Shown here: piece by piece, positions 1-64,000 of the stretch
Layout of the letters: every line of letters begins with the position of its first letter
Position numbering within the stretch: position 1 is the first letter of the stretch
Origin: Artocarpus heterophyllus
Taxonomy: Eukaryota > Streptophyta > Magnoliopsida > Rosales > Moraceae
Length of the DNA: 64,000 nt
Direction: 5' to 3'
Assembly (NCBI GenBank): GCA_025403435.1
Contig: CM046351.1
Span: 27,493,730-27,557,729, forward strand
Position numbers and translations under genes: made by a program
Notes under the pieces: model-generated
Seen by the model: the letters and a program-made list of their open reading frames with translations, nothing else
The model's database searches: none
What the model was told of the DNA's origin: nothing

Positions 1-1142
1 TTTGTCGAGCAATTCCTTTAATTGCTTATGAAGCTCCTTTAACTTTGCTGGGACCATTCTATACGGTGCCTTTGAAATCGGGTCGGTGCTTGGAGCGAGC
101 TCAATCTCAAATTCGACATCTCTATCTGGCGGTAAGCTTGTTAGGTCATCGGGAAATACTTCTGAATATTCACATACTGCAGGCACATCTTCAATTCTTG
201 TCTTTTCTTCTTGACTTCTATCTACAATGTTAGCCAGATAGCCCATGCAACCACTCGCTAACAATTTCCTTGCTTTCATGGTGGATAAAAACACACTGGG
301 TGTCTTTCTGGATTCGCCAACAGACACGAGCTTTTGATCACCTTCTAGATGGAAGATCACCTTTTGTTTCTGACATTTAATAGAGGCCTTGTACTTGCTC
401 AGAAAATCCATCCCAAGAATCATATCATAGTAGTACATGTCAATCACGATAAGGTTGATGAAGAGTTCCCTATCAGAAATCCATAGGGGTACTGTACGCA
501 GACAGTGCGTAGATACTATCACTTCCTTGGGAGGTAGTGTCATAGTGAATTCCTGTCTCATAGGCTCTAAACGAACCCCTAACTTCTTAGCAAATGACGT
601 AGATACAAAAGAATGTGTGGCACCCGTATCAAAAAGGAAATAAGCATCAATAGAAAGACTTTATATCTGACCTGTGACCACATTAGAGGCTTCAGTAGCC
701 ACTTGTTCTTTCGTCATGGCATAGATGCGGGCATTCGTAGATGGGGCTTCAAGTCTTCCTTGACTGATCAGTGGTCTTTCGAAGGAAGCTTGCATCTGAT
801 GGAGTTGGGCTTGAGGAGGAGCTCTTTAAGGGGCATTAGCATTCGTCTGGTTGGGGTAGTTCTTGGTGAAATGATCTTCTCGCCTAGATATAAAACACTG
901 ATTAGTCCCCATACGGCATTCACTAGGATGTTTCCTTCCATATTTGGTGCATGGTTGAAACTGCCTATTGTTGTTGTTGTTGGGCTGGCCGCTATTATGC
1001 TTCTTGTTGCCCTGGTTTTGTTGGTTTTTAGGATTGTCCTTCCTCTTGTTGTTCCTCCAGTTTTGATTGTTGTTGTTGTTGCTATTGTTGTTGTTCCAGT
1101 GTGGAGGGCGGTTTTGGCTGTTTGTATTACTGGCTGGCTAAC
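1..1142 (-). pseudogene. Chromovirus gag tail, protease and RT N-terminus
   Basis: Read on the minus strand this stretch encodes, in order, an Asn-rich gag tail (about 1130-960), a CCHC-like knuckle (about 950-860), a retroviral aspartic protease with catalytic DTGATHSF at about 635-612 and the ILGMDFL motif near 425-405, and the RT N-terminus with SKAPYRM at about 85-60. The RT continues beyond the window. The plus-strand valine-rich frame at 613-1155 is a shadow of the Asn-rich tail. The piece ends at 1142, where the Athila/Tat-type element is inserted; its gag N-terminus resumes at 13080. Confidence 0.88.
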
Positions 1143-3275
1143 TGATGAGACTTAGAAAATGCACTTTTCTTAACAAAAAAATCAAGCATTTTTCATTAAT
1201 ATTTCTCATAAAACTCCTCAATTATAGCAATTCAGTGATAAAAAGTGTTTTAATGTCTTAGTATGCAAATGTGTTTAAAAATGTATTTTTAGTATGTTTT
1301 TATGTTCAATAATATTTTTAGTAATTTTTGGAGTCGTTTAAGTGTGTTAAATAAGTGTTTAAATAGTTAAAACCATAAAAATAATGTTGTGTGATTTTAT
1401 TTTAAGTTTTAATGTGTTTGATAGTGTGTTTTAAGTTTGTAAATATGTCCTATTATCTTTTTAGTGATTTCTACAAATATCTCCAAGTCAAAAAAATAAT
1501 ATATGTGCTAAACCGAAAAAGACTAAAAATTTTAGAAGTTTTTGATTAATTTTGTGTGTTTTAATGTAAAATAAATATTTTTAATGTTAATGTAAATATT
1601 ATGTTTGTAAAATAATTAATTTTAGTATGTCTGTGAATTTTAGATTTGAAATCTAGAGGAAAAACAGAGTAAAACGGTGCAAAAACGGATAAAATCGAAC
1701 ATCAAATGCATAAAAAATAATTAAAAATTTTAATTTAAATTTAATGGAGACGCATGGCGTCACGAGAGCTGTTGGATTCATTGTGAAATTGATCTCAACC
1801 ATCCAACCGAGGTCCGCATGTCGTTGCGTCATCCCTTGCGTCAGCCGAATCTTAGAGTGTAGTCCACGTGGCGTTTTCTGATTGGCGCGTGTAATTCACA
1901 CTGCAGACAAAGCTGCAGTGAAAGTTAGAGGAGCAACTCAGGCCGTGTCCAATCTCATGCAGTCGTCTCCACATGCTCCCACTTTTTTAGCCGTCCGATG
2001 CGATGACCAAGACTAATCTAACGGTCTTCAATCTCGATCCTACTGGTCCCACCTGGGCCCATTCTCATTCGCATTTGGAAGCCGTTGGATTGCGAAATGA
2101 ACGAACTAGACTGCACTGTTTCAGTGCTACCATTTACTGCGAAGCAGAGAATTACAAACGAATTCTCACGTCCATCAAGATGTCTCAGCGCAAAGAAAGA
2201 GAAGGAAATTGGTTTTTCAACGCTTGAATAGTAAAAATAATTAAAGAATAGTAACTCTTTCATGCCTATAAATACCGAGCTATCCTTCAGGTCTTAGCAC
2301 CCCCTCTTGCAGTATGAGAATGCTGCTATAATAGTTATAGTTTAGTTTTTATTTTAGTTTTCAGTCTAGTTTCTTGTAAAATATTTTCTAGTTTATGTTG
2401 TAAAAATTATGCTCAATAATATGAGTAGTACTTTATTAATTATGTCATTCTAAATTTCTTTTTAGCTGAGGGAGAGGGGGAAATTTTGGAAAAATTATCT
2501 TAAATATTTTTAGTTTTTCTTAGTTTTCTAAGCTATTGTAATGCCAAAATATTTTCTTAGAAAACTTAGAATTTCAATATTTTCTTACCTAGAACTCTAC
2601 CAAAATTACGGTTCTGATTTATCGACGACATAGACTAGCACAGATAATGCTTGGGAGGACCTTGATTACTCGTAGACAGAGAATGGCTCGGTAAATGCTT
2701 AACTTACTATCTTGGTTGTTATTTTAGTTAAGTTATGTTGAAATGCTGCTTATTTATTAACTTGTGTTTTTGCTACATTATAGAGATGGAATGACACAAT
2801 AAATGCTTGGTAAATCTTGATTTATTGTCGACATAGAATGGCATAGTGTATACTTAAACCAACTAATAAATAAAAAGAGAAACTTAAATATATTGAAGAT
2901 AATTGCCAGAACAAAACCTTTAAACCTCAATCTTGTTATTATTGTTGTTTTACCTCTTTAAATTGTCGTTATTATTGTTGTTACTCTGCTTAAGTTATTA
3001 TTTGCATTTCTTGTTATTAAAGTTCCAAATTATCAAAATTTAAAGATGAAAAATGTTGTAAAAATGTGTAAATATTGTAAATACATTCTATAAATAATAA
3101 ATATTAATCCTCAAATTTTTTAGCTTAAATAAAAAGAAAAAGTTAACATAATATATGTACTAGAACTGAATAAATCCTTCCCTATGGGTTCGACCTCGGA
3201 TTCAACAAGTAAATATTACTTGAGACAATCTTATACTTGGGGTTATTTTAGAATGCATAAATAGACGTGAGATCA
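1143..3275 (+). repeat. 5' LTR of the Athila/Tat-type element
   Basis: 2133 bp, TG...CA ends, aligned with 10949-13079 by eye over its whole length. The first half is very AT-rich. The region 1745-2260 is GC-richer and contains ACGTG-core boxes (for example CCACGTGGCG at 1863). A TATA box follows at 2267. There is no protein-coding signal: the short frames at 2003-2263 are present on both strands and in both LTRs, which fits LTR sequence and not a gene. Confidence 0.92.
2267..2274 (+). promoter_or_regulatory. TATA box of the 5' LTR
   Basis: TATAAATA preceded by CATGCC and conserved in the right LTR at 12072-12079. It lies downstream of the GC-rich, ACGTG-containing part of the LTR and about 1.7 kb before gag. 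Transcription would start near 2300. Assigned from position and conservation only. Confidence 0.6.
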
Positions 3276-3281
3276 AGTTTT

Positions 3282-3303
3282 TGGCGCCATTGACGGGGAA
3301 CGG
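3282..3303 (+). other. Primer binding site (tRNA-Asp type)
   Basis: TGGCGCCATTGACGGGGA begins 6 nt after the LTR end. It is close to TGGCGCCGTTGCCGGGGA, the complement of the plant tRNA-Asp 3' end used by Athila/Tat elements; two bases differ. Confidence 0.8.
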
Positions 3304-3964
3304 TATTGTTTTCAGTGCAGTATAATATTATATAATATATTTTCTTTTTCTTTTATATATTACTAACTTTTCTGTTCTTTTGTTTTATTTCTTTTCTTTT
3401 GTTAATATCTTCTATTTTGCAGGTATTAAGTACTGTTCACATAGAAATCTGCATGCATTTTCTGTAAGTTAATATTTGTAGTAGTTACTATTCATGTCAC
3501 TATTTTAATATTAAAAAAAATTAAAAAAAATATATTAAAAAAATCAAAAATCATAAAAAAATTATTTTCTCTCATTTCTTTTGTAAAATATTTATTTTGC
3601 TAGTTTTAGGTTTTTGCCTTATAAATAAAACTTCATAAAATTTTAGATTAGGTTTTCCATAATACTTAATAAATAAATTGTGTTTTTGATAAAAGTATTT
3701 TTTGAGAAAGTTTTGTTTGGGGATTGGTACTAGTTCGGAATTCTTTCCCATAATCGGTTCACTTTTGGAGATTCTCCCAACACCAGTCATTCCTAGAACG
3801 TTGTTTTGTCAAGGAGATTGGTTCTTAAGGAGCCTTAGCACCACCAATCTTTCCTAGGGACATTCTTGAAAAATATAATTCACAAACTTCACAAAATCAA
3901 TAAGGCAAATACTTTTCATTCACTACTCTACTCTTCTTGAGTAGAGAAAAGCTTAGTATTTGTC

Positions 3965-3972
3965 TATAAAAT
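3965..3972 (+). promoter_or_regulatory. TATAAAAT box before gag
   Basis: TTGTCTATAAAAT lies 25 nt before the gag ATG at 3997. The same 13-mer recurs before the unknown ORF at 7103, and a variant precedes the LOG-like ORF at 8479. It is too close to the ATG for a normal leader, so the match may be chance or a re-used element module. Confidence 0.3.
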
Positions 3973-3996
3973 TTTGTAAATATTTAAATAATTTGT

Positions 3997-5136
3997 ATGC
4001 CAGTTTGGTTTCGTGAGTCTAATAGTCGTAGGTTAGTTAAGAAAAGTTTAGAATCACCTTTCGTCTCTGTTGTGTCTTCAAATTCACCAAAAATGGCTGA
4101 TGATGAAAGTGTTCATAATGAAAATATTGTTAATCAACAACTCATCAATCCTGCTGTTCACTCAATGAGAGATTATTTGCAACCACCTCGTGAATCCACT
4201 CCATCATGTTTGGTTTTTCCTCTCAATGCTCATCACTTTAGGTTTAAACCTGGGATGATCAACTTGCTTTCCAATTTTCATGGCTTAGAATCTGAAAATC
4301 CATATCTACACCTTAGAGAGTTTGAAGATGTTTGTGCTACCTTCACTGACCAGGAAGTTTCAAATGAAATTGTTAAGCTTAAGCTTTTTCCTTTTTTTTA
4401 AAAGACAAAGCTAAAACTTGGCTTACTTCTTTAAAACCTAGGTCAATAGGTACATGGCAAGAAATGCAAACTGAGTTTCTGAAAAAATTCTTTCCAACAT
4501 ATAAGACTAATGCTTTAAAAAAACAAATTCAAAATTTTTCCCAAAATGCAAAAGAAGTTTATTTCCAATGCTGGGAACGATTTAAAGATTTGTTGAATTC
4601 TTGCCCACATCATGGTTTTGAAAAATGGTGTTACATTAGTTTTTTTTATGAAGGCTTAACTCCTAAAACCCTGTCAATTTGTTGAAACAATGTGTAATGG
4701 AGAATTCCTTGATAAAGAACCTGATGAAGCGTTAGATTTTCTTGATAATTTAGCTAATAACTCTCAATACTGGCAACATAGTAATTCTGAAGGCTCAATT
4801 AGATCTAATATTGCTAATGCTCAAAGAGGTGTCTATCAACTTAGTCAAGAAAATGATCTAAGTGTTAGAATTGCATGTTTGGCTAAAAAGATTGAAGCCA
4901 TGGAACGAAGGAATGTCCAAGAACCCAAAATTGAAATTTTGTGTAGTGTTTGCCAAACTCTAGGACACTCAACTTATGAATGCCCAATTTTTAAGGAAGA
5001 GTCCCATGAACAGATGAATTACACAAATCAATTAGACCCACCTAGAAAGCCATTTCCATCCCCACATTCTGACACATACAATTCACAATGGAAAAACCAT
5101 CCCAATTTCAGTTGGAGAAATGATAAACCACAATAG
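3997..5136 (+). pseudogene. Athila/Tat-type gag, two frameshifts
   Basis: Nucleocapsid/capsid precursor. Frame 1 (3997-4401) has the capsid-like segment FHGLESENPYLHLREFEDVC typical of Athila/Tat gag. A run of eight T at about 4391-4398 then shifts frame; the reading continues in 4402-4685 (KAKTWLTSL, FLKKFFPTY) and after a second shift near 4683 in 4690-5136 (VETMCNGEF, EALDFLDNLA). A CCHC knuckle, CSVCQTLGHSTYEC, lies at about 4951-4992, followed by the FSWR segment usual in this clade. The copy cannot make an intact gag. Confidence 0.88.
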
Positions 5137-5792
5137 CACTATCAACCACCACCACCACTTCCACCACAAAATTCTTAAGGCCGTCCACCATTTCTGTCAA
5201 ATTCTCAAAATTTTCAAAGGCCTCCACAAAATTTTTCTGAAAATCTCCAATCTTGAGTCAAAACTCTTGAAGACCTTTGCAAACTTTCATTCAAGCTCAA
5301 AAATCATTCATTCAAAAATAGGAAGTTCATAACACTCGCACTTCTCAAGACATTCATGAAATTAAAGAATCCATTTCTAAACTCACTTCTTCCCTTCGCA
5401 TTCAAGAAAAAGGCAAATTTTTTGCTCAACCTGTACATTATCCATCTGCAAATGAAATTGCCTCTTCTAATTCATAATCATAACAAGAAACTGTTAATTT
5501 TGTTACAACTCTTTGAAGTGGAAAAACTATTGATAAGACTAATCTTTTAAAAGATTAGAAAGTTAATTCAACCTTGAAAAGTGGTGATAAAATTAATAGT
5601 GATGAGGAAAATTCTGAAAAAGAAAAGAGTGTTTCAAGAGAGAAATTTGTTCCAAAGATTCCATTTCCTCAAGCTTTGCTTTCAAAAGAGAAGTTTGACA
5701 AAAATGCTGAAATTTTTTAACTGTTCAAACAAGTCAAAATTAACATTTCACTTTTAGATGCAATCAAACAAGTCCCATCTTATGCTAAATTT
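5137..5792 (+). pseudogene. Degenerate gag to protease linker
   Basis: Pro/Gln/Ser-rich linker between gag and protease with several stops and shifts. The end of the region (from about 5765) reads AIKQVPSYAKFLK, a conserved Athila/Tat segment just before the protease. Nothing else is recognisable. Confidence 0.6.
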
Positions 5793-6308
5793 TTGAAAGA
5801 TTGTTGTACAATTAAAAGAAAGCATAATGTGACTAAAACTACATTTTTAGCTGAGAATGTTAGTTCCATCATTCAACATCATTCATCATTAAAATACAAA
5901 GATCCTGGTTGTCCCACAATTCCTTGTATCATCAGAAATACTCAAATTGAACATGCTTTGTTAGACCTTGGTGCTAGTGTCAACCTCTTACCTTATTCTG
6001 TTTACCAGCAATTAGGTTTAGGTGAACTAAAGCCAACTTCTGTCACACTTCAACTAGCTGATCGATCTGTAAAAATTCCAAGAGGTGTTGTCGAGGATGT
6101 GTTAATCCAAATTGATAAATTTTACTACCCAGTAGATTTCATTGTTTTGGATACACAACCTGTCACAAATTCAAATGTTCAAATTCTTGTCATTTTAGGT
6201 CGTCCATTTCTTGCAACTTCTAATGCTTTGATTAATTGTAGAAATGGAATACTAAAATTGTTTTTTGGGAATATGACTTCAGAATTCAACATTTTTAACA
6301 TGGCATAA
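5793..6308 (+). pseudogene. Athila/Tat aspartic protease
   Basis: A 171-residue open stretch. The active site ALLDLGASVNLLPYS is at residues 55-69 (about 5955-5999) with the DLGA form usual in this clade, and the flap/C-terminal motif ILGRPFL follows near 6190-6215. The frame really begins upstream, since the codon at 5793 is TTG. It ends at 6306-6308 (TAA), where autonomous relatives would continue into RT. The protease fold itself looks undamaged, but the gag upstream is shifted. Confidence 0.85.
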
Positions 6309-6329
6309 TCACCCTCTGGAAAGTGTGAA

Positions 6330-6728
6330 GTGAACTTTGTTGAGCGTAGTACTTCTGGAATGTTTGTTGATCCTTTGGCTGATTTGGCTAATTCTTTTGA
6401 TTCAAATGTTCCACCCAAAGTTGATAACCATCCTGTGAATGTTTTTGACCAATCTCTTGAAGCTAAAAAGTCAAGTTTTGAAGCTAAATGTGGAAATAAA
6501 GTTTTTGAAGAAGAACTTGAGGATGAGGTGATGGGTGACACTATGGATGACCTCATGTATGATCTCATGGATGAAGAAGAATTTCAACAAAGATTATTTA
6601 CAGCTGTTGGCAACTTAACTTTTTGGGAGTGCTATCTTTTGGGAAGGTTTAGAGCAACTCTTCCAATAGTCATCAGCATTGATGATTCTGACTTCGAACC
6701 GAAAACTGAAATCATAGTTATAGATTAA
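6330..6728 (+). pseudogene. Acidic spacer after the protease
   Basis: A 132-codon frame, acidic (EEELEDEVMGDTMDD around codons 56-70), in the place of the protease-RT spacer of Athila/Tat polyproteins. No RT motifs (such as a YxDD box) follow in any frame up to 10948. I read it as the remnant of the pol linker at the left edge of the lost or replaced pol region. Confidence 0.5.
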
Positions 6729-6821
6729 TGTTTGTGTTGTATTTATGTTTTTGTATTTGTTTGTTGAATCTTTATTTTCTTTGTTTTTCCTAAAAATCAG
6801 AAAAATAATTTCAAAAATTCA

Positions 6822-6905
6822 TTAAAATGGCAGAAATTATGGAGGTTATAATCAGCACGATTAGTTGGTATTTTTGTATCAACGACCTCTAGAAACGCAT
6901 TTTAA
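6822..6905 (+). other. Structured stem-loop R0 (GAAACG family)
   Basis: Outer stem TTAAAATG/CATTTTAA (6822-6829 with 6898-6905, 8 of 8). Internal loop GCAGAA on the 5' side and GAAACG (6892-6897) on the 3' side. Inner stem TGGAGGT/ACCTCTA (6840-6846 with 6885-6891, one G.U), enclosing a further hairpin GTTGGTA/TATCAAC (6864-6883). Same layout as the other four hairpins but larger and with CAGAA for CTGAG. Confidence 0.55.
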
Positions 6906-7102
6906 ATGAAATGATTTTCAATGAATTTTTCTGAATTTTAGATCTCTGTAAAAAAAAATGAAAAACTTAAAAGTACAAAAATATTTTCATTTCTAAGTAA
7001 TCTGTTAGGTTACTTTTTTTTAGCCCATTTTAGTTTAGCACATTATTCTCGCATGCATCTGTATAGTCTTCCCCGTGTCTAAACAGAAATCCACCCCTTG
7101 TC

Positions 7103-7110
7103 TATAAAAT
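7103..7110 (+). promoter_or_regulatory. TATAAAAT box before the unknown ORF
   Basis: TTGTCTATAAAAT is followed by a pyrimidine-rich tract (about 7135-7370, many CTCTCT and TTCTT runs) resembling a plant 5' leader, and then ATG at 7377. This suggests that the ORF has its own internal promoter within the retrotransposon. Inference from sequence only. Confidence 0.4.
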
Positions 7111-7376
7111 CTGTTACTGTGCATCTAAGCTTAAGAATCTTTGTTCTTTCTCTTTCTAAATTTCTTGTTCTCTCTCTCTCGAATTCTCTCTATCTTCTTG
7201 CTAAAATTCCAAGAAATTCTTCAAAACTCTTTCAAAGTTCTTCAATCTTTCAAACACTTTTTCTAGAAAATCTTCAATCTCCTTTTCTTCTGCTTCCACA
7301 AAAAAACTTCACAATTCTCTCTCAAACTCTCTCTTAAAGCTTTCAATTCACTCTCAAGAATCTCAATTCCTCAATC

Positions 7377-7919
7377 ATGGATCCGAAATATGAGCACTTA
7401 AAGAAATATTTCCCTTCACTTTCTCAAAGAGAAATCAGAAAGAAGTACAAAACTAGAGTCACTCGTCTTTAGGTACTTTCATGTTTTAAGCTTCCTACTG
7501 ATATTAAGATGTACATAGAAGGTCTTGTTCATTCAAGTGATGTAAATAATGTTGGTTTGCCTGGTATGGGTACAAGTCTATGTGCTAGAAAAAGAAGAGC
7601 TCGTCATATGGAGTCAAAATGTCATAAATGTTCTTGTCAAACTTGTTCCCGGAAAATGTCCCTCAACTGGTTTTGTATCTAGAAATAGGGAAGATAAAAT
7701 TTAGTTATGTAAAAATGGTCTTAGGAATGAAAACTTAGAAGATCTCCGAGTTTCTTTTGAGTCCCATCCAAGTGGATACGTTTGGGGGGCTATGAAACAA
7801 CTCTGGCCTCAATTTCATGTAGAAAAAGAACGTCTTGGGAATCTGACACTAAAAGACCCAACTGTTCAGTTTGCAAGAATGTTAGATGGAAAACAGACTC
7901 AAGATCCTTCTACTTCATA
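7377..7919 (+). pseudogene. Unknown ORF in retrotransposon, degraded
   Basis: Starts at ATG 7377 (MDPKYEHLKKYF). An in-frame TAG follows at codon 32, the frame continues through a basic, Cys-rich patch (KCHKCSCQTCSRK, about 7619-7657), then a shift near 7660 leads into a second frame that reads LEDLRVSFESHPSGYVWG and QLWPQFHVEKERLG and stops at TAA about 7917-7919. One more stop lies near 7703. Together about 180 codons. I do not recognise the family. The codon pattern across the breaks looks like a once-coding gene, not random sequence. It lies between protease and the LOG-like gene in the space where pol should be. Confidence 0.5.
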
Positions 7920-8042
7920 ACAAGGTTTGTAAAGTATTTTTCTTTGTTTCTTTGTGTGTTTGTCTTAAAAAAAAAATCATCATAAAAAAAATAAAAAAAG
8001 GTTGAAAATTTATTCAAGATATGATCATGGTTTTAATGAAAA

Positions 8043-8090
8043 TCATCAAAACAACTGAGTAATGGAATTTCTGGAAACGTGTTTTGATGA
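8043..8090 (+). other. Structured stem-loop R1 (GAAACG family)
   Basis: Outer stem TCATCAAAACA/TGTTTTGATGA (8043-8053 with 8080-8090), 11 of 11 pairs. Internal loop ACTGAGTAA and GAAACG (8074-8079); inner stem TGGA/TCTG (8063-8073) with two G.U pairs. It lies between the unknown ORF and the LOG-like ORF. Confidence 0.65.
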
Positions 8091-8478
8091 ACAAAAGTTT
8101 TCTTTAACTCATTCTCGAATAAAATTTCATCAACAAAAAGATTTTTATTTTTTTGTGATTTATACAGTTGATGTTTAATAATTGTGATTGTACTATCTAT
8201 CTTATAATAATAATATCTTGACTTTTCTTCTTTTTTCAGATGCATAATTTTCTTCAGTAGGTATCTTGTTTGTCGTGTAAGATAAGCTTTGCTTTGAATT
8301 TTAAAATTTAGTCCCATTTGTCAAAAGTTGTACAGTAAAGTCTAGTTTGTCAAAAGGTAAATAGTTTTGTTGGGTACAAGTTGTCAAAAAAATTCTGCAG
8401 GTGTGTCACATTTATCTGTCCCTGTCTGTCATCATAGTTGTCTTTACTTAATTTTACCCAACGTTCTCTTTAGGTGTG

Positions 8479-8486
8479 TATAAAAT
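8479..8486 (+). promoter_or_regulatory. TATAAAAT box before the LOG-like ORF
   Basis: GTGTATAAAATCC lies about 90 nt before ATG 8576, a reasonable TATA-to-ATG distance. Between them is a stretch of 14 A around 8540. Same box as at 7103 and 3965. Confidence 0.4.
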
Positions 8487-8575
8487 CCTTTTAGTTCTTA
8501 AGTTTTTCTCAGAGCGAATTTGTAAGATAGAGTCAGTAAAAAAAAAAAAAAAGAGTCTTAGTCTTAGTAATTATC

Positions 8576-9214
8576 ATGGATTCCTCGTCCTAGTCATCTT
8601 TAAAGTTCAACAATATCTATGTGTTTTGTGGTTCTAAATCAAGAAAAGGCATTGATTACATAGAAACTGCATTTCATTTAGGCTATGTCTTGGCTAAGAA
8701 AAAGATAAACGTTGTCTATGGAGGAGGTAGTCTAGGTTTAATGGGTATTGTCTCTGCTGGAAGACGTTCTGGAGGTACTAGAGCTTTTGGTATTATTCCA
8801 GGTGTCCTCGCTCAAAGTCGTTTATGTGGTCCTACCATTGGTGTTGAAAAAATAGTTGTAGGTATGCCTGAGGGAATAAGAGACATGAAGTTTGCTTCTG
8901 ATACTTTCATTGCTTTACCTGGAGGTTTAGGAACTCTAGAAGAACTTTTTTCCATTGCTAGTTGGAAATTGTTAGGACTACACTCTAAACCTATTGGTTT
9001 GTTAAATATAAATGGTTACTTTGACAATTTGCTTAGTTTTTTAGATCATGCTGTGGAACAAAAGTTTCTTGAGGAGTCAGGAAGAAATATTTTTATCTCT
9101 GCCCCTACTGTAGAGGAATTGCTCAAAAAGATGCACGTCATTGATCTTGAAACGGACACTACAACATCAAAGTTCTGCGAAAAATGCAAACGAGATTGGG
9201 ATCTTTCTCTCTAA
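8576..9214 (+). pseudogene. LOG-like (cytokinin riboside 5'-monophosphate phosphoribohydrolase family) ORF, one nonsense codon
   Basis: LOG enzymes release active cytokinin bases from their riboside monophosphates. From ATG 8576 the frame has 212 codons, the usual LOG length, with a single break: TAG at codon 6 (8591-8593), one step from CAG. Visible family marks: FCGS at residues 17-20, YGGGSLGLMG at 48-57, PGGLGTLEE at 115-123 with the conserved final Glu, KPIGLLN and SAPTVEELLKKM near the C-terminus. The MHxRK catalytic motif is changed to MPEGI (97-101): the aligned Arg is Gly100, with an Arg two residues on. The last residues, FCEKCKRDWDLSL, are an unusual CxxC tail. Plant LOG genes have several introns; this copy has none, so it probably came from an mRNA. 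It sits in the pol position of the retrotransposon. Whether any enzyme activity was ever kept is unknown. Confidence 0.85.
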
Positions 9215-9501
9215 ACTCTACCTCTTTTAGTTTTACTTACAACATTATTGTTTTTGTCTTTGTTTATGCATTTGTCTTTGAATAACCGCTCTTGTAAGTA
9301 TATGTTGTTACTATTTTTACTTAATCTTGTTAAACATTGAGAACAGTGTTCAATTTAGGTTGGGGGAGAAGGTTATGTCATTTTTTTTCTTTTGTGATTG
9401 AATCTGGGACTAGTTTTAAAAACAAAGCAAAAAAAAAAAAACCTTGAAAATAAAAAAGAAGTGTGCTTTTTGTAAGACTTTAAGATTCATGTGTTCATAG
9501 G

Positions 9502-9544
9502 TCGAGATGACTGAGTGAAGGTTTTGTCTTGAAACGTGTCTCGA
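9502..9544 (+). other. Structured stem-loop R2 (GAAACG family)
   Basis: Outer stem TCGAGATG/TGTCTCGA (9502-9509 with 9537-9544), six Watson-Crick pairs plus two G.U. Internal loop ACTGAGTG and GAAACG (9531-9536); inner stem AAGG/TCTT (9518-9530). Confidence 0.55.
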
Positions 9545-9618
9545 TAATGGTCTAAAAATGAAGTCCTTTGTGTTTGTAAATTCTTATCTCTACATCTTTC
9601 TTTTGTAGCATGCAAGTT

Positions 9619-9668
9619 TGAAGATGGCTGAGGTAAGGAGTATTTAATATTCTTGAAACGCATCTTCA
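9619..9668 (+). other. Structured stem-loop R3 (GAAACG family)
   Basis: Outer stem TGAAGATG/CATCTTCA (9619-9626 with 9661-9668), 8 of 8. Internal loop GCTGAGGTA and GAAACG (9655-9660); inner stem AGGAGTAT/ATATTCTT (9636-9654) with two G.U pairs and a TTA loop. Confidence 0.6.
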
Positions 9669-9673
9669 CCTTG

Positions 9674-9725
9674 GTAGAAATAGCTGAGTAATAGAATGAC
9701 TAGCATTCTTGAAACGTATTTCTAC
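9674..9725 (+). other. Structured stem-loop R4 (GAAACG family)
   Basis: Outer stem GTAGAAATA/TATTTCTAC (9674-9682 with 9717-9725), 9 of 9. Internal loop GCTGAGTAAT and T-GAAACG (9711-9716); inner stem AGAATG/CATTCT (9693-9709) with an ACTAG loop. It begins only 5 nt after R3. Confidence 0.6.
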
Positions 9726-10936
9726 ATGATTGTAAAAACTGTGTGTTTGCATTGCATTTATTAATTAAAAAAATAAATAAAAATTAAAAATCTAAAAATA
9801 TTTTCGGTGATTTGTCTCCTGTCCAATGACGACATTAAGATTATAGCATTTTCATGACTTAAGGTAAATTTTAAATATTATTTAAGTTTATGTTAGTTTC
9901 TTTAGTTTGACATATATTTAGGATGAAATTTTCCCCAAATTTGAACACTTAATCTTGCACTATGATTTGTTATATTAATTTAGAGACTGTTTATGTTAGT
10001 ATAATTTGGTTTATTTTTATAAAATCTTATAACTTGTTTAAATCCCTCTTGAGGCAAAATCCTAGATAACACTAAGTTATAGATATAATTTAGGCCATCT
10101 TTGGATCGTTTGAGCCTTTGAAGCTAACCTGTTTACATTTTATATCCCTAGTTACCTCGTTGTGCTTAATGTTCTATTTTCTTTGTTACCCATATATTTA
10201 ACCTAGCCTTTTTAATAAATTCATAATCCTTTTCTTGTACCTTTCACTCATAAGGCATTTGTTCTTTCAAGTGAAATCGGATTTATGAAGTTAGGATGAG
10301 TTAGGAATATCTATTACCTCTGAAAAATATGTACGTTTATTGTAACTCTTCAGTTATTTTGTATTTCAGTAAAAAAAAAACTTTTTTAAAAAGAAGAAAG
10401 TTAAATAAAAAAGTGGTTGACAAAGGAATTTTCATTTCGAGTTCGGGATTGTAAACTTTGGGAATTGGATTGTACATTTTAAAGGTTCGAGATTTTTATA
10501 AGTGTCTTATGGGTGAACTGAGCCTTAAATATATCTTTCATCCTACCTTTAACCTAAGCCGTACATTACAAGCGGAATAAAGTCCTAAAGGTCTTTAACA
10601 AGGTGTTATTCTACATTAGTGGAGAGAGGGATAAAAACAAATTTATAAGAATTTATTTAAATAAATTAAGATATATTAATGTAAATTTATCTGCTTAATA
10701 TGCATTGATTAGTAATAGAAATTCACACACACAGAGAGGAAAATTCATCTTAAATACTTGACGAACTCTAGAAATGAATCATAACTTAATTAATATTTAC
10801 ATCTTTACTTTGAGGCAGGAATATGAGATAAATCCTGAGGAAAATCAGTGAGGAATCACAAGTTTTTTTTTTTTAAAAAAACCTTTTGTCTGTTTTAAGT
10901 TTTATCGCTTTAATTGCTAGAGACTAGCAATAAGCT

Positions 10937-10948
10937 GGTTGGGGGGTG
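10937..10948 (+). other. Polypurine tract
   Basis: GGTTGGGGGGTG directly abuts the TGATGAGACT start of the right LTR, the expected place for plus-strand priming. Two T interrupt it. Confidence 0.75.
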
Positions 10949-13079
10949 TGATGAGACTTAGAAAATACACTTTTCTTAACAAACAAATCAAGCATTTTGC
11001 ATTAATATTTCTCATAAAACTCCTCAATTATAGCAATTCAGTGATAAACAGTGTTGTAATGTCTTAGTATGCAAATGTGTTTAAAAATGTGTTTTTAGTA
11101 TGTTTTTATGTTCAATAATATTTTTAGTAATTTTTGGAGTCGTTTCCGTGTGTTAAATAAGTGTTTAAATAGTTAAAACCGTAAAAATAATATTGTGTGA
11201 TTTTTTTTAAGTCTTAATGTGTTTGATAGTGTGTTTTAAGTTTGTAAATATGTCCTATTATCTTTTTAGTGATTTCTAAAAATATCTCTAAGTCAAAAAA
11301 ATCATATCTATGCTAAACCGAAAAAGACCGAAAATTTTAGAAGTTTTTGATTAATTTTGTGTGTTTTAATGTAAAATAAATATTTTTAATGTTAATTTAA
11401 ATATTATGTTTGTAAAATAATTAATTTTAGTATGTCTGTGAATTTTAAATCTGAAATCTAGAGAAAAAATGGAGCAAAACGGTGCAAAAATGGATAAAAA
11501 TCAGACATCAAATGCATAAAAAATAATTAAAAATTCAAATTTGAATTTAATGGAGACACGTGGCTTCACGAGAGCCGTTGGATTCACTGTGAAATTAATC
11601 TCAACCGTCCAACCGAGGTCCGCGTGTCGTTGTGTCATCCCTTGCGTCAGCCGAATCTCATAGTGCAGTCCACGTGGCGTTCTCTAATTGGCGCGTGTAA
11701 TTCACACGGAGACAAAGCTACAGTGAAAGTCAGAGGAGCAACTCAGGCCGTGTCCAATCTCGTGCAGTCGTCTCCACATGCTCCCACTTTTTTAGTCGTC
11801 CGATGCGATGACCAAGACTAATCTAACGGTCTTCAATCTCGATCCCACTGGTCCCACCTGGGCCCATTCTCATTCGCATCTGGAAGCCATTTGATTGAGA
11901 AATGAACAAACTAGATTGCACTGTTTCAGTGCTGCCATTTACCACGAAGTAGAGAATTACAAACGAATTCTCACGTCCATCAAGCTGTCTCAGCGCAAAG
12001 AAAGAGAAGGAAATTGGTTTTTCAACGCTTGAATAGCAAAAATAATTAAAGAATAGTAACTCTTTCATGCCTATAAATACCGAGCTATCCTTCGAGTCTC
12101 AGCACCCCCCGTGCAGTATGAGAATGCTACTATAATAGTTATAGTTTAGTTTTTATTTTAGTTTTAAGTCTAGTTTCTTGTAAAATATTTTATAGTTTGT
12201 GTTGTAAAAATTATGCTCAATAATATCAGTAGTACTTTATTAATTAAATCATTCTAAATTTCTTTTTAGCTGAGGGGAGAGGGGGAAATTTTGGCAAAAT
12301 TATCTTAAATATTTTTGGTTTTTCTTAGTTTTCTAAGCTGTTGTAATGCCAAAATATTTTCTTAGAAAACTTAGAATTTCAATATTTTCTTAGCTAGAAC
12401 TCTGCCAAAATTACGATTTTAATTTATCGACGACATAGACTGGCACGGATAATGCTTGGGAGGACCTTGATTACTCGTAGACAGGAATGGCTCGGTGAAT
12501 GCTTAACTTACTATCTTGGTTGTTATTTTAGTTAAGTTATGTTGAAATGCTGCTTATTTATTAACTTGTGTTTTTGCTACATTATAGACATGGAATGACA
12601 CAGTAAATGCTTGGTAAATCTTGATTTATTGTCGATATAGGATGACATAGTGTATACTTAAAACAACTAATAAATTAAAGAGAAACTAAAATATATTGAA
12701 GATAATTGCCAGAATAGAACCTTTAAACCTTAGTCCTGTTATTATTGTTGTTTTGCCTCTTTAAATTGTCGTTATTATTGTTGTTACTCTGCTTAAGTTA
12801 TTATTTGCATTTCTTGTTATTAAAGTTCTAAATTATCAAAATTTAAAGATGAAAAATGTTGTAAAAATGTGTAAATATTGTAAATACATTTTGTAAATAA
12901 TAAATATTAATCCTCAAAATTTTCAGCTTAAATGAAAAGAAAAAGTTAACATAATATATGTACTGGAACTGAATAAATCCTTCCCTGTGGGTTCGATCTC
13001 GGATTCACTGAGTAAATATTACTTGAGACAACCTTATACTTGGGGTTATTTTAGAATGCAGTAAATAGACGTGAGATCA
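10949..13079 (+). repeat. 3' LTR of the Athila/Tat-type element
   Basis: 2131 bp, colinear with 1143-3275, ends GTGAGATCA at 13079, and is followed by the CTGAC target-site copy and then the chromovirus gag. It keeps the TATA box at 12072-12079 and the ACGTG boxes. Substitutions scattered along its length separate it from the left LTR. Confidence 0.92.
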
Positions 13080-13847
13080 CTGACCAGATTGAGGCTGGTT
13101 CCTTCTTAACTTGGACAGATGGACGTCGGGATGTTGGGCCCTTAGAACAACCTGCTCCTGACTTCTGGGTGGACTTGCCCCATCAACGATCGCAACAATT
13201 TCTGCCCTGGGAACTCTGATCAGTCTTCTGACCCTTTCACTTTCATTGCTAACCATTCCTAGTCAAAGACGAGCCAGCTGATCAAATTTTGCCACTACAT
13301 CGGTGACCGACATATCTCCCTGGCGCAGGTTCTCAAACTCATCATAATGCTTCCTAGTAATGTTCATGTGGAAGAACTTCATGTTGAACTCCTGAACAAA
13401 GTCTGCCCATGTCATCTCGTCAACATTCCTGCTCAATTCTATGCCATCCCACCAAATTCTGGCCTGCATGGTGAGATAGTACGATGCACAGAGAACCTTC
13501 TCATTGTCAGTAAAGCCCATGAGTCTTAGAGTGGCCTCTATCGTCTTTAGCCATCCCTAGGTGACAAGTGGATCCTTGGAGCCTTCAAAGTCTGTCGGCT
13601 TAACTCTCTTCCATCTGACTAAGAGCAGTACCTTGTAGGCCGCTTTGGGTTCAACAATAGGGGCTGGGAACTCATTAACTTGTGGCTGAGGAGGAGGAGG
13701 AGGAGGAGGCACATCATTGCCTTGTCGATCATCGTTGCGGCCATTAGCCCTTAATTCAGCAATCTCTCTTCTTTGCTCTTCTAATTGTTTTCGCAACTCA
13801 GCGATCATCATCGTCAACATCTCGTTGGTCTGAGTGCGGGTTTGCAT
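13080..13847 (-). pseudogene. Chromovirus gag N-terminal and capsid part
   Basis: On the minus strand gag starts at 13847 (MQTRTQTNEMLTMMIAELRK) with a coiled-coil-like Glu/Arg segment and a run of Pro near 13700. A stop follows near 13557. The capsid part reads WWDGIELSRNVDEMTWADF and FENLRQGDMSV (13520-13263), then after a stop SERVRRLIRVPRAEIV and QPQSGQ down to 13080. There the Athila/Tat-type element interrupts it; the rest of gag is at 1142-960. At least two stops, so it is not functional. Confidence 0.85.
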
Positions 13848-14304
13848 TCTTCTACAGCCGTCCTTTGTTAATTTCCTAAAAGAATTAGGAGCTTAAGAAT
13901 AATCTTATAACTATGAGACAGGTATTCACTACTAGGGCTTTAATCATTAAACATCTAAACCTTATTCTTATCATCATACTTGCATCTTAACATTTAACTT
14001 TAAAACATACTTACTTGGAGGACTTAGACCGACGTGTGGCGATATGAATTGTAAACGAAAATTTGCCCCTATACCAAAGCCTGTAATGCCCCCTTACGGA
14101 CGTTACAGATGTCGTTACATTCATTCATTTAACCATTATTTAAGATAAACTATTTGAATAAAAAGATAGTTTGAAGGCATAACCCATGATCCATGCATAC
14201 ATTTTTTTTTCAACTTAATCATAAACATCCTTTAAATAGATTACCAGTACCATAGTATAACAAATTAACTTTTTAAAACTTCTTAAAGGAATATCTTCAT
14301 TTAT

Positions 14305-14490
14305 GGTTCGGCAGGCCGAGCTTAAGGCTTCGGCAGGCTGAACTGGATCGGCAGGCCGATGATCAAACATTGGCAGGCCGCCCAAGGCTCTGCAAGAACA
14401 TGATTTCAAATCGATAAGATCGGCAGGCCGGCACTAGGTAATCGGTAGGCCGATCCATGTATCGGCAGTCCGACCAGTAATGGTCGGCAA
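14305..14490 (-). repeat. Palindrome cluster, 3' end of the Tekay LTR
   Basis: At least eight copies or variants of TCGGCAGGCCGA (plus-strand reading; TCGGCCTGCCGA in the LTR sense) in about 185 bp, with unrelated spacers. Each is a perfect TCGGC/GCCGA inverted repeat around a 2-nt centre. Exact copies lie near 14309 and 14349. Confidence 0.8.
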
Positions 14491-16689
14491 GCCGACTGAG
14501 ACTAGGAAAAATTTGAAAAAAAAAATAAATTTAAAACGAGATTCGATACTTCAAATTGCGGAAGGCAAAATACTTAATAAAAATATAAGTTATAATAATA
14601 AAACATAGTTCATGAATTCTTTAAAACTTAATAAATAAACATGTTCAAATTATAAAACATAGTTTATATCATTAAAACTTCCTTCTTTGGCATTCTTCCA
14701 TTTGCAATTCATCAATCTTAGCTCACACGCCTTTCATTGCCTTCCACCTAGTCCATGACCTTCTTACCCTTATCTGCAACATGATATAAAATTGAATAAG
14801 CTAATGCTTAGTAAGTACATTTCATATCTCACAACTTAAATCACTTTAGGACTATCATCATCATCATCAACATAATAGTGCACTAGGCACAAATTTCATA
14901 AGGAACATATCTTTCATTACTTTGACCATATTAAAACTTATTCCATTTTATCTTAAGGGCCCAAGTGTTGCACCATAATCGTCATTGTAGGCACGCCGTC
15001 ATGAGAGGAGAAGGATAGCTAATCCTAAACCAAACATGACATCATAACATATCATAACATAACATTGGTGTGCAACACTTATTTAAGTGATACATATATA
15101 CATTTATAAATTTTCATACTTTGAAATACGTCATCATCATACATGCATAACTTTTAAAACATAAAAATCTTTCATGAGAAATATAATTGAAACCATCACA
15201 AAATCATTATAGATATCATCATGAACATAATTTCAAACCTTTTATAAAACATATCATGTTACATGTGAGAATGTACTTACTTGTGAAGCTTACTTAACCT
15301 TAATTTGTAGGTGACAATGCCGCAGTCTCGTTGTGCTCACTTCATATTGTGTTCATGTTATACATTCATAAAAAAAATGGCAATTAACATATATTTTCAA
15401 GAAACCATGAAATCATCAACATTTCACAACCTCTTCAAATAACATATTTCATCACATATCCTTTCCTTTCCTGAAACATCAATTTCATAAAACATTTCAT
15501 CAATATTAAAACATTAGAATAAAACTGTCATCACAACATGCATTACTGACCTTCATGAATTCAAAACTTAATAACTCAACATTTACAGATAATTTGAGCA
15601 CCACATTTGGTAGGGACAAATTTAATACATAAACATATTACCATGATTTTTCATTAGTCATAAAAATTACATTTAGTATAAAAAAACAAGTCATACATAT
15701 CAAAACATGAAATCTGCCTGCAATAGTTAGGCAGTGAACAACTTTAAACTCAGGTCCATTATCACATAATCAAGACTGTAGAAAAACCACAAAAATTAAC
15801 ATATACAATAGACACATAAAACTATAACATATCCAAAAATTGATTTCAACAAAAATCAGATTAGGTCGAAACACACATTTGAAGTCAGTAGTAAAACTAA
15901 CTTCCATCATATTAAGCAGTGAGTTACAAGAGTTCATCATTTTCAAACAATCAAAAAAAATTTATTTAAACTCTAAAAATCTTATTAACAACTTATTAAC
16001 ATATATTACAATACCGTAAAAATATCCTAACTGCCAGATAAAATCATTTAATTATACAAAACATCACACAACTAAAAGTCCGACAATTTCACAGTTAGAG
16101 CAGTTTCTAAACCTAGTCTTAATGAAAATTCCATAACACATAAAATGTTCATCAAATCATCACCAAAATTTCCAGTCCATAACATAACATATACATGAAC
16201 ATATTCGCCAAATTTCATAAATAACAAAGTACATTTGCCCCTTGAACTAAAACCATATTTTTGAGCAACATAATAAACTAACAACATTTTACTGTGAGTG
16301 GCAGAGAGTAGAAAATTTGTATCTTAATGGAGAGAAATCAAAATAATGTGAAACATGGAGATAAATCACATAATGCATATATGAACATCATATTAAAATC
16401 TTAGAACCAATGGAAATTCCTAGACAAAAATATGGCAGTCGGATTAAGAAGGAGAAATACTGTAACACCCACCTATTTTTATGTAACGGATTATGTTAAG
16501 TTAGTAACGACGTTAAGTAATTTTCTTATTGATATATGTTATGATTTATGATTTTATGTTACTAACTATTTATTCTAAGTGTTATGACAGGTGACGATCA
16601 CGTGGAATTGATGTACTCAAGTGTTCATTTCATTCCATGTTTATTTATGATTCATTATGATATGATGTATCCTTGTATGTGAGGACAGT

Positions 16690-16850
16690 TCGATAGGCCG
16701 AACCTTCAAGATCGGCAGGCCAAATTATCCCTCAACAATTGGCAGGCCGAGGGAAACCATCGGCAGGCCAGACTTCATGGAATCGACAGGCTAAACTGTG
16801 CAGTCGGCAGGCCGATGACAGCTGACGAGCAGTCAGCCGAAGTCTCCTAA
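16690..16850 (+). repeat. Palindrome cluster, 5' part of the solo LTR
   Basis: Six or more copies and variants of TCGGCAGGCCGA, about 230 nt from the LTR start; an exact copy is near 16799. The complementary orientation TCGGCCTGCCGA appears in the 3' cluster at 19265-19335, so the two clusters could pair within one transcript. Confidence 0.8.
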
Positions 16851-19264
16851 AAATGTGACGATGATGATTGGTTGTGATTGGATATTGATTGATGATTGAT
16901 TGGCATATTTATGGATTAATTTCCTCATTTAAGGAAATTAAATAATCGACTCTTGATTGATTGAATGTAATTGATATGGTTTCCTATTTTGAAGAAGTGA
17001 AATATGGTAACTTGAACCATTCTTGGAACTTTGACCTTTCTTTCCCTCAATTCTCTCCACTTTCCATGTGAAGCTTGCCTCAAATTAATCAAAAAATTTC
17101 TGAAATTAAACAGAGATTATCTCTTTCCTTTCTCACCATTCTCATTTTTCATGTAAACGTTCTTTTCTCTCTCTCTCTCAAGTCTCCTCTCTTTCACTCT
17201 CTCTTCTCTACATTTTCTTCTCCATTTTTCCCTGCTGCAAACACCTAAAAGAACACCAAGAAATCTCACTTTCCACCTAGCCAAATTCAAAGATAAACTA
17301 GAGAAGCTTCATTTTGATGTAAGAGCCAATTTCGGTATTTCTGAAATATGTTTTCCTCCTTACTCCGACAGCCATAACTTTGTATAGGAATCTTATTTTC
17401 CTCTGATATTTTGGTATGATGTTCATATATATGTTATGTAATGTCCTTACAAGTTTCAACATATTTCAATTTTTCTACATTAAGGTATGAATTTTCTACC
17501 CACTGCCACTCACAGTAAAAATGTTGCTGTTTGGTTATGAAGCTTGAAAATGTGATTTTTGTTCAAGGGGTAAACGTGCTTTTTTTGCTACAAAATTTGG
17601 CAAGAATGTTCATATATATGTTAAGTTATGAACTGGAAAGTTTGGTAATGATTTGATGAGTATTTTATGTGTTATGGAATTTTTAGTAAGACTAGGTCTA
17701 GAAACTGCTTTAACAGTAAAATGGTTTGGACTTTTTGGCTATGTGATGTTTTGTGTGATTAAATGATTTTATAGGCGTTGAGATAATTTTCTGGTATTGT
17801 GATGTATGTTAATAAGTTGTTAGTAAGAGTTTTAGAGTTTAAATTAATGTGTTTTAATTGTTTGAAAATGTTTACTAAAGATTACTTACTGTCTGTCAAA
17901 CCTAAGTTAGTTTTATTTCTGATTTCAAATATGTGTTTTAACCTAATCCGATTTTTTTTGAAGCCAATTTTTGGACATGTTAGAGCTTCTATATGTCTAT
18001 TTTATATTTTAATTTTTGTAGATTTTTCTGTGATGTTGAAAAGTAATAAATGGACCTGAGTTTGAAGTAGTTCACTGCCTAACTATTGCTGGCAGATTTC
18101 ATATTTGATATGTAAGAATTGTTTTTAGATACTAAATGAAATTTTTATGATAAATGAAAAATCATGGTAATATATTTATGTATTATTTTGGTTCCTGCCA
18201 AGTGTGGTACTTAAATTATATGAGAATGTTGAGTTATTGAATTTTTAATTCATGGAGGTCAAAAATATATTTTTGTTGATAGTTTTGATGATTATGGTTG
18301 TGGATGCATGTTATGAATTATGTTTGCAAGAGATGAATATATGTGTGATGTTATATGGAATGGATGTTTTATTCTATGAAAATAACTATTAATTTTATTT
18401 TGTATCTTTAAATGAATAAATGGCATGAACACACTAAGAAAAGAGCACATCATGACCGCGGCATCGTTACCGATACATTTAAGGTTAAGTAAGCTAACTA
18501 AAAAAAAAAGGTAAGTACATTCTCACCTGCAACATGATATGTTTTATAAGTTTTGAAATTATGTGCATAATGATAATTATTCTATGATGGTTTCATTTAA
18601 AGTTTTCTTATGAAATATTTTTTTGTTCATAAAGTTATGCATGTATGATGATGACGTATTTCAAAGCTTGAAAGTTATAGATATATGTATCACCTAATAA
18701 GTGTTGCACACCAATGTTATGATATGTTATGATGTCATGTTTGGTTTAGGATTAGCTACCCTTTTCCTCTCATGACGACGCGCCTACAATGATGATTATG
18801 GTGTAACACTTAAGCCCTTAAGATAAAATGAAATAAGTTTTAATATGGTCAAAGTAATGAAAGATATGTTCCTATGAGAATGTGCCTAGTGCACTATTAA
18901 GATGTATGATGATGATGATGTTCATAAATGTTTTAAGTTGTGAGATTACAATGTACTTACTAAGCTTTAGCTTATTCAGTTTATGTTATGTTGCAGATAA
19001 GGGTAAGAAGGTGATGGACTAGGCGGAGGGCGTGGAAAGGCGTGTGAGCTAAGCAAGATGAATTGTAACTGGAAGAACACCAAAGAAGCAAATTTTATGA
19101 TTTAAGCTATGATTTATTATTAGAACACATTTATTTGTTAAGTTTTAAAGAATACAAGAACTATGTTTTAATATTTTATTTTATCATTTTAAGAATTTGG
19201 TCTTCCGCATGTTGAAATATTAAACTTGTCTTTAAATTAAGTTTTCTAAAAAGTTTTTGTTTAT

Positions 19265-19335
19265 CTCGGACGGCCTGTCGAAGTTTGACCTTCGGCCTGC
19301 CGAGCCCTCAAGTTCGGTCTGCCGAACTGTAAGTA
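19265..19335 (+). repeat. Palindrome cluster, 3' part of the solo LTR
   Basis: Three copies or variants of TCGGCCTGCCGA, an exact one near 19291, about 270 nt from the LTR end. Orientation opposite to the 5' cluster. Confidence 0.75.
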
Positions 19336-20104
19336 TGTTTTCCAAGATGGTTTGAATGTTTGTTTCTATTTTTATGGTTTTGGCTAACAATTTAAAGAAT
19401 GTTTAAGATCAAGTAAATTATTATTATCATTATTAATAAGGTTTAATTTATTGAATGTTTTATAAAAAAAATGCATGCATGGATCCTGGGTTATGTTTTC
19501 AAACTATCTTTAAGTTATATGGTTTGTCTTTAAGTAAAGTATTAAATGAAAATATGTAATGACATCTGTGATGTCCGTAAGGGGGGCGTTACAAATACAT
19601 TTTAGAAATGCCAAAAAAAATGAGTTCTTACCTAGAGCAAATTACTTCTCAAACTTCCTTGAATTTACCCCAACGAAATTTCAATATTTCCTTCAAATAT
19701 TTGTAACTGAAAATAAGAGAAAAGAAAGGAAGAGAACGTGGAGAAGGAAGAAGAAAGAAAATAGTCTAAGAGAATATTTTTGAGAAAGAAAATGAAATTA
19801 TCGTGAAAAATGAGAATGGCATAAAAGAGGGAAGTTATCACTTTCTATAAAATCAGAAATTTTCTGACTAGTTGTAGTCAATACTCATGGAAAGTGGAGA
19901 GGATTGGGGAAGATCAAATCAATTAGCTCCACTTACCATATCTTACCCCATTGAATTTGAGAAACCATTTAAAACAATTCCAATCAATCAAAAGTCAATT
20001 ATTTTATTTCCTTAAATGAGGAAATTAATCCTAAAATATGCCAATCAATCACATTAAACCATCCAATCATTGTAATTATCTCAGTCACAGATTTGGAGAG
20101 ACTT

Positions 20105-20200
20105 TTACTGACTGCTCGTCAGCTATCATCGACCTGCTGATTCCTCACTTCGGCCTGCCGATGCTTGAGGGACAATTCAGCTTGCCGAACTGTCCTTACA
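20105..20200 (-). repeat. Palindrome cluster, 5' end of the Tekay LTR
   Basis: Three copies or variants; exact TCGGCCTGCCGA (plus-strand reading) near 20151. In the LTR sense this reads TCGGCAGGCCGA, as in the 5' cluster of the solo LTR. Confidence 0.7.
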
Positions 20201-20418
20201 TACTAGAATACATCATAGCATTTAAATCATTAATGAATCATCATAAAACATACAATATAAATAATATGAACACTTGAGCACATCAATTCCACGTGATCGT
20301 CATCTGTCATAACACTTACAATAAAATGGTTAGTAGCATTATCTCATAAATCATAAGCATTACTTAACGTCATTTCTAATATAACCTAATTCGTTACATA
20401 AAATAGACGGGTGTTACA

Positions 20419-23060
20419 GTGAGTGTAGGGGCTGTCCGTAGTGTTCAAAATCTGAGCAAGAAAAAGTCAGGAATTTGTGATCTTTATCAACTTGGCAAAC
20501 AAACAAGGATTACTCACAAAGTGTCGCAACAGATCTATACTACAAAAAATTTGGAGTTACTTCGCATGGACCTCATTGGACCTATGCATGTTGAAAGAAT
20601 AACAGGTAAAAGCTATATTTTTGTTTGTGCGGATGATTTCTCTCGTTTTTTGGGTAGATTTTATTAAAGAGAATTTGGATACATTTAAGGTTTTCAAAAA
20701 TTTGTGCATAAAATTGAAAAATGAGAAAATTTTAATATTGGCAAAATTATTGGAATCAAAAGTGATCACCGAAAAGAGTTCAAAAACGCTATTTTTGCTG
20801 ATTTTTGCAATGAACATGGTATTGCACATGAGTTTTCTGCTTCTAAAACTCCTCAACAAAACGGGGTAGTTAAAAGGAAAAACAGGATGATATAAGAGAT
20901 GGCTCAAGTTATGCTAAATTCAAAGAAGCTCACTTTGCGGCTGTGGGCTGAAGTAGTGTTCACAGCATGTTATACAATAAATCATGTCTACTTTAGGAAA
21001 GGTACTACTAAACCCCCTACGAAATATGGAAAGGTAAGAAACCTAATCTCAAATATTTCCATGTTTTTGGATGCGTTTGTTATGTTCTTCATGACTGTGA
21101 ACACTTGGGAAAATTTGAAGCAAAGAGTGACGAAAGGATGTTTCTTGGGCACCCCATGAATAGTCATGCTAATCGTGTCTATAACATAAGAACAAATACT
21201 ATTATAGAGTCAGCTAATGTTGTTTTTGATGATCTCAAAGATTTGTCTGAGTTTTTCCAGGGAAGAAAATATTATCAGTAATACTAAAGAGGTAGAAAAA
21301 CTAAAATTGGAAAATTTTGCTGAACAATTAGTGGATGAAACAGTTGCAAAAAATGTTGGAACAGATTGTGCAACAGAAATTTCAACAGATGCTGAACAGC
21401 AAACTGAGAATACAATACCTAGGAACTTTGATATTACTGATCCAGAAAAAAGAATGTCCCCTCAAATGGTTGTGAACAATCACCCTAAAGAGAAAATTAT
21501 TGGTGAACTTGAAGAAGGAATTTGAACAAGGGTGCAACCAAGAAAAAGGTATGATGACATGGTGAATAAATATAATGATATTGTTCAGGTATGTTTGCTT
21601 TACTTCACAAATTGAGCCAAAAAAATATCAAAGAGGCCTTGCAACATGATGATTGGATAAATGCAATGCGAGAAGAATTAGAACAATTTGTCAAAAATGA
21701 CGTGTGGACTCTTGTGCCGAGACCAAAAAATTCAAATATTATTGGAACCAAATGAATTTTCAAAAATAAGTCAAATGAATTGAGTACAATTGTTGGAAAT
21801 AAAACAAGGTTGGTTGCATAGGGGTACACACAGGTTGAAGGCATTGACTTTGATGAAACTTTTGCACCCATTGTTAGACTTGAATCTATTAGACTTCTTC
21901 TATCTGTTGCATGTCTTCTAGGTTTCAAACTCTATCAAATGGATGTAAAAAGTGCTTTTTTAAATGAAATTTTAAATGAAAAAGTCTATGTTGAACAACC
22001 AAAAGGTCTTGAAGATCCACATCATCCTGATTATGTATTTTATTTGAAAAAAGGCTCTTTATGGATTAAAACAAGTTCCCCATGCATGGTATGAAAGATT
22101 GATAAAATTTTTAATTGAAAAAGGATACAAGAGAGGGGGAGTTGATAAGACTTTGTTTATCAAACAATTTAAACATGGGATTGTAATTGCTCAAATATAT
22201 GCTGATGACATTGTTTTCAGTTCCACCTCGCAGGCTAAAATTGATGAATTTGTCAATGAACGTGATTTCTGTCTCTTAACCAAAATGTGCAAATAACCTA
22301 GTAAAAAAGTTGGGGTTGGATGCAACCAAACATATGAGAACTCCTATAGGTTCAACTGTGAAACTAACTAAAGATGAAGGAGGCACTTCAGTTGATCCAA
22401 GTTTTTATAGAAACATGATTGTCTTCTTTATCTTACTATAAGCAGACCTGATATCTGCTTTAGTGTTGGTGTTTGTGCAAGGCACCAGGCTGACCCAAAA
22501 GAATCTCATTTGTCGGTGGCAAAAATAATTATTAGCTGTGTGAAAGGTATGACAAATTGTGGCATTTGATACACAAAAGATACCAACTCAAATGTTGCAG
22601 GGTTTATTAACGCAGACTGGGCCGAAAATGCAGATGACAGAAATAGTACAACTGGCAGGTGTTTCAACTTGGGAAACAATATGGTATCTTGGTACAATAA
22701 GAAACAAAATTCAATATCTTTATTAACAGCAGAGGCGGAGTATATTGCGGCAGGAAGTTGTTGTACACAACTGTTGTGGATGAAACAGATGCTTGAGCAT
22801 TATGGTGTTTCTCAGGGTACTTTGACTGTTTATTGTGACAATACTAGTGCAATAAACATCTCAAAGAACCCCATACAGCACTCTAGAACCAAACAGATTG
22901 ATATTCGGTATCATTTTATTAGAGATTTGGTTGATAATAAATTAATTGTTCTTGAGTATGTTGAAACTAAAAAAAAAAATTGGCCAACATTTTTACCAAA
23001 GCTCTTGATGTTGTAAGGTTTGAGTCTTTGAGAAAAGCAATTGGTATTTGTGCCGTATAG
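20419..23060 (+). pseudogene. Copia pol: integrase, RT and RNase H, multiply broken
   Basis: Integrase begins mid-domain (CDLYQLGKQTRITHK near 20478) with the catalytic-core segments MDLIGPM (about 20566) and CADDFSRF (about 20628), then frameshifts. The RT runs from about 21640 (DWINAMREELEQF) through KLYQMDVKSAFLN (about 21930) and YADDIVFSS (about 22200), with several stops. A deletion seems to remove RT sequence between about 22280 and 22300. RNase H covers 22600-23010 (LLTAEAEYIAAGSCC, TVYCDNTSAINI). It cannot make a working polyprotein. Confidence 0.88.
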
Positions 23061-23863
23061 ATTTGGTCCACAATCCATTATTTTCAACCATGAAATTTGG
23101 AATTTCTAGGTGGCTAATTGAGTTGAACATATCTATATGAACCAATAACTTTGTGTGCATTTTCACTTTTATCTCTATGAGAATTTTGATGATAAAAGGA
23201 AGGTGAAATATTTCGTGACTTAGTATTTACTCTATTTCTATATTTTAATCACTCTTGTTTTAGAAAAATCATGTGAATGCATAACATTTTAGGGGAAAAG
23301 TTACATAACCTTTGTGCGTATGCTATCCTTGAGTAATTTAGGTCTATATATTACCAATATATAGAGGACAATCTACCATGAGAAAAAAGCTATCTTGATG
23401 ATAGAGTAAAGCCCCCATAATTGTTTTTCTTAATATAAAAAAAAATCCTACGGAGTGATCTAGATAAACAAGTTAGTTTCAGCAAGGTTTTCATCTTCTA
23501 TAAGTTAACGTGTTAAGCTTGAACAATATTCAAAAAGGGGATTTTTGTGAAAATTTTCTTCCACATACAGTTCATATTAAAATTTGCAATTTTATTGAAA
23601 ATTTAAAATAGTATAGATTTTATTTTAGAACATAGCTTTGAGTGGACAATATTTCAACATCTTTTTTAATTGGGTTTCTCTTATGCTTAAACTAATCAGT
23701 TTTTTTATTTCTTTCTTTTACAACATTCTTTTAAAAAAGGGGGGAATTTTTCAACTTCCCTAGAACCCCTCTATAAACCGTGTTTAGAGTGCACATTTGC
23801 CCTAATTTCTCAATCATACAAGTTTCTCTACAAAAGTTCATCACATCATCTTCCTTCCCATCA
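23061..23863 (+). other. Non-coding gap between copia pol and the env-like region
   Basis: AT-rich, with short T and A runs. A G-rich stretch (AAAAAAGGGGGGAA, 23735-23748) resembles a polypurine tract. No coding pattern on either strand. Confidence 0.5.
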
Positions 23864-25240
23864 ATGGCTCGTACAAGTTTCCTCGGAGGTTTAACGGATG
23901 CAGCTGCTAGAATCTGCTATCGTGGAAGAGTAGACCTATTTCTCGTCGCCAAGTTCATCAACCTCCGAGACTACCCGTTCTTCACCATCTCAAGAGCCTT
24001 TTGTATCTTCCCAACCGTCTATTGCTCCACAAATGGCTTCATCATCACCACTACCTCTATCTGCAATCCCTCTGTTGTGAAAATAATACGATGGAAACAA
24101 AGAATAAAAACACACAAAAAAACTATGTGGAAACCCAAAACGGGAAAAACCACAGGCAAAGGAGAAGAAAATCACTAAACTCATGAAAATTACAATGAAT
24201 GTGTTAGGGAGGCTAAAACTTTGCTAATAATTAAACTCTAATGCAATACATTATATATATATATATATATATATAGGTATAGATAAAACCTTATGGGCCA
24301 AAAATATAAACTAAATGGCCCAAAAATATAACGGTCTGTACCGCAGAGGCTCTACCCTTGCACTCCCGATAAGATCAGTGGTGGGCTATGGGATCAGACC
24401 TGTCGGCCCAATCCCTCCACTACCACCACAAATCTCATGAAAAATCCTACTTTTGTTTTTCATTACAATTATCGCACTGCAAATTTTCAGGTCAGGCCAA
24501 ACTGAATTCAGGTCATTATTCTCTAACACCCTCCATCATCTCTAGTACAAGTCCCCATTGAAGCCAAAGTGTCGTCACCATCGATTTAAATACCATCTGA
24601 AGAACTTGTGGTCTTCGACCCAATTTTTACAAAAACCCAATTAGGGTGTTCTTTCTTTCAACCTGTTTCTCCATCTTTTTCACCAGAGGAAGTTTCCATT
24701 GAAGCTTTTGCGTCTTCTTGTTCTTTTCTTGATTGAAGGTCGCCTAGTATTGGCCCTCTTGGAATTTCTGTGCCGAGATAGAAGAACCCACACAAGTTGA
24801 AATATTCCAAGAAGCATTAAACACAAGTCCTTCTCTTTTTTAAAGAACAACAAAGCGTAGATTGTTCAAAAATAGGGCTCCAATTCAGAAGAAGCCATAG
24901 GAATCCCATGGTTTCAAATGTTCAGAAACATGTGTTCCTAAGAATGTCCAGAATGAAGCGGTTGTTCCTATAGAGGATGTTCCTGCCAAGCCGTTCGTTT
25001 CAAAGAAGATACCAGCCAACAAGAAGCTTCCTGCCACAAAGACCAATCTCCTAAACCTATTGATGAATCCGTTGCAACACATGTTGCAACAACTAGGTCA
25101 AAAGTTTCTTCTTTTCTTCCTCAGTTTGTTGTCTTTAAAGCCTACCCTTTTAAGTTTTATAGTGAAGATAACAAGAATAATTGGGACATGTATCACTGTC
25201 AACAGTTACATTTTGAGATATTAATTACCTGGGGAAAATA
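23864..25240 (+). pseudogene. Env-like ORF of the SIRE-type element, 5' part, degraded
   Basis: ATG at 23864 (MARTSFLGG) follows a leader of about 100 nt. The frame is lost almost at once; coding-like pieces shift among frames through 24180, then resume at about 24575-25180 (EELVVFDPIFTKTQ, KFYSEDNKN). The stretch 24185-24545 is non-coding and holds a TA microsatellite (about 24250-24274). At 25241 the CACTA element interrupts the region. The assignment to the third ORF of SIRE-type elements comes from position and from the C-terminal part at 35507. Confidence 0.5.
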
Positions 25241-25450
25241 CACTACTACAAACTATAGTTCCACAACGGTTATAAACTGTCGTGGAAAAATTTCACGACG
25301 GTCAAAAAACCATCGTGAAAACTTCAGTCGTGGTACAACATGGAGTTTCATAACAGTTTTTTACCATCGTGTAATAGGAAAATTGGCGCGAGCAGGGGTA
25401 AAATGGGGCCATTTTCCACGACAGTTTCATGAAAAACCGTCGTGGAAACT
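25241..25450 (+). repeat. CACTA left subterminal repeats
   Basis: Several direct and inverted copies of a TTCCACGACGGTTTT-like unit (for example near 25295, 25420 and 25435). In CACTA elements such repeats are binding sites for the TNPA-type protein. Matching arrays are at 35155-35506 and, unexpectedly, at 31110-31290. Confidence 0.8.
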
Positions 25451-25772
25451 AAAGATTCCAACTGCATAAATTCTTGAGGTATTGAAGCGAAGTTAAATAC
25501 TTGCAGTTGCTCATTAGCAATGGTTTGTTCTTGTTCTTGTTCTACCTCAGGTTGTGATTCTCTTGCTTTTGTAGAGCTTTTCTTTTTTTGGCGTTTCTTT
25601 CCACTTAGATCTTGTGGAACATGGCTAGGCGCTCGACTCGTCTTCGTCAATGCGATAACCTCAACTAACATCTTCGGCCATGCGACGAAGCCTCCAGCTA
25701 CTTCACCCATAGTTGTTGCTTCAAGTGTTGGAACAGGTAATTCAGTTGTTCTAACTCTAATGGTAGTGATGC

Positions 25773-28587
25773 TGAAACACCCGCCTATTTTTATATAACG
25801 GACCACGTTAAGTTAGTAACGTTATTAAGGAATGTTATTAATAAATAACGTTATATGATATGATATGTGATGTGCATGTTACTAACTTTTTTTTTTATGT
25901 CAAGATTTGTGACAGGTGACGACCGTATGGAATCGTTGTGCTCTAGTGTTCATGTGAAATTATAAATATATGATTATTTATGATGCAATGATGTGTGAAT
26001 GTTTTATGTTATGGCATTTATTGACAGATCGGCAGGCCGAAGAGGGAAAATCGGCAGGCCGAACAAAGCTGACAAACAGTCAGTAGAAATCTCTCCAGAG
26101 TTATGACTGAGTTAATTACGTTAATTGGGTGAATTAATGTGATTAATTGGCATAATAATGGAATGTTTTTATCAGTTAAGGAAATTAAAGGAATAGATTT
26201 GTATTATATTAAGAGGTTTCCTATTTTTAGAAGGTAAATTTAAGGTAAGATTGATAATGTTTGACCTTCCTTTTCTTTTTCCTCCTTTCCCACGCCAATC
26301 ACTCTCTTATCAGTCAGATTTTTCTGACTTAATGAAGGCCATGAATGCTCATTATGTTTATTACGTTAAAAGAAAATTAATTAACGTTTCTTCTTTTTAT
26401 TAATTTTTTTTTCTCTCTCTCAAAAGTCTGAGACATTTTTCTGACTTTCTAATCTTCCTCTTCTTTTCTTCTTCACGAAATTTCTCTCTCCCGTGAAAAT
26501 TTTTGAGTATATTGAAAGAAAAAGTTTTGTTTCGTTGGTGAATTCAAGAATTTTGAGAAGAAACTCCAAGGTAAGAATTCGGCTTTTCTGGAATTTTTGA
26601 AAAGAAATTCTTCTCCTCACTTCGCCTACAATATCCTCTCTAGGTATTGTATTTTGCTATGTGTGATGTTTCTTCACGTTTTATGTCATTTTAACGTTTT
26701 ATGAAAAATGAATATTTCTGTCTTCTACCCCTCACAGTAAAATGTTACTGTTTAATTTTGAAGGTATGAAAAATGTAATGATTATTCAATAGGTAAAGAA
26801 TGATGTTTTCGTGAAAAGTTGTTAATTATGCTTATGTATGAGTATGTAAGATGGATGTATTTTATGATTATGAAATGTTTTAATAAATGTTATTTCTGGA
26901 TTTTTGATTATAAAATGTTATGTATGTTTAAAAGATTTTATGATAATAAAAATAATTTCATGCATGATAATATGATGCTTGTATGAAGTTTTGAATTAAA
27001 ATATAAATATATTAATTGTTTGAAAATGTTTTATTTAAAAGATAATTATGTTTAGATGTAGGGTTTTGAATAATATTTAAAATATGAGATGAGTGTATGG
27101 ATATTTTATGATAAGTATTGATTTTTTATTGCATCTTAAAATGGATATATGGCATGGACACTTAAGGAAGCGAGCACAACGAGACCGCGGTGTCGTCACC
27201 AAGTGCAATATTAAGGTTAAGTAAGCTATCGATAAAGTAAGTACATTCTCACCTGCAACATGACACTTTTTCAAGGTTTAATGATATGTTTACAAGGATT
27301 TTCCTGATGATTTTATGATGATTTTTCTTAAAGGATTTCTTATGAAAAGTTTTTCATGATTTTAAGTTATGCATGTATGATGATTATGGTATGTTTCAAA
27401 GTATGAAAATTATGTATATGTATCACCTAATAAGTGTTGCACACCCAATGTTATAAAATGATATGTTATGATGTCATGTTTGGTTTGGGATTAGCTACCC
27501 TTCTCCTCTCATGACGGCGCGCCAATGATGATGTTTATGGTGCAACACTTGGGCCCTTAAGAATAAAAAAAATATATATGGAATAAATTTTAAAATGGTC
27601 AATATTATGAAAGATATGTTTCTATGAAATTGTGCTTAAGGCACTTTTATGATACGATGATGATGATGATGATGATGATGATGTTTATGAAATGTTTTAA
27701 ATTGTGAGAATTTTATGTACTTACTAAGCATTAGCTTATTCATGTTTTATATGTCATGTTGCAGATAAGGGTAAGAGAGTCATGGAATAGGTGGAGGACA
27801 TGGAACGGCGTGTGAGCAACATGAACGATGAATTGTAACCGAAAGCATGCCAAGAAGAAATGAATTTATGATTTAATAAAATTATATATTTTGAACATAT
27901 TATATGTTGAGTTTTTTTAAGAATACTTATATTATGGTTTTATAAGTTATTTTATCATTTTTTTTTATGAAATATGAACTTCCGCTATATTTTACGTAAA
28001 GTTAGAACGTTTTAAATTTTTCTTCCAAAGTAGATTTGGTCTCGGACGGCCTGCCGAACTCCGTGTCCGGCCTGCCGAAGACCAGAAGATCGGCCGACCG
28101 ATCTATTTTTCGGCCTGCCGAACCTGGATGAATTTTTGGTCCGAATTACAAAGCTTCTGCCGGCCTGCCGGTGGAAGACGCTCCGGCTTGCCGATGTTGT
28201 TCGGCTTGCCGAAGTCCCAAGTTCGGCCAACCGAACCGTGGGAATAAGTGGATTTCAAAGATGTGATGATCAAAGTGATTTAATGTGAGATTTTAATAAG
28301 TCTTGATTTTACTATTTGATTATCAATTATTATTAAATAAGTTCATGAATAATTTAAGTATAAACGAATAAATTATGTTATGGAATAAAATTAAACTATG
28401 TTCTTCGAAACAACGTAAGTTAAAAAAAAAAAAAAAACGTATGAATGGATCCTGGTAATGTAAGTTTAAGTACTTTTAAAATCTATAGTACGATTGAGTT
28501 GATATTATCTATGAGTTTAATTATTTAAGCATGTATGAATGTAAGTATGTAACGATATCTGTGACGTCCGATTTAAGGGGCGTTACA
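25773..28587 (+). mobile_element. Tekay-like LTR inserted in the CACTA gene
   Basis: TGAAACACCCGCC to GGGGCGTTACA, 2815 bp, the same LTR family as 16461-19593, plus orientation. Palindrome clusters lie at 26028-26075 and 28035-28232. The left target copy is GATGC (25768-25772), but the matching GATGC on the right is at 28804-28808, beyond an extra 216-bp piece. No internal retrotransposon sequence, so a solo LTR or a truncated insertion. Confidence 0.85.
28035..28232 (+). repeat. Palindrome cluster, 3' part of the CACTA-nested LTR
   Basis: Eight or so copies or variants of TCGGCCTGCCGA in about 200 bp, the densest cluster in the window; an exact copy is near 28108. The opposite cluster at 26028-26075 has two exact TCGGCAGGCCGA copies. 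Confidence 0.8.
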
Positions 28588-28803
28588 GCAGCTCAATTGG
28601 TACTCAGGAAGGAAATAAGAACCTCTTAAGGGAGGTTTAAGGTTCGAACCATGAGGGACGCGAAATAAAACCCCGAGGGACCAGTGGGTCCTATAGGGGA
28701 CAGTACGGATGAGTGGGCCTGGATAAGCTGCAATAAGAGCCAATTATGCCGGGGGCCGACCTACGGGCCTCATGGGGGCTTGAGTGGGGCCAGGTACGCC
28801 ACA
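28588..28803 (+). repeat. tRNA-like (SINE-like) 216-bp segment
   Basis: It begins with AGCTCAATTGGTA, an A-box-like sequence (compare TGGCTCAATTGG), and has a perfect B box, GGTTCGAACC, about 50 nt on; the spacing fits a Pol III promoter. The remainder is GC-rich and has no poly(A) or T tail. It lies exactly between the LTR end (GTTACA) and the right GATGC target copy. It could be a SINE inserted at the LTR edge or a rearranged LTR end. A functional tRNA is excluded: no cloverleaf is evident. Confidence 0.4.
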
Positions 28804-30279
28804 GATGCTAACACGCACGTTCTCTTCCCCTAATAGTCATCCATGAACTGTATCAGTTGGAAGACTCTCCATCCACACCTTCCCAAGCGCAACAAGTGCA
28901 CACCCACCATTAACTCTATCCTCAATGAAGAGCCTACATTGTTTAGGCTCTTGACGAGGAGGTGATAATTGGACTTCTGGAGCTTTTGCTACATTATTGG
29001 GAGGGTTACAACTAGCTTTGATGCTATTGCTTTGTGAGATGCTATCATCCGTCGACTTGGCACATCCTTGGGAAATGAGCTCTGTCACAAGACCCTGCAG
29101 TTCTGCAATCTCCATCTACATCTTCGGCATTTGGGAATTCAATTTTGAAGTACCTAATTGGAGGTCGAAGTATTGAGACTACTTCACATACTTCAATTGA
29201 TAGCGAACACGTCCTGAATGTTTCGGTTTCCCTAGTGCCCTTGTCAAAATGTCATCATTACCGATCAATTGGAAGCTCCCTTGACTTTGTTGCATTGTGT
29301 ATTCATCCTGTAAGACAACACAACCATGTTATTCAAGCAATCCTTCATCTAGTATTAAATTACAAATTAATTGTTCGTGGTCAATAAACTTACAATCAAG
29401 TTCCCAATTTCTGCTACTTTTGGATTTTTGAACTGGCCATTGGGACCTTGACATGATTTGACCCACAACTCCTCCCGTGTTGGTAGCACGCCTGTTTTTA
29501 CAAACTGTGTTACGCTATGTTAGTAACATAGTAATGATAGAATAATTGATATATGTAATCTGAGTAAAATATTAACGTTCCAAGGATTGCTCGAGCTCTC
29601 TATATCCGACTCGGCCAACCATAGAGCAGTATTCATTTTTCGCTCTTATTTTTGTTGCGTTTGATGATAGCAATTGGAATTCGGTGGAATGTCAATACCT
29701 CACAAAAGCTTCCCAATCGTCATCGTTTATGGAGGGGTAGTAGTGTACTATCATAGGAGGCCGTTTATATACATTTTCATCCTCCTCCGGAATGGAGAGG
29801 TATGGCTGTGCGAAGGTAACTTAGAGGTCGAATCTGAACCCTTTTGCTAATTCGCCACAAACCTTCAAAGCCCTTTTCCTATACCAATCCTCGACTGTGA
29901 AAGCTGCGTATATCTCTCTCCAAATCACATCTTTTACTTTATCTATATCCTTAGACCTCCAATCTTTTGTCCATATCGAAACATGCTCTCGACTGAGACT
30001 CTGATCCAACTGCTTAATTCATGGCCGGGTGCACCTTCTAGTTGGCCTTTTGAATCAAAAGTCACTTCAATTCTTAAACCTTTCTTTCTCATCCGATGAA
30101 GTTTTTTCATTAATGTACCCCTTCGCTCAAAGTCTACTTTTGGATCACATTTGATTCACCTTCATGGCTTACTGCATTGGTTTCACTTGCTATATTGTGA
30201 TGAAGATGGAGTGCAGTCTTCGTACTCGTCCTCTACTGGTCACTATCGATGGGGCGAGACATTGTACCTGTGCAAAGTA

Positions 30280-30720
30280 TTTAAAAACTAACACATACCT
30301 ACTAATATTAAATCACAAACTACACATATTCACATCTTCACATATTCCACTTCATACATTTTTATACAATTTCTCATATTCATTTAATTTCACATATTAC
30401 ACATATTCACAAATTTAGAATTTCAATTACATATATAATTTCACAAATTACACATATTCACATAATTTCACATATTACACATATTTACAAAACCTCACAT
30501 ATTACACATATGCACAATTTTACATATATTTACATAATTTGACGTATTCAAATCTTGACATATTCACAAGTTTACAATTTCAACAACACAATTTCACATA
30601 TTCATTTAATTTCACATGTTACACATATTCACAAATTTACAATTTCAATTACATATATAATTCCACAAATTACACATATTCACATAATTCACATATTACA
30701 CATATACACATCTTTACAAC
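30280..30720 (+). repeat. AT/CA-rich degenerate tandem repeat
   Basis: Irregular repetition of units like TTTCACATATTACACATATTCACA over about 440 bp. Low complexity; the short frames here are meaningless. Confidence 0.75.
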
Positions 30721-30737
30721 TTAAATTACACAATTTC

Positions 30738-30950
30738 ACAGATGGGCGAGGGGCGGGTGTAGGGTGGGGGGGGGGGGGGGCTGGGTGGGGGGGTGGGGGG
30801 GCTAAGAGAGGGGGGTTGGGGGGCTGGGCGAGGGGCGGACCTCGCGGGTGGGGTGGCTGGGCGATGGGCAGGGCGAGGGGCCGAGGGAAGGGTGGGGGTG
30901 GGGGTGGCAGGTAGGGGCAAGGGGGAAGAGGAGAGAGAGGGAGGGGGAGC
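30738..30950 (+). repeat. G-rich low-complexity tract
   Basis: About 210 bp of GGGCGAGGGGCGGG and GGGTGGGGGG runs, including an uninterrupted G run near 30766-30780, followed by a GA-rich tract to about 31060. Many G triplets in a row make G-quadruplex formation plausible on the plus strand. No gene; the Gly-rich and Pro-rich frames are artefacts. Confidence 0.8.
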
Positions 30951-31099
30951 TTACCGGTGATGGAGGTGATGGTGGCACGGTGGAGGCGATTTTAAAGAGA
31001 GAGAAAGAGGGACTTTAGAGAGAGAGAAAGAGAGATTTGAGAAAGGAGAGTGAGGCATCTTGGAGGTGGTGGGCACACATAGATATGGGTTATTCACGT

Positions 31100-31290
31100 G
31101 AAGTTCAAAAATTTGAAGAATCACATCTTCCACGACCGTTTTTGTTACACGGTCACAAAACCGTCGTGGAAGACTAGTGGAAGACCTAGTCTTCCACGAT
31201 GGATTTTCACAAAAACGGTCGTGGAAGATGTGATTCTTCAAATTTTTGAAATTTTTGAAAATGGTTGTAGAATCTATATATTCCACGCTT
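31100..31290. repeat. Internal copy of CACTA subterminal repeats
   Basis: CTTCCACGACCGTTTTTGT and its inverse AAAACCGTCGTGGAAG recur in both orientations over 190 bp, in the middle of the transposon between the two genes. Arms near 31115-31135, 31160-31180, 31190-31215 and 31225-31240. Confidence 0.75.
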
Positions 31291-31402
31291 AAACATTTCT
31301 TACACACAATAATATTCTTTGCTACCCAGGGTGGTCAGCCTATGTGTTAAGCATCCAATGGCCCATAATCATGAATACTTTATCTCCATTTTCATCACAA
31401 AT

Positions 31403-34400
31403 TTAACTATAGATACATCTACAAAACCAATTAAAAAAGATTGAAAAATGAAATAATTTAAAGAAAAATATTAAAAGTAAATTAACATAAAAAGGTTTAT
31501 TGATGCTCATCTTTTTATCTTTTTTTTTCATTGGTTCCTCAATACATATCCATTCCACATCTTCATGAAGCAAGTGCGAAACATCATCTTTAAAATTATC
31601 TATCTCTTCAACTAGTGGCAATCCCTTTGTGAATGAAGGGATGTCTGAGCAATCCTCATCAACTTCTTCACCGTTGATAACTATTCTTGGCTTTGTCGGG
31701 ACAACTAGAGAGCTCCATGTCTTACGGATCTATAGTATAAAAAACTTGGATTGCTTGTGATGCCATAATGAAGGGATCATTCCTGTATCCTAATCTTCTA
31801 AAGTCAACCACCGTGATGCCGTTATTGTCATTCTTAACATAGTTATTGTAGGCCCACTTGCACTTAAAAAGTGCTATGCGTAATCCCCCATAATCAAGTT
31901 CTCAAATATCTTCAATGAAACTAAAGTAGTTCATGGTCCCATATACCGGATTCTTGTCCTTGGCGGAGGCAATATGCATAGCCTTAGCACTGAGTGTCAC
32001 ACTGTTATTTTGCACCGGATGCTTCTCATCTCTTTCGCGAGTGTAGAAAGTGTAACCATTTATGGAATATGACGTATACCTTGTAACTACCGACAACGTC
32101 CTTTAGCTAGGTTCTTCAACTCCTATGACATGCCTCCATCTTGTGATGTGGAGCACTTGCCATAGATGTGTGCTCTAATCCACAACCGAAAGGTCTAGTT
32201 GTGTTCATCTTGTAACCACTTCTCATTTCTTGCTCTTTTTGGGTATCCTTTTTTTACTTCGTTCATGTGCACCTCAATGAAAGGCTCTACTTCATTAGCA
32301 TTGTGCAAGACATAAAGACAAGCTTGCTCCCACTCGTCTCGATTCATTGATGAAGGATTGCCCATAGATAGTCCCCTAGCCTCAATGTTTATAGTCTTTG
32401 GCACCCCAATTGTGTCCATATTAGATAGGTACTCGGAGCAAAATTCAACCGATTCCTTAGCTATGTAACTTTCTACAATACATCCCACTGGCCTATTTCG
32501 ATTCTTCACATAGCCCTTCAAAACCTTCATTTATCTTTCAAATGGGTACATCCATCTCAAATACACCGGTCCGCATAACTTAACTTCATGTACTAAGTGC
32601 ACCGTTAAATGAATCATGATGTCAAAAAATTCCGGTGGAAAATACTTTTCAAGCATGCATAAGGTTTGCACCAACTCTGATTGCAGTGAATCTAGCACAA
32701 GTGGATCAATGACCTTCGAGCATATTGAATTGAAGAACGAGCACAACTTGGAAATTGCATATCTCACATCCTTTGTTAGAATTCCCCACAAAGCAAGTGG
32801 TAGTAATTACTGCATCAACACATGACAATCGTGTGTTTTTATGCCAATAAGTTTCAAATCCTTCACTGACACCAACTTTTTGAAGTTTGAAGAATAACCG
32901 TCTGGCACTTTTAATGAAGCAAGCCATTCACAGAGCTTTCTCTTTTCCGCTCTAGATAACGTGTGCTTTGCTGGAGGTAAGTAAGTATGGTTCCCTCTTT
33001 TCTTGAAAAACAAATTAGGCCTAATCTCAATTTCCATGAGATCCAACCGAGCTTTTTCACCATCCTTAGTCTTGCTCGGAATGTCAAGCAACGTGCCGAC
33101 TACAGATTCACATAAGTTTTTCTCAATATGCATAACATCCAAGCAATGACGAACAAAAAGTCTCTTCTAGTAGGGAAGATCGAAGAGGATTGATCTTTTT
33201 TCCATGGTCCATCATTTGGCGGCTGGTCCTTACCTCGCTTTCTCTTACCAAATACGACTCTTATATCTTTTGCTATTTCAAATATTTGTTCACCTGTTAA
33301 AGGGTGAGGGGGGTTTCTTTCTTCGTTGTTGCCATCAAAGGCTTTCTTTTGTTTGTGGTAGCGATGATCTCTTGGCAACCATCTTTTATGACCAAGAAAA
33401 ATAGTTTTCTTTCCATTCTTTAACCGTTTGTGAGACATTTCCGTCATGCAAATAGGACAACCAATAGAACTCTTCATCGAATAACCAGATAAATTGCCAT
33501 ATGCGGGGAAGTCGTTAATTGTCCATATCAACATTGCACGGAGTGTGAACGTCTCTTTTTGGTAAGCATCTCTAACTTTAACTCCATTTTCTCACAACTT
33601 TTTTAGGTCATCGATTAATGGTGCCAAGTATATATCAATGTCATTGCTTGGTTGGTGAGGACCCAAAATCAATAGAGACAACATTAAAAACTTTCGCTTC
33701 ATGCACAACTTCGGAGGGAGATTGTAGTTAACAAGTATTACGGGCCAAGTGCTATGCATACTACTTATGTTACCATGTGGGTTCATTCCATCTGTTGACA
33801 AAGCAAAATGTATGTTTCTTGGATCTGCACTAAAGTTGGGATGATCGGCTTCAAAAATTTCCATTGTGGTGAATCCGTCGGGTGTCTAAGCATACCATCA
33901 TCCACTCATTTGTCATGATGCCATGTCAAATTCTTGGCATGTTCTAGGTTTTTGAATAAACGCCTCAAACGTGGTACCGGTGAAATGTATCATAACACTT
34001 TTTTTGGCACTCCATTCTTGTCATCTTTTGGCTCCTTTCCTTTCTTCCACCTTGCTTGTTGACAAACTGGACAATAATTCTCGTCCTTATACTCATGCCT
34101 ATAGAGAACACAATTATTTTCACAAGCATGAATTTTCTTGTAATCCATTCCCAAAGTACTCAAAGTCTTCTTAGCCTCATATCTACTAGTTGGTAATTTA
34201 TTACCCTCTGGTAGAAGCCTTCCTAAAAATTCCAACAACTTTGTGAAACTAGAATTTGACCACCCACCCGACGCTTTCAAATTCTATAATCCAACTAAAG
34301 TAGACAATTTAATGAAATTAGTACACCCCTCATACGCGGGTGCCTCTGCATCATTTATCATTGTCTCAAATAAATCCGGATGGTGCACAAAGTGTTCTTC

Positions 34401-34520
34401 TAAATCATTGACCATGTCAACCATATTGTATTGATCATCCATATTATCCTCCACAATAGCCTGTTTTTCTTTACTTAGTAAAGTTGGATTGAAATTAGAC
34501 TCGCCATAAAAATATCACGT
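31403..34520 (-). pseudogene. CACTA TNP2-type transposase, multiply broken
   Basis: Minus strand. N-terminal region about 34440-34300, then zinc-finger-like CPVCQQARWK (34070-34040), Transposase_21 core pieces (DGMNPHGNISSMHSTWPVIL about 33815-33755, SNDIDIYLAPLIDDL 33655-33605, WTINDFPAYGNLSGYS 33525-33475, CPICMTEM), DUF4218 (PPEFFDIMIHLTVHLVHEV 32655-32595, GYVKNRNRPVGCIVESYIAK) and DUF4216-like FSFIEDI and GTMNYF (32000-31900). The tail ends about 31600-31403. The reading shifts frame at least six times. In an intact element this protein cuts and moves the transposon with the second protein bound to subterminal repeats. Confidence 0.88.
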
Positions 34521-35154
34521 TTGATAACTACTTATAATTCCATTTCAAAATAAATGTCCTCTAACAATTGGAATTTGATGCAATCTATGGTTTCCACATT
34601 AAACACAAGGACACCAAATTTTATCACCATTAGCATGACTTTTGGCAAAATCCAAGAACTCTTCCACATAATTCACATACTCTTTAGACAATCAAAAATC
34701 CCACATCCATTTTCTATCTATTTTGCAATACCTAAATCGAAATAATAAATAGCAAATATTCAATTAAAATTAATTTCACAATCTATATATATACCCACCT
34801 ATATATATTAATTAATCATAAAACAAAAACATCACCCATCATAAAACAAGTTACACATACTAATTATAAAACAAAGAAATCATACCCATGATCTACAATA
34901 CAAATTTCATGGAATAAACAACAAAATCAACAACGATGCTATCAATTTTGGATTAATTATACAATACAATCAACAACAATTTATCAATTTCTAACAAAAA
35001 CTTACAATTTGGGCTGAGATTAAGTAGTGTGGAGGTGGAGAGAGATGGCGGCAGCTGATTCGGAAGGGTCTGTGTTTGTATTTGAGAAGCGATTTTCTGA
35101 ATTGTGTTTGAATGTTGAGGTAGAAAAGAGGTTTTAAGTAAGATGGAATGTATT

Positions 35155-35506
35155 AGCTACCACGACGGTTTGTTAAAAAACCGTTGTGAAATACATAAGC
35201 TTCCAAGATGGTTTTATGAAAAACCGTCATGGAAGCTCGATATTCCACGACGGTTTTGACGGTTTTCTCAAAAACTGTCGTGGAATCAAGGAGCTTCCAC
35301 GATGGTTTTTCACAAAACCGTCGCGAAAGCTTATCTATTTCACGACGGTTTTTTGAAAAACCGTCGTGGTAGCTCCCGCCCCTTTCTACAACGGTCTTCG
35401 TTTTCGCGGGCGTAATCGCCTCGCTTTTCTCGCCTTACCACGACCGTTTTTAGGAAACAAAATAGTCGTTAAATAAAGGTCGTCTAATCCAAAATTTCTT
35501 GTAGTG
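35155..35506 (-). repeat. CACTA right subterminal repeats and terminal inverted repeat
   Basis: At least eight TTCCACGACGGTTTT-like units, in head-to-head pairs that form hairpins (for example around 35200-35240 and 35285-35325), then the terminal TTTCTTGTAGTG. It lies upstream of the transposase gene, so it also serves as the likely promoter side. Confidence 0.85.
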
Positions 35507-36057
35507 ATATAAGGACATTCAAGCTGTTATTGCAAAATTGCTTAAGGAAACAAACATGTGGGGTACTGTGACTAAAGCTAAAATTTTTTCTCGTCTATGA
35601 GTTTTATGCTAATTTACATTTTGAGATTGCCAATCCTATTTCTCCACGATATGGATATGTTTATATTCGAGAAAAAGTCCTGCTTTTCTATCCTAAGGTC
35701 ATAAATAAGTATCTTGGCTGCCAAAGTTTTGAGTCCAATAGGATACGTGAATTAGATCAGTAAGTAAATATGGATGAGGTTGTTGTTGCAACCACTCACA
35801 AGGATATTACATGGTTGGCATCCAAATCTCTTAGAGCTGCAGAGTTGACCGTTAAATATGCAGTTCTTCATAAAATTGCCTTGGCTAGCTCGCTTCCTAC
35901 ACTTCATCCTTATACGATATCCTCTGACTTGGCTGTTTTATTACTTGTTCTTGGGCATGGCATTCAGTTTGACATGGGGAACCATCTCTTCCACGAGATT
36001 GTCAGTTATTCAAAAAATGTTTCAACTTACGGAATATGAAATACTTAAAAAGGAATA
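35507..36057 (+). pseudogene. Env-like ORF of the SIRE-type element, 3' part
   Basis: It resumes right after the CACTA target copy ATA. It reads IQAVIAKLLKETNMWG, then GYVYIREKVLLFYPKVINKY (about 35655-35715), and an open stretch 35770-36039 (AAELTVKYAVLHKIALASSL, SSDLAVLLLVLGHGI). This style matches the putative plant transposon protein domain seen in the third ORF of SIRE-like elements. Stops near 35600 and 35762. It is cut off at 36058 by a Tekay LTR. Confidence 0.6.
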
Positions 36058-38821
36058 AGATAAAATAATAAAAGATAGTTCATGGATTCTTTAAAACTTA
36101 TCAAATAAACGTGTCCAAATAATAAAACATAATTTTATATTATAAAATAAAAACTTCCTTCTTGGCGTTCTTCCGATTACAATTCATATTGTTTAGCTCA
36201 CACGCCTTTCCACGCCCTTCCCCTAGTCCATCACCTTCTTACCCTTATCTACAACATGATATAAACTGAATAAGCTAAAGCTTAGTAAGTACATTATTAT
36301 CTCACACCTTAAAACATTTTATGAACATCATCATCATCATACATCATAATAGTGCACTAGGCACATTTGCATAGGAACATATCTTTCATTACTTTGACCA
36401 TATTAAAACTTAATTCATTTTATCTTAAGGGCCTAAGTGTTGTACTATAATCATCATCGTAGGCGCGCCATCATGAGAGAAAAAGGGTAGCTAATCCTAA
36501 ACCAAACATGGCATCATAACATATCATAACATTGGTGTGCAACAGTTATTTAGGTGATACATATATATACATATTTAAACTTTCACGCTTTGAAATACGT
36601 CGTCATCATACATGCATAACTTTATGAACATCAAAATATTTCATAAGAAAACTTTAAATGAAACCATCATACAATCCATCATAGAATAATTATCATTATG
36701 CACATAATTTCAAACCTTATAAAACATATCATGTTGTAGGTGAGAATATACTTACTTTTTAGCTAGCTTACTTAACCTTAAATTTGTTGGTGACGTCACT
36801 GCGGTCTCAGTGTGCTCGCCCTTAGTGTGTTCATGTCATACATTCATTTAAAAAAAAAATTAACAATTAACATATATATTTTCAAGAAACCATGAAATCA
36901 TCAACAATTCATAACCTCTTCCAATAACATATTTCATCACATATCCTTTCCTCTCTTGAAAACATCAATTTCATAAAACATTTCATCAATGTTAAAACAT
37001 TAAATAAAACTATCAACACAACATGCATCACTGACCTCCATGAATTCAAAACTTAATAACTCAACATTTGCACATAATTTGAGCACCACATTTGACAAGG
37101 ACAAAGTTAATACATAAACATATTACCATGATTTTTCATTTATCATAAAAATTTCATTTGGCAATTTAAACCAAGTTACATAACTCACACTTCCAAAACT
37201 GCCAGCAATAACAATTCAGTGAACAACTCCAAACTCAAGTCCATTTATCACATTTTGACATCATAGAAAAATCTATAAAAATTAACACATATGATAGACA
37301 TATAGAACTCTAACATATCTAAAATTGGCTTCAACAAAAATCGGAGTGGGTCAAAATGCACATTTGAAATCAGTAGTAAAACTAACTTCCATCATATAAA
37401 GCAGTGAGTTACATGAGTTCATCTTTTTCAAACAATCAAAACAAATTTATTTTGGACTCAAAATTCTTATGACATCATATTAACATACAAATACAGCACC
37501 TCAAAAATTCGTGTCATCAAATAAAATCATTTACTTATACAAAATATCACACCACAAGGAGTTCAACAATTTCTGATAAAACAGTTTCTAAACCTAGTCT
37601 TAATGAAAATTCCATAACACATAAAATACCTATCAAATCATCACCAAACTTTCCAGTCCATATCATAACATATACATGAACATTTTTCCCAAATTTTGTA
37701 AAAATCAAAGCATATTTATCCCTTGAATTAAAACCACATTTTTGAACAACATAATAAAATAGCATCATTTTACTGTGAGTGGCAGAGGGTAGAAAATTCA
37801 TATCTTATCATAGAAAAATCTAATTAAGGTGAAATTTGGAGGAACATTACATAACATATCCATGAACAACATATTAAAATTTCAGAGCAAAAGAAAATAC
37901 CTAGACAATGTTATGGCAGTAGGATTAGGGAGGAGAAATGCATTTTAGAAACACCAAAAAAGAGAGTTCTTATCTTAAACAAATTTCTTCACAAACTCCT
38001 TCGAATTCAACCAAAGAAATTTCAATATTTCTCACAAATAATAACTGGGAAATTTGAGAGGGTGACAAAGAAGAAAACGTGAACAGGAGAAAGAGAGAGA
38101 GAGGAAACGTCTAAGAAAATAGAGAGAGAGCAAAAATTATCGTGAAAGAAGAAAATGAGAGTAATGTACAAAAAGAAGGCTTGTCCTTTCCCTTATTATT
38201 AGAAATTTCTGACTAAAATCATGGGGGATGGAGAGAGATAAGGGGAAAGTCAACAAATCATCTTATCTTACCATATTTCAACTCTTCAAAAAGGGAAACC
38301 ATATCAATTACATTTAATCAATCAAATGTCAATTATTTTATTTCTTCAAATGAGGAAATTAATCCATAAATATGCCAATCAATCATATTAAACCATCCAA
38401 TCATCGTAATTACCTCAATCACAAATTTGGAGAGACTTTTGCTGACTGCTCATCAGCTGTCATCGGCCTGTCGATTCCTCACTTTGGCCTACCGATTCCA
38501 TAAAGTTCAGCCTGTCGATGATTTTCATCGGCCTACCGATGCTTGAGGGACAATTCGGCTTGCCAAACTTGAAGGTTCGGCCTACTGAACTGTCCTTGCA
38601 TACTAGAATACATCATAACATTTAAATCATTAATGAATCATCATAAAACATACAATAATAATAACATGAACACTTGAGCACATCAATTCCATGTGACCGT
38701 CACCTGTCATAACACTAAGAATAAATTGTTAGTGACAATATTATCATAAATCAATATGGAAAATACTTAACGTCGTCACTAATATAACATTATCTGTTAC
38801 ATGAAACAAGCGGGTGTTACA
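36058..38821 (-). mobile_element. Truncated Tekay-like LTR
   Basis: Minus-strand LTR beginning at 38821 (TGTAACACCCGC) and ending abruptly at 36058, lacking about 500 bp of its 3' end, including the 3' palindrome cluster. It is colinear with 20418-14590 apart from the solo LTR present there. The 5' palindrome cluster is at 38455-38595, with more decayed copies than elsewhere. No gene inside. Confidence 0.85.
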
Positions 38822-39389
38822 CTCTATGGGGTTATAACCCTATTACTCATAAAACTGTTGACCCTAGTCTAATATGTAGTGTATTTTTTAAACGAGATCT
38901 CATTATTTATTAGTAGTGGGATTATAACCCTATAACGTTAAATAGACTTGCTCATTTGTTTAGGGTCATTGATGGTGCAAAACACCGTACTATAATAAAA
39001 TATGGATCTTATAATAGTAGATTGTAAATTGATTTATCTTTTATTGATTATGACTTTTAACACCAATGGTATTCTTAAGCATTATTGGTATTAAAAAGGT
39101 CGTTCTAACATGGTCCCAAGATATTGTTGGTTTTAGGACGGAAAAAAAAAAGGAAACATAAAAATTGCAAAAGTGGATTTTAAAAGTATATATAAGTTAA
39201 TATATCATCTGTATAGATTAATCTTACTAGAGTTTTGTTAACTTTTGGATCTTGCATACTATGACTCCTCTCCTTAGATTGATATGCCTATAGGCATTAG
39301 TGAATCTTCTCTACTTCAATTCTCCTTATCAGGATTCAAAATGCCTAGCTTCGATTATTTGAATTCGAAGTTCTTAGCTTAAGATTGTT
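38822..39389. other. Unassigned AT-rich stretch
   Basis: No coding pattern and no repeat I can name. GGTTATAACCCTATTACT and GATTATAACCCTATAACG near 38830 and 38930 are an imperfect duplicate pair. Confidence 0.4.
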
Positions 39390-39760
39390 CCTCCACCTGC
39401 ACTAAAGCAATTGTGGCATCTCGTAGATCCCTAAAACTTCTAGGTGACCGTTGAAGACCTTTCATGGCAAAGTCTTAGTAAATAGGTCGACAGGGTTTTT
39501 CTTTAATGGGATCTTGCAAACTATCACATCCTCACGTTCTATTATCATGCCAATAAAATGATATTTACTTTCAATGTGCTTCTCATTTTGATGGCCTTTT
39601 AGTTTCCTGGAATTTATAACCGCTTTATTATTGTCATAGTAAAGTATCATGGGTCAAGGTTAAAGACAATTATTAACTTCCTCAAGAAGTTACGGAGTCA
39701 CACAACCTCTTTAATAGCCTTGAAGTGGCCACATATTCAGCTTCTATAGCGGAGGTTGTT
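39390..39760 (-). pseudogene. Copia RNase H C-terminal fragment
   Basis: The minus strand reads IEAEYVATSRLLKRL (39750-39700), then YYDNNKAVINSRKLKGHQNE and KHIESKYHF, ending KKNPVDLFTKTLP (39490-39462), the standard end of copia pol. One stop between the parts. No LTR or upstream pol adjoins it, so it is a dead scrap from a different copia lineage than the SIRE-like one. Confidence 0.8.
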
Positions 39761-39839
39761 GGTTTTCTAAAATAATTTTAAAAAATATATGCGGAAAGGA
39801 TCCCAATCAAACATGTGATGAGACTTCAGTCAAACCTTG

Positions 39840-40060
39840 GTTGGATCTAGTGGACCTATTTGGTGGCCTTCTCATTCTATCTTCTCGGATTGGCCTTTTG
39901 GCCTACTTGGCGGCCTTCTTGAATTGACCTTCTCGGCCTATTCAATGACCATCTTGTATTGGTCTTCTTGGCCTTCTCAAATTGGTCTTCTTGATCTACT
40001 TCTTGGCCTACTTGATGGCCTTCTCAAATTGATATTCTTGGCCTACTCGGTTAGATGCTT
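39840..40060 (+). repeat. Degenerate minisatellite
   Basis: About ten imperfect units around CTTGGCCTACTTGATGGCCTT, alternating with TTCTCAAATTGG, over 220 bp. Units differ from each other by several bases. The open frame through it (Leu/Trp-rich) is a product of the repeat. Confidence 0.65.
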
Positions 40061-41335
40061 GGTTTAAAAGAGACTTGGATTTCAAATGGCGGTCCCATCT
40101 TGAAAAATTTTCCAAACAACAGGTCATGACTTCCAATAACTGATGCATATGGAATTTTTTTATGTATTGAACTTCATCAGAATTTTTAGGAGACAGTTCC
40201 TTTGATCGAGTAATTCCTAATTCCTTTTTGGAATTTTACATCAAATACTTTTTAAGTATTTTATCTCTACACAAGGCTTGAGATAAAGCTATGAGCTTGG
40301 TCTTTCTATCTCTATAGTCAGATCTCAAGAATATAGCTCGCTTTACGCAGATTTTTCATTTTATGTGTGAAATTGCTACTAAACTGTGCTCGCAACTACC
40401 ATGGTATTATTATCAAAAGTTAGAGATCTCTTGTAACTAAAGAGAGAAAAATATAGGAAACTGAGAAATACCTATTAATTTATGGGAAAAAAAAATTTCC
40501 CATGAGCTCTCTAATTCAACCACACTTAAATATTGGACGTGGGAACAGTGACTATATGTACTTGTTGTACTCGTATAGAGCTGCCATCAGAATACAGCCA
40601 TTCCATTGATTTGAAAATTTTTCCACCAAAAAACCATCTCAAAGAAACAACTGCAGATCCCAATTTTTTGACCCTCTGGTTTTTACCCCAAATAAAGTGA
40701 TTCAGTCATCCACCATTGAGACATAAAATCTACAGAGACATAGAGCATAAAAGGAAAGACTGGAGAAGTGGCTATATATACTCTTAGTGTCACAATCCAC
40801 ATTCTTTTCTTTGCAGCAAGGTTAGGAATTTTAAGACAGAAAAAAAAATTTTAGGAATTTTTAGGAGTTTTGAACAACCCTCTAAGAAAGGGAGCTTATT
40901 TAAAGAATAAATAGATAAATGAAAACAATTCAGAAATTGTAGAAAACAGCAAAAGAAAACTCAAACTCGCAGGAAGTTAAAGAGAACTTAGAAAAAATGA
41001 ATTAGCAATAACTGCAGACCCTAAAATGTACTATGAAAATTGCCAACTTTCTTAAGAGTGCGACGTTATTCAGTAACCATATGAGAGTAATGTGCATAGC
41101 TCTCTAATACAAGCCCAAATAGATCCAAAAACAGCGAACACCATGGACCACTAAAATATTTTGGCCAACACTTCATAGAAAAGCGGACAAAGAATTATGG
41201 CAATGAAGAATTGAAAACGGATAATACAAATACAATAGACCAGTCATTTTTTTTAATTGGATATATAGGGTTTTAGGGAAAGGATTTGTTTCAATTACAA
41301 GAAAGAAAAAAAAAAGAGAAAAAAAAAATTCAGTC
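40061..41335 (+). promoter_or_regulatory. Upstream region of P450 gene 1
   Basis: AT-rich, no other gene. Possible TATA boxes: GGCTATATATACTC near 40782 and GGATATATAGGG near 41260. The second lies about 75 nt before the ATG and is the better placed. Just before the ATG is an A-rich leader. Confidence 0.4.
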
Positions 41336-44300
41336 ATGGAAGACTTTCAAGGCTACATCATCCTTTTCCTTGTGTGGCTTGTCTCCACGATCCTGATGCG
41401 AGCCATATTTGCTAAAGCACGGTCCGAGGCTCGCCTTCTGCCGAGCCCACCGGCCCTTCCAATTATTGGCCACCTTCACCTTCTTGGTCCAATACCACAC
41501 CAATCTTTCCACAAACTCTCCATCCAATATGGACCCTTATTCCATCTCTCTCTCGGCTCTGTCCCATGTGTGGTTGTTTCCTCGCCGGAAATGGCCAAAG
41601 AGTTCCTTAAGACACAAGAAACCTCGTTCGCAAACCGACCTCACTTGACCTTCCTTGATCACCTCTCTTATCCCTCAGCCGAGTTCACCTTTGGACCGTA
41701 CGGGCCTTATTGGAAGTTCATGAAGAAACTATGCATGTCTCAGCTTCTTGGCGGCCGAACTCTAGATCAACTTCTTCCAGTTCGGCGAGAAGAGATAAGG
41801 CGGCTTTTGAAGTTGGTGCTCAAAAGGGCGGAGAAAAATGAGCCAGTTGAAGTTGGAGCAGAACTCACAAGGCTAACAAATAATGTCATATCAAGAATGG
41901 TTGTGGGACAAAGTTGTTCTAGGGATGATGATGAGGCCGAAAAGATTCGGGAGCTTGTGAAGGAGAGGAACAGGCTTGTTGGAAAGTTCAACTTGTCGGA
42001 TTATATTTGGTTCTTTAAGAACTTGGATTTGCAAGGATTTAAGAGGAGGGGTAAGGAGTTTCACGACAAGTTTGATGATATGATGGAGAAGATCATAAAT
42101 GAGCATGAAGAAAAAAGGAAGGAGAAAGCGGGAATTAGAGGTGAAGAAGTGAAGGATTTACTTGACATTTTGCTTGATATTTCAGAGGATGAGAACTCAG
42201 AGATCAGATTGGGAAGAGACCACATTAAGGCATTCATCCTGGTATGATTCTAATCACTGTTTACTTATGTGGATATATATGATTTTCTTCTCAGTTTTTT
42301 GATAGCCTAGCTCTTAGCCATCGAAGGATACCCTTAGCTTTTTATTTTTTATTATTTTTTATTTTTTGATGTAAGGCTAGTTGTTCAGGATTTAAACTTT
42401 AAATCTTTTTTAACCCGTATTATCCTTACTAACTGAACTAACACCAATTGACATAACTTTTAGTTTGAAAAATATAGCAGTAATCACTCTTGACTGATTA
42501 CTCTTGACTTCTTCTTCTTCTTTTTTTTCCCCTTCTAATTGAATAGATTGGCTTGTTAATTAGATAATACTGATATATATTGGTTGTGCATTTATGTCCC
42601 TAAAAAAGAAAGTTTTTTAAGGACAATTTTTTTATTGCAAAAAAGTTTTGAATTCGTTGTCAAGGATCTTTAGCACCTATTTTTTAAGCTTTTGGTGAAA
42701 CTCATATCTGGACACTAATTAGAAGAATAATTTAGTGGCATGGTTGAGAGACTGCAAATATAGAATAAAAAGATATGTACGATTGAAAATAATAGAGTGA
42801 GAATAACTTGTGTAGTGCTTTTTGGAGGGTGTTGAAAAGACACCATTGTGCTTAGATTTGATTCTTTTATTTTCTTATTCTTGTCCTTTTTTTTCTTTTT
42901 TTTTCTCCAAAAATACTATCAACGTTAATTATAATTCATACTATATATAAAATATCATATCACACTAATTAATCAAAACAAAATAACAGAAAAAAACAAA
43001 AGAAGCAACATCCAATTATTGTTTTTGAAATACTGTTCTAGCAAATAGGAAACAGATAACTTTATGATGCAACTCTAGAAAAGTCTTAGTGACAAACGAC
43101 AAATCTATTCCCGGGAAAGTAACAAAGTGACAAATCATCTGTGATATTTCGCATGTTTTCCGATTTTTGAACGGGCCCATTTTCCGTGTTATGTCTTTAT
43201 TCCTTTTCTCAAGAAATAATTTTCCCAATCAAGAAAAGTGATACAACAGATCATACAAAAATATCGTGGTGGAGGTGTGCGACCACCTCATCCAAACATT
43301 TTTTTTTAATTCTATATAATTTAAAAAATTATGTTCCCACTTTCTTAGTTTAATCAAATTCTCTGCCTCATGGCTTATTTTTCTGGCTCTATTTTATATA
43401 GACATTTATATAACGCATGAAATTCATTTCATGTGAATTGTGGTGTAGGATAACTGGCTCCCAAATACTTTCAACAAGTAGGAAAGAAAATTGAGAGAAC
43501 TCGAGAATGAGTTTAAATTGTAGAGTTTTTTTCTCTTATATTTCTCATCTCCTTCGCTATCGAGCAAAGCAAATTGTCAAATAATTCTCTTTCATATTTT
43601 CCTTCTTTTTTTTTTTTTTTTGCTATTTGAGTTTTCAGCTGCATAATCATCCTTGTCATTGTTTAATTGCGATCTTATTCGCTAACTAACCAGTGAGGAT
43701 CTAACAAAATTATAAACCAAAGTATGCATGATGTTCACAACTTTAGATCTTTTTATTGGAACAGAACCTTGCAACAAACAGTCTCAAGTAAGTTGTCGGT
43801 ACTTTCAAAAATAAATAAAAAGATAGAAATAATATTTGATTGATAATTAACTGCTTATTCAGTAATTATTAACGTCTGGGTTATTGACTTGGCTGATGTA
43901 CAGCTGGTAGTTCTTTATATGATCAAATGCTATCATATCCAAAATTATAAAATATATATATTTCACTTTTGAAAAAAAGGGACTTTGGTTATCCTATTTG
44001 GAAAGCCTGAAAATGAATTGCATATTATATATCTCACTGCTTTGAGGCTGGGAATTTGAATAATGTTGCAATTTTTAAAAAAATTGAAAAGTTGAACCCT
44101 TAAGAGTTTTTGAAGTTCCTTAATCTTCCACACTATATTTTTTAAACATCCAAAAAAATATTAAAAGTGAGAAGAAAAAAAAAAAAAAAAACCTAACAAG
44201 CTTTCCATTTTTTGATTTTAGGACACATTTGTTGCCGGGACAGGCACATCGGCCATTACTATAGAATGGGCACTAGCGGAGCTAATAAATCACCCAAAAA

Positions 44301-44860
44301 TCATGAACAAGGCAACACAAGAAATTGATACAGTAGTTGGAAAAACCAAACTAGTAGAAGAGTCAGATATTGCCAACCTTCCTTACATCCAAGCCATAGT
44401 TAAAGAGACACTAAGGCTGCACCCAGCTGGTCCATTGGTACTCCGGGAATCATCTGAAAATTGCAGTGTCAACGGCTACAATATCTCAAAAAAGACTCGC
44501 GTGTTTATCAATTCGTGGGCTATTGGCAGAGACCCTAAGAATTGGAACGACCCTCTTGAGTTCAAGCCAGAGAGGTTTCTTAGCGAAGAAGGTAGTGTGA
44601 AGAGTCAGTTGGATGTGAGAGGGCAGAATTTCCAGCTTTTGTCTTTTGGCAGCGGAAGAAGATCATGCCCGGGAACATCACTTGCACTCCAGGTTGTTCA
44701 AACTAGCCTTGCTTCAATGATTCAGTGTTTTGAGTGGAAATTATTAGTTGGTGGAGATAATGGAAATGTTGACATGGAAGAGGGACCTGGGCTTTCCCTA
44801 GTTAGGGCTCATCCCTTAATTTGTCTTCCGGTTGCTAGGTTTTTTCCATTGCCCATGTGA
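41336..44860 (+). CDS. Cytochrome P450, CYP93A-like (gene 1; exons 41336-42241 and 44222-44860)
   Basis: ER-bound heme monooxygenase of 514 residues. Exon 1 (302 codons) has a membrane anchor at residues 5-25, the Pro-rich hinge [11 protein letters not shown] (36-46) and WKFMKKL. A 1980-bp phase-0 intron (GT at 42242, AG at 44220-44221) follows at the site conserved in CYP93 genes. Exon 2 has the I-helix AGTGTS (307-312), ETLR (364-367), PERF (418-421) and heme loop [10 protein letters not shown] with Cys451. Family known: CYP93A enzymes include pterocarpan 6a-hydroxylase in legumes, CYP93B flavone synthase; the substrate here is unknown. Oddities: Asp310 of the I-helix is Gly, residue 400 is Ser where gene 2 has Leu, and Pro443 before the heme loop is Ser. 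The frame is open, but activity is doubtful. Start chosen at the first ATG, which gives the family N-terminus. Confidence 0.9.
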
Positions 44861-47800
44861 AGGACTTACTAAGCGCATATAACAATAATATGCATTTGTA
44901 ACAATTACCGAACCTATGCATGGGCACAAGAAGCTATGATTGATTTAAAAAACTTGAGTAGTTGGAAACTGATATGTATCAATAATTTTATATCATAACG
45001 CGTTCTATTTTAGGCGTAGCAGGATCTTGTTCTTTAACAATGTCATTAGATTAAAAGGGAAATACTAAAAAGTTATATCTTTTGCATTACAATGGTATGA
45101 TTTTTTCAACTATAGGGTTGTGGTTAGCAATGTGTGGATCGTTGTTTTTTTTATTTTTTTTATTTTTTGGGATGAAAAACAATTCATTAAACCCACCCAA
45201 GAAATTAAGGTGTTTATCAGTCAGTTTCATTTGGTTTTTGGTTGGTCAGTTTCTGACTAACGACAGTCATTTTCAAAAAAGTGAAATTGAAAGCGGATTG
45301 AATAGACATAGAGTCGGTCGGTTTTCAACTAACAACGGTTAAGTTTAGTTGGTTTTCAACTAGTGTAAGCAACCAAGATACTAAAAATAATCTAGCATTT
45401 GAAGAGCAATGTCATGCTCTTCATTTAGTCCAAATAACCACCACATTCACGTAGTCATCAGTGGGGACATGTGCCCCTATCTATTTTTTAAAATTCAGAT
45501 TTTATCCCTTAATTTTTAATTCAAAATTTTAGTTATGTCCTTAATTAAAAAAACTTAATTTTGGCACCACAAAATGAAGTGTTAGCCCTAAGAAATAATT
45601 AAAATGTATTGTTGTGCCCACCTAAAATAATTATTATTTGTTGTTATGCCCCTATTTTATAAGAAAAATTATAATTATGATTTACTCAATCATTGAAATG
45701 TATAATCATACATCTTTATTTAATAAAATACTATTTCTAATCTTAACATAGTGCCCCCACTGAAAAGAAGTTCTCGCTTTGCAACTGGTCCAAATTTAAT
45801 GTGTTAGAAAAGTCTAAAAACTTATTAGGATAACAATAATATATGAGTTAAATAATCTAACACCCGCTCGTTTAAATTCAAAAATTTTACTTTTCATTCA
45901 TACATTAATTTATGAATATATATGTATATTAATGAATCTTTGAAAAGGGCTTCATATATTAACAAACCCTAGGTTGGTCGGAAGGTTTCTAACTAACCAA
46001 AAAAATGCTCTTTTAATAATTGACCATCCACAAAAGGTTTCCAACCGACTCGGTCTGCTTTGGACTTTAACGTACCAAGAAAGCTATATATCGATGTCGT
46101 TATTTGAAAAATGACATTAATTACTCTTTTTTTTATTAACAATAAAAATAAACGGTAGACCTTTTATGAGCACTAACAAATAGAAGTGGCTACGCAATTT
46201 ACTGGAATTATTTCATGATCAAATTTGATAAATATGAGAATCAATGATACTTTTTTAGATAAGTACTAACAAAAAATGTTTGTGTGAAGCGTCACGCCTG
46301 ATTTGTTTTTCAAATTTTCTTGTTGGTGAACAGTTTTTAGTAGCAACTTCACACAAATAAGATTTATTAAGCATCTTAATTTGTTATAAATAGTTTTAAG
46401 CGGTTACAGAAGTTAAAAATAGCCTGTAAAACTAATGCCAAACAAGTCACCTCGTACCAATGATGATTACCAACCGGTAGTTACTGCACAACAGACATCA
46501 TACAGGTAGATTCAAGCGGTTGTTTATCGACCAGTATACACCGTCATATTGGATAGCAACCGTGGTTACTAGCCAATCTCCTTTGGCATCCACCAAAAAT
46601 CGCATGTACTTGGCGGCAAGCACAATTGGCATCATTATTGGAACACTTAAATAAAAAATAAAAAACGACCACCAAATCACAAAGAATCAACAAATCCACA
46701 AAAGAACAAACAAAGTTTCATATCAATCGGCTATCTCCATCTCCATCTTCACTGGCAAGCGACAAGTGGCAGGCAGAGTTGGCATTTGTTGTTTTGTCAC
46801 GTGTGAAAAGTGCGAGGGAAAAAAAATCTAAACTTTGGCAGATATCCTATTCCTCGTAATCCAACTTTTGTTAACTACATGGCAGAAAAAACTAAAAGTT
46901 TTTTACTTTATGAAAAAAATCCATCCACACCTAAAAAATGTATAATTTTAGCCTAATTATCTCGTTTAATTTCCCAAGAAGGTAAAGTTTTATATTTAAT
47001 TGGAACAATAGGCAGGCTAATAACATAATGTGATTTTGTAGAATTCACAGTCTGTTTGACAAAGTTGGCTTTAACTAACTTTTCAATTACTAATAACATA
47101 AAGCTTTCACATACTATAGTAAAAAAACAAAATTGTTACAATATAAAACTCTCACATATTATAATATTAACAATTTTAATCAATGATTTTAATCAATATG
47201 TTCAATACCTATTAATTAATATCCAAGAAAAACACCATCTTAGGTCATACAGCTGTCACATAAGTCCCCTGCCCATTTCCCGGTGCAGTTTATCATGCAG
47301 ACCATGGAAGGTACAAGAATTTATGGTTGTTTCTTTTTTTGCTCATTAAAATGGAAAAATTTTATTATCCGAAAGTAGTGGTTAGCACATAGGAACCGAC
47401 CTCCCATAAGTCAAAAATCCCAACAAACTTTGTCCTAAGGGCCCAGCAAGCAGCCTCATGTGCTGCTGCATTTCCAGCTCTAGGAATCCAGCTAATAGAA
47501 AGACAAACACTAGACTTCAAATGATTTAAAACATTATAAAAAGTTGGATGAACCATCCATTGATCTGGTGGAGATGCCAAGACCAAAGCATCAACTGCTA
47601 TCTTCGCGTCAGATTTCACCATGAATTGAGGCCATCCTTGACGTTGGGCATGAGTAAGAGCAAGGTCAATTGCCAAAAGTTCCGCCTCAAGAGCAGTAGC
47701 AGCAGTAGCAACATCAACTACCACACTGTGAACTCTACCTTCTCAGTCTCTAGCTACACAACTTAAACCAGCCATACCTCCTTTAAATGCTGCATCCACA
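44246..47800 (+). repeat. Copy A of the exon 2 plus downstream segmental duplication
   Basis: Nearly identical to 60422-64000, from ACATCGGCCATTAC in exon 2 through the 3' flank and into the LINE 3' end. The offset is 16,176 bp at the stop codon and 16,179 at the LINE end, so only about 3 bp of net indel in 2.5 kb. One more divergent patch lies at about 44313-44355. Confidence 0.9.
44861..47337 (+). other. Non-coding flank after P450 gene 1
   Basis: AT-rich, duplicated at 61037-63516. No coding pattern. It contains a CACGTG G-box at about 46798. The small frames (for example minus 46680-46498) are short and match nothing I know. TTGACAAAGTTGGCTTTAAC near 47055 looks like a MITE edge. Confidence 0.6.
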
Positions 47801-49535
47801 TTTAGCTTGACAATGAATCCCTCTGGAGGCTGCCAATAAGCTTCTTGAATAACCCGATTCTTCTTGGCCTGTTGCAACTGGCCAACAATTGAAAGATGCT
47901 GGGAAGAGATATTAGAGATGGATTTAGTGATTTGATAGTGAGAGGTAATAACTCCTTTATGCATTCTGTTATTCCGTGCCTTCCAAGGTGCATCCATGCT
48001 AACTGCTGCATGTAGAATCCTAGCATTACACTTTGTTTCCTCACCCCATTCCATTATGATCCATTGAATAAGATCAACTCCAGTTGCCATCTGAATCATA
48101 TCAGTCCTTACTTCCCATGTACCAAACCAAACAGCCCTGGCAGCAAAACAACTCCAGAGGGAGTGGGCAACCGTTTCGTTACCACCACCACACACTTCAC
48201 TGAACCTATCCCTCCCACTAAGAACACGAGCTATTCTTTATTTAGTGGGCAGTATATCTTGAGCTACACGCCATAAAAAGAGTTTATAACGTTCATGGAT
48301 CTTACACTTCCATATCATCTTCCATAAAGAGCTAGGTTCTCCAAATCTCCCATGTTGGGCCACCCAATAAGACCCTTTAACACTGAACTTACCGCTAGGT
48401 GATCCTTTCCACACCACCTTATCTGTCATGGGGGCTGGCAGCAACTTAATGGACGCAATTGAATTGCCCAGTTCATCTCCAAATTTGCATTTTAATGCAT
48501 CAATGTCCCAGCAACGTTGTCCCAAAAGCATGACTTCACTAACTTTTGAGCTATGACTCAATATTCGTCTCTCCGGGTATTTTGGGTTAATCGAGCTCCT
48601 GACAGGCAAAGTATCTTGCGAAGGTACCCAAGGAGAGCTCCAAATTCCAGCAATAGACCCATCTCCAATCAGATAGCAGCTTCCTTGTCTAATTATCTCC
48701 CTAGTGGACAGTATACTTTTCCACACTCATGAGGCGGCATCTCCATAGTTAGCAATCCAGAAGCATTTTCCGGAGCAGTACTTTTGACGCAGGTGGTCAA
48801 AGCATAAAGAACTCTCCCCAGCTGCCATTGTCCATCCCATTTTTGCAAAAAGAGCCAAGTTAAAGTCAGCAAAGCGTCTGAAGCCTAACCCCCCAAATTG
48901 CTTTGGCTTACATATTGAATCCCAGCTCCTTAAGGCCAAAAACGATCTCTCTCTCCCCGCCCAATCCACCAAAATTTCCTACATATGCTATCCAAATCAG
49001 CGCAAAAATTCAGAGGCAGCTTGAAGGTTGCGAGAGTGTAGGAAGGAACAGCCTGGAGTACTGACTGGATCAGAGTCGAGCGCCCAGCCTGGCCGAGAAA
49101 GCGACATTTCCATCCTTCTAAGCGTTTAAGCACCTTTTCCTTAATAAAGGCAAAGTCTCTCCGTCTTTTCACAGAAATAAACAGTGGGTTCCCCAAATAC
49201 TTTTCAGAGCCTGAAGATACCCTCATCTGCAAGGTATTTGCTATGTCTCTCCTCAGATTTGAAGGAGTGTTGCATGAGAAGAAAATGCTGGTTTTCTAAA
49301 AATTCACCCTTTGACCTGACTATTCCTCATAAGTCTTCAAACATCTTATGAAGGCACCCGCTTCTCTAAGATTGGCCCGACTAAATAGGATTGTGTCACC
49401 TGCAAACATTAAGTGAGAAATGGGCGGGGTTCTCCTGCAAATCTGAATGCCATGAATCTCTCCTTTGGCTTCCTCTCGCAATAACAACTTAGATAAAACC
49501 TCACCACATAATATGAACAAATATGGTGAGATTGG
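47338..49535 (-). pseudogene. LINE RT C-terminal part, zf-RVT region and RNase H
   Basis: In order on the minus strand: SPYLFILCGEVLSKLL (about 49535-49485), the catalytic box FAGDTILFSRA (about 49400-49370) where FADD is expected, KYLGNPLFI and WKCRFLGQAGRSTLIQSVL (49200-49055), KQFGGLGFRRFADFN (48905-48860), the zf-RVT region KFSVKGSYWVA and WRVAQDILPTK (48395-48238), CGGGNETVAHSLWSC (48192-48150), and plant LINE RNase H with LEAELLAIDLAL and WIPRAGNAAAHEAA (47690-47450). Several frameshifts and stops. The catalytic Asp-to-Gly change alone would stop reverse transcription. Confidence 0.88.
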
Positions 49536-50001
49536 TGTTGGATCAAAATCCAATATATGGACTAATGTATTAAATAAATGTGAATTAAAGGCTATCAATA
49601 AGGTTGCCTAATTAAAAGTGATCAATTTAGGTTTTGGGCTTTTAATGCATCATTAAGTGTGGGCCTCCTATGTGTAGAGACCAAAAGGAAAATTACTAAT
49701 TTTATGATGGGCTAAATTGGTAATTAAGGATAATTGCTAGGGTTTAGCAATTATATAAAGGGGTTATGGTCCCCAAGTCAGTACGTACATTATTTTTCTG
49801 TTTCTCATCTATAGAGAGATTACAGAGCATTCTGATAGGGAGGATTTACGTACCAGACTTGGAAGATCCTCAACCAAAGGACTCAAGAATCACATTTTAT
49901 CAATGGATTCAGGTTAGATTTCGCATCTTATTAATATTCTTGATGATTTGACATGAACGATCCTGGGTGATGATGGTTTTCATCACAATTTTATTCTAAC
50001 A
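49536..50001 (+). repeat. 5' LTR of the copia element
   Basis: 466 bp, TG...CA ends, TATATAAAG (about 49752) as a possible TATA box. The primer site AGTGGTATCTAGAGCC begins directly after, resembling the initiator-Met type with an extra T. Confidence 0.92.
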
Positions 50002-50017
50002 AGTGGTATCTAGAGCC

Positions 50018-51534
50018 TCCTCATGTTGAATCATTGAGAATCAATAATTTTCTATATGTGATTCTCATTAAAATTCTCAAATTTTACAATCCATGGTTTT
50101 ATAAAATTGTTGAATTTGAGAACAATTGTTTGAATTTTTGGTTGAATACAATTCGGTTTCTTTAAACCCTTTATACGGCACGCTTGCCGAAAAGATGAGA
50201 ACATCCATTTTTTTTCTTTTTTCTATTTTAATTGATTCGATTGCTTCACTTTGCTGAGAGAACAGAAAAGAAAAGTAACATTTATTCGGTTTCTTTTCTC
50301 TGTTGCTGAGATCAGACGAGAAAAAGGAATAATAAAAAAAAAATTGTTTAACGTTTTGCTTCATTACTTGTATATATGCATATATATATATGGATTCAGT
50401 TTTTTTTTTGGACCCGAGTTGTATAAGGAAAGCCGACAGCATCATTACCGTAGCCGGCGAATAACTCCGTGCACGACCGTAAGGCTGCGCCGGAAAGACA
50501 GCGCCACGGCCTCTGGCCACGGCGAAGCAAGAAAGCGGTGGCCACAGAGGCCGCTGCATGAGGAAACCAAAAAAAAAATGTCAGGGCTTTCGCTGGTGGC
50601 TAGCCCAATGACTGCCGGCGTCGGCCGAGTCTGGGCACGACCATCAGGTCGCGTCGGAGTAGAGAAGCTACGGCCGTCTGGCCGCAGCACAGGGGCGGCG
50701 GCCGTTAGGCCACCCGTCATCTCACCCAGGGGTCAAAAGACCCCTAAGGTTAATTTGGGAAAGCTCTAGGCTTCGGTCCAGACCTGATTTTCATGGGCCC
50801 GATTGGGCCCGTGATCAGTTCGAACCCAGGGACTCAACCCTTGGGTTACCCAAAAAAAAAAGAGGGGATACACGGGCCGGCCCGTGGCTGGATATTTCTA
50901 CACGGGCTGGGCCCGTGACCGGTCAGTCCCCAGGGGTTCAAACCTTGGGTGACCCAAAAAAAAAAGGGGGGGGGGGGGCGGGGGGGGCGCTGGTTTAGGA
51001 TCCGGGTAGGGTTCTCCCGACCCGGTCCAGCCCCGACCCTGTCAATGTTGACCTTGACCAAATTTTTTTATTTTTTTTATTTTTAATTTTGGTTATTTTT
51101 TGTGCAATTTTAAATTCAAATATTGGTATTTTATATATATTTTGAGATGAATTAATTGAAGCAACATGTCACCAAAGTGGCCTCTCTTGTGGAAATTAAT
51201 TTGTTTTGAAATATAAAAGGTTGTGTTTATGTAACTTATGTGAATATTGACCGGCCCAAAGGAAGGCAATATTTGACAGAATTGCATGTACACCTGTGGT
51301 GATAAACACGTGATGATTATTCGGTTTTACATGTAAGCAATAAATCAGCCCAAAGGAAAATTTACTGTTTGACATGTTCTTCTTGTCAATGTTTGATTAC
51401 TACACTAAGATATCACTTACAAGTTAATATTTTTGTCCAAAGACTAAATATTAATGGAGTGCCTGATATCTTGAGATGGGTTTACCTTTATTTGGATTTA
51501 TTATTGTTATTATGGATTCTTATGTAAGCTTGTT
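50018..51534 (+). other. Long 5' leader of the copia element
   Basis: No coding support. 50400-51060 is GC-rich, unlike its surroundings, and holds an imperfect repeat of about 100 bp: two blocks ending in GGGTTACCCAAAAAAAAA (about 50843-50860) and GGGTGACCCAAAAAAAAA (about 50947-50964), each with CACGGGCC-type words. A G run follows at about 50965-50990. Long chance frames on both strands come from the low stop density of GC-rich DNA. A CAG acceptor-like site at 51564-51566 precedes gag. Confidence 0.6.
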
Positions 51535-54500
51535 TTGGTTTTGTTTATTTTGTTCTCTGTTTCAGCTACTAGTTCTGCCTCTAATATTACTGCCAACATC
51601 AATTCAATTCCTATGTTGAATGGTAGCAACTTCAAATCATGGCAAGATAACCTTCTAATAGTTCTCAGAGTCATTGATCTCGACCTTGCGTTAAGGGTTC
51701 CTTCTCCCGCACCTCTTACAGATAACAGTTCCTCTGATCAAAAGAAGGACATGGAAAGGTGGGAGAAGTCAAATCGCATGTGTATGATGATCATGAAGAA
51801 GGCCATTCTAGAAGCATTCAGGGGCACTATATCGGAAACGATAAAGACAGCTAAAGAGTTCCTTGAGGACATTGAGAAGAGATTTGCCAAAAATGAAAAG
51901 GCTGAAACAAGTACACTTTTGACAAACCTCATCTCAATGAGATACAAAAGTAAAGGGAACATTAGGGAGTACATCATGGAGATGTCTCATCTTGCTTCAA
52001 AATTGAGAGCACTTAAGCTTGACCTTTCTGAGGACTTGCTAGTGCATTTGGTTCTTATATCTCTTCCTGCACATTTCAGTCAGTTTTAGGTGAGCTACAA
52101 CTGCCAAAAGAGACTTGATCTCTTAATGAGCTCATCTCACATTATATGCAAGAAGAGGAAAGGTTGAAGCAAGAAAAGACAAAAAGTGCTCACTTGGCTA
52201 ATACTTCCAAGGACAAAGGGAAGAAAAGGAAGAAGGATAAGGAAGCTGTAGTTATGGCACCTCAAAAGAAGCAACAAAAGAGACCGGTTGATCTAGAAGG
52301 TATGGGTTGTTTCTTTTGTGGAGCTGCAGGACATAAGAAGAAGCATTGCACCAATTATCACTCTTGGCGTGCTAGAAAATTTAGATTATTGTTAAAGACT
52401 GGATTTTATTTGGATCTTGATGAAACATTTATTGTACCGTCTTTTAGACGGAATTTGATTTCTATTTCAGCTTTGGACAAATCTGGTTATTCTTGTTCAT
52501 TTGGAAATGAAAAATTTAGTTTGTTTCATGATTCAAAATTAGTTGGTTCCAGTTCTTTATCAGGTTACGATAATCTTTATTTGCTTGATACAATTGCTTC
52601 ATTTAATGAATCCTTGCAATTAAGTACATGAGGTATAAAGCAAAAATTAACCAATGAGAATTCAGCTACGTTATGGCGCAAGAGATTAGGTCATATCTCC
52701 AGAAGGAGAATAGAGAGACTTGTGTCAGACGAAATTCTCGACCCCTTAGACTTTATAGATTTTGATATTTGTGTTAACTGTATTAAGGGGAAACAAACCA
52801 ATAAAAGGAGATTTGAAGCCAACAGGACTTTGGACGTCTTAGAACTTATACATACAGACATTTGTGGGCCATTCCCTACGGCTTCTTGGAATGGTCAACA
52901 ATATTTTATAACGTTCATGGACGATTTTTCCAGATATGGCTACATATATCTCATTCATGAAAAGTCACAGTAGCTGGATGTGTTCAAAAATTATAAGGCT
53001 GAAGTTGAAAATCAACTCAGGAAAAGGATTAAAAGCGTCAGATCTGACCGTGGTGGTGAATACTACGGTGGATATGACGGTTCAGGTGAACAACTTCCTG
53101 GTCCGTTTGCTAAGTTCCTAGAGGAAAGCGGTATCGTCCCATAGTACACTATGCCGGGTTCGCCCACTATGAATGGTGTTGCTGAAAGACGAAACAGAAC
53201 GCTTAAAGACATGGTGAGGAGTATGATTTCTCATTCTACCTTACCAGAATCACTCTGGGGAGAAGCACTTAAGACTGCAGCGTATATCCTTAATAGGGTT
53301 CCAACTAAAGCAACTACCAAAACCCCTTACGAACTTTGGACAGGCAAGAAGCCTAGTCTAAAGCATTTGCATGTTTGGGGATGTCCAGCTGAGGCAAGGC
53401 CTTATAGGCCTAATAAAAAGAAACTGGACTCGAGGACGGTTAGTTGTTATTTTATTGGATACTCTGAAAGATCCAGGGGGTACAAGTTTTATGATCCCAC
53501 GACCAAATTGATATTTGAGATGGGAAATGCTAGGTTCTTTGAGGATGTCGAGTTTGCGGGAGGAGATATAGATAGGGGACTTTGTCTTTGAAGAGGAATA
53601 TGTTGATATTTCCACAGCTGTTATTGACATTGATCAGGTTTCTACTCCTGAAATCGTTCAAGAAGCAGACCCAAATCAAGACAATGTCGAAGAACCTCCC
53701 ATTCTTGAAATTGTTCTAGAAGAACAAACTCAACCACCTATGCCATTAAGGAGATCCACTAGAGAAAGGAGAAGTGCGGTGCCAAACGATTACATTGTAC
53801 CATTAATGAAGAGATAAAGTCTATGAAAGACAATGACGTTTGGGATCTTGTCCCATTGCCTGAAGGTGTGAAACCCATTGGTTGCAAATGGATATTTAAG
53901 ACCAAAAGGGATTCGAAAGGCAATGTGGAGAGGTATAAGGCTCGTCTTGTTGCAAAAGACTTTACACAGAAAGAAGACATTGATTATAAAGAGACTTTCT
54001 CTCTGGTTTCTTCGAAAGACACTTTTAGGATTATAATGGCATTAGTGGCACATTTTGATCTTGAGCTTTATCAGATGGATGTTAAGACTGCATTCCTCAA
54101 TGGTGACATTGATGAAACAATCTATATGGTGCAACTGGAAAACTTTGTGTCAGGAGATGCAAAGAAGATGGTTTGCAAACTAAAGAAATCTATCTATGGG
54201 CTCAAGCAAGCTTCTCGTCAATGGTATTACATATTTCATCAGGTTATCATCTCGTTCGGTTTTGAGATGAATTTGGTAGATGATTGTATATACCACAAGT
54301 TCAGTGGGAGTAAGTATATTTTCCTGGTTTTATATGTCGATGACATTTTGCTTGCCAGCAACGATATAGGCTTGTTGCACGAAACCAAGAGATTTCTATC
54401 AAAGAAATTTGAGATGAAGGATCTTGGTGATGCCTATTTTGTGTTGGGTATACAGATATACCGGGATCGCTCTCGGGGTATTTTAGGATTATCACAAAAG

Positions 54501-55180
54501 GGCTATATCGAAAAGATTCTTAAGAGATATGGCATGCAGGATTGTAAACCAGGTGATACCCCTGTGGCTAGGGGAGACAAGTTTAGTCTCAATCAGTGCC
54601 CTAAGAATGATTTTAAGGCTAAGAAAATGCAGAAGATTCCTTATGCGTCAGTAGTAGGGAGTCTAATGTATGCTCAGGTTTGTACACGTCCAGATATTGC
54701 GTACGTTACAGGGATGTTGGGCAGGTACTTAAGCAATCCTGGAAAGGATCACTGGGTAGCAGCCAAACGAGTCTTGAGGTATTTTCAAAGAACAAAGGAT
54801 TACATGCTCACGTATCGGAGGTCAGAATAGCTTGAGATCATTGGGTATACTGACTCTGATTTTGCTGGATGCCAAGATAGTATGAAATCTACATTGGGCT
54901 ATGTATACCTTCTGGCTGGAGGTGTTGTCTCTTGGAAGAGTGTTAAATAGTCTCCTATAGCATCTTCTATAATGGCGGCAGAGTTCATAGCGTGCTATGA
55001 GGCATCTAATCATGGAATATGGCTGCGGAATTTTGTCACAGGGCTGCGTATAGTGGACAGTATTCAAAGACCACTCAAAATATTTTGTGACAATAAGTCA
55101 GCAGTTTTGTATTCCAACAACAACAAGAGCTCGACAAAGTCAAAGCATATAGAGATCAAGTTCCTAGTTGTGAAATAAAG
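51535..55180 (+). pseudogene. Copia gag-pol without protease core
   Basis: Gag from about 51567 (IPMLNGSNFKSWQDNLLIVL), stop TAG near 52088, then a basic region and knuckle CFFCGAAGHKKKHC (52311-52352). Directly after YHSWRAR the reading jumps to KFRLLLKTGFYLDLDETF: the protease active-site stretch that normally lies between them is missing. GAG-pre-integrase and integrase: HTDICGPFPTA (52848), [30 protein letters not shown] (53169). RT 53823-54830: TAFLNGDIDETIYM, LYVDDILLAS (54331-54360). RNase H: GYTDSDFAGCQDSMKS, MAAEFIACYEAS, IFCDNKSAVLYSNN. Stops at about 52630, 52972, 53143, 53590, 53816, 54828 and 54949. Confidence 0.9.
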
Positions 55181-55748
55181 AGTTCAGAGTGGACAGTTGT
55201 CTATAGAGCACATCGGCACAAACTCCATGATTGCGGATCCGCTTACTAAGGGATTGCCACCCAAAATGTTTCATGAGCACACTGCTCGTATGGGTGTCAT
55301 ATCATTTTAGGATATTTAGTTTTAGTGGGAGTTTGTAATTTTAAATGCTCTTATAATATAGACATTTTTCAGTTATTTCAGTTTATGGATATTTTGAGTT
55401 TATTTTCTGCAGAAATAAAGTTTTCAGTCTATTCACACTCTGATTTTGGTATGGTTTGATCTCACTAAGGTTTTCAGGTGGACCAGTTGGAAATAGACAT
55501 GTTAAGATCACATTGCATGAAATTTCCATGCTACACATCCATGCTTGATCTTGTCATTAGTCGTATTGGTATATGTGATCATTGATGGATCTAGTTATGA
55601 CATATGTAACGAAGGTCGCTTTGGTCCTATATTGATATGGTTAATGGACAAGATTGTTGAGGTGCATAAGGTTTTGATAGCAAAATTCATGAGCTCATAA
55701 GGTATAATACACATTTATAAAGTTTCATATATAGCCCAAGTGGGAGAT
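55181..55748 (+). other. Copia 3' non-coding region and polypurine tract
   Basis: The last pol motif, DPLTKGLPP (about 55237-55263), opens the stretch; the rest is non-coding. AAGTGGGAGAT at 55738-55748 abuts the right LTR and is the polypurine tract. Confidence 0.75.
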
Positions 55749-56214
55749 TGTTGGATCAAAATCCAATATATGGGCTAATGTATTAAATAAATGTGAATTA
55801 AAGGCTATCAATAAGGTTGCCCAATTAAAAGTGATCAATTTGGGTTTTGGGCTTTTAATGCATCATTAAGTGTGGGCCTTCTATGTGTAGAGACCAAAAG
55901 GGAAATTACTAATTTTATGATGGGCTAAATTGATAATTAAGGATAATTTCTAGGGTTTAGCAATTATATAAAGGAGTTGTGGTCCCCAAGTCAGTACGTA
56001 CATTATTTTTTTGTTTCCCATCTACAGAGAGATTACAGAGCATTTTGATAGGGAGGATTTACGTACCAGACTTGGAAGATCCTCAACCAAAGGACTCAAG
56101 AATCACATTCTATCAATGGATTCAGGTTAGCTTCTGTATTTTATTAATATTCTTGATGATTTGACATGAACGATCCTGGGTGATGATGGTTTTCATCACA
56201 ATTTTATTCTAACA
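55749..56214 (+). repeat. 3' LTR of the copia element
   Basis: 466 bp, same length as the left LTR with no indels, followed by ATTGG and the LINE. Confidence 0.93.
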
Positions 56215-56770
56215 ATTGGGTCCCCTTGATGAATGCCCTGTTCTGGACGGAAAGCACGCAGAGGGCTTCCATTCAAAAGTATCGAAAATGATACGGATGT
56301 TACACATGTCATAATGAATTTACAGAATAAAGCAGAGAAGCCATAGGCATGCAGAACTCTGTTAAGAAAAGGCCATTCCAAACGATCACAGGCCTTACTT
56401 ATATCAAGTTTAATTCCCATCAATCCACCTTTTCCAGACTTCCTTTTCATGGTATGAAGCACCTCTTGTGCCACAACTGAGTTCTTAGCAATCCATCTGC
56501 CAGGGATAAAGGCAGATTGGAAAGGAGAAATCAGCTTATTAAGGATGGGGCGCAGCCTATTAGCTAAAAGCTTAGCAGTAATTTTATAACAAAAATCGCA
56601 TAAGCTAATTGGACGGAAATGATCAAACTTTTGAGACGTCTAATTGTTTAGGAATAAAAGCAATAAAAGTCTGGTTAACTGTTCTCACAAAACAACCCTC
56701 CGAAAGAACTCTTGAACAAAGTCACAAACTTAGCTTCCCACCTCATCCCAATAAAGCATTTATGGTTATT
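56215..56770 (-). pseudogene. LINE reverse transcriptase, N-terminal part
   Basis: The minus strand reads a degraded segment from about 56760, then MAQEVLHTMKRKSGKGGLMG (56474-56415), KLDISKACDRLEWPFLNRVL with the first catalytic Asp region, and RPEQGIHQGDP (56250-56220), where the copia element enters. A stop and frameshifts precede 56474. It continues at 49535. Confidence 0.85.
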
Positions 56771-56871
56771 TCAAACGATATAATTTGATGTCAGCCGATT
56801 GCCTGACAACAAAAATATATATAATGTGTTCACAAAAGCCAGGCTTACTTTGGCAAGTTATTGAAATTTAA

Positions 56872-57570
56872 GGGCCCATTTGGTAAATAGATTTAAATTA
56901 ATTATTTAATTTAAGTTAGTGTGATTTGAATTAAAATAAGTTAGTGATTTGAATTGTTATCTGAATTAGCATTTGGATGTGTATTTAAGTTTTAATATGA
57001 GTATAGAATGAAATTGAAAGTTGTGTTTGGAACGATAATGAAAATAGTTTTTGATTTATTAACAAATTTAATAAAATATTAATGTTAATAATCTTAAAAA
57101 ATATGCAATATAAATCTTAATTTTTTCCTCTCTTCACTAGGAATACAAGGAAAAAGAATCATCTTAATTGGATATCAAATGAAGAAGTTATGATTTTTTT
57201 CCAGGTAATACTATACATCCTGACCGGGCTGTGGCGTGGCCCCCTCAGTGGGGTGGGTGCCACATGGGACCCACCTGTGGGACCCACCAGGTGGGGCCCA
57301 CCCCACTGAGGGGGTCGGGCCACAACCTGGTGGGAAAAAAAAAGTTTTTCTTTTTTTCCTCAAATATAGGAAAGGAAATTTTTAATTTTTATTGTAGCAG
57401 AGATATCTGAGTATCAAAAGTTTAGGGGATGAGAATTCTAAAAACTTAGATTCTTAATACTCAAAGGATTCAAATTTTGAGGAAAACAAACACGTATCTA
57501 AAGGATTTTTAATACTTGAATCCAAATTTGAGTCCACTGAGTCTAAATAATACTCGAAACAAACGGGCCC
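56872..57570. mobile_element. Harbinger/Tourist-like MITE
   Basis: Terminal inverted repeats GGGCCCATTTGG and CAAACGGGCCC; target duplication TAA at 56869-56871 and 57571-57573, the PIF/Harbinger form. 699 bp, no coding capacity. Inside is a GC-rich foldback around 57225-57325 (GGCCCCCTCAGTGGGG with CCCCACTGAGGGGG). Family name inferred from ends only. Confidence 0.7.
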
Positions 57571-58630
57571 TAAGTTTTAAACTTGTTATAATGTAAAATT
57601 TTTATATGCTACAGTAAAAAATAAAAGTTTACTAAAGTATAAAGCTTTTATATATTACAGTGTTTAAGTTTTAATATGAGTATAGAATAAAATTGAAAGT
57701 TGTGTTTGGAATGATAATGAAAATAGTTTTTGATTTATTAACAAATTTAATAAAATATTAATGTTAATAATCTTAAAAAATATGCAATACAAATCTTAAT
57801 TTTTTCCTCTCTTCACTAGGAATACAATGAAAAAGAATCATCTTAATTGGATATCAAATGAAAAAGTTATGATTTTTTTCCAGGTAATACTATACATCCC
57901 GACCGGGCTGTGGCGTGGCCCCCTCAGTGGGGCCCACCCCACTGAGGGGGCCGGGCCACAACCTAGTGGGAAAAAAAAAAGTTTTTCTTTTTTTCCTCAA
58001 ATATAGGAAAGAAAATTTTTAATTTTTATTGTAGCAGAGATATCTGAGTATCAAAAGTTTAGGGGATAAGAATTTTGAAAACTTAGATTCTTAATACTCA
58101 AAGGATTCAAATTTTGGGGAAAACAAACACGTATCTAAAGGATTTTTAATACTTGAATCCAAATTTGAGTCCACTGAGTCTAAATAATACTCGAAACAAA
58201 CGGGCCCCAAGTTTTAAACTTGTTATAATGTAAAATTTTTATATGCTACAGTAAAAAGTAAAAGTTTACTAAAGTATAAAGCTTTTATATATTACAGTGT
58301 TTAAGTTTTAATATGAGTATAGAATGAAATTGAAAGTTGTGTTTGGAACGATAATGAAAATAGTTTTTGATTTATTAACAAATTTAATAAAATATTAATG
58401 TTAATAATCTTAAAAAATATGCAATATAAATCATAATTTTTTCCTCTCTTCACTAGGAATACAATGAAAAAGAATCATCTTAATTGGATATCAAATGAAG
58501 AAGTTATCATTTTTTTCCAGGTAATACTATACATCCCGACCGGGCTGTGGCGTGGCCCCCTCAGTGGGGTGGGCCCCCTCACTAGGTGGGGCCCACGCCC
58601 CTTAGGGGGCCGGGCCACAACCTTTTATAA
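56983..58630. repeat. Tandem array derived from the MITE and its flank
   Basis: Two and a half units: starts at 56983, 57659 and 58299 (TTTAAGTTTTAATATGAGTA), spacing about 676 and 640 bp. Each unit has the same GC-rich foldback (57225-57325, 57902-57962, 58540-58622), in three different lengths. The third unit stops at about 58622, 45 bp before the ATG of P450 gene 2. Confidence 0.9.
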
Positions 58631-58667
58631 TGTACATAACTTTTGAAAATCATACATATTCAGAATC

Positions 58668-61036
58668 ATGGAGGATCTCCAAAATTTCATCATAGTTTGC
58701 CTGTTATCATGTCTGGTATCCACCATCCTGGTCCGAGCCATTCTCACCAATACTCGGACCACGGCTCGCCTCCCGCCGAGCCCACTAGCGCTTCCTATCA
58801 TCGGACATCTTCACCTCCTAGGTCCATTACCACACCAAGCTTTCCACAAACTCTCCAACCGCTACGGACCCTTAATTCACCTCTTTCTTGGCTCTGTCCC
58901 TTGTGTTATTGTTTCCTCACCAGAAATGGCCAAAGAGTTCCTTAAGACGCAAGAGACCTCGTTCTTGAACCGGCCTCAACCTAGTGTTTTGAATTACCTC
59001 TCTTACCCCTCATCTGATTTCTTTTTTGCAGAGTATGGACATTATTGGAAGTTCATGAAGAAACTGTCCATGTCTCAGCTTCTTGGTGGACAAACACTCA
59101 ATCAACTTCTTCCGATCAGGCGCGAAGAGATAGGGCGGCTTTTGAAGTTTCTGCTCAAAAAGGCCAACGAAAAAGAGGCAGTTGATGTTGGTGGAGAATT
59201 TACAAAGCTAACTAACAATGTCATTTCGCGAATGATTATGAGCAAAAGGTGCGTGGAGAATGATGACGACGCCGATGAGATCAGGAAGGTGGTGAACGAG
59301 ACGATGGAGATCATCGGGAAGTTTAACCTTTCGGACTATATTTGGTTATGTAAGAGCCTAGATTTGCAGGGATTACGGAAGAGGAGTAAGGAAATTCATG
59401 AGAAGTTTGACAAGATGATAGAGAAGATTATAGAAGAGCGCCAAGAGGCAAGGAAAGTGGAGAAGGGAAGGAGTGAGGCTGTGAAGGATGTACTTGATAT
59501 TTTGCTTGAAACATCTGAAGATGAGAGCTCAGAGGTCAGATTGACAAGAGAGAACATAAAGGCATTTGTCTTGGTATGAACACAGCATAATATTAGTGTT
59601 CTTTCATTTATATTTATGGAATTTGATTTTCTGATAGCCAAGTTCAAGAATGAACAACATTTGTGGTTCAAGTTTTATGTATAGACCATTTATAGTTTCA
59701 TTTACTTGTGACAAATTTAAGTCGCATGCCACAACTTTTATACATCTTTAGATTTATGACAGTTTTTCTGTGATTCGCATTTACATCATGTTTTGTTTTC
59801 TTTTGACTAAATTTTTTGTGTTAGATTTTTCATTAGAATTTCACAAGGATTATTTTTGTTTTTCTAGTTAATGAAAGTAAATTGATGCATAAATCTTTTT
59901 TCAACTCTAGTTCATGAAATTATGTATGATGGTACATTCATCATTAACCTATTTGTCTCGTGAATGTCGTTGGTGCATTCATTTTAGTACCAACAACCAA
60001 TTAGTTTTCTGGTTCATGTTTTCTGTATGTGTCACAGTCTGAGGATTTCCCCTGATCAAAGGAGGCTGTTCACAATCTATTTATAGTTTTCTTTTTCTCA
60101 CTTAATCAGTTACTGATCTTGGGCTACTGCAAATACTCTGCACCATATTTGTACTCTCTTTCTGTATAAAATCAACTTTTTCATTGCTTGGAATCCTAAA
60201 TTGACTAATTCAATGTCTACACAAGACTACAATGTTACTGAAGCCACTAACTTTCTAAAAGATTATATTTAATCACCAAAACATATAAAGTTCTCACTTT
60301 TGTAAATTCAAGAGATTTATATTGTGAAAAAGGTTATAATGAAGTTATTTTGAGATGTATCAGCAATGGAACTAACAAAAAATATTCTGATTTTCAGAAT
60401 GTATTCGTAGCTGGGACAGACACATCGGCCATTACTATAGAATGGGCACTAGCGGAGCTAATAAATCACCCAAAAATCATGAACAAGGCCAGGGAAGAAA
60501 TTGATTCTGTTGTGGGAAAAACTAGACTAGTAGAAGAGTCAGATATTGCCAACCTTCCTTACATCCAAGCCATAGTTAAAGAGACACTAAGGCTGCACCC
60601 ATCAGGTCCATTGGTACTCCGGGAATCATCTGAAAATTGCAATGTCAACGGCTACAATATCTCAAAAAAGACTCGCGTGTTTATCAATTTGTGGGCTATT
60701 GGCAGAGACCCTAAGAATTGGAACGACCCTCTTGAGTTCAAGCCAGAGAGGTTTCTTAGCGAAGAAGGTAGTGTGAAGAGTCAGTTGGATGTGAGAGGGC
60801 AGAATTTCCAGCTTTTGCCTTTTGGCAGCGGAAGAAGATCATGCCCGGGAACATCACTTGCACTCCAGGTTGTTCAAACTAGCCTTGCTTCAATGATTCA
60901 GTGTTTTGAGTGGAAATTATTAGTTGGTGGAGATAATGGAAATGTTGACATGGAAGAGGGACCTGGGCTTTCCCTAGTTAGGGCTCATCCCTTAATTTGT
61001 CTTCCGGTTGCTAGGTTTTTTCCATTGCCCATGTGA
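58668..61036 (+). CDS. Cytochrome P450, CYP93A-like (gene 2; exons 58668-59573 and 60398-61036)
   Basis: 514 residues, the same exon lengths as gene 1 (906 and 639 nt), 824-bp phase-0 intron (GT at 59574, AG at 60396-60397). Anchor at residues 7-27, hinge [14 protein letters not shown]-helix AGTDTS with Asp310, ETLRLHP, FKPERF, heme loop [11 protein letters not shown] with Cys451: all canonical. Differences from gene 1 crowd exon 1 and the first 45 codons of exon 2; the rest of exon 2 is almost the same. Likely the functional member of the pair; CYP93 enzymes act on flavonoid or isoflavonoid-type phenolics at the ER, but the substrate cannot be read from the sequence. Its proximal promoter consists of the MITE-derived array; TTTTATAATG near 58622 is the only TATA-like box. 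Confidence 0.93.
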
Positions 61037-63519
61037 AGGACTTACTAACCGTATATAGCAATAATATGCATTTGTAACAATTACCGAACCTATGCATGGG
61101 CACAAGAAGCTATGATTGATTTAATAAACTTGAGTCGTTGGAAACTGATATGTATTAATAATTTTATATCATAACGCGACCTATTTTAGGCATAGCAGGA
61201 TCTTGTTCTTTAACAATGTCATTAGATTAAAAGGGAAATACTGAAAAGTTATATTTTTGGCATTACAATGGTATGATTTTTTCAACTATAGGGTTGTGGT
61301 TAGCAATGTGTGGATCGTTGTTATTTTTATTTTTTTTATTTTTTTGGGATGAAAAACGATTCATTAAACCCACCCAAGAAATTAAGGTGTTTATCAGTCG
61401 GTTTCATTTGGTTTTTGGTTGGTCGGTTTCTGACTAACGGCAGTCATTTTCAAAAAAGTGAAACTGAAAGCGGATTGAATAGACATAGAGTCGGTCGGTT
61501 TTCAACTAACAACGGTTAAGTTTAGTTGGTTTTCAACTAGTGTAAGCAACCAAGATACTAAAAATAATCTAGCATTTGAAGAGCAATGTCATGCTCTACA
61601 TTTAGTCCAAATAACCACCACATTCACGTAGTCATCAGTGGGGACATGTGCCCCTATCTATTTTTTAAAATTCAGATTTTATCCCTTAATTTTTAATTCA
61701 AAATTTTAGTTATGTCCTTAATTAAAAAAACTTAATTTTGGCACCACAAAATGAAGTGTTAGCCCTAAGAAATAATTAAAATGTATTGTTGTGCCCACCT
61801 AAAATAATTATTATTTGTTGTTATGCCCCTATTTTATAAGAAAAATTATAATTATGATTTACTCAATCATTGAAATGTATAATCATACATCTTTATTTAA
61901 TAAAATACTATTTCTAATCTTAACATAGTGCCCCCACTGAAAAGAAGTTCTCGCTTTGCAACTGGTCCAAATTTAATGTGTTAGAAAAGTCTAAAAACTT
62001 ATTAGGATAACAATAATATATGAGTTAAATAATCTAGCACCCGCTCGTTTAAATTCAAAAATTTTACTTTTCATTCATACATTCATTTATGAATATATAT
62101 GTATATTAATGAATCTTTGAAAAGGGCTTCATATATTAGCAAACCCTAGGTTGGTCGGAAGGTTTCTAACTAACCAAAAAAATGCTCTTTTAATAATTGA
62201 CTATCCACAAAAGGTTTCCAACCGACTCGGTCTGCTTTGGACTTTAACGTACCAAGAAAGCTATATATTGATGTCGTTATTTGAAAAATGACATTAATTA
62301 CTCTTTTTTTTATTAACAATAAAAATAAACGGTAGACCTTTTATGAGTACTAACAAATAGAATTGGCTACGTAATTTACTGGAATTATTTCGTGATCAAA
62401 TTTGATAAATCTGAGAATCAATGATACTTTTTTAGATAAGTACTAACAAAAAATGTTTGTGTGAAGCGTCACGCCTGATTTTTTTTTCAAATTTTCTTGT
62501 TGGTGAACAGTTTTTAGTAGCAACTTCACACAATTAAGATTTATTAAGCATCTTAATTTGTTATAAATAGTTTTAAGCGGTTACAGAAGTTAAAAATAGC
62601 CTGTAAAACTAATGCCAAACAAGTCACCTCGTACCAATGATGATTACCAATCGGTAGTTACTGCACAACAGACATCATGCAGGTAGATTCAAGCGGTTGT
62701 TTATCGACCAGTATACACCGTCGTATTGGATAGCAACCGTGGTTACTAGCCAATCTCCATTGGCATCCACCAAAAATCGCATGTACTTGGCGGCAAGCAC
62801 AATTGGCATCATCATTGGAACACTTAAATAAGAAATAAAAAACGTCCACCAAATCACAAAGAATCAACAAATCCACAGAAGAACAAACAAAGTTTCATAT
62901 CAATCGGCTATCTCCATCTCCATCTTCACTGGCAAGCGACAAGCGGCAGGCAGAGTTGGCATTTGTTGTTTTGTCACGTGTGAAAAGTGCGAGGGAAAAA
63001 AAATCTAAACTTTGGGAGATATCCTATTCCTCATAATCCAACTTTTGTTAACTACATGGCAGAAAAAACTAAAAGTTTTTTACTTTATGAAAAAAATCCA
63101 TCCACACCTAAAAAATGTATAATTTTCGCCTAATTATCTCATTTAATTTCCCAAGAAGGTAAAGTTTTATATTTAATTGGAACAATAGGCAGGCTAATAA
63201 CATAATGTGATTTTGTAGAATTCACGGTCTGTTTGACAAAGTTGGCTTTAACTAACTTTTCAATTACTAATAATATAAATATTTCACATACTACAGTAAA
63301 AAAAAAAAATTTTGTTACAATATAAAACTCTCACATATTATAATATTTACAATTTTAATCGATGATTTTAATCAATATGTTCAATACCTATTAATTAATA
63401 TCCAAGAAAAACACCATCTTAGGTCATACAGCTGTCACATAAGTCCCCTGCCCATTTCCTGGTGCAGTTTATCATGCAGACCATGGAAGGTACAAGAATT
63501 TATGGTTGTTTCTTTTTTT
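61037..63519 (+). other. Non-coding flank after P450 gene 2
   Basis: Near copy of 44861-47340, with no gene. It keeps the CACGTG box (about 62977) and the MITE-like edge near 63235. Confidence 0.6.
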
Positions 63520-64000
63520 GCTCATTAAAATGGAAAAATTTTATTATCCGAAAGTAGTGGTTAGCACATAGGAACCGACCTCCCATAAGTCAAAAATCCC
63601 AACAAACTTTGTCCTAAGGGCCCAGCAAGCAGCCTCATGTGCTGCTGCATTTCCAGCTCTAGGAATCCAGCTAATAGAAAGACAAACACTAGACTTCAAT
63701 GATTTAAAACGTTATAAAAAGTTGGATGAACCATCCATTGATCTGGTGGAGATGCCAAGACCAAAGCATCAACTGCTATCTTCGCGTTAGATTTCACCAT
63801 GAATTGAGGCCATCCTTGACGTTGCGCATGAGTAAGAGCAAGGTCAATTGCCAAAAGTTATGCCTCAAGAGCAGTAGCAGTAGTAGCAACATCAACTACC
63901 ACACTGTGAACTCTACCTTCTCAGTCTCTAGCTACACAACTTAAACCAGCCGTACCTCCTTTAAATGCTGCATCCACATTTAGCTTGACAATGAATCCCT
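63520..64000 (-). pseudogene. LINE RNase H end, copy B
   Basis: Minus-strand equivalent of 47341-47820; the RNase H motif region is recognisable but carries an in-frame stop and a frameshift. It continues beyond the window. Confidence 0.8.

Follow-up and report, generated by a model that had tools for sequence, protein, structure and literature searches.

A LOG-like reading frame and a carlavirus-like partner in a pol-less family of LTR retrotransposons from Artocarpus heterophyllus

Canonical plant LOG (LONELY GUY) proteins are cytokinin riboside 5'-monophosphate phosphoribohydrolases. A preliminary description of a 64,000-nucleotide stretch of the Artocarpus heterophyllus genome (hereafter the window) placed a full-length LOG-like reading frame inside an LTR retrotransposon, which raises the question of what such a protein could do for a mobile element and whether it would still activate cytokinin. 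The frame at 8576-9214 matched the Pfam Lysine_decarbox/LOG profile with an E-value of 2.3e-30, and its best match among PDB sequences was the Arabidopsis LOG At2g37210 (1.1e-52). Both YGGGSLGLMG and PGGLGTLEE are found in its translation. As described, the frame is intronless, lies between paired LTRs and contains a single nonsense codon in 212, a TAG at codon 6. All 163 of the matches to plasmid records were below 60%, and as the best PDB match is from a plant we set aside a bacterial origin.

The LTR retrotransposon that carries the frame spans window positions 1143-13079 and is nested in the gag of another element. The features of this region are as follows.

768 to 1142, minus strand: interrupted decayed gag of the older element, zinc-knuckle side
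1138 to 1142, no strand: target-site duplication, left copy, CTAAC
1143 to 3275, plus strand: 5' LTR, 94.4% identical to the 3' LTR (blastn)
3282 to 3299, plus strand: primer-binding site candidate, TGGCGCC..., found by eye close behind the 5' LTR
4078 to 6728, plus strand: decayed gag-protease region, with 10 stops where it aligns to copy L018
within 4383 to 4682, plus strand: gag, PF03732 (Pfam match)
within 5721 to 6305, plus strand: aspartic protease, PF13650 (Pfam match)
7377 to 7920, plus strand: second extra ORF, decayed in the window, resembling carlavirus-type nucleic-acid-binding/cysteine-rich protein (PF01623 and PF05515)
8576 to 9214, plus strand: LOG-like ORF of 212 codons with TAG at codon 6 (Pfam and PDB searches)
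10937 to 10948, plus strand: polypurine-tract candidate, found by eye
10949 to 13079, plus strand: 3' LTR (LTR comparison)
13080 to 13084, no strand: target-site duplication, right copy, CTGAC
13085 to 13892, minus strand: interrupted decayed gag of the older element, capsid side

Both LTRs have the termini TGATGAGACT...CGTGAGATCA, with identical ends of the TG...CA type. The pair differs by 82 transitions and 30 transversions over 2127 columns (K2P 0.055), which, for assumed substitution rates between 4e-9 and 1.3e-8 per site and year, puts the age at roughly 2 to 7 million years. The LTR pair of the preliminary description was recovered, as was its target duplication, but the latter is imperfect, CTAAC and CTGAC being identical at four of five bases. 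When one copy of the duplication was removed, both flanks shared one minus-strand frame of decayed gag containing three stops over 630 bases, one of them on the joint. Because the flanks fall in the same gag frame, we conclude that the duplication is real. The primer-binding site candidate resembles the tRNA-Asp-type site of Athila/Tat elements, and the family may be Athila-like. The gag and protease previously placed upstream of the LOG-like frame were likewise found there; the second extra ORF had been overlooked. Reverse transcriptase (RT), RNase H and integrase are missing from the window's element, in which about 1.07 kb separates the protease from the second ORF and leaves no room for pol. 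In the L018 copy gag was matched by Pfam, and the protease scored 24.2 bits against a cut-off of 24.3.

Rfam gave no matches at gathering score across the window. Elsewhere in the window are a tandem pair of similar two-exon cytochrome P450 genes on the plus strand (41225-44860 and 58647-61036), presumably CYP93-like, and decayed Ty1/copia-like gag-pol frames, identified by eye (51475-54830, plus strand). Fragments resembling a DNA transposon and LINE reverse transcriptases were also seen by eye on the minus strand (33100-33591, 47743-48726 and 56196-56639).

The window's own assembly (985 Mb) was searched for further copies. The preliminary description had anticipated many of them, and had named a sole copy or a nearly identical host LOG as signs of a chance retrocopy insertion. 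A 24-base subfamily motif pattern occurred at 148 places in the genome and its reversed control at none, and the best 150 of 5950 first-look candidates aligned over at least 192 of the 206 residues (80-100% identity), so that a single chance retrocopy was rejected. Host LOGs were located by motif pattern; a canonical LOG protein query ranked element copies first. The canonical motif occurred at 15 sites (control 0). The four that were read match an element copy in separate, exon-like stretches that are about 34-55% identical, and from these four of the 15 sites we also rejected a near-identical host parent.

Of 20 loci examined over 9.2 kb, 18 have an LTR-like stretch behind the LOG. In the 16 loci with a protease match, the protease, about 1.1 kb of sequence, the second ORF and the LOG are contiguous, again with no room for pol. 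L015 is a deletion form that has lost gag-protease. L023 is an LTR-LOG-LTR deletion form (positions 2092-8792 of this locus, which lies on C20 of the own genome); it lacks gag, protease and the second ORF, has kept the LOG alone, and its LOG frame starts about 120 bp behind an LTR. In L010 the full element has another LOG fragment and pieces of LTR next to it (1000-1130 and 31-480), which suggests that insertions of this family were nested or rearranged there.

For residue and codon analysis we used 61 LOG copies, namely the window and 60 places across the 150 best-scoring of the 5950 candidates. In this sample, which is biased to window-like, intact copies, 38 copies have no stop, 21 have one, one has two and one has three. 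Codon 6 is TAG in five of the 61, the window counted, so most copies lack this stop, as had been predicted. Recurrent stops were seen at codons 6, 100, 130, 206 and 208 (5, 5, 4, 2 and 4 of 61 copies, respectively); they are of the C>T/G>A type, a pattern expected from deamination of methylated DNA.

The second ORF of the window contains three stops and one 1-base insertion relative to the open 184-aa frame of L013. When 20 copies were aligned, 18 loci were full length, and five of these (L009, L011, L013, L014 and L019) had no stop or indel. A database search yielded 34 of 54 candidates at E <= 0.001. The alignment made from them (A1) has 33 rows, comprising 32 of the 34 hits and the L013 copy; the fused models P0144 and P0155 were left out. 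Carla_C4 (PF01623) matched 23 of the 33 rows (E <= 0.01; best 1.5e-8) and Viral_NABP (PF05515) matched 16 (E <= 0.01; best 2.4e-8). These nucleic-acid-binding protein (NABP) matches exceeded the curated Pfam cut-off in P0122, P0124, P0129, P0137, P0162, P0174 and P0198. They fell under it in P0126, P0144, P0241 and P0269 (narrowly in the last two) and narrowly in the window's subfamily, where the scores were 20.9 against a gathering value of 23 and 18.5 against 20.9. P0163 and P0259 were unlisted at E 0.001 and were assigned from a precomputed domain and homology.

Three features of the second ORF are conserved: a run rich in K and R, a Cys finger and, beyond the viral match, the C-terminal half. 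The run followed by the finger and the two Pfam families are shared with carlavirus NABP/CRP. Unlike the viral proteins, the second ORF is 184 aa long, has its conserved C-terminal half outside the matched part and is encoded by an LTR element. An AF2 model of the NABP-like family had a pLDDT of 57, and no relative was found in viral contigs scanned with P0010 and with alignment A1.

The likeness to carlaviruses might reflect convergence on a short basic Cys-rich finger instead of descent or a common function. Convergence would be in keeping with Pfam matches that extend over about 30-90 residues, stay weak for the window's subfamily and leave out the conserved C-terminal half. However, members were matched by two viral NABP models, several of them above cut-off, and the PF05515 match extends beyond the finger to about residue 120. 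We consider convergence the less likely reading. The PF01623 family presumably includes p12 of chrysanthemum virus B. That protein activates transcription in the nucleus and suppresses silencing in the cytoplasm (PMC7588395).

A database search with the LOG ORF identified many plant proteins among the best 120 of 7808 hits, several of them with tens to hundreds of members each. From the 120 models listed in a further search, for longer gene models with a LOG domain, 16 were added by hand to the set used for the residue counts. An NABP-type ORF and a LOG occur in one gene model in Orobanche gracilis (P0162 and P0174; PF01623/PF05515), Citrus (P0144, P0163, P0194, P0198, P0241 and P0269) and Acer (P0155 from Acer yangbiense, and P0168). 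The second ORF of P0163 and P0194 was assigned by precomputed domain and homology, and the fusions in P0144 and P0155 were recovered by the second-ORF search. Primulina P0259 combines an integrase and a LOG with a second ORF recognized by homology. As the two ORFs are joined in gene models from several plants, we conclude that the pair is a recurring module.

Some of these models also contain pol domains. P0269 (Citrus x changshan-huyou) has RT, RNase H, integrase, Carla_C4 (20.0 versus 20.9 bits) and LOG in one model, P0190 (C. sinensis) has RT, integrase and LOG, and Primulina P0161 and P0193 have RNase H, integrase and LOG. The Citrus and Primulina models that join RT or integrase to LOG indicate that pol-bearing relatives exist. 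A gag-protease like that of the window's family is joined to LOG in models from Acer saccharum (P0195 and P0203), C. sinensis (P0189, P0241 and P0255) and Primulina (P0259).

In a careful phylogenetic tree, in which the motif and tail columns were retained as in all LOG trees, 36 element-type rows were apart from 13 host rows at 100/100. The 30 rows beyond the Sapindaceae type grouped at 100/96, and the Sapindaceae type itself at 82/59. Host and element-type rows were likewise split in a quick tree of 60 rows. The tested own-genome rows, 12 in number, form one group (100/100), the window's LOG shares its clade with the LOG proteins of Citrus and Populus, and both Acer saccharum and Populus alba contribute host-type as well as element-type rows to the careful tree.

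The C. glutamicum LOG (CgLOG) provides a reference for the active site. Its Arg99 and Glu122 have been proposed to carry out catalysis as a pair, and its adenine/prenyl site is lined by Lys100, Glu125, His97, Met96 and Trp129 (PMC4979012). According to the text of that paper, alanine substitution of the listed AMP-binding and catalytic residues, Lys100 being named among them, nearly abolished activity, S19A excepted. We counted these residues after removal of the chimeric models P0001-P0003. Lys100 and Glu125 are retained in 11 of 11 Sapindaceae-type rows and in 9 of 9 canonical rows, although the canonical count is partly circular, as these rows were chosen by name, absence of element features and the RK motif. 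Both residues are replaced in every one of the 61 own copies (0/61) and in the Lamiales models (0/5), and among the other 99 hits Lys100 is found in one (P0004) and Glu125 in none. The catalytic residues fared differently: Arg99 is present in 52 and Glu122 in 60 of the 61 own copies. The window's copy has Gly where the catalytic Arg is expected, and the nine Citrus models retain neither Glu122 (0/9) nor Gly116 (0/9).

The C-terminal tails are also distinctive. LxLxL occurs within the last 10 residues of 88 of 111 non-canonical hits and 0 of 9 canonical ones. Among rows of 205-230 aa it is present in 88 of 101, whereas shuffling the last 30 residues 200 times gave 1.7 such rows on average and never more than 6. 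Fourteen other loci of the own genome were fetched, of which nine entered the tree and tail count and five, several with frameshifts or cut ends, were omitted; these other copies and subfamilies end in DLNLxL or DLDLSL, and strict LxLxL was found in 7 of 9 rows. In the window's subfamily WDLSL mostly stands in place of LxLxL, and the latter motif is also missing from the Xanthoceras, Primulina and Orobanche rows (Lamiales and Sapindaceae type). By sequence, the LxLxL tails of element LOGs are like EAR repressor motifs. TOPLESS is bound by LxLxL-motif proteins such as RBE (PMC10942257).

The nearly universal loss of Lys100 and Glu125 outside the Sapindaceae type, the further loss of the catalytic Glu in Citrus and the LxLxL tails of most together make cytokinin activation doubtful. 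Element LOGs outside the Sapindaceae type are thus, judging from their residues, unlikely to be ordinary cytokinin-activating enzymes, and the active-cytokinin production proposed in the preliminary description is in doubt for the window's family. An alternative is that the element LOG still activates cytokinin, or frees bases from other nucleotide monophosphates, and so pushes cells to divide. Family membership is indicated by the Lysine_decarbox/LOG profile together with the predicted fold; the AF2 model of the L018 copy has the LOG fold (pLDDT 80; TM 0.75/0.91 to AtLOG3), which, like the catalytic Arg and Glu of most own copies, would suit an active enzyme. The full pocket of the 11 Sapindaceae-type rows, two of which are Acer models fused to gag-protease, points the same way, and Sapindaceae-type elements may well make an active LOG. 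Against this stand the near absence of Lys100 and Glu125 elsewhere, the severe effect of alanine at the listed CgLOG residues (PMC4979012) and the Citrus models that lack both catalytic Glu and Gly116. Outside the Sapindaceae type we consider it unlikely that cytokinin activation persists, and prefer a regulatory role.

The next question was whether the ORFs had been maintained by selection. Median identity to the window was 95.5 for gag, 96.1 for protease, 93.9 for the second ORF and 94.7 for the LOG, versus 87.7, 86.3 and 89.8 for the non-coding parts between and behind the ORFs and 80.9 for the LTR (20 loci overall, 15-20 per part). One outlying gag value of 65.6% (L017) corresponds to an opposite-strand gag of another element. 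Coding parts had 0-3.1 gaps per kb compared with 34-61 in non-coding parts, the LOG median being 0.

Pairwise dN/dS of the LOG had a median of 0.605 (1830 pairs) and 0.538 among the 37 intact copies, and the window's LOG compared with the 60 other copies gave a median of 1.07. These values are a mix of constraint before insertion and neutral decay after it. Distant LOG subfamilies of the own genome gave a median of 0.19 (25 pairs; dS 1.7, near saturation), a second such comparison gave 0.22 (6 pairs; dS 0.84), and the window's subfamily against the nearest other copies gave 0.45 (20 pairs; range 0.35-1.08).

Shared and private variants were then compared, with C>T and G>A set aside because they recur in methylated DNA. 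LOG variants shared by at least four copies were N5:S17 and private ones N114:S34 (Fisher 1.2e-6). The direction was the same at cut-offs of 2, 3, 4, 5 and 6 and faded at 8 (p 0.07), and inclusion of C>T/G>A gave a weaker contrast (N41:S29 shared versus N158:S44 private). The private N:S ratio of 3.4 is close to the unweighted neutral opportunity of 1183:386; as private non-synonymous change is about neutral, many LOG copies are decaying. The contrast was weak for the second ORF (N2:S5 shared at cut-off 3 versus N37:S14 private, p 0.03) and for gag-protease (N15:S16 versus N113:S55, p 0.06). From these data we conclude that the LOG-like ORF was under selection while the element family was active. 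The earlier suggestion of selection until recently thus holds for the family and fails for the window's own copy. That the LOG is a passenger, captured once and co-copied with no role in the element's life cycle, would fit the near-neutral dN/dS of the window copy and the presence of at least one stop in 23 of 61 copies, but is very improbable and was rejected given the coding versus non-coding contrast in identity and gaps and the low dN/dS between distant subfamilies, to which can be added the mostly synonymous shared variants outside C>T/G>A, the retention of the frame across rosids and asterids and the survival of the LOG alone in L023.

Structure, copies, coding constraint, ORF linkage, the LOG clade, loss of the pocket and, in most relatives, the LxLxL tail were all computed, and we propose the following explanation for them. 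The window element is a member of a high-copy, pol-less and hence non-autonomous family within a Ty3/gypsy lineage of LTR retrotransposons, moved by RT and integrase that a relative would supply in trans. Behind gag-protease, or behind integrase in pol-bearing relatives, the lineage carries an accessory module of NABP-like and LOG-like proteins, and the element would profit from what both of them do to its host cell. The NABP-like protein may act, like its viral namesakes, as a silencing suppressor, a nuclear transcription regulator or both. Beyond the Sapindaceae type, the LOG-like protein would have lost cytokinin activation while keeping the fold and mostly the hydrolytic Arg and Glu, and may handle nucleotides or serve as a regulator whose LxLxL tail recruits TOPLESS-type corepressors. 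Its likeliest role would be regulatory, exerted jointly with the virus-like protein. That most copies retain the catalytic Arg and Glu is nevertheless more easily reconciled with an active hydrolase than with a protein that is only an adaptor. We give an even chance to the overall explanation, that is, a pol-less Ty3/gypsy family with an NABP-LOG module whose two proteins serve the element via the host, the LOG being a regulator that mostly does not activate cytokinin. More tentatively, and well short of an even chance, a Ty3/gypsy lineage spanning rosids and asterids may possess a host-manipulation module made of a relative of the carlavirus silencing suppressor/transcription factor and a captured, TOPLESS-recruiting LOG whose pocket was lost once, the Sapindaceae type having kept it.

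LOG sequences in LTR elements have a history. Steinbauerova et al. 2011 reportedly found two Athila-like elements to be similar to LOGL4. The preliminary description knew of no LOG case, yet a YgdH (LOG) domain has been published for LTR elements of the Ty3/gypsy type in Citrus and Populus (PMC9289625, in a section that cites the 2011 study). They resemble the window's element in having a LOG-family ORF within Ty3/gypsy, and Citrus and Populus LOGs share a clade with the window's. The window family differs from the account in that section in being pol-less and high-copy and in having had its selection measured; the section names neither the virus-like partner nor the loss of the prenyl pocket nor the LxLxL tail seen in the window lineage, and mentions no NABP-type domain (PMC9289625). 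As that screen began from RT domains, pol-less families would be missed. The m6A RNA demethylase ORF of Phalaenopsis Ty3/gypsy elements is likewise a host-type enzyme that was captured and kept; it is a different enzyme with activity demonstrated in vitro (PMC9289625). Compared with canonical plant LOGs, the element LOG shares the fold and, in most copies, Arg99/Glu122 and PGGxGTxxE; it differs in being intronless and element-borne, in its replaced Lys100/Glu125, in its separate clade and in the LxLxL of most relatives. Maize Bs1 is also an LTR element with a captured host gene, but the ORF of the window family is old, present in multiple lineages and selected. LOG in LTR elements is therefore already known; for the NABP-like partner ORF in LTR elements, the remodelled LOG pocket and the tail we found no report in the open-access literature, and they appear to be new. 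On balance, the observation made in the preliminary description is confirmed and its interpretation is partly supported.

Plant retrotransposons are usually viewed as passive targets of silencing. If the proposed explanation is true, LTR elements can be equipped with accessory weapons much as RNA viruses are, here a re-purposed hormone enzyme next to a virus-type Cys-rich protein, kept under purifying selection. Silencing suppression, cytokinin levels and TOPLESS recruitment by the NABP-like and LOG-like proteins are directly testable. There is also a warning for annotation: the Populus models P0016, P0034 and P0055, which bear the database name LOGL10, fall in the element-type clade, and on this placement they are probably transposon genes and may be devoid of cytokinin-activating activity.
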